Part shown: positions 1-64,000 of the stretch, one piece after another | Position numbering within the stretch: position 1 is the stretch's first letter | How the letters are laid out: each line of letters begins with the position of its first letter | NCBI RefSeq assembly: GCF_000003605.2 | Contig: NW_003135370.1 | Coordinates: 44,258 to 108,257 of the forward strand | From: Saccoglossus kowalevskii | Lineage: Eukaryota > Hemichordata > Enteropneusta > Harrimaniidae | Length of the DNA stretch: 64,000 nt | Reading direction: 5' to 3' | Notes under the pieces: model-generated | Database searches by the model: none | The model's input: only the letters and a program-made list of their open reading frames with translations | What the model was told of the DNA's origin: nothing | Position numbers and translations under genes: made by a program

Positions 1-82
1 TCCGCCTCGAGGACTTAGACCAACGGAGTCTATGGTGGGTATGAAATATGTGAATAGGCGGGTTCCGAGAACCCTCTGCCTA

Positions 83-157
83 AATTCACTACGTTCAATT
101 ACCCAGCATAGACTCCGGTCAATCAAAATGACTATTTTGAACTATAGGCAGAGTCAG
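83..157 (+). repeat. DIRS inverted terminal repeat, left copy
   Basis: Positions 83-157 match the reverse complement of about 6092-6168 with scattered mismatches. The core AAAATGACTATTTTGAACT is present in both. Inverted termini are expected of DIRS elements, which replicate through a circular intermediate. Confidence 0.8.
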
Positions 158-582
158 ACGCTGATAGGTGGCAGGTTTTCCGAGCAAACAGAAAATGATG
201 AAAGTGATTTCCCAGTCAGGGATGAAACAAACTACAATAAACTCAACACCTTCGTTGCCTGTGCTGTCCCCGGAGCAAGAAGCCAAAATGCTGCTACGGT
301 GACAGGGTTCGGTGTGCCCGAGAAAGCCAGACCCCAAGACAATTCTGGGGGTAGTAGGCTTTCGAACTAAAGACCGAAACAGTTCTGCATATGATGGTAT
401 AGGCCGAAAAGCAGGCCCTGGGAGCTTCCAGTGAGTGCTGATGGTAGAGAAATCTGTCCGCATCAAATGCTGAGACTGACTTATTGCCTATGCGCAGGGA
501 CCCTTGTGGTCGTTCGGGCTGGGTCAGCAAACCAAGACTGACCTGCCCCGCTAAGACGGGACCCAACCTAAAGAGACCAAAC

Positions 583-1161
583 TCAGTGGATTCGGTGTCT
601 GTTAGGTGGTAGTTGATAAAGACGTTCTGCGTTCTCAAGAAGCCTGCCCTCCGTGTATGCTCGAGGGGGGGGGGGGGCACCTGGCGCTAGCACTAGTGAG
701 TTGGCAATCGCACAGACCTCATGCGCTCGTACTTTGTGCCTCTGCAAGCTCTGTGTCAAGGAAGTTAAAGTATTATAGACCTCTAATACAGTCGCAGTAA
801 ACCACCTGGTTATGAAAGTTGGGGAGGCAGGCCTATCCTGCCTGCCTGGGCCGTAACAAAAAAACATGTGCCTGGCGCCCCGTCCTGAATCCTTAGTACG
901 GTTTGGTAGCAACTCCGTGCTCGAACTGGGCAAAGAAGCAATTTCTCCTAACCGTCCGGGCAGACAAAATTTGGCAGCCGGGGGATGACGATCGGGTGAG
1001 GATCGTGTCCTGGGATTTGGTTCTAGGCGAGAAACTCGATTCGTGTCTTTAGCACAACTTGATTGTCCATAACGGCAGTACATCATCCGAGAAGGACAAT
1101 GCCCCCAGCTCTGGCTGATGCCTACCTGAGGCGAGGGGCCAGTAGGAAGACTATTTTCCAC
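583..1161 (-). pseudogene. DIRS tyrosine recombinase C-terminal fragment
   Basis: A 192-codon open stretch whose distal part reads KVRAHEVCAIANSLVL. It resembles the conserved helix of DIRS-family tyrosine recombinases that carries the Arg-Ala-His-[DE]-Val-Arg pattern. The family's second arginine is Cys here (HEVC), which fits a dead enzyme. A run of Gs interrupts the region near 666-676. The catalytic Tyr could not be placed with confidence. Role in the family: integration of the circular cDNA. Confidence 0.6.
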
Positions 1162-1790
1162 GCCAAAAATTTGAATGGTGCTGATCGGAGAGGCTCAAAG
1201 GGCAGTCTGCTTAGAGCGGACAACACAGCCAACAAGTCCCAGTTGGGCGGTTCCCTTGTATGGGGTCTTGGCGTCTGGAAAGCAGTAAATAGTCTCCTAA
1301 TAATAGGACAATCGGCTAGTCTTGTTCCCGTACGTTCTCAATGGTGAGGGACAAGGCTGACCTGTAGCCAACGATCGCTGCGTAGGACAAACCCCCACTT
1401 CGTCAAACAGGTGGATGAGAGAGCCTGCTACCTGGCCAATAGAGGGATGGTATGAATCCATCTCCCTTCCGCTACACCAATAAGTGTATGCTCGCAGCCT
1501 AGAAATGTAGGCTGTGTTGGTGGAATCCCTGTTTGCCCTGGCCAGGACATTGGCAGCCCGCGCAGATAAAGCTTTCGTATGTGCAGGTCTACTGAGAGCC
1601 TCTATGCGTGTAAGTGATACCTACTGGGCTGGTTGGTAGTGTGCCGTCTGGTTGGGACGGCAGGTCTGATATGTCTGGAAGCACTACTGGTGTTTCGACT
1701 AGCATTTCCGACAGAAGTGGAAACTAGGCCTTGCTTGGCCAATTGGGTGCGACCAATGATAATATGCAGGTGTGCATCTGTTGAAGTTTT

Positions 1791-2440
1791 CTACGGTGCC
1801 TGGAGAACTAGCCGGAAGGGAGGAGAGGCGTACACAACTAAGTGAGTCCACGGGGTTAGCAAAGTGACCCTGGCCCAGGCTCCTGGAGTCGACAGGACTG
1901 TTTTGTACCTCAGGAGCTTGGCGTTCCGTGGTGCGGCAAACCGGTCTAACCTTGGACCGTCCCACAGCCGAAACAGCCTGGAGGCTACCCACTGGGTATC
2001 AGCCACTCCGTGTTCTGGGGACAGAGCTGCCCTGAAAGGGCATCTGCCAGACTTTTCCTCACCCCTGGAAGGTGGTGTGCGGTTAGCTCCTCATTGTATT
2101 CCAGGCACCAAAGGAGGATTTGCTCCTCTAGGACTGACAACGATGGGGAATGCGTCCCCCCTCCTTCTTGAAGGAGACCACCGCTGCGTTGCCTGGTCTC
2201 AAACTATGGGTAGAAAGCGTGGTAGCGCTAAGTATACTGCTTTCAGTTCGAGCTGGTTGATATGGTAGTCCCGAAACTAATGCGGGAGCCATATTCTTGG
2301 GCTTGTTCGTCCCATAGATGTGCTCCCCAACCTTGGGAGGAGGCATCTGTTACCAGAGTCATACCTGCGGTGAGTGGGTCCAAGGGGTTCCCCTGTCCGA
2401 GGTTGGCCAGTGACGACCACCAGGGCAGGGCTTCCTTCAC
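1791..2440 (-). pseudogene. DIRS RNase H domain fragments
   Basis: Two blocks in different frames. Positions 2243-2440 hold the first catalytic Asp motif, TDASSQGWGAHLWDE. Positions 1791-2006 hold a block with DRFAAPRNAKLLRY and YASPPFRLV, matching the DIRS C-terminal RNase H pattern (D-x-F-A-x3-N-A-x-L, then Y-A-x-P-P-F). The intervening region (2128-2346) contains GNAAVVSF, resembling the domain's D-N-x-x-V-V segment with the Asp lost. Several frame changes make this a pseudogene. Confidence 0.65.
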
Positions 2441-2666
2441 TTAGTGCGAGATCAAAACCCGTCTAGTTCCCATAGGAGAGCTCGGCGTTATAACAAGCGT
2501 TATACCGGGCGGCTGCGTAGTGCGGCCTGGGGAACGACCCTTTGAACCAAGGTCATCATTCCAATGGCCCGCATTAGTTCTCGGATGGACACTGAGGGAA
2601 CGCTGACTAGGCGTTCGGCTAGGCTGCTTAGCGCTAAGCAACACGCTTGAAATAGCTATACCAAGC

Positions 2667-3313
2667 TTACCTCTGTGTCAAAACTCCATGCCCAGGGACA
2701 CCAACAGTGCGTTGGACCAAGATGGGACTTGTCGATTTACTAAAGAGCCCAACTGGTGAAGTAAATTCTGTGTTAGCCTGACGTGTTTGGTTATTAACCC
2801 CTTGTCCGGGTTGTGTAGTAACCAGTCGTCTAGGTACGGATTGAGGTGTACCAACATTTGGTGAAGCAGCAGCACTACCAGTATCATCACTCTGGTGAAC
2901 ATGTAGGGCGCTGTGCATAACCCAAACGAGGGGCACCCAAAATTCGAATACTTGGCCCAGCTGGGCGATTCGAAGGAGATAGCAACTCGCTGGGTGCATC
3001 GGTATGTGCAGGTAGGCCCCGCTTAAGTCTAGTGTGGCTAGCCAGTCGAAATGGTGGATGGAGAGAAGAACCCTGAATGGTGTCTCCATGTGGAACCGAT
3101 CGAGGAGCACGTACTGGTTCAGTCTGCCTAGGTCCACAACTGGACGCTCGCCACTTGTAGATTTGGTACTACGAACACATTTGGGTAGAAGCCTGGACTT
3201 AGTTCAGGCTGATCTACCCTGTGTATGGCGCCTTTTCCCAGCAAACTGCTACTTCCTGCCTGATTGCTTCCACCTTGCGGGAGTCCCCTGGCAGTGCCCA
3301 ATAAGGGAGACAC
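2667..3313 (-). pseudogene. DIRS reverse transcriptase, frameshifted
   Basis: Read 5' to 3' on the minus strand: an N-terminal block with LLGKGAIHRVDQPE and GFYPNVFVV (3128-3313), then palm motifs DLGRLNQYV, FHMETPFRV and LSGAYLHIPMHP (2930-3137), then the MFTRVM and YLDDWLL boxes (2678-2902). The YLDD box holds the catalytic aspartates. The last two parts are in different frames; a one-base shift near 2925, just before the conserved F-G-L-x-x-A-P-Y element, explains this. The first and second blocks also do not share one uninterrupted frame. The motif order fits DIRS reverse transcriptases. Confidence 0.8.
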
Positions 3314-3754
3314 TTACAGGGGAGATGGAGATTTCCATGGTAACCAGGAACAGAATGTCACCACCTGGAAAGGTCCAGGAATCAGTCACCCACTGTCTCC
3401 AAACCGGACTACACCGGCACAATCAGTGTACGACAGGAATATGTGGCCATGGGTTCGGCAGTTGCGAGGGGGGGGGGGGGTGCTCTCTTCTCCTATGAGG
3501 TGAGTTCCCCAAGGCCTGAAGTAGTCACTAAGTTGTGACCTGGCCACTCGCCGAACACATGCCTGTCCCCCGGTTGCAGAGGTAAGCGTCAAACACGCTT
3601 CCCCCACTGCTGGGGTAGACGTCCGCCCGAGGAGGGTGAGGAGCCACCACCTGACTCTTCCCTCCCATGGAAGGGTATGAGCGCTTGCCTCCTGGCTGAC
3701 TCTGGCTAGCGGACTACGCCCTAGGGAATTGTGTTTTCTGTGCTTGGGGTGCCC

Positions 3755-4351
3755 TCAGCTTGCTCTTGGCAGGGCTAACTGGCTAGCGAATTCGATCTGA
3801 ACTCTCTGGTTCATTGCACTCTGAAGCTCCAAGACTGTACCCACCATTCCCCGAACAAAGAGGGTGGAAGATGTCCAGTCTGCGCCACTGTGGTGGGGAA
3901 GTACCCCCTTACTCAGATTGCTGGCGAAATCACAGGCGTCTAAGGCCGCGTCTCGTTGCGCGGTAGTGGCCCCGGCCAAGAGAGGCAGGTGACACTAAGG
4001 GATGTCACACGTAGATGTGCGGTGGCCCACCATTAAATGCGTCGTCTGGTCTAGGAGGCTGATGCGTTCTGCCTCCGAGGTCTCAGAATCCTGGGCGCAC
4101 ACAATAATGCGTTCAAGCAACTCTGCCCTCAGGGCGTGATGGATTGTCTCAGATTGAGCTGGCGAGAACACCCATGGAACGCGGCTGTCCCCCTTTACCC
4201 GGTCTGCCCAACGGAAATTTGTGGTACCGGGGTCTGGGGAAGAAGCCTTGGGATCTGGTTGGGGGTATTTTGGTCTCATCCCACACTTTGGGGGACTGAT
4301 CCCGAAACCACACCGACCGGGTAGCGTTTGGTCCAGCGGAAAGTGTTGCAT
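3755..4351 (-). pseudogene. Gag-like region of the DIRS element
   Basis: Two adjacent minus-strand open stretches (3995-4351 and 3755-3979) lie immediately 5' of the RT. They encode charged, helix-prone sequence such as LRAELLERIIVCAQDSETSE and RDAALDACDFASNL. Position and composition match the gag region of DIRS elements, but no invariant motif is visible. The call rests mainly on location. Confidence 0.4.
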
Positions 4352-6091
4352 AAGATTTTACCCCACCCGGGGGCCTTAAGCGTTACCTCCTCCGCGGCTG
4401 ACCAACGTCCACCCATCAACAACCTTTGCGCGACCTGTGCCCCACTCCTTACTCGGATGGACAGGGAGAGACATGCCGATGGGGTTGCTTTGGATCCCGA
4501 TGCCCGTGATCCCATAAGCGTTGAAGCAACTGAAAGTGGTCGCCTTAGGATCAGGGGTGGGGGTATTTACATCGCAACACTAAGATCGATGGAACTCCGC
4601 ATCACCTCAAAAGCCTGGCTCACCGAGTCGTTACGGATGGAAAACTCTGAGCAACCGCGTGAGGTACCGGCTGTTTCCGTCTCCTTTTCACTTTAAATAT
4701 GTGAGAGGGAGCGTGTTCGACTGTGCGCTCATGACAGGGTTGGTTCCCTCTGGGGACGCCCGTGGGTCGGTAAGAAGGGAGTCAAAAACCCACAGCGGAG
4801 ATCAGACGCAAGGGTATATTTGTTACTGTTGTACAATTATCGCGCAACAGACCCTGGCTGGCTGAAATTAGGGGGGTCAACGTGTGCCCTGCCCTGAAAG
4901 CCCTGCGAAGGCTTGGCTGCCAGCACCCCATTGGCATTCAGTGCCCGAGGCTCCAGAGGAAGTCCGGTGCAATTAGCCAGAGCCTCGGCCTGACCCAAAT
5001 TAGTGGGAGAGCCGCGGCTGGGAACAGGGGTTCCCCGGAAGAGACGTGTTTGAATGCAAACATGCTTTCGTGTGTCTTCCTACTTGCCCACCGGGGGCCG
5101 GCCGCAGTGGAGACAGCTCGCTCCGACTGTGTCTGATCTACCCGGCCTGCCAGGGAAGCAAATTACCCCAACAGTTCTTCCACCAAAACCCTCAACTAGG
5201 AAACAAACCCGGTGCCGTGTGAGGAAGGATTCACAAAAGGACCCACGACGGGCCCCATAGGAGGAAAAACCTCCAGAGGCACAGCCTCGCTGTAGCCGGT
5301 AAAATCGCGTAAACCACCACGTGAAAAACACAGACTGTGAGAATGCTCTCCGATCAGCGGGGGAAGACCGAAAAAATATCGGTACCTCCACTGTCAGGAC
5401 TCCTAATGGACGTCCCGGTACGCGAAGCACTGGTAGCCGAGTGTGAGGACTTTCCACTCATGCCAAACAGGCAACTCACTTTAACCGATTTTTTTACTGG
5501 ACGCGCGACCTTGCTGACAGTCAGTCTCAGCGATTTGATGGCTCTGAAAAAAAGAATATCTCGCACGCAGCCACGGCAAAAAAACGTATCGAATGCAGGT
5601 TCTATGCTGGTAAATTCTGAATATAATCACTGCACAGTCGACTCGAAAACGAGGAGGCCAAAAAACGGCATTACATCTATTCATTTCTAAATACGTAGAT
5701 TAAGCATGAGGGACATGGGAAGCGAATTACAGTAGTTAAAGGTGCCGCCACGAAACCAACAAGTGTTGTGAAAAAAATATTACACACAAAGGAGAAAACG
5801 ACACAAGGGTAAAGAAGACAAGAAAAACTTATCCTACCAGCTAGAATGTCGAATGCCGCCCAGCGGCAACAACCCAAGCTAGAAACCCGGACAGGAAAAA
5901 AGCAAGCGATCCAGGCAGAGCTTGAGATTTCATCTCCATTCGAGGTGGAGAAAAAATCAGAGTAATTGTACAGCCGTTAATGGTGCTGCCATATGGCCTC
6001 GGTCACATGGTTTGTGACGTAAGGGAAAGAGAATCTTGGGGTCATGGGGCTTCCCCTGACCTAGATTCTATCTCTCAGTCACTGGCAGAAT

Positions 6092-6168
6092 CGCTGATTA
6101 ATGCCTACAGTTCAAAATAGTCATTTTGACTGACTAGAGTCTATGGTAGGTAATTGAACGTAGTGAAT
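6092..6168 (-). repeat. DIRS inverted terminal repeat, right copy
   Basis: This is the reverse-complement partner of the repeat at 83-157; it marks the 5' end of the minus-strand element. A stretch of simple ATG-rich imperfect repeats (GAATGTGTT-like, about 6170-6400) follows immediately outside it. Confidence 0.8.
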
Positions 6169-6169
6169 T

Positions 6170-6450
6170 AAATGTGTTCTTGTATGAATGTGTTGGAATG
6201 AATAGGTTCTGGGATGAATGAAAATGTGCTGCAATGAATGTGTTTCGGAAAAAATTTGTTCCTTGATGAATGAGTTTGGGACAAAAATGTTGCTGAAATG
6301 AATGTGTGTGCATGCTGTGATAAATGTTTGCTAAAATGAACATACACTGAAATTTAATTGTAAGGGAATGATGTTTTCCTGGATGAATGTGTTGCACAGG
6401 TTAATTAAATGTGTGAATGAGTGTCTGATGGAGCTGATGAGTACATACTT
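6170..6450. repeat. Short degenerate GAATGTGTT-type repeat, non-coding
   Basis: Between the DIRS end and WD exon 2 there is a low-complexity stretch, 6170-6410, made of spaced copies of a GATGAATG(TGTT) motif at intervals of roughly 20-40 bp. No gene is visible apart from the exon beginning at 6453. Confidence 0.5.
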
Positions 6451-6452
6451 AC

Positions 6453-9400
6453 CCAGAGTATGCATGTTTTATCATTGGAGCATGTCAAAACCTTAGTGTC
6501 GTCACAACAGAACTGACATCCTGTAACACTATCTTTGTGACCACGCATCACTTTGATTTTCACCTGTACAGAGTAGAACAAAAGCATACTTCATATATTC
6601 ACAGGATGAACACAATAAGAATATAGTAAAATGGGGCAAAATGGGCCACTTCTGTTACACTTCTTATCATTTATTTTGTCTGTCTGTATGTCTGTGAACA
6701 GAATCGATAACTCAAAATGTTATAGTTTCTCATGAAATTTGCAGGAGAGGTTTCCCTAGACACAAGAACAAATTCATAAACTTTTATTTTAGATTTGGGA
6801 CTGGTTACTCATAAAAACAGCAATTTTGAAAATGATTTTTCATTTATTAGGATATTAATGACTTCTTATGAAATTGTAAGAAGAGTTTTGTCCTTGGAAA
6901 AAATGCTTAATTCATTAAACATTGATTGTAAATATTAACGTGGGATGCAGCCAACTTGTTTTTTTAAACTGCGCATTTTTCTGCGCATATGTCTATGCGC
7001 GTGCGTCACAAATCTCGAGGTGAACATTGGAGGTCAGGTCAAACACTTTCTTTATGAAGCGCTGTGTTTAAATTCCTGTACAAGTATGTTTCGTAATAAA
7101 AACGGCAAATTTGTTACTCGTGGAGTTTTCGAGCGAGAGATTGTACGGTTAGATGGCAGTTACAAACATGTAACAAGTGGTGAAACAGTGTACGATCCTA
7201 ATGACGATCAGTCCTACCACAGTCGAGACGCCGAACCTAGCGACGATGTACCCGTTGTCATCGACATTCAGCACCAGGAAGAAGTAGTGACATCTCCCGG
7301 TAAAGTCAATTATCTAGATGATGATTGTGTTCCTGTAGAGGACAGTGTACAATTGTCTGATTGGAAGGTGGGTCGTCGTGTTGTAGATCTTGGAGTGCTT
7401 GCTAGAGACCTCGATGCGTGTAAACAGTGTAGTACACCGTTGCGTCTGAGCTCCTGTGTAGGTGACAAGTGTTACGGCCTTGGATAATTCCGGTGTGATA
7501 ATTCAGGGTGTTTACTTATTAATCGCGTATATACAGGCAGCAGGCACAGACAGGAAGGAAAGACAACAGGATAACCCCTTTGGGATATTAATTCCAAACT
7601 CGCAATCGGTAAGTTGCATAGCTTCATGGTATGTTGTTGCTGCTGTTATATGTATTCAAGTTGTAGATGTTAGAAATGATATATTTTCAAAGCAATATTA
7701 CATTCAGTTCTGTAACTCCAGATATCAATGAAATCCCAGATCCTGTCATACCACCTGGTCGTACACCACTCACTAATAAATCAGTTAACTTTGTTGTTTT
7801 TGATCTGGAGACTACAGGCTTAGGTGAGAATGAAATGTATTTACTTACCTTACAATATAAGTTGAGTGTTTATAAAGTTGATAAACATAATCATGCATGC
7901 ACTGAATTGTTTGTGAATCAGATTCACCAAAAATTAATAATGATTTTTAGCTCACATGGCAGGTAATGAGTTTGGTGTATCTGTGTGCATGTGTCTGTAT
8001 GGGTGTGTGTCCCTGTGTAAACAATTTCAGATACACATATATTGTTAGGGGGGATGTAATGAGTGCAATGAAATTAGTACAAACATGTACATTTATTTAC
8101 CTACTGCTAATTTCTATTTTTTTCTTATTTCAGATACACAAGCAGATATTGTGCAGATAGCAGCTGTGCTGTGCCTGATAATTGCTTCAATGCATACACA
8201 TTTCCTTCAAAATGTCTTTTGGTACAGAATTGGCAACAAAAATTTCAGTTAATCAAAATACTGGCAAAATGTTTTATGATGGTAAAGAAGTTAATTCAGT
8301 GCCTTTGAGAGTGGGGCTCTCAAATTTCCTTTTATGGTTGAAATTAATTTCAAATGTTGTTTTAGTTAATCATAATGGGTATTTATTTGACAGTTGTTTA
8401 TTATTAGGTCTTTACAACGATGTAACTTAGTTGAGGAATTTCAGACCTGTTGTACAGGATTTCTAGACACACTTCCTCATTTTAAACATGTATATCCTGG
8501 TAGATCATCCTATAAACAGGAATGTCTTGTTCATGATATTCTTTACAAAACCTATGAGGCACATAATGCACAGAATGATGTCATAGCATTACAAGAACTG
8601 TTTTTGCAATCTAATCACAGTAATAGTTTACTTCACTCTTTCTCAATAGACAATATTCTTCAGGTCATTCACTTCGAGGACAGGAAAAAGTTTAACCTGT
8701 CAACATTCAAACCTATGATTGAGTCATGCACAATCTCAAAATCCATGGCTGACAAAATGGCATCATCTGGTCTTCAACATCAGCATTTGCGTATTGCATT
8801 TCAAAGAAGAGGTGCTGATGGTATACGTTCAATTTTTACAGAATAACATAATGGAAAGGCTAGAGTAACAATATCAAATAGGATCATAAACTCTGTCACT
8901 ACATATTTTGAATCAAGCTGATCAAAAGTAATTTTAAGTGACTGTCTTATTAATGCACTGTGATCAAATATGATTTGACACTGCAAATGTACCCTTTCAG
9001 GGATATATATTGTATTTTATTTGTGTATATTGAGCAGAATGATCTTATAATATACATGTATTACACATTTATTGTTTACTAGTTTACCAGAATCATATCT
9101 CTAATAAAAATAAACTAAAATGTATATATACATGCATTTATGTTTACTCAGAAAATAAAATGAATTTTTGTATTTATGTAACTTTTTCATTACTTGCCAC
9201 CTTCATTCTTCTGTATGATAGGAGTAAATAAAACCGGCCCCTCTCCCTACCCCAAATCACCTACCCTAGATTGGTCATAACGTGATCACATAACACACTG
9301 GATGTAGCAGGTAAATAAAGCATACCCTACCCAACTCTCCTACTTTGGATTGGTCATAATTTGATCACATAACACATACATTTTGGATGTAGCAGGTAAA

Positions 9401-11663
9401 TAAAGCATACCCTACCCTAGATTGATCGAAAATGATCACATAACTAGGGAAGTTGCCACGTATAGTTGTATTGACTGATGCACCTTCCCTTCCACCGTGG
9501 TATTATTGTAATGCAATAACAGATTGGATGTGGTATTAAACTGCCCCTTTCCCTTTCACCTCAACAAAGATAGGTCATAACTAAAATAATATGTATATTG
9601 TCACCTTTAATATTTACATTTACATGGCATTAAATTTGACACATTCTTAACTTTTAAAATAAGGTTGCCATAGCTACACAAAATTTACATCCCCAAGATA
9701 AACATTTCATCAATTTAGTTTTAAATTTTTTTACATTTTTTCCATACCTACCACGGTTACTTGTTGCTATGGAAACCACTAGATGGCCATTACCGGTGTT
9801 ATTAGGATTCATGTGATTTGTTAAGTAAATATCTTCAAATCAAGATCGGTGACCCCCTATTTTTTAAAGCTTATTTGATTAAGGGTAAACTAACCAAGCT
9901 ATATGGGGAGTTTTAGGAAATCGCTGTGCTGCTATTATAAAAAATTTTAATAAAATAATGAAATTTAAAATTGCAATCATCTCCAAAAATGCAGATAATT
10001 TAGCATAATTCAGTATCATTTCGCTATACAGAGCTTTGATTATACGTTTCTGATAAACTGACTGATTCACCAGATATTGAAGTCATATTTAAGAAAAAAT
10101 ATTATTTTTCTGATTTTTAGGAGTTAGTTTAGTCTATGTCATGAATTGCTCAGTTTTAGGCACTAGAGGGCACCACATCTCCAAAAATTGACCGATGACC
10201 ATACATTTTTTTTTGTTCTTGAATACTCTAAACTTAGTTCTGCTACTGTAGAGAGTTTCAGAAAATTACTGTGTAACATTACCCTTAGTAGCTACCCTCC
10301 TTAAGAGTTCTGAATCAGGTTGCCATGAAAAGAGTGATATTTGGGAATATGTTTTTAGTGATAACTCAAAAAGATATAGATGAATTCTCGTAAATTTTTC
10401 AGGATGAGTTACCTTGGACATAGGAACCAAGATTATAGTTCATAAAGTTGTGAATCTAGTTGCCAATGAAACAGCAATTTGGAAAATTATCTTTTTCATT
10501 TATAACTCAGAAACCGATGGATTCTAATGAGAAGAGGGGTTGCCTTTGAAAATCAGCTCCAATTGGTAAGAGGTTGGTTGAGATTTGAATCTCATTGTCA
10601 TGGAGAAAAGATAGTTTAGAGATAACTCAAAAAGTTAACAATAAATTGTTATGAAGGGTCTTCAACCATAAGCCAAGCAATTCTATTTTAGTAAAGATCT
10701 GCACCCAGTTGCTATTGGGATGTTGTTCTGCAAAACACCAGGGTTATTTAGCAATTTAATTATACACATACATTGTATTTTTGCTCTCTCAATCAGGCAT
10801 GCATAGAATTATGATCTCACAGTAAAGTTGTAACTCTGGGCCATTGTCAAGACGAGATTAATTGTAAAGACAAGATTAAATGTAGTGATTTATAGATGTC
10901 AGAAGGTAACTGCATGCACTAGAGTCGTTTGTTTCTGGGTGACCTTGTAGACTCGGCTGATTGTGAATGACTTGGTGAGGTGGTCATTGATTACAGATTT
11001 GTCAGCTGGTAATGTCACTGTTACTGTATCAAGAACGTTAAAACTTAAACTCATAAGCCTCTACTCACTAATTTGTACCTCTGTTGAACCAGTTGATAGT
11101 ACTGCCCCCAAAATGCCAAAATAGTGAAAATAATTGGTTATACAGCATGTGCCAACAACTTCTATTGGTAAGTGTATAAAGACAGGAATTTATTAATAAT
11201 GAACTTATGAGGGCGCTGTGATGTGGTAAAGTACTAGATATTTAGGTTTACTCTCTCGTTGCTTTATGGCAATATTATATGCATAAAATCATAGGTTTTA
11301 GTCTATCCCATTATTATAAATTCATCTGTTCTGGTATTCCGCTTTGTTAGGTGACGATAATTACTGACAGCGACAGTTCCTCTTTCATTTACACGATTTT
11401 TACGATAAGCCTAGCGACCAAATTTGTACAATTTTGACAACATACGTTGAATACACATTTTACTATTTTCATGGATTTGTGTGTGTTCATTTGAAATAAT
11501 AAATCCCTTTTTCAGTTTTAAAAAGTGTACAATTCTCTTCCACTGTTACCTGAGCTAGATCTTCATGTTCCCATGTTCCAGATGTGTCCTCTTTAGTGAC
11601 TTCAATTTCGTCGGTCGTAATATCGAGGGCCAGAGCATCGAGGTCTTTGTCATCTTCTTCCAT
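6453..11663 (-). CDS. WD-repeat protein, first two coding exons (WDR88-like?)
   Basis: Exon 1 is 11550-11663 (38 codons, starts MEEDDKDLDALALDITTDEI, ends EHEDLAQ, donor GTAACA). Exon 2 is 6453-6563 (37 codons, acceptor CTGTACAG, donor GTAAGT). Both are in phase 0 and join without a stop. Exon 2 encodes one WD40 repeat: GH near its start, then DDTKVLTCSNDKTCILW, the usual GH...WD blade with the final Asp in the next exon. WD repeats form beta-propeller scaffolds. The acidic leader followed by DLAQ and then the first blade resembles WDR88, but one blade is too little to be sure. The 4986 bp intron between them contains a Mutator/exonuclease pseudogene. Remaining exons must lie left of position 1, beyond the DIRS element. 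The gene is head to head with MARCHF6. Confidence 0.65.
6690..6910 (+). repeat. Diverged interspersed repeat, copy 1
   Basis: It begins CGATAACTCAAAATGTTATAG and continues through a segment with TTCATAAA and AACAGCAATTTTGAAAAT. The same order of words, diverged, recurs at 10360-10560 on the same strand. Both copies flank the Mutator/exonuclease pseudogene. Coding potential is absent. Confidence 0.5.
7086..8846 (+). pseudogene. Mutator-type domain + DEDDh 3'-5' exonuclease, broken gene
   Basis: Three exons can be traced. Exon 1 (7086-7608) starts MFRNKNGKFVTRGVFEREIV. It carries a domain with WKVGRRVVDLGVLARDLDAC, a CxxC (CKQC) and CYGLG, then in the same frame CDNSGC, RVYTGSRH and PLWDINSKLAI. 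This pattern resembles the Mutator-like domain of invertebrate multicopy proteins. Exon 2 (7722-7823) has Exo I of a DEDDh nuclease, VVFDLETTGL. Exon 3 (8134-8846) has an Exo II-like stretch, NHNGYLFD, and Exo III, YEAHNAQNDVIAL. Splice sites are GT..AG and phases match. Damage: in-frame TAA at 7485 and 7572, and at least three frame changes within 8134-8430. The exonuclease residues D, E, D, H and D all survive, so inactivation may be recent. It lies in the first intron of the WD-repeat gene, on the opposite strand. Confidence 0.7.
9220..9590 (+). repeat. Imperfect tandem repeat, period about 70-85 bp
   Basis: Copies share TAGATTGGTCATAA..GATCACATAAC then GGATGTAGCAGGTAAATAAAG and CATACCCTACCC. 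Clear copies begin near 9267, 9347 and 9419. A fourth, degenerate copy (GATGTGGTATTAAACTGCCC then AGATAGGTCATAACT) ends near 9590. Confidence 0.75.
10320..10700 (+). repeat. Diverged interspersed repeat, copy 2 (internally repeated)
   Basis: Contains GATAACTCAAAAAGATATAG, TTCATAAAGTTGTGAATC and AACAGCAATTTGGAAAAT in the same order as at 6690-6910. AACTCA-type units recur around 10360, 10500 and 10620, so it is also internally repetitive with a period of roughly 130 bp. Confidence 0.5.
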
Positions 11664-12020
11664 GTTTATTTACTGCAATTAGATACAGCAGTGTCTAGTA
11701 GTTGCTCACAGTTTTTCACATTGACATTCAAATAAGAAAACGAAAATACACCTGAGAAGCGGAATGTTATTGGTGTTGTTTAGTGTCGATGTGCCGTAAA
11801 ACAGTATTTGTTTGCGAGTTGCGACTTACAGATCCAGTTATATAGTTACTTTGTTTATAAAGTAAACCAACCAATAACTATGTTCATAATTTGATATTTA
11901 TATGCGTAACCAGCCACTGACATCCAATTCGCGTGTCGATATTCAACTACATTTTGTTTCCACGTAGTTTACCCTTTAACGACGGGAAATTATGATATAT
12001 CCCATAATTCATAGTTCAAA
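11664..12020. promoter_or_regulatory. Head-to-head intergenic region, likely bidirectional promoter
   Basis: The WD-repeat gene ATG (11663, minus) and the MARCHF6 ATG (12021, plus) are only 357 bp apart. The interval and the first exons on both sides hold noticeably more CpG than the surrounding introns, as expected for a protected promoter. No TATA box is convincingly placed. Transcription start sites cannot be fixed from sequence alone. Confidence 0.6.
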
Positions 12021-15000
12021 ATGGAGGACGGCGCAGAAGGTAGGTGTTTTCCGATTTCTGTGTTAAAACCTTTGAATTTACCGATTTTAACAGTCGTTCG
12101 TGTAGCACGTTCATCGGAGTAATGAAAACAAGTATTCAATTGCGTCTTTTTAAATGATGCATGGCTCTTCGTAATCATACGACTCAATGATGTTGTTTGA
12201 GATCATGTTGGTGACATCGTTTTCAGAATTTTACAGATGATCAACTCAACATGCCTATTTATAAATTATGCGATATGTCTGTAAATGACAGAAACGTATT
12301 TCTATCGTTGCATACGGTTACATGATTTATTAAGCATGGCGGATATTTAGTTGTTAGTTCTAACTGTTTAAAATGACCGACAATTGATAATAATAAATTT
12401 AACCAATTCTACACGCTAGAAATATAAAGAAACATGGTACATGCTTACAGAGAATTGCTGCTGAATATTCGTTATAAAATACACACTACTAGTACATGTA
12501 ACTACTAACTAAATCAATGACTTGATTTGATAGTGTTTTTTACTGTACCACAGACCAAAATTGTGAAAAAAAAATAACAACAAATTTTCACCTGATGTAC
12601 ATGTTCTAAGACCCCGTCAGAGTGCAACTTTAAGGTAGAACTAGAAGCCTACTCATAATTTTTGAAAACAATTGTCATAAATTGCATGACAGTGTTGATT
12701 TATTTGATTTATTATTTAAAATCATGAAGCTACATGTACTGTCCCATGGCACCATGAAATAGCATTCTTTAGTGTATTACAGTGACATATTTTGAGAAAC
12801 GTAAGGTATTTTTGTTTATGAGTAGGCTTCTACCTTAATGGTAGATACAGAGCAAAAATTCAGAATAAATAATCATGATTCCAACATTTGAGATTTTAAT
12901 TCCATTGCAAAATATATCCCAAGATTGTTGAGTGCAGCTGTGAAAAGGTGTATACAAAATTTATATCTGAATTTATATATTATTTCAACATGTGTATTGC
13001 AATATTTGCTTTTCTGCACTGTACTTGCATTTATTCATCTTCAGTACTTACACAATGGTATCACTTCCTGACATTAATGTGTTGTAACCGTTTCTTTTCT
13101 GTAGGTGATATATGTAGAGTGTGCAGGTCAGAGGGGGCACACGATCGCCCCCTCTTTCACCCCTGCATTTGTACTGGTAGCATTAAATTTATTCATCAAG
13201 ATTGGTAAGTATTTCCATGTAAATTGTTGTTTTCATTCAAGATTATTGTAGCATGTGCTTTCAAATTACTTTGTACTTTTAAGTAAACATCTTCTTATTC
13301 TTAATTGAGCAATCAAATAGATGTTCATGGTTAAAGCAGAACAAGATTGAATAGTAACAAGACTCAATTTCTCAATTTTCTAACAATTCCTTAGACTGAT
13401 TTTCCAAGGAAGTGAGGATACTTAGTAGTCGACATACATGTACTGTCTCTGGGATAAAAGTAGCATGGTTTTGTTGGAAATATTAGTTATGCACAATATT
13501 AATCATTGATGTACAAATAGACAGAAAATATTATATTAATAATCAGTATGTTTGTTACTTGTACCAAGGTTTCTGCATCCTGTTCAGTTGATCTCAGTTT
13601 TATAATATAGATTTGTACTTTCATAAATGTACTCAATGTAAAATACTAATAAATTATACATTTGCCTTACTTAATGTTTTATTATCTTTTTTTTTTTTAC
13701 CTGTAGCTTACTACAATGGTTAAAACACAGCAAAAAAGAATACTGCGAATTGTGCAAACACAAATTTTCATTTACACCAAGTAAGTTTTCATTTTTAGGT
13801 GTATATTGTGTGAACTATCGTTTAAAATTACATTCCAAATATATGATCTGCAGAAAACCTCTCACTCTGTCTCTGTAAGCTAGGTAAGGGTTTTGTACAG
13901 TTATGTAAAATGTTATCCAACAGAATCTTGAAATAGAATTCAGAAAGATCCTGAAATAGGTGTGAAAATGTCAAAATACACTTTTGTGAAAGGCATTGAG
14001 TGCATACAACAATTTTTGGTTTGGTGATTAGACACCTTGATCTCATTTCTGTCAAATGCAAACTAGTTTCAGTGCTCCAATATTTCAAGATTTGTTGCCA
14101 TCCCAACTGATTTTATCATTTCTCATGGAGAGTATGAAAATTAGATGGTCTGCATATAATACAAACCGCAAGGTATATCTTAAATTATTGTTCAGTCAAA
14201 TATAATTTTGAATAACAGCAGTTTTAAATGTTATTGTTCACTCCAGAGATAAATTGTGTTGTTGTTTTTTGCAGTCTATTCACCTGACATGCCATCTAGG
14301 TTACCTATAAAAGACATAGTGACTGGTCTAACTAGAAGTATGGCTACAGCTGTCAAATACTGGTTTCATTATACATTAGTCACATTTGCTTGGCTTGGAG
14401 TTGTTCCATTAACTGCATGTAAGTACTTGCTGTCCTTCTGCATATTGATATGCAGAGTATCTGCCATTATCAGGAAAATATCCAGAGGAAGGCATCTTAT
14501 AAATTTATGCTCAGAACACCAGAATAATGAATTGATTTTCTTTTCTGCCATAGGTCGTATCTACAGAAGTTTATTTACTGGTTCACTTAGTTCGTTGCTT
14601 ACCCTTCCTATTGATATGCTTTCAACGTAAGTAAACAAGGACTGTTAAATAAACACTTTGTATTCATCCTGTGACTGTAACTTTATGTGTTGTGCTAATA
14701 GTGAATGCAAGGGGTTTATGTTGCTTGTATTTATCTCTTATCTCATAAATGCAGCATTTTGAAATAAATTACAAGTTCAATAGTGATGCAGTTTCGGGAT
14801 GTTGTGTTGCCTGTTTACCTCCAGCAGTTTGTAATTGTTAGGTATATAAAGAGTCCCCTTCTGCAGAGGTTTGGTATGTGGCTCACATAACAGTATTTAC
14901 TGATTCTATACGATTTAATTCAATCTATCTAGATTGTGGGCTTCAGTGTTTAAGGCAAACCTCTAGGTTTACCTTTTCTGTATGTGTGTTGGATTGATAT

Positions 15001-18000
15001 CGCAAAAAAATGATTATCAGATAAGAAAAAAGTTAGTGTCTTATCTGCAGTCTTGGTTAGTTCTAATCTGTTCTTAATAATTAACTGGTTTGCATAATGT
15101 CAGAATGTTTTTTTTTAGCATTTTCATGATTTTGAAAGTTCTGTCAGTATATTGACTGGATCAGTCCTTAGCCCTCGGTGTTATGATTGTTTTATGATAT
15201 ATTTCATCTCTTATATTCTAAAAAAAGCAGGCTCACAAAGTCGAGCAAGCAATTGTAATTGGCCCTAAGAAAGCTGAGAAGCTCATTCCTAGTTTTTTTT
15301 GGTTAATTTTGTGAATATTCACATTTGTTTTAGTATTTAAAAATCTTTATCGCTTTTTTTTTCACAGTGACAATCTACTATCAGACTGTTTTCAAGGTTG
15401 TTTTGTTGTTACCTGTACCCTGTGTGCCTTTATTAGTCTGGTGTGGTTAAGAGAACAAATTTTACATGGAGGAGGGCCAGAGTGGCTTGATGAAAACAAT
15501 GAAGAACATCTTGGTGGTGGAGTGGCTGATGCAGCAGTGGTACCCAATGAACCTGTAGTGGAACCACCACAACCTGCTGCTGCTGCACCTCAAGTGAGTA
15601 ATCAGGGCTTATGTAAAAACTTCTGTAAACCCTTATACTTCTGTAAACTGAAAAGTTTTCTCTATGTAGTATGTATGTGATGTGCTGCAGACTCTAAGCC
15701 ATTGTCTGTGATTCATTCACTTTTGGATGCAACGTTTTCAGAGGACCTTGGTTAAATTATGCTGATGCATGTGTTCAACCAGGTCTGACTTAAGCCAGAA
15801 TACCTTATTAAATTGCCGTACACAGTCCTGCCATGGAGTCACAAACATGCATTTATAGAAATTATATATCTTCCATCAGCATTGAATAATGAACTAACAT
15901 TAGTGCATCTTTACTGATATTATGATGTATTAAACTTTGTTTTTTTCAGCCCGCTGAAAATAATCAGGGTGATGAAGTAGCGAATGTGGCAGCACAAGCT
16001 GGTGCAGCCAATGTGAATGATGGAGGACATCAAGCAGCAGTTCAACAACCGGCAAACAATGGAGCAGAGGCAAATAATGGTGCACAGGGTAAGTGAGTCT
16101 ATGAATCACCCCTTTCTTGTATGACTTTTTTGCTTTCAATTTCGTGTAAATGCAATGCTTTGTATAGTTTATTTCATCACTAACTGTGTACCACCAGTAC
16201 TGCGATCACCTGTTGCTAAGGTTAATGTGAAGGGAGGGTTTTATTGTAAAACTTAGTACAGATACACCTGTGTAGAGGCCATAGCAAATCATCAATCAGT
16301 TTCAGAGGTCACAGTGGCACCTCGTCAAACAGTGTATTTCGTATGTTATGAGATAAATTTGAGTGCCCTGTTTTGTTCACTTTGTACAAAAATAACTTTT
16401 ATTTCTAATTCCTTGTGTATACTCCCACTCAGTATATACTGGATTCTGAAAAGCTCACAACTGCACACAGCCTGCATTAACTGTGGGGGGGGGGGTGAAT
16501 CAGTTGTATGATTGCCTTCACATTTGATGTTTGTTTTGATATTTCAGAGGATGTCAATTGGAATGCACTTGAATGGGACCGTGCAGCTGAAGAGTTGACA
16601 TGGGAACGAATGCTCGGTCTAGATGGTTCCCTTGTATTTCTGGAACATGTATTTTGGGTTGTCTCACTTAACACATTATTTATACTTGTGTTTGGTAAGT
16701 GTTCTCTTTTATATAGCCTCACTGCAATTGTAATCAAGAAATCTTGTTGCATGTGGATTGTTTATCTGTTGTTCAGCTAATCTGTGTCAGATTTATTTCC
16801 CTACCCGCACATTCATAATCGTTTGACCTTTGTACAGTGTACACCAACCAATCATATTACATCTGATATCATCACATGATTGTATGTTTCATATCAACAT
16901 TATCAGCACTGTAATACAGTCAAACTCCTCCTTTATAACCACCTCTATATTAAAACTATCTGACTAGAGTGCCCACTTTTAAGCAGTATCAAAACATAAT
17001 GTATGAGTAACCTGTGTATAAAAACCACCTGTCGTATGTGACCACACTTTCAGCAATATTTTGTAGATTTGCCATTGTTTAGAGACCAAAATAAATATTA
17101 GCATTCTGTTTATGAAACATTTTTTTTTAATTTCCTGAAGTTAAATTTATTTGATTTTGATTGTGGTCAACTCAAATAAATATGTTTTCGTTACAACAGT
17201 ACCATCTCATTATTTTTTGTACCAATATTATGGTTTGATTATACATACGCAACAATATCATATGTTCAGAGTATGAGGCTCTGGTACATTATATGTCTTG
17301 TTTTGTTGTACATTTCAAAAGTAATAAATAAATAAATAATATCATGATTAAATAAAAAATATTACTATTTTCTTTGCAGCTTTTTGCCCTTATCACATTG
17401 GTAGGTTTTCAGTGATGATCTTTGGTTTTGAAGAACAGATGAGATGGACAGAATTTGATGGGCTTTTAACCACTATGTGTGGATATATTATGCTGGCAAT
17501 GACCTTGGTTCTCTGCCATGTATCCTTAATTTTGGCGCTATGCTGAATGGTCTAATAAATGCTTGCACACTTTCACAGTTAGTGAATCAAGGGACTATGG
17601 AGATTGTTTCATGCAGTTTGTGTGACACTCACACAGATCTTGTATTGTAATTATGCAGTATTCCTATGCAGTCTACACTGGTTATATTTGCTGTTTCTGC
17701 GGCTGATGACTTTCCAAATGCTTGCAGATCTTACAGTTTGCTACCAAATTCATATATGCAGTTCGCAAGCTTTGACTTGTATTTGATAGATCACTGAATA
17801 ACAATCACACAATGCATTGGAAATAACAGTTTAATATCTCTAGATATTGGAGTGTCACTGCAAAAAAAAAATAAATAAATATACTAGTATGGTAGTTTTT
17901 TCATATTCAATAATTATTGCATCATATGGAAACACAGGCAACATGAACAGTTTTCACTTCATATGATGTTATATTATGTGACATGGGTTCTTGAGTTGTC

Positions 18001-21000
18001 TTATTTCACACAGTGTTTACAGATTATTACCATCCTTGACTAGAGTTGTACAGTGTATGGCAGTTTTAATTAGCCTCAAGAAATGTAAACGCATTCTTGG
18101 TTTGTGTTATGTGGTGGTGAAAGTGTTTCTCCTTGTCGTAGTGGAGATTGGTATTTTCCCTCTAATATGTGGATGGTGGCTGGATATATGCTCACTGGTA
18201 AGAATTGGAACTTAGTTTATATTGTGAAGCTAAATCGAGAAAATTTTGATCTGTGTTCGGTTCTGCTACATATATTGTGAACTATGAGTGGTTTGAACAA
18301 GTGTTGCTTAAAATAAAATATATTTATTCTGTCAGAAGATGACGGAGATGTGTGTATGGTTAAAACAAGTGATATTTGAACAATTCGATATACAATAATT
18401 TGGTTTATGTTCACTTCATCATAGATGCCCTTCTAATGATGCAAATAATGTATACATGTCAATATACAGCCTTAGTATATTTGGTTTACAAACGAAATAA
18501 GTGTGTATAACTGTTGTATTTTCCCTTCTCAGTTATTTACAAATTTCCTATCGTGTATTCATTACAGATGCATCCTTACCTACTGATACTACTTATTTGT
18601 TAGACACAATTATCATAGCATATTCATATCAGCGCTTGTGCTTTTACTGTAGAATATATTTGCTGGATTTTATTTTCACTGAATCATCCCATCAGTAAAA
18701 ATAGCAAAAAAGTATTTTACAGTAGATAAATATAGTAATGAGTTTTCAGTACAACACTTGAATTTAATAGTAGTGTTCTAGATCTATTTTCACAATTGTA
18801 CATTTGGAGGTTATTTTTTTTTTGATTTTACAGCTCAGTTCAGCTTGGAATCAAATCATGTTGCTACCGGTAGTACCAGTTTTCATAATAAATCTTACTG
18901 TATTGTAAATCTTTCTTATTTATCCACAGTCTATGTTTGATGCGACCATTAAAGATCGAGAAACTAGTTTTAAATCAGCACCAGGAACAGCTATGTTTTT
19001 ACACTGGCTTGTTGGAATGGTGTATGTCTTTTATTTTGCATCCTTCATTCTGTTGTTGCGGGAGGTGAGTACACATTGAGTTCATTTCCAGTTACACTTC
19101 TCACATTCACAGTACTGAACCCAGCTGAAGCACTTCAGTGAAAAATACACCACCTTTCTGATATTAGCACATCCTTGTGTATACCCACAAAGCTTTACTT
19201 ACAACTACAGACTATGCCTTACTCTGCAATAATTGTTGGAGATTCATTAAGGTCTCGGGACTATAGGAGCTGAATATGAACGAATTTCGAGAAAGATGGT
19301 TTTTCATATTTAGTCCCTGTTCGGACGTAGTCTTGTAGACTTATGTTTTGCCCTGTGTGCGTCCGTGCATGCGTTCGTGATCACCTGTATCTCGAACATG
19401 CATGGACTGATTAAGTTCAAACTTCACTCATACATCACACATTATATGGGACATATGCACATGCATTTTTTTCATGATCCGATTAACGATAGCCGAATAG
19501 TGGGCATTTTAAGGCTGAAAATGCATCAAAATCGCACATTTTTACCATTCCATACCCGGATCTCAGTTATGCATGGAGGGATTTTGTTCAAATTTGGTAC
19601 ATACATTAGACATAATAGGACCTTGATGCACGTCATTTTTTTTTTGGTTCGGGTTTGAAATGGCCGACTGGCGGCCATTTTTTTTAAAGAATTCAGTTCT
19701 GGATCCGTACCTGAGACATGCCTAGATTGATCAAGTTCAAACTTCACACACACAAGGTACATCATGTCACAAATATGTATGTGCATTTGTTTCATGATCT
19801 CATTAATGATAGCCAAATGGCGGCCGCTTTAAGGCCGAAAATGCATTGAAATCGCTCATTTTCACCATTCCGGACCCGGATCTCAGTTATGCATGGACGG
19901 ATTTTGTTCAAATTTGGTACCGGTACATACATTAAACATAATAGGACCTTGATGCACGTCATTTTTTTTTCGGATCAAGTTTGAAATGGCCGACTGGCGG
20001 CCATTTTGTTTTAAAGAATTCAGTTCTTGATCCGTATCTGAGACATGCCTGGATTGATCGAGTTCAAAATTCACACACACAAGGTACATCATGTCATAAA
20101 TATGTGTGTGCATTTGTTTCATGATCTCATTAATTTACGATAGCCAAATGGCGGCCACTTTAAGGCCGAAAATGCATTTTCACCATTCCGGACCCGGATC
20201 TCAGTTATGCATGGATGGATTTTGTTCAGATTTAGTACAATGTGTTGTACATATGCAGGTGCATTTCGGATCAGACCACTGAAAGTGGTCTGAGATTTCA
20301 GTCATGATCTGCTTTGAATGTATATGTCACTCAAATAAGAACGGAACGAGAACGTGTCATTGACAATGACTTGTTCATATTGTTTTGAATTACTGCTGAA
20401 CAAACACTAATCTGAGTGAATCTGTATTGACCTTCGTACTGCGATGTCATTTGTTTACATTTTTGCCAATCAACATGCAAATGTCTGATAACAAATAAAA
20501 CTCGCTGATCAGCACTAACAGCGAACAACGCCATCAATTTAATTTTTGGGTCCGAATAGCCGGTTCTTGCCACTGCACACGTGCATGCATGGAAAAATGT
20601 ATACAAGTGCGACACTACTTCAAAATTAATCACATGACAATTAGCTAATTTGCATACTATCGTTACTTTTCGCTAAATTGGTTTACCACTCACAACAGTT
20701 TCAAGACCTTGATACAGACTAAGTGATGTCATAGTGCAAATTTAAATACCCATGATTATATCATTGCGTTCATCTTCAGGTGCTGAGACCGGGTGTGCTG
20801 TGGTTTTTACGTAACCTCAATGATCCTGATTTCAATCCTGTTCAAGAGATGATCCATTTACCAATCTATCGTCATGCTAGACGTTTCCTCTTGTCTATTG
20901 TCGTCTTTGGCAGTACTGTTTTACTTATGCTATGGATGCCAGTACAGATCATCAAGAAATTTCTTCCTAATTTTCTACCCTACAATGTTTTACTGTCAAG

Positions 21001-24000
21001 GTAAGTACTGCCCACTCATGTCCTAGACTACCAACGTCCTTTGAGCACCATATTATTTCCAGCATAGTTTTGGTGCATTATTTTTTGATTTTTCTATATT
21101 TCTTATGGAATGGACCAAATGGGAAAATAAAATTATATTGGCTACAGATATTGATAAAAAAATTTGGGAAATTCTGAATAAAATTATGTGGGTTTAAATT
21201 TTTGAATGGTGGCTGAAGTTGCCTTGGTGTTCAAAGGGTTAAAACACTCCCATATGTATTTGATATTCTTCTTCAGGTTCAGTTTACCTTGTAGATATTT
21301 AGGCTCCCCGAACAGACACTGATGTCTTGATTTGCTTGAAGGGGAGTCATGAATGTAATCCCTCTCTCTTTTAAAGTCACCTTGTTGTAATTATGCAAGG
21401 TATGCATGCTTGTGTTTAAAATTCTAATACCAGAATAATCATGCCTTAAAATTTTATTTGTTATAACAGTGTGGTTGAATCGGCTTTATTTTTAAAACAT
21501 TCAATTCATTGGCCTAATGTGTAAAATTGCTTCAATTCAATATTTTTTACATTGGCATCTACATGTTTTTTTTTCTGTACAGTGATGCTCCAGTCAGTGA
21601 ACTATCACTTGAATTACTCTTACTGCAAGTAGTGTTACCAGCCTTACTAGAGCAGGGACATACTAGAACATGGCTTAAAAACTTAGTACGAGCATGGACT
21701 GTTTTTGCAGCATATATTTTGTAAGTATCTTGTATTATATTCTCAGCTTGTAGTTATCTTGATGTTATATTCTGTGATTATTAACAAATTGACTGAACTG
21801 ATTATGAAATCTTTGTAGGGCATTTTCGGGGGGGGGGGGGGGGCATCCCTCCATGCAGAGCTCAAATAGCATCATTTACTGAAAACAAAGTCCACTGTTT
21901 CAGTTTATATGTGTCAATGAGCGCATCTTGATATAATCCAAAGACAAATTGTAAAATCTTGTAGATCTCAAACAATCTCAGAACGATGTGAATTGTGGGA
22001 CTTCCATGATGTATTATACCTTAGAATAGACATGGCTGATTACCGGTAGTTAAAAACAAAAAAATTTGAATGTACTAAAACTTCTTGATTCTTTGTGGAG
22101 ATAATATCAAATAACCAATTAAAATTTGGGGTACTGTGTTTATTGTCTGAATAGTACATGTTCTTATTTCAATGACAAAGGTGTGTCTATGATCAAAATA
22201 AGATATCAATGATCCAATATACAAGAAATGGAATTTTCTTTTATGCGCACTTCCTTTTAAATATAGCACATAAAATATCCCAAAACTTGTGTCCATGTAA
22301 ACAATAAATTTGTAATATACTCGTACTTGAAATTTTTATTATTTACACATACAGGAATTTACGATCATACTTACTTGGAGATGTTCCATTGCATGATACT
22401 CAAGGAATAATTATCGGTGAATACGATGAACCTGAAAATAATGCCGCTCGTGCAAACATAGTTGAAGATGATAACAATGATGAGGGTGACAATGATCCCA
22501 CCGATGATGATGATGATGAAGATGATTCAGATTCTGAATTAGATGATAATCATGACTCTAGTAGTGATGAAGATGTTGAGATGGAGGATGTTAACGCACC
22601 GGGAATCCCAGCAGCACAACCACTGGTTCCTGCCCAACCGGTGCCTGCTCCTGTTGCTGCTGCTGCTGGTGTGCATGGTCAAGCATTACATGCCGCTCAT
22701 GAAGCTTTGTTAAATCAAGGTGGTCCTACTGGATTTAAACCCTATAAAAGACCTATATTCTTTGGAGTCCGGGTAAGTTACCACTCATTGATTGTTTACA
22801 TAACTTATGTATTTGTCCAGTGCTCTCAAGTACTCTTTAAGCATGGTAGTTTCACCATTGCTGGCCACAGAGTTGAAGATTCTGCCTGATTGGCTGCACA
22901 ATTCTAACACCTCTCAATCAAGCCAATTGGAAAGCATCTTGTTTGTAGACATGTACTTACAACAAGTCAAATCATGCTTCATGTCAACTCCTGAAAAGAC
23001 CATGCTTGAATTTTTGATTAATGATTATTCCCATTATAATAATGCATCTGCAACTTGTATATTATTTGCCATAATTTGGCCTTTACCCGGGGAGGATGCT
23101 GACTTTCATTAATACCAGGTCAATCAGTAATGAATTTCAGAAGTTAATTCATTTATGTGCAATTCTTTTTTCAGCTAATACTTCTGGTTGGGCTTATGTG
23201 TCTGACTCTATTAATAGCCAGTTTTATCTGTCTGACACTTCCTGTGACGATAGGGAGGGCCATCATGTCACTGTGGATGGGTGAATCCAAAGTACATGAG
23301 CTGTACACAGCAGCCTGTGGACTCTATGTATGCTGGGTCTTCCTGAGGGCTGCCACAGTCTTCATGACTTGGATTCCACAAGGATGGATTGCCATTGCAC
23401 ACAGAGTAAAGGAGTATGCCATTCTGGTAAGTTAATGCTCTCTCACTTTCCTTGCTACTTTCAGTCTCCTGAGTAGAAATATAAGTAGTTAACAAGTTGT
23501 ATTATATATACCTGTAAATATCGATACATCTTCAGTATATAAAATATATCATGAGTTCCTACATCACTGTTTCTCTCATTGCAGGCATTGAAAGCCCTTA
23601 TAGTGGCAGCTTTACTCATTGGTTTGGTACCATTATTATTGGGATTGTTGTTTGAATTGGTGATTGTAGCACCATTACGGGTACCATTAGATCAGTCACC
23701 TGTGTTTTTCCCATGGCAGGTAGGATTATCTTATTAAATACCTTAATAAATTTGACTTGTAGTTATCTGTCAGTTTGTTTTAGGTAAGCCTCATGCGCGT
23801 TGTTTCTTAAATTTCAAGATTGTGATTAAATTTGAATTTAGTGACAATAAACACCTTTTGCACTTCATTATTGTAGCTTTATGTGAATATCTGATGACTC
23901 TGATATGTGCAAAATTGCAAAAAACTACAAAATATCGCCAAAATACTGCAGTAAATCAGAACAAATATGAATCTTTGTGTGTCTACATACAATGATACGA

Positions 24001-26008
24001 TGCATTTAATTTGAGGAAAAATAGAACTAGAAGCCAAAATGATTATCAACATTCTAGCGCTGAAATTCCTTGAAAATTCAGGATGTATTTCTTACAGTTC
24101 ACACAGATTCAGGCCAATTTCACCTAGAAAGAAAGAAAACTTTGGGAAAGAACTCTGAGTACAACTTAAACATAACATGTTAATCTCATTCTCAACAGGA
24201 TTGGGCATTGGGTGTTTTGCATACAAAAATCATATGTGCAATAACAATGATGGGACCGAGTTGGTGGCTTAAACGAGCAATGGAACAGGTGGGTAATAAA
24301 TATCAGTGAGGTTTACAAATATCTTTCCAGTTTTGTCCAAGTGAAAAAACTAAATTTGACACAACCAAAGAAGCACAATTCTGTGATCAGTCAAAATTTA
24401 AAACCTCATACATTACAGAAATTTGCCAAAATAATTAAGTGGTTGAATAAGTAGAAGAGCAACATTTTTAAGTGTTTGCAATGCAACAAATCTGACAAAA
24501 CACTTATTACCTGAATGCCGTGGAGCTGTGACATTCAAACGTACAAGTCAAGATGAATGGCATAAATTTGACAAGCTGCTTTCCAGCACAAAGCTTTTAA
24601 ATATATTCAGTATAGATCAATTTGTTTCATTGTTCGTTTTTTTTTTACTTAGGTCTATCAAGATGGATTCAGGAATCTCAACATAAAATTTATTCTACAA
24701 CACTTAGCAGCGCCTGTGTTGTGTAGTCTTTTATTGGCATTGACAGTACCATACTTTTTTGCTGCTGGAGTGCTGCCACTTTTTAGTAAGTATTGAGTAA
24801 TCATGATTGTTTGTAGGTATATCAACTAGTAATAACATCCAGTAGAATTTTGATGACTGATACAATTAAAACTGTTGCACGCAGAGCAATAGTGTGTCCC
24901 ATATTTTGTTTGTGGAGTTAGGCATATTGAGTTGAACACCATGGATTCTAGGCAGTAGTGGAGTGAAGCATATTGAGTTTAACACCATAGATTTTAGGCC
25001 ATGAAATATTTTTGATGTTCTTTTGTATAATAATGAATGCCTATAATATACATTTGTATACCATATTTGTCCCAATAGATGTGCACATAAAACAGCGTAA
25101 AATTGCATTTTTTGTATGCTGGATTATTAACATAATGGCATAGTTTGACCATAGACACATCTCTATTTACATTAATGGCATACACTAAAATCAGTATACC
25201 ATTAGTCCTACAACGGTCTAACTTGAGTTTGACTGGCGATGAAGAATCTTTATTTGTTCTTAAAGGCCACTGGCCCATTTCACAAAATACATAGAAAAAT
25301 AAATACACAACTATTCTAACTTGAGTCAATATATGGGTAATAATAATATTCACTTATCATTATATTTCAGGCCTGGGAGAGGAGTTCAATTACTTCTTTG
25401 TGCGCAGGATCTACCCATCAATGCTTCTCATAGTGGTGGTCATCGGGGTTGTTTCTTTCCAAGCCAGACAGTTCAAAAGATTATATGAACACATAAAAAA
25501 TGAAAGGTAAGCATCTGCTTTTTATTGCATTGAAACGTAGTCTGTTCTTTAATTGGAATTCTGTCAATGGTGATATCTTGTTCATTAAAGAAGCAGGAAT
25601 CTTTGTATTGGTATCCTTTGCTATAGATACATGAGGGATAACTGCACAGTCTTCTCAGGACATGATTCCCACAATTGTTTAATGTGCACATATCCAACAT
25701 GTGATATACAAGAGTTGAAATTAGGAATTAAAGTTGCCTGTCCACTGGACCTGATTTGATGATGTATATGTTCCTAGCAAGATAAATAAAAACATTATTT
25801 GAAATAAAATTGTCATTTTTGACAATAAATCTTGAAAATCTGAAAACATTTTTTTTTTAGACGTTGGTAACTAAAATTGATGCACATCACACAGAATTCA
25901 TATCTACCAAGTTGTAACTAACATTGTAAATTACACTCTTTCAGGTATTTGGTTGGACAGAGACTCGTCAACTACGAACGAAGACGTACTGCTAAACTTT
26001 CTTCTTAA
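12021..26008 (+). CDS. MARCHF6: MARCHF6 (TEB4/Doa10) ER membrane E3 ubiquitin ligase
   Basis: Coding exons: 12021-12039, 13105-13204, 13707-13780, 14275-14418, 14554-14626, 15368-15593, 15950-16088, 16548-16694, 17380-17519, 18054-18197, 18930-19064, 20780-21000, 21583-21720, 22355-22772, 23175-23426, 23585-23719, 24199-24288, 24653-24785, 25371-25506 and 25945-26008; 2928 nt, 975 aa (human about 910). Exons 2-3 encode the RING-CH finger ([13 protein letters not shown], then QDC and CELC). The rest is a multi-pass membrane protein, including [20 protein letters not shown] and [13 protein letters not shown]. Family role: the ligase ubiquitinates misfolded and sterol-regulated proteins at the ER and inner nuclear membrane. 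The C-terminal element [11 protein letters not shown], needed for activity in the family, is intact. Lineage-specific parts are an Ala/Gln/Asn-rich loop (exons 6-7) and an Asp/Glu-rich loop in exon 14. The exon 9 donor (GTATCC) is weak, but exon length and alignment fit. Confidence 0.96.
12630..12838. mobile_element. TTAA-flanked MITE in MARCHF6 intron 1
   Basis: A 201 bp element (12634-12834) lies between two TTAA tetranucleotides (12630-12633 and 12835-12838). Its ends are inverted repeats: the left reads GGTAGAAC..AAGCCTACTCATAA, the right reverse complement reads GGTAGAAGCCTACTCATAA; the left has about 6 extra bases. TTAA duplication is typical of piggyBac-like and some Kolobok elements. 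There is no coding capacity. Confidence 0.75.
16913..17075. repeat. Possible diverged transposon fragment in MARCHF6 intron 8
   Basis: The stretch has a degenerate internal pattern of TATAACCACCTC..CTATCTGACTAGAGTGCCCAC and ATAAAAACCACCTG..GTGACCACAC. Spaced ACCACC words of this type occur in invertebrate DNA transposon ends. I found no matching inverted terminus. Confidence 0.25.
19250..20295 (+). repeat. Tandem repeat of about 320-330 bp in MARCHF6 intron 11
   Basis: The block GGCCGAAAATGCAT..CACCATTCC..GGATCTCAGTTATGCATGGA recurs near 19511, 19831 and 20160. Each of the first two is followed by GACCTTGATGCACGTCATTT, GGCCGACTGGCGGCCATTTT, GAGACATGCCTRGATTGATC and TTGTTTCATGATCTCATTAA. A half copy precedes the first. 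The second and third units are the most alike. No protein is encoded; open stretches here arise from the repeat. Confidence 0.8.
20271..20293. repeat. Perfect short hairpin
   Basis: A 10 bp stem, TCAGACCACT, pairs with AGTGGTCTGA across a 3 base loop (GAA), at the right edge of the tandem repeat array. It may mark the boundary of the repeat; a role in RNA is not shown. Confidence 0.5.
24918..25001 (+). repeat. Two-copy direct duplication in MARCHF6 intron 18
   Basis: AAGCATATTGAGTT(T/G)AACACCAT followed by A-rich GATT(C/T)TAGGC occurs twice about 46 bp apart (near 24921 and 24967), with a few substitutions. Confidence 0.6.
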
Positions 26009-26960
26009 CCTGTGTAAATTATCATCAGAAATCAATCTAGAATTTTATTTTATTTTTGTGTATGTTGGTTCTACTGTCTAAATCCAAACTACCACATAAC
26101 TTTAGACATTTTTTCAATTGACTGTAAATATAATTTTGTTTCCCCTACTGCCCTTTTTAATTAATTAATTTACATACAGTTTGATATGTTGATAGGAATG
26201 AACAGGACGAATTGATTTTTTTCTGGATTCCTGCATGTTTTGTCTGTTTTCAGTCGCGCATTTATATCAACAATTGACAAGAATTGTACTGTTTTACGTA
26301 TGCTGCAAGTAACAAGTCATTATCATACTATTCATCACATTGTTCAGCTACTTTTTATATTTGGGTTTATGTTGATTATCGATTCCAGATGATTTTTATC
26401 ACGTACTGAACATAAAGATTGTACAGATTTACTGATGTTGACGTCTGACTGACACTGATTTTGGCTGCGGCTGTAGACTGGTTTACTGGTGTAACCCCAT
26501 ACTGTAACTCTCTTCAATTTCGCAAGAGACAGATTTTTGCCATTCAGTAAAAATCAATATTTGCAGCAGTAAAAATGTTACCGGGGTGCCAAACACCTAG
26601 TCATACAGCAACTTATATTGATACTTTTTTCCATAACAAATTCCATTAAATTTTCAAATAGCGAAATGCCTAGTCACGAACACAATTATTTACAGTACGT
26701 CTGATGTAGATTTAGTCAATCATCAGGTTCAGACAGGTAAATGAGACAAATGTACATTCAAAATATGGTTCTGCAATAAAATCAATCGTTTTATATTATA
26801 TAAATGAACCTTGCACAGTTGGTGATGGTACAGTCTGTGGAATATAGCATAACTTTATTTTCTTTAAGTTGCTGACAAATGGTATAGTAAATGTCCTTTT
26901 TTTATGCAACTAGGATATTTATTATGTACAATGAATAAATAAATATTTATCAGATCATAT
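26009..26960 (+). other. MARCHF6 3' untranslated region with candidate poly(A) signals
   Basis: AT-rich sequence without coding potential follows the TAA at 26006-26008. AATAAA occurs at 26775-26780 and at 26934-26939. The true cleavage site cannot be chosen from sequence alone. Confidence 0.5.
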
Positions 26961-29900
26961 ATGAGGGGTGTTCGTATGTGTGTAATCTTTGTCCGATTGG
27001 CGCTTGGTTAAGCCTAATTGTTATATATTTGTTTTCAGATACACACAAACGTTCGTTATTAATGAACAATTAAAATTCCCTTTTTATTTCGGTTCTTGTG
27101 TAAGAAGACACAAAATGGTAATTGAGATTACCTTATAAGTCTGCTCTTTTGTTATCTTGAGAACTCGCTTATACATATTCTCTGACCTAATTTGTTTTTG
27201 GTGGAAATCTGATTATTAATTACTTAATTTGTTTTTGATATCTAATATAATTCGTCTAAATGTATGCAGTTAATTTATGTATACACAAAAAGATTAGTTG
27301 AAAGTTGTCATTTGATGATTAATAATTTAATACCTATAATGTAACATTGAAGGCATATATTTATATGTAGTTGCATTGATGTAACCAAATCCTCAATGGC
27401 AGATGCATTACCTACTTTGCTTACCTAACCCTAATCCTAGCCCCACACTTAGCCAACTTGTTTGATAATTAGGATGAACTCGAGATCTAGACAATCTGTG
27501 ATCAATTTACAATCTACATGAAAAAACTTTAAGCTTCATACTAATACAATTATAGCAAAAGAAAAAAAGTAACCACATTGTTAACCGACAATAGCGTTAA
27601 TTACGGGTCAATTTAAAAATGTGAAACATTTAGAAGGCATTGTGAAAAAAATATTCAACTGAAATACTACAAACTTTTGTTCTATAATCCTAGTGAACAT
27701 TTGTTTTAAACAAATCAAACTGCCATTCGATAAACCTATGTGTTCGGAACTGAAGTTAAATAGTTTTTAACACAATTTAACCAAAAACAGACATCTTCAA
27801 CACATTTTCGATACCGTTAGCAGCCAAAACAAAATGCATCATACTGTTGAAAAGCTGGCAAGATAAGCTTTCATATGGAATATAACATGACAAAATTAAC
27901 GTATTTGTTAGCAGTGTAATTCATTATTTACAATTCCTATAAATCATGGTGCAATGCCATGTTCCAGATTATTATGATTATGTTATGGAGACAATGATAA
28001 AATCAAAACAAGATATTCTCATAAGCAATTGTTTTGGAAAGAGTCATGTCACCAATAACTGCATGCAGAAATCAACCGTTGAAGAAAAGATTTGAGTGTA
28101 ATGGTGAAAAGTTTCCTTCAAAGTGTGTAATTGGTAAAATGATTTTGAAGTACATTGTATTGGAAGAATTGTATTTATTCACTTATTCCATGGTTACTGT
28201 GCTGACTCTGAGATCCCATTGAAATCATGTCGGATACCGTGATAATGTAAAGTGTAGTATAAAACTTGTATGAGGGTAAAACGTCAATAATATGTTTCAG
28301 CGCCCTCTGGAGGTAAATGTATTGAACGTTGTGTTTCTTATACATTGCTGAGATTCTGGATAAAATGGACGTTTTCCCAAACGTCCCATGTAATCAAAAT
28401 TATATGGCAATATATGTGTGTGTTTTTTTCCTCGTTCGCATTGTTGTGTACAAGTTTCATTCGTGCATCGTTGCCATTATCCGTGGTCATATCCAGTGAA
28501 ATACGTGCAACAGATAATCAAATAAACATTTGAACTTGACCCTGACTTTGCCTATATGTACAGCGATGATTATCGCAAACCAAACACTCTGGTAACAATA
28601 CTAGTTTTATGATTGTGTAGTGTTGTGTACTTTCTTACTTTAGTTTATTTCATTTGTGTGTGTGTAGATTCTGTAATGGGGAGCTATCACGCAAATGATG
28701 TCAATATCTCAAATTCCGAGTAAGAAATATCCTATCCCATCTATTTCACTTATTCACCAGTACATTCTCGCATACTTTTTTTAATATTATTCATTGTACG
28801 TGTCACTGGCAGATACAGAAATTCTGTAAGGGGCGCTCCTATTGACGTGGGGGGGGGTTGTCAATTGATTTGTATTTTTTTTTGCGGGCTGAAGGTGGGG
28901 GCTATGCATTAACTAAATCTAATCCAATAGTTACTTTGGCAATGTTCAGTCTATATTTTGAATAGTGTTGTGTTGTGTTGACAGTCTTTAAAACTGCAAA
29001 ACAGCATCTTTCAAAATGGTTCATCGCGGAATGTCGAGGTTCGTTGTTCCAATAAATCTCCATAATTTATGTGCGTGGACAGCGAGTACTAGTAGTTATA
29101 TGGCATATACGAGAACCCGTTCCATGCTCATCAGGGAATATTTGAAGCATTCAGATAACCATTGTTCAGTCAAATGATAAAAATACAAGACATGCACGTA
29201 CCATAAAGTGCACGACTTGTACGCCAAGTTTGACTTTTAAGACACCGCAATGTGTGATACAAACGGAGAGAAAGTGTTTGGCGCCCTTAATTCACACGTT
29301 ATTCACACAAAATATAGTGGATTGCATTTTACGCGTATTATTTACGATTAAGCCACGGTCCTTCTAGGAGACTGTGCTCTGCGTTAAAGTCAGTAAAAGC
29401 AGGAAGTATACTATATTCGCATTATGACATGTGGCCATGGTACCGCAGTATTCACAACTCAATATAAATTAAAGTCGGTAGAACTAAGTGCTCTTAAAAT
29501 AAATACACTCTGCATTTCCATCGCTAAAACGGATGTTATAAACTGGACAGTGACGCGCAATGGCATTCTCGCTGTTAGTCGCCTCCTAGTTACTGTCCGG
29601 TGGTCCAGTCCAGTACGGTCATTGGACGTGTACATAGTAACCGATTACTTGGTATCTAAGAAATCAGATTGCACGCTGCAACGATGTGTCCAATTATTAT
29701 ACGGCTGATTTGTTAACACGGTGCAGTGGGTATAGAAACAGACAGATTGAAAAAAACTACTGGTAATAATATTTACTCAGTTGGGTCAAATGTCGTATTT
29801 GATATTCAGTAAATGTTGAATTGGCAGTTTTGGTAGGGTAATGAAATAGGGCTATATAAATGACTATAGATGCCGGCTTTCCCAGTGAATGACACAGGCG

Positions 29901-31279
29901 GATATATTTGGCATACATTATGTAGTTCCATTCTGCCGTGAAATGTTTACAACGTACCGCTGCTTCTCCCCTCCCCCTCAGGTCAAGACTACCCACGTGT
30001 CACACCTGTGAAGGCAGTAGTTATTTCACCAAACGTTCGATCATTACTGAACAAGCCACGTATGAAGAATTTCCTAGTCTTACTTAGTAGGGCATGTGAT
30101 GATTTTAGAAGAAATTCGTATCTACAACCGCCTGGCTTATAGTGACATTAATCAGTGATTGATAGCTTGAAGGAAAAATACGGACTGTAATTTTATAACG
30201 TGCATGGGTGTATACGGATCGTGTACACGGGCCTCAGCTGTTAAAGTCCGCGTCTATGGTTGTCCTGGTGCTGGGACTGTGCCATTCACGCTTAAGAGGG
30301 GTCGCGGCTACTTTGTGTGATGAGCTATTTAACGTCAGTGACATTTATTTCGTTATAGATTCAAGTCTACACAAGATTAATTTGCCCTCAATAGACGATG
30401 AGCCATGTAGTCCATTGTCGACATTGTCTTTGTGTGACGCTACAATAGCCCGTGCTTTGTGACCGTCGTGTTCAGTGTTGAACTCGCGCGTTTGAAAAGG
30501 ACCCCCGCTCACCTTCAATACGTAATTTACCCCTAAAGAGTTACTTCATTGTGCACCATCGTATTCAGCAGCTCCCATAATTGAAAGGACATGGGTAGAG
30601 GCGGCTACAAGTGATTGTAATGTTGTCTACTCAGCAGACTTAACAAATGTCGACTTGGTCGCTGTGTACGGTGCATTTCTCGCGATTCACGGCGCGATGC
30701 TGACTCTGGTCGACCTATCAACCAGTGAATGGCAGACCGTGGACTACTATTTGATTTAGGACTCGACGACTCTGGTATCCAAGGAAAGGTCGCAGCAATT
30801 CGGATGTCTATTTATTCGCGTAATATATCTACCATTACACTAGGAACGTGCATAGAACTCTAAAGGATATCACCAGGCGCAATAAACAGCACGGGCTCTC
30901 GGGAGTTGCGAAGGCACGGAGGTATTTTGTGATTTAATATTCGAGTGTCATTGGTTACCGGAGCTCGATCTAGGTGAACGCCGGGTCGTGGGTTTTAATT
31001 GAGTACGCCACTGGGAACGCCACGCAGCTCGTTTACGATGACATGTGAGTCTGGGACTGAGTTTAACTGTGTATAGAGTGTGGATAAACACAACTATGGT
31101 GATATAGGAACATTATCCGCCAGTGATATCACCAAAACATGTGCAATTGAAGGACTATCGCATTGTACGTGTTTCTACTACGCTAAATAAGTGTACCATG
31201 GTGTTGTAAATTGACTGCTTTACTTATACGCGCTGTGATACAGTTCAGTGATATATAGTGAGTACTACAGCCGGTTAAC
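26961..31279. other. Intergenic DNA between MARCHF6 and the ANKUB1-like gene
   Basis: No exon of a known family is visible. From about 28.2 kb onward CpG dinucleotides become frequent, unlike everything from 8 to 28 kb. A short G-run lies near 28850. Open stretches of 84-94 codons (29424-29708, 30208-30462) have no recognisable motif and no support. The last several hundred bases must contain the promoter and 5' UTR of the ANKUB1-like gene. Confidence 0.4.
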
Positions 31280-42066
<10,787 letters not shown>

Positions 42067-44848
42067 TCGTAAATATTGTAAATACGCTATAATAATTAAC
42101 GGTGTCCTCCACCGAGTCTGACGTCTTAAACGAAATATGCCTGTTCGGCCATGAATATACAATGTGATCATACCCACCATGTTTAAAATAACTGAGCTAA
42201 AGCATCCGTGGCATCAGCGCAGATGTGTGGGTGATCAAACCAAGAAAATATAACTGAAAGGAAAATTGAATAAATTTACCTAAAAAGACAAAATAACAAA
42301 GATCATTATGGCAATATTATTTTGTGTTTCACACCAAAGAGGTATGCACATAACTAGAGAATATCGCCTTCATGTTGTAGGGCGAGGCTAATGAATCTAC
42401 TTATAACCCGTAGATCTGTGTATTATTTTTTGCGTTCAGGCCGCTATCATGACTTCACAGCATTACGACGTCGTGGACTTTTAATTTCGAAGTTTATCGT
42501 GACGTCTCCTCGTCCCATCGACAAGCATGGGCTCATATTAGTGGCAAACTAGTGTAACATTCGCGGACAATATAGCGAGTGCATGAGTCAAAGACGTCAA
42601 ACGGTTCAATTAATAGACAATAGACTAAAATTTACGAAATGTCTGCGAGCAATATACCTTTACACACCACACGGATATAAAAAATAATATACAGTATATA
42701 CACACCGTGCGTCTTCATTTAAACACAATAAATAACTAGAAGGAACATGTCTAAATATCTTTATTAAATATATTGTATGATTACCTCACATAATATCACA
42801 TTATCAGTTCTGTTTAAATACGACATACACGATCCAATCTTGTGCACGCAATAACAATATTCAAATTACCCTACTATAAGGGTTATATCGCTGTTCATGT
42901 AAGCGACATTGTCGTCACATAAATCGTTCTCGTCAAGGTATAATTGCCGTACTTATATTAACGGCACAGTGACGTTGCATGCAATGTCTCTCGGCTTTCA
43001 AATTCCACGTCACTACAATCAAGTACGCCTAATTTATGTACATAATTTTTGGACGTGATTGCAAACACAGCATATACGTGAATATTACTACCAGATTTAC
43101 ACAGTAACGTTTTTTGTTACAAATTGCAATATATACAAATGAACGAATTATCTAGTCAATAAATCAACATTTTGTAAATCAGGATTTATGACGTAACGTT
43201 GATATATATATATAAACTCAACTCTACATTACACTACTACAGTCGACGTCAACCTATTTTTTTTTTAAATGTGAAATATTATCAATATATATTTTCATCT
43301 GTTTAGCTAATGGTATGAACAACCATGGCTAAATCTGTACACTTAGGATTATTATGACAAATTCAAATGAGGTCCGAATATCGTTTATAATAAAAACGAA
43401 GTAACTAACGAGACCATGCTAACATATTCAAAGACAAAATGACTTCATTATATAAATACGATGCGGTAGTTGGTGTACCTGATTTGTTTATGCTCAAGGA
43501 AGACACGATATATTTATCTAAACATCAATATTTATCAGATATTAAATCTACGATATATGTTATATATATACTCCGTGAATAAATAATCTGTACTATAATC
43601 TGTACTGAATGGTCGGCGGTAGTTGTNNNNNNNNNNNNNNNNNNNNNNNNNNNNNNNNNNNNNNNNNNNNNNNNNNACCATGCAAGGCTGTACACATTAT
43701 TGCACGCGAAATGTACTCTTTAGACGAGGTTCGTTTTTATCAACCTTAACCGACAGCAGCGTTCTCATTACATCTTAATCACGTAAACCAACAAATTGTT
43801 CTACCTAAACACGACCATTTACGACACGAGCGCCCTCAAACTGGCACACACGACTACTTATAGTTATCTTCAAATACGCCTGGAGGAGAGGTTCAAAATG
43901 GAAAGAAGTCATAATTATGACGTCATTCAAAAAACATTTCTTATATAATGGGTTAAAAATAACACAAATTACATAACTAATGCATATCGAGAAAAGAACG
44001 TCATATCGACACATACACTACGTCGTACAATGCTAGAACTCACAGTAACACTATTTTGCACAAGCGATACCCCGAATTTAGAAAATTAAACTTTCACCTG
44101 TAACATATAAGGCTTGGCTATCCTTGTACATTTAACAAACATCTGAAATACAGTCACGGAAACTCTTGAAAATGTTGTTCTTTGACAGAATTTTAATTAT
44201 AGCTTGAAACCTTGAATTATCCTGAGTAACAAATACATTCGAGCGATGTAAGTGATTTGAAGAATGCATTATTGTAACGCTGCAGCGGCATGTACTAAAC
44301 ACAACATGCACTAAATGGAAGTTATCACGGGTTCATATAATGGACGTACTACGAACGATATATCATGAATGCACAAACACAAATAACTGACGCCGCATCT
44401 ACTACTACATTGTGTTGTTTCAGTGTTCATATTCATAGTCGAGACTGGTCACGTATTCGAAAAAGCTGGTGACATTATTTTAATAATTAGTGCCGGGATC
44501 ACGGGGGCGTTATCTGTTTGACACTACTAAGTTTCAGGAAACGCGTAACTAGAGGGCGCTATACACATAAAGCTATAACATTATGTCGTTATAAAGGACG
44601 GAGCAATCTGAGGGAACAATACAGTGTATTAACAATGACATGCTTGAAATATAATATTGGACGGTTTGGGTATCACGATAATATATACTGAATAACCAAC
44701 GTTCGTATACGCAAATGCAGAACAATAGTAACTGTATATAAAGCTGAGGTACAATTGTCAAAAGCTTGGGTGCAAAGGTGTCCAGTGAGCGCACGCGCAG
44801 TGCATGTCGGACCCAACCAAGGCCTCCAATAAACCAGACAATCGAGAC
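42067..44848. other. Convergent intergenic region with assembly gap
   Basis: It separates the 3' end of the ANKUB1-like gene (plus) from the receptor's last coding exon (minus). AATAAA at 42269-42274 is a candidate poly(A) signal for the ANKUB1-like transcript. A 50 N gap lies at 43627-43676. The rest is AT-rich with many CpGs and short TATATA runs (about 43201-43212, 43561-43570). I see no exon. Confidence 0.5.
43627..43676. other. Assembly gap, 50 N
   Basis: Fifty consecutive N; the round size suggests a placeholder of unknown length. Confidence 1.
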
Positions 44849-47800
44849 TCAAAATATGACGTATACGTTAGAGTTTGGTGCAGCAGCAGCTTCTCCAGGT
44901 ACTGCGTTACAACTTAACTTGAGAGGATCGAATATCACGTTTATCAGTGAATGCATCCATCATTGGTTTGCCTAAAAATAAATAAGTAAACGTGAGTGCC
45001 ATTGCTGTATGGATTAATCGGATATTATAAAAAAAAAATGCTAAACTACGGTAATATAGCAGAATCGGATGAACCCGTACGGCAGAAAAAAAAACATTTA
45101 CTGACTTGGACAATCGTTTGATAAGAGAACGATAAACTTTAACGTTGGATTTTACGATAGGCTACATAAACATTTTAATTTATGGACGTAGTAAGGACAA
45201 TCATCGTTAAAACGTAATGCGTTGACATCCCACGAGCGAGAAACGCACGACGGAGCCGGTAAATACAATAATCCTGCTCTCAAACAGAGCCGCAAAGAGT
45301 CAGACCGAACATGAATACAAATTGCTGTCACAATGTTTTCTTCGCTTTTATTAGTTGAACAAGTCATGACGAAATGCATTGTATCTGTATATGAATAAAC
45401 TGCAATTTCTCACTATTGTTTTTATCAAATGGACCGTACTCAGAGACTACTTCGTATACTAAAATTACATTACATTAGTTCTATACTACCTGGAACAAAA
45501 CCCGATTGCGTGGTCGTTGTCTTCGATGGGGATGTTTGATATCTCTTCACCGTATTGCTCAGCTAAAACAGAAAATTACGTCATTCATTGAAAGCGCACA
45601 TGGGGCCCGTGTGATTAGTGAATTGTATATAGTGCAGACATGCGTTTAATTGTGTGCCCTACTAAGGTACTACACTTGCTTTGACGTAAATATTATAATT
45701 TGTATAACAATCCCATCACTCGCTTGGGTATTGTCGCGTATAAGCATTTGACGCGTGATTGCAGCTTACCGAATGGTGTGTGGTGTCTTGTTTGAAATAA
45801 TTTTCCCGACTGACTGTACGTCGTACTCTGGTGGCGAACGTCTTCCTTACTTCGTCATTAGCAAGGCAGTGGAAGATGAAAATGAAGAAACCCTAGAAGA
45901 AAACAACATTACAGTTCAACGTCCCCAAAGTTCGTCACAAAAGGGGCGTTGGTTGTTGCGCCGTGTGGTGTTCCATTTGTCAATATACAATACGTGTAAT
46001 ACATTGTTTGTGGCATGAAATTCAAAAACGCTCGGTGCGACGACCACCGCTTTTCAAGAATATCAAGTTTTTAAAAATTGAGTTTTAAGAAGGGGCCCGT
46101 TAGACCCAATACCTATACACAAATGCAGAATAATGCATTAATTAGTCGTTGCCATCGTTATTAGTTATCATTCCTAGGAATTTTGGAACCAATAAACAAG
46201 ATATAGCACGAACAAACTCACCTGGAGGGAATTGAGTATGGCAAAGATGTACTGGAAGGCAATAGTAGCATTGTTGAAAGCGAGGCAGCCAAACAACCAC
46301 GTGATTCCCAACAGAGGCAACAAAACCAACGCAGCACGCGTGGAACGCCTAGAAAACGTAAGAAAAGAAAAATATACAAGAGACGTCTGTGAGTGCAAAT
46401 GACAACGAGCCCCTCCATATTCAGTTGACGTCAGCTTCATTCATTGCTGCTCATTGTACATCTAATTTATTAAAAGTTAAAGACTCTTTCGCGATGTTGT
46501 TATATTCCTGTGGTATTTCCAAAACGCCTTCGACCTTTGATTGTTATATATTTTGTTGGCGAAAGATGAACGAAGTATTCCTAAAACACCCTGTTGTCAA
46601 TTTAACCGGGACACACACGTCACACAGGCGTGTTAGTGGTAGGCAAATATATTCACAGGGGAGGGATGCGAAGGCAGGGTTCATCTAACAACAATCTGCG
46701 CTCAAGATAATTAAAAACTAATTTCATGTAAACTGAATGAACAAGATACATGTGACCCAGCGTGACACGTCATCGCTTCATCCACAGGAGCCGGTTGATT
46801 AATGTCTTGGTTCTCATGTATCTTATTGTAATAACGTTAAGATGTAGAATGTAAATCAAACTTCAATCATCAATTCCGTTTCTATTTATCCCGTCACATT
46901 AATATGATGAATAAACAAATCAACCGACATCGGTTGATTGCATAGCAACAACGAGTTGAATAATTTATATGATTATGAAGACAATTATTGAGTCAATGAA
47001 AGTGAAATACTAGTAAATATTTATTATATTTTAATTAGTTATGTAAACAAACTCAACACAGCTCCGTTGTTGAGGGTATCTAAGGACTGAACCTATAATG
47101 TCAGACTTATTAACGACTCGGAGACTAGTTAGTGTATAGTGAATCTAATATACGTGTCCAGGCACACTTTGGTAAACATGTTTATTACTAATTTTGGTTA
47201 AATTCAATCCATGGCCTTCGCACATCCCATCATAAAACGATAACAACACCATTAATAATATTAAGCTGACATATTTATTTCAAACAAATCGTTAATCATG
47301 AATAGCGTATTATTTGTGGTGTTTGTAGTGTTTGTTGCAAATGTCAAGCGACGAAGTCAACACTGTAAACTGAATGCATGTCAAAAAGGCTTTAAACGAG
47401 AATGGCCGTCGAGATCTCGTCGATAGCGAAAAGGCCACGAGACTTGTTTTTACGCCATCGAATAATGTTAATTTTCCCCCGTCATCGCGTTCCTCGTTCA
47501 AAATACCATAGTTACATACGTTGGGCGAACATCGATCGCGATGACAGGAGCGAACACTACTTGAGAGGGAAAACCGCGATCTCGCGAGAATCTTTGTCTA
47601 AGGTCGGATATCGTGTAAAGTTTGCTTTTCTGAAAAGTCAGGTGATGTATTATACACTGAGGGACACGAGAGGAAAGATTTCTATAATAAAATCGTCTGC
47701 ACGAGGGTGCCACAAACGACTGTGTGTCATTACTCACTTTGCTTGGTCAATTTTGGGTTTCTTGGCGATACTTTTAACTGCCAAAAACGAGTGCATCACC

Positions 47801-50316
47801 ACGACCAAGATACCGATATTTACCTGCGTAAAGGGAGAACTGTTAGTAATGTTCACGGACATTTACATATTTATATTTGATTATCAGAAAGAAATAACGA
47901 TATTTATTCACCACAATAATAAAGAGAGCGGGTCCAGCAAACGCCCAAATGCTGTAATCGTGTACGGATAACCAGCACACGGACTCAGAGCCATAGGAGG
48001 TAATATCTACGCCGGCCGTGATCGCGACAACTACTGCCGGCAATCCTTCGAAGAGAAAGAGAAGAAAAGGAAGACATATTATAATAAACCAAGTATCCAC
48101 TAATCTTTGTTTAAATGAACTAGACTAAATATCATAAGAAATATTTAGAAAGCAGATAATAACTTAAAAATATAATTATTTTAATAATTCAGCTCATATA
48201 CTACGTGCAAACTAGGAGAGGATAAAATTGTGCATATAATACAAATATACTGATATAACTAGTGAAATATCCCGATACGTAGTATACGTCTTACACTTAC
48301 CGTAAGCAATAGGGTAGTAGAACTTAAGATATATACCCGTACTGAATACCCTGGTAACTCGTAAGTACAGGTGCATACCCTCTACTAACATCCACATAAA
48401 CGCTGCTAAGTAGACGTAATGTAGTACCATGGCAACCCCAGTACACAGCGACTGAAAATAGAACAATGGTCACATCAGCAAGTCCAGGCCATTCACCAAT
48501 TCTACGCGCACCAAAGCGTTTTTTTTTTCATTTTTTTAAACAAAATAACACACATTTCTGTATCAGCATTTTATAAACAGGTTACGATGAGTAGGTATAT
48601 CTTATTTTAAATATCACACACTGAGGCGAACACGTGAAATACACTACGTGATTTAACTCGGTCTTACCTGGTTCCAGGTAGCGTCGGCTCCTGCTAGGAA
48701 TGCGATGTTAGCTAACCCTAAAGTGACCATCAAGTTCATATTGATACTCGCCGATTCATAATTCAAACCCCTGGTATTAAACAAAGATTACATATATACC
48801 ATATTTGTCTAAGCAAACAATTCAACGTTCAAACCTTACATCAATGCACATATTTGCATATTACGTAATTTGAAGACGCCTACCTGAAGCAGAAGGCTAT
48901 AGTTAAGATAGAGAGTAACAGTCCAAAGAGTGATAACGAACACCCAATGTAGGTTATTATCTCCAGTGCCATCGAATCAGCTGCTGAAATCTGAAGGAAA
49001 CAAGAAATGGTGTATAACTATCGGTATGATTTGTCAGCTGTTATGCTGTGTTTTTAAAGTTATTGTTTTTAAAAGCACCAACCTGAGTGTCCTTCAATTT
49101 GAGTAGCACAGCAAAGTTGGTGAGATGGTTACACAGACAAATCACGTGAGTGTCGTTGACGCCACCAACGGTGCACCCGTCAGTGGACCAACCACCTCGA
49201 TCCGTCCCACTAGAACATACAACAGCAAATTTCAAGTCAACCAACATGTTTTAGACACCGCTAATCATGATAAGTCACAATTACACAAGATCGTTATTGT
49301 CGTAACGTTTAGTAGATAAGATACGGTGCAAATTTTTTTAAAATATATAACATAATATGTAAATAACAAACATTTCACATAGCAATCTTTGTTCAGTTTA
49401 TCGCAAAATATAGATTCGGCCAATCATACATCAAGATCGTAGGTCACATGATGTAAACTGAAATGCACTGATAAATCAATCCTACAAATGTGATTATCGT
49501 TCTTTAATTCGCATTTCTCAAACAAATCTGAAATTAATTAATCAAACATCAAAGTGCCTCCCAAAAAAGAGCAAATGTTTACTGTCACAACATACATGCA
49601 ATGCTTTTAAAACAAGACTGGCGTAACATATTCCTGTTCAAACAATGCATACAGTTAATAAATGTAATAGTAATTGTGAAAAAATACTCTACATACGGAA
49701 CAGAGTAATTCCAAAATACACACTTAATATCGTCTTCATCTGCTGTTGCCTGAAGCAAAAGAATAAATCATTTACAAATTTAAAAAAAAAGCCATTAGCT
49801 TAGAGAGAAATTACACGTGCATTGCATACTCCGTGTTTTTAACACCTTAGTTCCAGCGAATGTTCACAAGTCGTTAGCCATAGTCTTATTGTTGCATTTC
49901 ATCCAACCACGAGTAATTCCCGAACATGTTATATACTGCTATGTACATGTGCGCTGCCTTGAAGTGATTGCACTTTTATTTTAAATTAAACGCCTCAAGC
50001 ATATAAGATTTTCGTCCATAAATATGTCTGACATATCAAACTTTGCACCACGTATACTATTAGTATGTAACAAAACCCATTTTACTACAACATACTATTC
50101 ATACAATTAATTACCTCTATTATTTCCAAAGTGATTTTCACGTCATCCTCAAATTCTGTGTTGTCTTCTGAGATATTGTTTTTTACACTAGAGCTGATGA
50201 CGCGACTGTTTACAGCGTACGACTCATTCAGCCTGTTAATGACGTAATCAATAATGAAATAACAATCCTCAATGTTTATGTTGGCGTTAAATCAGGGAAA
50301 TATATCATGATATCAC

Positions 50317-50347
<31 letters not shown>

Positions 50348-53300
50348 GGAGGTTATATTACGCATCTGATATGCTATATATGCAATACCATAATTATATC
50401 TATGAACAAAAATATATAGTCAACCTAATATATATATGTGTACGGTAAATAAAGTTTTTAAATTGGAGTTCACTTTTCATTTCTGGGAATCGCCGGGTTA
50501 AATATTAGTTTGTTCTATTTCTGTCCAGAGCAATTTGTGGATAACAATTTATTGACGCCAAAATCGATTATTTTGCACTTTTCTATGTAGTTTCATATTT
50601 TGAAACGTGACACAGTTGCAGGAAAAATTGTTTATCAATTCGCTATAGGCGCATCAATATCAAAAACCTTACCTCACATCTGTGAACAGAATTCCAGGTA
50701 ACGCCGGAGCTAAATTAGCATAAAGAATGCTTACCACTTTTAAAGGCACTATATAAAAAATTAAGACACCAACCTCAGTACGTGAATTACACATTAACGT
50801 GGTATTCACTGACCAATACAACATGTTTACTTTTTATTTTTAATATAACAACTTTGATTTGTTTTCATTTTGAGTTAGGCACAATTTTCTATATATAAAT
50901 CTACAACGCATACCGAAACAAAAAACATCGGATGTTTTGTGGATAGTACTCATCATAGGCAAAACAATTTCACTAATGCACTAAGAGAATAATATAAAAC
51001 CAATTACAAAGTAAAATAACGTAAGATAAACAAAATAACCTTCTACTAAATCCGAAGTAATTAGGCACGATAGGCAATATTATTTCAATGAGAGCGATAC
51101 CACTTTGATGTGAACCGACAATCGGATGTTTTTCTGAATACTTATCACTGTAATAACATGTGTCAATAATTCGAAGACAAATTAACATATTGTTCTGAAC
51201 ATTTCCATTTTCACTTTTACAACGATCGCGTATTAGTTTCTCTAGCGAAAATCATCATAACTTCCGGAATATACACTTTTGGGTATATCCTGACTACCTC
51301 TGGTGCAAGGATTCTTGAAAACCTGAGAGTTATCTTCCTTCGACCTCCTAACTGTTCGTAGTCTAAGAGAACGCACACGATATGTAAATATACCAAAACT
51401 TTTATTTACCTGACAGAGGACCGGAAGTTACCGGCGGCACGTTAATAAGAGCAAAGGGACGTCTCCATTTCTCCTCCTCGAATATGGCAACAGAATAATC
51501 GGGAAAGTTCGTACCACTGAAAGACTGCTGATCAACTATCTCGATTTCCATTACTGAAATATACACAGTATGAAAGCATTACTTTTTCAACTAAAATACG
51601 TATAAACTTAGTTTATCGAGCACAGAACATAACACGCCAAAATGATGGGTTCTCCCCATATTGAAATACATTCCGTACATTTACATATATATGACATGTC
51701 AATTCCGGCCCATGGCGTTATTAATACAAAACAAATCCTTGCTACGAAAATCGGAAATTGCATGAGATATTTCCCACATACCGAAAGCGTCGGTCACAAA
51801 TGACAATCTACCGGGGCTCTCATCCTCGAGATCACCCAGCTTATCCGATATCAACAGACAAATGTCCTCGGTAGCTTGCATGATAATTGGTCCACTGACT
51901 GCGCGACTGGAATCATCCTGAAAGTGGAATAAATTAACGAGTACGTAACAGATTTAATTGATCAATTCCACATTAATAATGTGTACAACATTCAGTAGTT
52001 AGTGTTGTGTTCACTATTGCTAAGTAGCCAGTGAGCAGGCAGGCCAACGTCGATGGAATATAAGGCTGTACATCTATACCCGAATAAACGATTAATTAAA
52101 TCGGTGTGGAATCAGCTTATTGTCGTGTCTACTTTATTTTGGGCTTGTCGTCATGACACTAAACCAACAAGTCTTGTAGACACATTTCCTCTAATTTATA
52201 TAAATATTTGACAACAAGAGAAAGTCAAAAAGCTAAACAGTAGAGTTATACAATTTCCCTCCCTGCTGATACTAATTTAAAGATAGAGGTTTTTAGAAAG
52301 TAAGATTTACATTTCAACTATTTTCATAAACCATAGCAAATTATATATTTCATGAAAGCACACTAATTAAAAATCAATGTATATGGTCATGTGACGTCTA
52401 AGTAAATAAATCGTATTAATAAAGATGCAAATAAAAGAAGAAATTGGAAGGGATGCAACAATTTCATCACAAATGTAGAATAAAACTTGAGAAACTTTAT
52501 ATGTATATTACATCTACAATTTCTGAGAAAAGTGAAATAAAATCTGCTGTGTCTATGGGTGAGATGAATTGGACTCATTTCACTAGTCATTTTGTTGTCA
52601 GAATTAAAACAAAGATGCACACTAATTTGCATATCAATGTACGAAAAGTGGAGTTGCTTCAATGTTTTTTTAGTGGTCATGAATTCTTCCGTGACTAATG
52701 TTTTGACGCTAAGTAAATTGTAGATGATAGGTGAGCATCTAAAAATTGTTCGGTGACATATTGTCGCTTTTTTCATTTTCTGATTCATAAACACCAAGTC
52801 TGAACAATTTCAATGTGAAATTGTTATATGATTATGAATACAATATGAGCAAACGTTTTATCCCGTCGAAGCACAGCAAACACGCATCCAATGACATTCA
52901 TTTACCCAATGGAAAGTATAAGATTACAATAACTGCGCACCTTGTTTGAAAATAGTGTACATTAGGGTTTTAAATTCGTATATTTGTTATGAATTCGTTA
53001 TATCAATAATTGCTAGAATATAGCATCAAACAGCTTAATACGAATTGGTTAGTACTTACCATGACTACTGTATAACTAACTAGCAATTGAAGCATTTCCA
53101 AGAAATTCTATAACAAAGAGCAAATAAAAAAAGAAAATGACTTCGTTATAAGACCAATTCGCAGTTTGTACATATATTGTGCTACGAATACACGACGCGT
53201 GATAGTACATGACTTATCACAGTAGCCACAAGTCTAATCGCTCGTGTTGAAGTTCCTTTCAGACTTTTGCTTATACTTGTATTAAGTTTCGAGTAACTAA

Positions 53301-56300
53301 AACTTATATGATTTATTTAACATATAGCGCTATGCGATATTTAATGTCCAAATTCCACGTTATTAATGGCCAAAGCCTAAACGTGGAAATGGCAAGATAC
53401 TCAATCAATATCGACATTCATAATTTATAATAGGGGTTTAGCAAGTCCAAGAACACGAACGACAGACACACAATCAAACAGAACAGAATAAGTACAATGC
53501 ATGGTCAAATCAAGCAAGGCGTTAACAGCAATGTAGCTGATTTCACGCACATTGCCGCCATCTTCACGGACCAGTGAATCATATTTAGAAGTGTCACTTA
53601 CAAAGTCAGTCAATTACGAATTCCTGTTTTTGGGCAATACCACTGTATGATTACGAGTGTTTCAGATGAAATGTACCAGTGTACACCGCACTGATTAAGC
53701 ATATACCAATTTTAACACCATCGCCTTCATTTTCATTCAAATACACTCAGTTACGGCGCTCTCCTTAACAACCGTTAATTAGGTTTAGCGACATTTTATT
53801 TCACCGTGTTATCACTTGGTTTTTTTGCCATATATTTTCATTATGCAATTTTAACAGATTTAAACACTGTGATTTATAGCGACTTTTATCGAACGGATTC
53901 AGAGATAATCTCCGTTTTCCATCCCTGAGAATTAGCAACCATACCGTCCTCTCTGTGGGTCGTCAAACGAATTTTATTTTTATACTAAAAATGCTGTAAC
54001 ATTTCTAAAACATGGTATGTATTCTGAGATACAGTTGATAATAGTTAATTTCAGCATTTTTCGTCTTTTTTCATGTAGTTAAAATATATGTGAATGTATT
54101 AAACATGTACCCGCAGACGTCAGGCATTTGATGAATTTCAATTAGGAGGATGGTGTTTAACAATGTAATAACACAAATTGAATATGTTATATCCCTCAAC
54201 CACAGCAATCATCATTCATCATACTAAGTGTAAAACTTGTTCTTTAATATCCAAAGCAAAAATTATGCTCGATACGTTATTTATTAAAATATCGGACAAT
54301 AACATCTTGGAGAACGGTTTTCATTTGCGTAAACTAATAAATAATGCATTATAAATAATGCGTTATAAAACAAATCATAAATGAATCAACATGATCACAA
54401 CATTGGTGCATCGATTTATCCAATATATGAAGTCATCACGCCAATATATGAATGTCAGCATATCATTGAGTTATCTTTTCGACGTTTCGTGAAGTGATTA
54501 AATGCGCAATAAATGCAATTGTGTTTTGTTTGGGGGCACTTATTGGATTTGCTCAAAATAATGAGGGAGGAAATTGAATGCGACAGACATTCTTAGGCGC
54601 AGCAATAACGCTTTAAAAACAAAAATTGAAGTGGACCAATAAAAGGATAGAGTAAATCACTTTGTTGTACGCGGTCTCTATTATGCGGGATAGCGATCAT
54701 ATAGTCATTTCCTGGAAACGTGAATGAAACTAGCACCCTAATTTGTAATTTATAGTGGCGCTTGATGACGCATAGTAGATCGTTGGGGCTGACATTCCCA
54801 AAAGTCTCATAGCCACGACGATCAGTAACTGTCTGCTCGTTTATCTTGAGTTCAATTTATTAGTTGAACTTGCATACAGGGATACCACAATGTCTTTTGA
54901 TGCAACAAGGAAATATTTATTTCTCCATAGAGAATACTTTCACTAAGTTTATTGTATGTTTTTAAAACTAATTTTGTTGTCATTATTCCATGTTATGCAG
55001 TTAAGTTTCAAGTCACCATTTGCAATAATACTTTCAAGAGCATCAGCTCCGTCCTGAAGATAAGCAAGTATTCACAAATCAGAACGAACACGTACATACA
55101 AACGTGATTTACAAATTAAAAAAAATATATATATTATGTTGTTACTTACTTCAATGTAAATATCCCTATCCATTGGATATACTAACATGTCCAATGGCGT
55201 CATTTCAACTAGTCGTATCATTGTATCGATAAAGCGAACAAGCTGGGTCACCGTCAATTGATTTGATTCTCGGATTTGTCTCAGTAGGGCTGCTATGTAG
55301 ATATTGATGTCGTACGGCGTGACGCCACGGGTATCCAGTAACTGTAAGGAATAGGAATTATTGCATTTAACAGGTCTCGGTAGAATGGTACAGCAATTCA
55401 ATTGAGTATTTCTGAGCTAGCATATATATATCTATCGCTAATGTGTTTACGTGTTCCTACACGACACCGCCTGTAAACCCCTGGCTTTCAAATACGTCTA
55501 TATGTACATGCTGCGTAAAAAATGTGTTTTTTTTCTGGGGGGGGGGGGGATCTCATAAAGTGTGCTGAAACACAAAACACAATTTATCAATGATCTTTAG
55601 AATATTTTGTTTTAACTCCGTGCGTGGTATACAACAATATGTAGATTCCACGGGAAAGGGAGCAAAGAATTGGCCTGGAAAAGCTTCAACATAAAAGATG
55701 CCTCTATTCACGTAAAGACGGTTGACGCCGTGTAATCTCTAAATCAAATGCGATTCGACCCATGAGAATGAAATTGATAGATTTATGCTTAGTGATTCTG
55801 CGTAACCCGAATGTAAGGGCACATATATACAATCTTCACGGTCCTGTTTTTCACAATTAGTGGTTTAACTGTTTTATATAAATTGTCATTTTTGTAGTTT
55901 TTTTAAATTTATAAATATCAGTTACTTTTAATCGTAAGTATTTATTTCTGACTCGTTACTGTATTTCAAAACGACATTGGTGACTGTTTGCCCGCTGATA
56001 AGAAAATGAATTAATGAAGTTCCGCACACTCGTAGAATAATAATTTTTGGATTAGCCATGTGTGACATTGGTGATGTCCTAACAACACTTTATAGATTAA
56101 AGGAAGATAAACGCTTTGATCCAGTGCTCTTTTGCTGACTGACAAATTAAACGATTTTTCGTTCGTAGATTAATTAATACCGGTAATTACAATTGTCAAA
56201 TTTAGATGTCTTAATGCCCGTTTTGTACAAGTATGACACTATAGCATGGAATTTGCATCTGTCGCATTTTACACTCAACCACTTATTAACTCTGTACTAT

Positions 56301-56880
56301 AAAATCTGAACCCTAACATGTTTTTATTATCATATTATGTCTTGCATCCACTGCTTGACTTCAAATCTCATAAATTTGATATTCGAAGCAGAATGACGTA
56401 GGTTGGTAAGTATAAATGTGAATTGCAATTCATCGTTTTTATCTCTAAACTTATTCCAAAATTTATGTCATTTGGGTTCAATGAAATGTTTAATGTTAAA
56501 ATCTTTATAGCAACAACTGTGTTCATTGTGAAAACAGCCATAGCATGTGCAATTGTATATAACAAACAGTAGACGATTAGTATTATGAATGTGAACATTT
56601 ATATATATTTGTATGTTACTTAGTTTCTTGGTTGATTTATTGCGACGTTTTATAAAGAAAAAATAAACCGGCAGAATACGTACATCATACACTTAAAGTA
56701 CTGGCGGAAATAACTTCTAATTATCCCCAAAGGAATGCATACCATTTATCTAAAATTTCCTATAAATTGAACTCGATTCCAATAAGGCTAAAATAGTTCG
56801 AAATAGTATGACCTACAAACGATTAGTAATAACAATTTTATAACTGCAACGCACGCTGTGAAATAATTCAATGCAAAAAA

Positions 56881-56959
<79 letters not shown>

Positions 56960-59900
56960 ATACATTTGCGGAACGGATCGGCTAAATGTGGACGTGCCGT
57001 GAAATTGCTTCGTAGTAATAACAATGATTACATGAATTATTCATAAGTATATACTGACAGGTCCCGTAAGATAAATTGATGTTTTGATACTACAGTTCAG
57101 AGATACATCATATTGATAATTACATAAACGCGCAACATGGTAAATCGACGGTATAATGATTCACAATAATAGCATTCTTATAAATACACGTACATCGGCC
57201 AAAACAAAATAGCCTTGATAAAGGTCAAGGACACCACCGGTNNNNNNNNNNNNNNNNNNNNNNNNNNNNNNNNNNNNNNNNNNNNNNNNNNNNNNNNNNN
57301 NNNNNNNNNNNNNNNNNNNNNNNNNNNNNNNNNNNNNNNNNNNNNNNNNNNNNNNNNNNNNNNNNNNNNNNNNNNNNNNNNNNNNNNNNNNNNNNNNNNN
57401 NNNNNNNNNNNNNNNNNNNNNNNNNNNNNNNNNNNNNNNNNNNNNNNNNNNNNNNNNNNNNNNNNNNNNNNNNNNNNNNNNNNNNNNNNNNNNNNNNNNN
57501 NNNNNNNNNNNNNNNNNNNNNNNNNNNNNNNNNNNNNNNNNNNNNNNNNNNNNNNNNNNNNNNNNNNNNNNNNNNNNNNNNNNNNNNNNNNNNNNNNNNN
57601 NNNNNNNNNNNNNNNNNNNNNNNNNNNNNNNNNNNNNNNNNNNNNNNNNNNNNNNNNNNNNNNNNNNNNNNNNNNNNNNNNNNNNNNNNNNNNNNNNNNN
57701 NNAAATGATGTACTGTTTTGCGAGCTATTATATCGGACGGTTGCATTCCCGAGAGTTGAGCTACGGTAATCTCCAATTATCGGAGTCACCGGTGTAACGC
57801 GTGATTCAAATTCATCATCTTTGAAGACGTATAATGTACACTGGATTAGTCAACATGCCTTCCCTGTTCCTTAGAGAGATGATGAGACGGGGTGATGCGC
57901 TAAGACTAAATTACACTGGTACTAAGTACTAAGGATCGTGATCATGTCTCGTTCGATTGTAATCGATATCGTAATGCACAATACTTAGCACTGATTTGTG
58001 ATGAAGGTTCCATTTAGGTACGTGTTCCGACATCCCTGGAAACCCGTGCTGTACGTTTCAGAGTTTTTACTCAAGTTTGACAGTTTATACAAGTTTGGCG
58101 TACCCATACGCTAAACACACAGACACAGATAAAAAACTACAACATTTATATGACGGGCTTAAACGTCCTATTACACAAAAAGAAAACAAAATCGTAATAT
58201 GGTTGCAATGATATTATTGAATGTAACAGTGACATGTAGTAATGGTACACATGGTGCAATTCGAGGTTAATTAGTTGATAGTAAACCTAACTATTAAGTA
58301 CAGGAATTGTAAAACAAATATCTAATATACTATTTCTCACCTGCGCTAGAATGTCACACTCTAAAACATTTTGGCAATGTCTATGAATTGGCGATGCTGT
58401 TGCAGTAACACCTATAGGATTAACAGTCGGGCAATTGTTGCCTGCGTGAAAAATACAAAAATTGTTATTATAGATGAAAGAAGTCCATATGTATTTCAGA
58501 CAAAACCGTGCTACATTTATTACTATTAGTAACGTACCAATGGTCTTGATAAGAAACTACTCGGACGTAATTTCCTTGTACCTACCAGAGGTTCCACTTC
58601 CTCCACCGCCACCGCTATTGCCCCCACCACCGCCACCGCCGTTACCAACACCATTATTTGCTTTGAACGTTAAACAAAATAATCATTAAGAATGTTGCTA
58701 CCCACACTTATATAAGTTATTCAGTCTCGGAGTTCTTGGAACACTCAAATATTTTATGATAGGTTAGTTGTGCCTGAGATATGATTTTCATAGTATTTTG
58801 CAGAAAAGATAAGTGTGTGGCCGTGACGGCCGTGAACGCCGCGCATTCTGTACTAGTATTTTTCCCGACGCTTAATGTAAAATAATCCAGATTCTAAATG
58901 TGGGATAATTATGTCCTCTTTTATGCAGTTCACGTAATGATATGTTGTATATATGCATTCAGTCTACCTACAATTTCAAAGAACATTGTATACGACATTT
59001 GTGAAATCCGCGGCAGAGGAAATATACAAGTTTAATCCAACTCCAAAATCAACAAAAATAATCGTGATAAGGATACGATGTACCTTTAATAGACAAATAT
59101 CCTCTGTTACCATTATGTGGAAAGCCAAGGCCAGCGGGCACATCTCTCTCTATTCTTGGTAGGTATCCATTTGCCTCTTCGCTGACCAAAACTTCAATGA
59201 CACCACCGGCTCCGCCACATCCACAGTATGTATTATTTTCGGGTACAAAACTACCGTCTCCTCCACCAACATACAGTTGCCCATTATATAGGAGTTCGAC
59301 TGCGCTGGAGTCTATTCGAATTTTGCCACCGGCACCACCTCCCGCGCACTGATATGTGGAATTGACTGACTGCGAGGCAGACTGCCCCACGGCAGAAATT
59401 CGTCCACCTTTGACGAAAGAAATTTTCGATATGAGAAAACTATGGAAATAGTAAATTATATGATGTTTATAAGTATGTGTTTTTATTTTGTTTTAATTAC
59501 ACGAAATAAATGTGTGTTATGTTTCAAATATAGCAATATTACATTCAGTTAAAAAACGGCGAAATTTTTTCACAAAGGGTCATAGCTGATTCGTAAGATC
59601 AACACTTGAGAGCTAAGAATATTCCCATGTAAGTATTAACACCATAGTTACCATAGATTGTAGATACATCTTGCTCATACCATCCTCTATGTGTTATGAT
59701 GCCACTGTATAGTTAGAATCACAACTTCTCATTGGAGGAAATCCGTTAAACCAAATGGACTTGGCTTTCACAGTGACTTAGTTATTCTTCTTGAAAAGTG
59801 GTAAATTGCCAATTTAAGATTAAATTTCCGGGGCTTAAAAGCTTTGTGAGTACGTCCTTTGTGTTGAGATTGCTTTATTCGGGCTATAATAGAATCTGGC

Positions 59901-62900
59901 GCATCACGAGTTTGTAATTTACTGAAAGCGTGTATGGCCGATGCTATTGCCATAGCTTTACGAATCTCATTTGTATTCAGTCGTCGCTATTACAGCGATG
60001 ATAACAGCAGATTACCACATTTTGACTCACACTTTCAGATCAAGTATTTTACTTTAACTGCAAACTATGATTTATCCATATCAAGACAGTGGTTTTAGAA
60101 AGATGATATCGACACCAGTACTTAAGTGCCACTTGAAATAAATCAATTCTTAGTACTTCCAATAGGTAATAATTATTTGTATATCTTTCTGTGCTTGATG
60201 TTTCTTGAGATTATCAGGAATTAAGTTTAAATTCCCCCAACAAATATCCTTTGACAACAAAAAAATATTATTTTATACACGGATAGCTAATAGTAAAGTG
60301 CACATATTTGCTTTGTGACTGGTATTAGAAGGCAACATAAGCAATATGCATGGTGAATGAAACATACCTATTCTTACGATTCCCGGACTCTTTAACTCTA
60401 TCGCTCCGCCACCCCTTGCGTAACGTACTTCAGTTGAGTTATCATCAATTGAGACACGTACTCCCCCTGTTGAAAAACAAAAAAATGATTGATAGGGTGT
60501 TAGCGCATACGTGCGGTTTGATTGTGAATGAATGCCGATGCAATAACCCCTTTAGTCTGAGAGATGTTATCGGACAGAAATTCGATATTCAATCTTGTAC
60601 AGAGTAGATACTCTCATGAAAGGGAAGATCCTCGTCACCAGTGTATGTGTTCACATCCACTTATTCACGTGCAAGCGAGAGAACGCATGACTAAACTGAT
60701 ATTGAGAAACGATCGGTAATACAAAGCGTGTGTTATTTAGTGAACAAATACACCATTTGCACGTGTGTAGAGTCTGGTCAAGTGTTTGATTCCTAATCGC
60801 AGTATTGAATAGATATTTATTTTCTTATCGCGGTCTCTGCTATATTCGATTTGTGAAATGGCCTTTGCTTTCTACTTTCACGAAAATATCTTGCTCACTC
60901 TTTTCAAAATACCTGACTTCACTTCATGTATACTGTTTCACCATACATTTCTCTTACTGATTTGACTATGTAGTGTAGTGTAGTGTAGTGTAGTGTAGTG
61001 TAGTGTAGTGTAGTGTAGTGTAGTGTAGTTTAGTTTAGTGTAGTGTAGTGTAGTGTAGTGTGATTTTTGATTTACGGGTATGTAAAACGAAATTACATTA
61101 ACGGATGTAACTGATAACTTTTCCAATGTAATGTAGTGTAGTGTAGTGTAGTGTAATAGTTAGTTGTTTTGTTTTTGTGGATAGTTTTGTCGATTGTTAT
61201 GAAGCGTTTGTTTTTCATTCTTCGACTAAAACATTTCCCCATAACACTTTTATTCAAAAATCTATGGATAGGTATTTTATTTTTACATTGCAGTATTCAA
61301 TTTGTAAATTAGTATAACACTGCTCTTTGCAGCATTATTCAACAGTGCGCAACTGTGATGTACAAAAATACTATTGTTCGTTTTTTAACCATTTTCTACA
61401 ATCCAGATTCTGAAATCATTTCAATATGGTATTGTCTTTATAATATCAAACACATATGATATTGTTCACCCTTTATCACCACACAAGTTTGAAGTTATGG
61501 GAAGTTGTCTTAATCATTGAATTGAATGGTTTCAAAGCAGAAACATGCTGTCATCAATTCTCGGGAAAATATTTTAGTAACTATCATTTTCTTTTACACC
61601 AATACCTTTAATATATTGGGTCAGAGTAAAACATAATAGCATTTTATTAATTTATAGATTATTTCGTCTACCCTACCCGTGCACATCACGATTTCATCTC
61701 GGTAAAAATGTATTATTTAAAAGTTTTATTTAGTTTATGAGTCCCCTCGAGTGACAAGTCATGCATATTGATTAAATTGTTGGTATCTTATGTCATGCAT
61801 AAAACGAATTTAAAATATTGAAAAAAAAACACACGTTACAGTATTTATATCATGTGGTTTCATATTCATATTCATCATAATCACTAATCATTTAAAATAT
61901 GTGGATGTAGATTCTAACAATATGACAGTGCCATACCAGAACTGCCTCCCAATAATATCAACTCGTCATGATCGTTGTTAATTCCATACGCACCGCCATA
62001 CACCGTGCCGTTGTCATTGTACCACCCACCACCGTAGCCACCATGACCACCTCCGCCAGGAAAGTCTCCATTGTATCCACTTCCGGGTCCTCGATTACCT
62101 AAATATAGAGATAGCCAAGAATGGCGGTGAAAGTTGTAACCATGCATTGCCATGCGTATATCACGTGTTATTAATGTGCTATATCTATCGAAAGCACGTG
62201 TCATCAGTTGCATTCTAGTACGGCACATATATACCGTACAACTTTATATATATATTTTGTATTTACATAATTATTATCATTTGTACAATTGTATGCTGCT
62301 CTCACCCGTCGATATTATACATAAACGACCCCACCCTCCGACATGTCAGTGTGCACTGTCCCTAATGCATTGCGTGAATAAAATTCCGCCAAATGTAACA
62401 TCGCTCGACTGAATTCGCGCTTTTTCACACAGTCGCTTAAAAACGTCTTGTAAGTTATAACAAATTCTAGATGTATTTCGTTGATGTCACGTGATCATAT
62501 GTCAATGACATTGCAGAACTGGCGGAACCGTGTTCGTGTGGTCGCATGACCAGTTATCGTGGCTAAGCCTGGTGAAACGTGGGCAGCTATAATAAGACAT
62601 TTAAATGAAGTAGCTACCATGGGTGATTGGCGTTGAGCTAATTTCACGCGCTCCTTTATTGTACGTAATACGCGATGTCATACGCTATATTAATGCATGT
62701 CACATGTGATTCAAACATTAGCATGTAAAATAACATTATACATATTTTAAAATAAAAATTGTAGCAGGTCTTATACGACTATGATGGAATTAATAAAATC
62801 TCTCTGGAAACAGGTATAATAATTCATCATCCACACACACAAATGATGATCAATCATGACTAACCTGCATATCCACCGAGGAAATCTATATAATTTTCGT

Positions 62901-63374
62901 TTGATCCGATATCGCCGTCAAGAATTAAGTTCCTGTTAATGGTGATATCACCGGTCTCACTCTCTATTGAGAGCGAGTGTTCACCGATAATCTGTACCTC
63001 TACGCTACCATCGATGACTAGAGTCCCGTTAAATCGAAAATGCGTGATTAGATAATTCCATTCTTTCTGAGACTGGTCTTCGAAAGAGTGCGACGTAAAA
63101 TAACCATCGTATATCTCAACGGTCCGTGCTGGACTGGATTCTGTTGGCGGGGGAGCGGTAGCGTTTAAAGACGTCCCAGTGCCATTTGAAGAACTGGTTG
63201 TCAAGTCTGTTATTGTTAACGGGGTCGTTCCGATAGTAGAGTTTTCGTATTCTGTATTGTTAATGCCGTGGCTAGCTGGTGTTGTGACTAGCGGTATTTC
63301 TAAGTAGGAATATTGCCATGTGGCGTCCGTTGTATTTATTAATAACACCCCAGAGTCAAATATATGCTTATTTC
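44849..63374 (-). CDS. Adhesion GPCR with glycine-rich ectodomain (5' end outside window)
   Basis: Minus-strand exons, 5' to 3': 63374-62865, 62098-61937, 60466-60368, 59407-59084, 58660-58586, 58441-58341, 55341-55150, 53107-53060, 51917-51782, 51553-51410, 50748-50673, 50232-50115, 49749-49697, 49209-49083, 48990-48884, 48770-48668, 48451-48301, 48045-47912, 47823-47738, 46348-46222, 45892-45770, 45562-45490 and 44901-44849 (TGA). That is 1039 aa with all phases closing. Order: Ser/Thr-rich mucin-like part with N-glycosylation sites; glycine-rich module (exons 2-5); GAIN domain (exons 7-14); GPS (CVFWNYS..CLCNHL^TNFAVL); seven TM segments, with WMLVEGMHLYL in TM3, CWLS, LLPLLGITWLFG in TM6 and FFIFIFHCLANDEVRKTF after TM7. 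It should self-cleave and signal through its TNFAVLL tethered agonist. The TM region is closest to the latrophilin-like type. The N-terminus and signal peptide lie beyond 63374. The last two exons are the least certain. Confidence 0.9.
49083..49749 (-). other. GPCR proteolysis site (GPS) of the adhesion GPCR
   Basis: Two exons (49749-49697 and 49209-49083) give the full Cys/Trp box: CVFWNYS, then WSTDGC, then CLCNHLTNFAVL. The cleavage tripeptide His-Leu-Thr is at 49127-49119, with scission expected before the Thr. All four cysteines and both tryptophans of a canonical GPS are present, so autoproteolysis is predicted. Confidence 0.9.
50322..50346. repeat. TA dinucleotide run
   Basis: About twelve TA units in an intron of the adhesion GPCR. 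Confidence 0.9.
52118..53059. other. Intronic DNA of the adhesion GPCR without visible exon
   Basis: Part of the intron between exons 53107-53060 and 51917-51782. Overlapping open stretches (52387-52797 minus, 52444-52698 plus) have no recognisable motif. They might be an old insertion, but nothing supports coding. Confidence 0.35.
56877..56961 (+). repeat. AAAT tetranucleotide microsatellite
   Basis: About 21 uninterrupted AAAT units in a receptor intron. The same tetranucleotide, on the other strand, forms the array at 33789-34026. Confidence 0.97.
57242..57702. other. Assembly gap, 461 N
   Basis: A run of 461 N inside a receptor intron. The non-round size suggests an estimated rather than placeholder gap. 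Confidence 1.
58586..62098 (-). other. Glycine-rich ectodomain module of the adhesion GPCR
   Basis: Exons 62098-61937, 60466-60368, 59407-59084 and 58660-58586, all phase 1-1, encode spaced Gly clusters alternating with short beta-like strands. Examples in order: GGGGHGGYGGGW, LLGGSSG, YARGGGAIELKS, CAGGGAGGKIRID, YCGCGGAGGVIEVL and a final poly-Gly stretch. The alternation of GGGxGGxIxV blocks with hydrophobic strands and paired Cys resembles the glycine-rich region of ALK/LTK-type receptors and Gly-rich beta-helical surface proteins. The resemblance is by pattern only. Confidence 0.7.
60969..61062 (+). repeat. TAGTG pentanucleotide microsatellite
   Basis: About 18 TAGTG units with two TAGTT variants in an intron of the adhesion GPCR. 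A second short array of the same unit follows at about 61131-61157, separated by about 70 bp of unique sequence. Confidence 0.95.
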
Positions 63375-64000
63375 CTACAGGTGAAATATATCATGAAAGT
63401 TACTGTAAAACTATTAAGATGCAGCGTCAATTTCTGATCAATATTAATTTCGCACCGTGATCTCATCTGAACCCCGTTTACCCAATTTGCTTGCAATCAA
63501 TCCACCAACGATGCGAATATGGCGCCACAGGTATTTGCAGTCTACGACTCGTTCTCACATTCCAAGAATTGTATTTCACATTAGAACAACACAAAGTTCA
63601 TTACGTTAAACACTAGATTACACACAGCACAGACAGTAATATATACATGTATAACTTAAATTCAAGCCAAATGTAGTACATTGGATTTTTTATGAAACAA
63701 AGAATAACAGCGTATCTAGCCCGACATGTTCCCATTGAACATACTACATGTACGGTTGTACAAATATTGCACCAAAGGTGTGGAATATTTCAACAAAACA
63801 CCTTAAGTTGTCTACTGGGGGGGGGGGAGGCATTACAAATTGATTTGTAATTAAGAAATTCTATATTAGTTATTATTAAGGAAGCAGATGTGCATGGGAA
63901 ACGCTTCACACATTTGATTATTAAGGTATTATTAATGAACAACTGAAATTCAAGCATTTTTGCACCCAGTCAGAGAAGTTGCAACGTGTCCAGTCACGCT
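63375..64000. other. 5'-flanking intron of the adhesion GPCR, no exon seen
   Basis: The exon ending at 63374 begins in the middle of a codon after a good acceptor, so an upstream exon must exist. I find no candidate with a proper donor in these 626 bases. They hold a G-run near 63818 and AT-rich sequence. Confidence 0.5.

Follow-up and report, generated by a model that had tools for sequence, protein, structure and literature searches.

The gene on the minus strand of the window (the whole stretch of 64,000 nucleotides of Saccoglossus kowalevskii DNA that was analysed) is, judged from its sequence, a multi-exon animal adhesion GPCR (aGPCR) in which the GAIN, GPS and 7TM domains are all found. 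We consider it probable that the N-terminal fragment of this receptor carries a mucin-like stretch and one glycine-rich β-module of a kind found in bacterial proteins, linked by poly-glycine to the GAIN domain, and that the receptor works through binding by this module and a tethered agonist. With a module of this non-ALK, bacterial-protein kind, the outer end of the receptor would be unfamiliar.

Gene model and receptor core

The gene model comprises 24 exons (E2–E25) running from 63374 to 44907 on the minus strand, all joining in phase; 23 of the 24 are preceded by AG and followed by GT, and the remaining exon terminates at a TAA stop codon ending at 44907. Translation and Pfam matches give the order of the product as mucin-like stretch, glycine-rich region, GAIN domain, intact GPS and 7TM domain. 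The span originally predicted for the gene, 44849..63374, agrees to the base with the start of E2 at its upper boundary, whereas its lower end lies 58 bases beyond the end of the stop codon. Keeping phase decided the choice of the E5 acceptor and of E10, an exon of 20 bases. The features are as follows.

E2, 62865..63374, minus: S/T-rich mucin-like stretch with N-glycosylation sequons, then lead-in to the glycine-rich module; phase 1-1 (translation)
E3, 61937..62098, minus: glycine-rich loop part of the module, with GPGSG, GGGGHGGYGGG, YGGAYG and LLGGSSG; phase 1-1 (translation and alignment)
E4, 60368..60466, minus: strands of the module, GGGAIEL..GIVRIG; phase 1-1 (translation and alignment)
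E5, 59084..59407, minus: core of the module, with GRISA.G, CAGGGAGGKIRI, NGQLYVGGGDG and CGCGGAGGVIEV; phase 1-1, acceptor chosen for phase (bacterial-profile match)
E6, 58586..58660, minus: linker, poly-Gly/Asn; phase 1-1 (translation)
E7, 58341..58441, minus: linker with Cys, towards GAIN; phase 1-0 (translation)
N run in the E7-E8 intron, 57242..57702, no strand (sequence)
E8, 55150..55341, minus: from its position, presumably the helical portion of GAIN; outside the Pfam match
E9, 55017..55053, minus: presumed GAIN
E10, 53060..53079, minus: uncertain 20-base exon, chosen for phase
E11, 51782..51917, minus: GAIN (Pfam)
E12, 51410..51553, minus: GAIN (Pfam)
E13, 50673..50748, minus: GAIN (Pfam)
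E14, 50115..50232, minus: GAIN (Pfam)
E15, 49697..49749, minus: start of the GPS region, CVFWNYS (Pfam)
E16, 49083..49209, minus: GPS, HL/TNFAVLL (slash, presumed cleavage site), and presumed tethered agonist
E17-E22, 46222..48990, minus: bulk of the 7TM domain (48990-48884, 48770-48668, 48451-48301, 48045-47912, 47823-47738, 46348-46222; Pfam)
E23, 45770..45892, minus: last part of TM7 and first part of the cytoplasmic tail (Pfam)
E24 and E25, 44907..45562, minus: cytoplasmic tail (E24, 45562-45490; E25, 44971-44907), TAA stop

Exons E2–E6 form a run of five symmetric exons, each of phase 1-1, which fits the expectation that a shuffled ectodomain is built from consecutive symmetric exons. A scan of about 19.6 kb upstream identified no first (signal-peptide) exon, giving four weak rows that represent three distinct exons. 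An E3-like remnant at 59685-59635, in the E4-E5 intron, was rejected at the DNA level, with 225 of 300 shuffles scoring at least as high.

A complete GAIN/GPS/7TM core had been predicted, and Pfam bore this out: 7tm_2 matched at 1.6e-58 (198.3 bits) over profile positions 3-250 of 250, GPS (PF01825) at 8.8e-18, and GAIN (PF16489) at 2.1e-10 over profile positions 83-209 of 210, leaving the first part of the GAIN domain uncovered. The GPS sequence HL/TNFAV is intact, with HLTNFAVLL present in E16, and the GPS exon ranks second among 40 GPS matches of the genome. The best PDB sequence matches of the core were ADGRL3 (4.2e-78) and ADGRD1 (1.2e-68).

Because the E7-E8 intron contains a 461-base N run and the first exon was not found, the joining of the glycine-rich exons with the GAIN/7TM exons rests on phase and strand. 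It is unlikely, in our estimate, that two genes are present here, one encoding a secreted or membrane protein from the glycine-rich exons, the other an adhesion GPCR that begins with a signal-peptide exon lying somewhere from 58.3 to 55.3 kb, possibly in the N run. The 3-kb length of the intron and an ORF at 56598-56368 with a hydrophobic start, MFTFIILIVYCLLYTIAHA, would be compatible with such an arrangement; however, the end of E7 and the start of E8 are both phase 0, on the same strand and with GT/AG ends, and a scan of 55342-58341 for an ATG, a hydrophobic stretch and a phase-0 donor (GTRAG/GTRAT) gave none.

Resemblance of the glycine-rich region to a bacterial module

As had been predicted, a mucin-like segment and a glycine-rich region stand in front of the core in the translation of the phase-joined exons. 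The mucin-like stretch is S/T-rich with four N-x-S/T sequons, and two glycine blocks bear cysteines, CAGGGAGG and CGCGGAGG. Pfam left the glycine-rich region unrecognised, no relatives of the module were found in Pfam or PDB, and none of the receptor ectodomain in PHROGs or NCBIfam.

Within this region, a single module of about 200 residues, extending from the end of E2 to E5, appears to resemble an unnamed bacterial glycine-rich module above the controls of the bacterial and combined profiles. Against a profile of seven bacterial modules, the end of E2 through E5 scored 48.6 bits, compared with 2.7 bits for the best of 2000 shuffles and, in sets of 1000 each, 1.3 bits for the best residue shuffle, 21.5 bits for the best 12-residue block shuffle and 41.1 bits for the best 25-residue block shuffle. 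With a profile that combined the bacterial modules with those of contig C4411, which belongs to the same genome, the receptor scored 46.8 bits versus 41.3 bits for the best block shuffle. Among the 24 possible exon orders, the genomic one ranked top with the bacterial profile, the runner-up permuted order reaching 46.8 bits. Taken singly, E3 scored 4.0 bits and E4 5.6 bits, and the best ORF of the window was that of E5 (28.7 bits), followed by that of E3 (5.8 bits). The profile seeds came from a hand-typed consensus made after the window was seen, so the selection of bacterial proteins was guided.

We regard it as distinctly improbable that this match reflects convergent glycine-rich sequence with no kinship. 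The conserved columns are mostly glycine, block shuffles and a permuted exon order come close to the true score, a profile of five C4411 modules alone gives the receptor 13.7 bits, under the best 25-residue block shuffle of 1000 (22.0 bits), and in a tree of 18 modules, with 0 of 15 inner branches fully supported, the receptor is a long branch of unsure place; all of these would suit convergence. Yet the alignment is colinear over model positions 19-187, the true sequence exceeds all shuffles with the bacterial and combined profiles, the true exon order exceeds all others, and the same genome holds further copies of the module, five of which, on C4411, score 59-83 bits with the bacterial profile. 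Moreover, the receptor keeps 34 of 41 conserved columns (those at least 80% conserved across 17 relatives, with the receptor within the alignment and the row of locus L029 omitted for its long insert), including non-glycine positions in GGGAI, I.G.I.A.G and GG.I.I.

Searches with single sequences linked the window and C4411 in neither direction. The receptor region, used in the same way, gave 66 pattern-matched stretches in bacterial genomes, of which none was confirmed, and no relative in phages; its 176-residue part gave none in plasmids. In viral contigs, the bacterial-module profile confirmed 0 of 600 pattern-matched stretches. E2 alone had no significant similarity to the bacterial and C4411 pieces, and its candidacy as a C4411-type repeat was rejected (best 5.5 bits, versus 11.0 for the best of 100 shuffles).

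AlphaFold2 predicted one bacterial module, from 12 rows, as an all-β structure of 11 strands (pLDDT 66, pTM 0.70). Single-sequence folding of receptor exon E5 gave no usable model (pLDDT 31).

Bacterial modules of this kind were found at six loci (L025–L030), in two uncultured-bacterium contigs, Opitutia, Alphaproteobacteria, Polyangium and Kerfeldbacteria, and in the phylum of the Polyangium genome the module occurs in 33 of 140 genomes. On C4411 the module is present in repeated copies within a giant, module-rich gene region; the 1056 residues scanned there gave no Pfam match.

The ALK/LTK question

The glycine-rich module had also been described as ALK-like, an identity that we reject. PF12810, the ALK/LTK glycine-rich domain, gave no match to the receptor at E up to 10, a setting at which HMMER filters still remove most matches beyond E ~0.1, while it does find an ALK-like exon elsewhere in the genome (contig C1938, 24.7 bits, cut-off 24.5), where a separate ALK/LTK-like locus exists. 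Pieces of that locus scored at most 8.6 bits with the seven-module profile, and a profile of six bacterial modules, run against PDB at E up to 10, found no ALK/LTK chain, although such chains are in the set. That an ALK/LTK-type domain was moved onto an adhesion GPCR, as the shared glycine richness and extracellular position might suggest, is accordingly very hard to credit, and the sequence comparisons argue for a module of the bacterial-protein kind, set apart from the ALK/LTK domain. ALK and LTK receptors carry an intracellular tyrosine kinase; in the receptor Pfam reported no kinase, and a 7TM domain with a short tail is present instead.

Proposed working and comparison with known receptors

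The anatomy, the intact GPS, the agonist sequence and the resemblance of the module above controls are seen in the sequence, while cleavage, tethered agonism and gating by force or ligand are proposed by analogy with established aGPCR biology. By this analogy, the GAIN domain would cut itself at HL/T, the module may bind a partner located on the matrix or on another cell, and the N-terminal fragment, pulled off or shifted, would expose TNFAVLLKL, which could then enter the 7TM bundle, act there as a tethered agonist and elicit G-protein signalling.

More tentatively, it is possible, though we lean against it, that a receptor subfamily senses through a bacterial-type glycine-rich β-module, exon-shuffled from a pool that would also supply a giant multi-module extracellular protein of the animal. 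If so, the receptor may bind this giant protein, with like-to-like contacts between modules, or else bacterial proteins of that type, and the module would thus be an adhesive unit common to bacteria and an animal mechanosensing receptor.

The ectodomains of aGPCRs determine ligand binding, and many of these receptors are orphans. No Pfam entry or solved structure was found for the module, which recurs in bacteria and on C4411; a receptor based on it would add a new ectodomain class and supply a first candidate binding partner. The module also points to an uncatalogued domain family that merits a structure and a Pfam entry. In line with the original prediction, by which no described subfamily is known to have such an ectodomain, none was seen among the matches listed in the literature searched, including the portions covered of PMC13197933, PMC12716839 and PMC10605310. 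The term 'glycine-rich' has 0 occurrences in the 300,000 of 412,533 characters of PMC13197933 that were searched. In PMC12716839, the word 'glycine' occurs 3 times.

Compared with the bacterial modules, the receptor has the same order of elements, alongside the score and conserved columns given above, but many of the bacterial proteins hold several copies in one long frame, whereas the receptor has a single, intron-split copy, with GGVIEV in place of the GGRIAV-like motif of most relatives. The C4411 region shares this kind of module with the receptor but differs in having no 7tm_2 or GPS match among the matches listed, and its own profile scores the receptor poorly. The ALK/LTK glycine-rich domain is likewise glycine-rich and extracellular, but its profile does not match the receptor. 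Latrophilins (ADGRL) have an ectodomain with lectin and olfactomedin domains. Like these receptors and ADGRD1, the receptor has a GAIN domain, a GPS with HL/TNFAV and a 7TM domain; in E2–E25, which leave out the 5′ end and any domain that may be encoded there, it shows no lectin, olfactomedin or hormone-receptor Pfam match and carries the glycine-rich module instead.

Gene model and receptor core

We identified open reading frames and splice ends by eye and assembled them with scripts into a receptor model of 24 coding exons on the minus strand, from E2 (63374–62865) to E25 (44971–44907, stop TAA), in a window placed at 44258–108257 of contig C2750 in the 572 Mb genome. An AG precedes all 24 exons and a GT follows 23 of them, the last exon ending at the stop, and the phases are consistent; the weak points of the model are the E5 acceptor and the 20-base exon E10, both picked since they keep phase. 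Exons E2–E6 are all phase 1 at both ends, and their lengths (510, 162, 99, 324 and 75) are each divisible by three; such a run of symmetric phase-1 exons is the pattern expected for a shuffled ectodomain. No exon preceding E2 was found in the ~19.6 kb of upstream sequence. The E7–E8 intron contains a run of 461 Ns, and a simple scan for the combination of ATG, hydrophobic stretch and phase-0 donor that would mark a rival first exon found none in this interval; a separate first exon could conceivably lie within the N run or outside the rules of the scan.

In the 24-exon model, the product of E7–E25 matched the Pfam profiles 7tm_2 (1.6e-58), GPS (8.8e-18; sequence CNHLTNFAVLL) and GAIN (2.1e-10, profile positions 83–209 of 210), bearing out the original prediction of an adhesion GPCR on the minus strand at 44849–63374. 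The closest PDB chains to the receptor were ADGRL3 (4.2e-78), then ADGRD1 (1.2e-68). Counting by exon, we found 40 GPS matches and at least 76 7tm_2 matches in the genome, with exon matches off the window's contig at 62% identity to the receptor or less. Given these Pfam and PDB matches and the many 7tm_2 and GPS exons, the core is, judged by sequence, that of an ordinary adhesion GPCR.

In the parts of the literature consulted, GAIN is described as cleaving itself at the GPS, with the N-terminal fragment remaining attached until its removal uncovers a tethered agonist (PMC13197933, PMC12716839). By analogy, the receptor's GAIN would cut itself at the GPS, and release of the bound N-terminal fragment would expose the tethered agonist, predicted to be TNFAVLLKL. 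The putative adhesive part is the glycine-rich module (end of E2 through E5), flanked on one side by a mucin-like stretch and on the other by a poly-Gly linker.

Elsewhere, window positions 1–6000 have a G+C content of 52–55%, compared with 25–44% in the rest of the window, and include an ORF (2667–3203, minus strand) which resembles a retroelement reverse transcriptase on reading and which had no Pfam match at 0.01. The last three features listed here together presumably represent an ANKUB1-type gene.

Other features in the window
8391–8846, plus strand: ORF matching PML_C (PF25244, 9.3e-12; Pfam)
31262–31705, plus strand: ubiquitin-like ORF (0.0074, below cut-off; Pfam)
39927–40409, plus strand: ankyrin repeats (Ank_2, 7.9e-10; Pfam)
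41278–42066, plus strand: charged ORF (ORF reading)

Comparison with ALK and LTK

No Pfam family matched E2–E8, bar a chance-level DUF (0.21), and the glycine-rich region had no match among PDB chains, NCBIfam or PHROG. The ALK/LTK glycine-rich domain, PF12810, was detected in one exon of the animal genome, elsewhere than the window, at 24.7 bits against a cut-off of 24.5:

C1938:1388748–1388894, minus strand: ALK/LTK-like receptor locus with the PF12810 exon (profile and PDB matches)

The joined pieces of this locus found nine distinct PDB sequences (5.4e-22 to 3e-8), every one of them from ALK, LTK or scd-2, an ALK homologue. The locus is therefore ALK-like, and the PDB set does contain ALK/LTK chains. 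A profile of six bacterial modules nevertheless found no chain in the PDB at E values up to 10, and the ALK pieces of the animal's own genome score at most 8.6 bits with the bacterial module profile. An ALK-type ectodomain was therefore rejected, and the ALK-like module originally proposed gives way to one whose likeliest kin are bacterial-type modules.

Match to bacterial modules

The receptor's block order resembles that of bacterial glycine-rich modules. A consensus typed with the window already known was used to scan bacterial genomes; at least 587 stretches fit the pattern, and six among those listed encode a relative, with the same element order in the proteins by reading. Against the spliced receptor segment, a profile of seven bacterial modules scored 48.6 bits over model positions 19–187, compared with −17.5 for the reversed segment and 2.7 for the best of 2000 shuffles. 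In further controls, the best of 1000 each reached 1.3 for shuffles, 21.5 for 12-residue blocks and 41.1 for 25-residue blocks. Combining the bacterial modules with those of C4411, a contig of the same animal genome, gave 46.8 bits for the receptor against a control maximum of 41.3. The genomic exon order ranked top of 24 orders (48.6, next 46.8), and, among window ORFs of at least 30 residues, the E5 ORF came first against the bacterial profile (28.7) and the E3 ORF second (5.8). When aligned together with five C4411 and 12 bacterial modules, the row of bacterial locus L029 being omitted, the receptor is identical at 34 of 41 strongly conserved columns; these are mostly Gly, which calls for caution on the module match.

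An AlphaFold2 prediction of a bacterial module from 12 rows is all-beta at medium confidence (pLDDT 66, pTM 0.70; residues 65–99 and 109–124 below 50). In the E4–E5 intron, the translation of a stretch at 59635–59685 (minus strand) resembles part of E3, and a DNA-level test gives no support.

Contig C4411 and the spread of the module

With a bacterial module as query, the animal genome yielded 18 matches (E up to 10), 12 at ≤0.001, all on C4411; a C4411 module yielded 24, 14 at ≤0.001, all on C4411 at 120–212 kb.

C4411, ~120–212 kb, plus strand: many glycine-rich module pieces, L032–L049 (two module searches)

The module pieces here lie partly in long open frames, the longest of 1390 codons, and partly in short frames, with a GC of 27–43% per fetched locus. 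From the short frames we infer introns, and hence an animal gene region and not contamination. No Pfam match was found in the 1056 residues scanned, nor any C4411 match among the 7tm_2 and GPS matches listed, and the region probably encodes an uncatalogued giant animal multi-module protein. Because the same kind of module is carried, its product would be a natural first ligand candidate. Single-sequence searches found no link between C4411 and the window, so further module copies may be missed. A profile of the five C4411 modules only gave the receptor 13.7 bits, less than the best 25-residue block shuffle (22.0), and this low score speaks against the receptor module as a recent offshoot of the C4411 region.

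Five bacterial genomes contained 34, 1, 33, 2 and 3 module matches. The 34 and 33 belong to the genomes of loci L025 and L028, where they lie in open frames as long as 3878 codons, and these modules are an unnamed bacterial family. In the phylum of the Polyangium genome, the module occurs at E ≤1e-6 in 33 of 140 genomes, a count that, with that alignment and threshold, misses the Polyangium genome itself.

The original interpretation thus holds in part: the receptor is an adhesion GPCR, its ectodomain is of a class not found described in the portions of the literature searched, and it is the likeness to ALK that falls, the module profile having no ALK/LTK match. On sequence comparison, the likeliest kin of this ectodomain are not ALK but bacterial-type modules and the module-rich region of the same genome.
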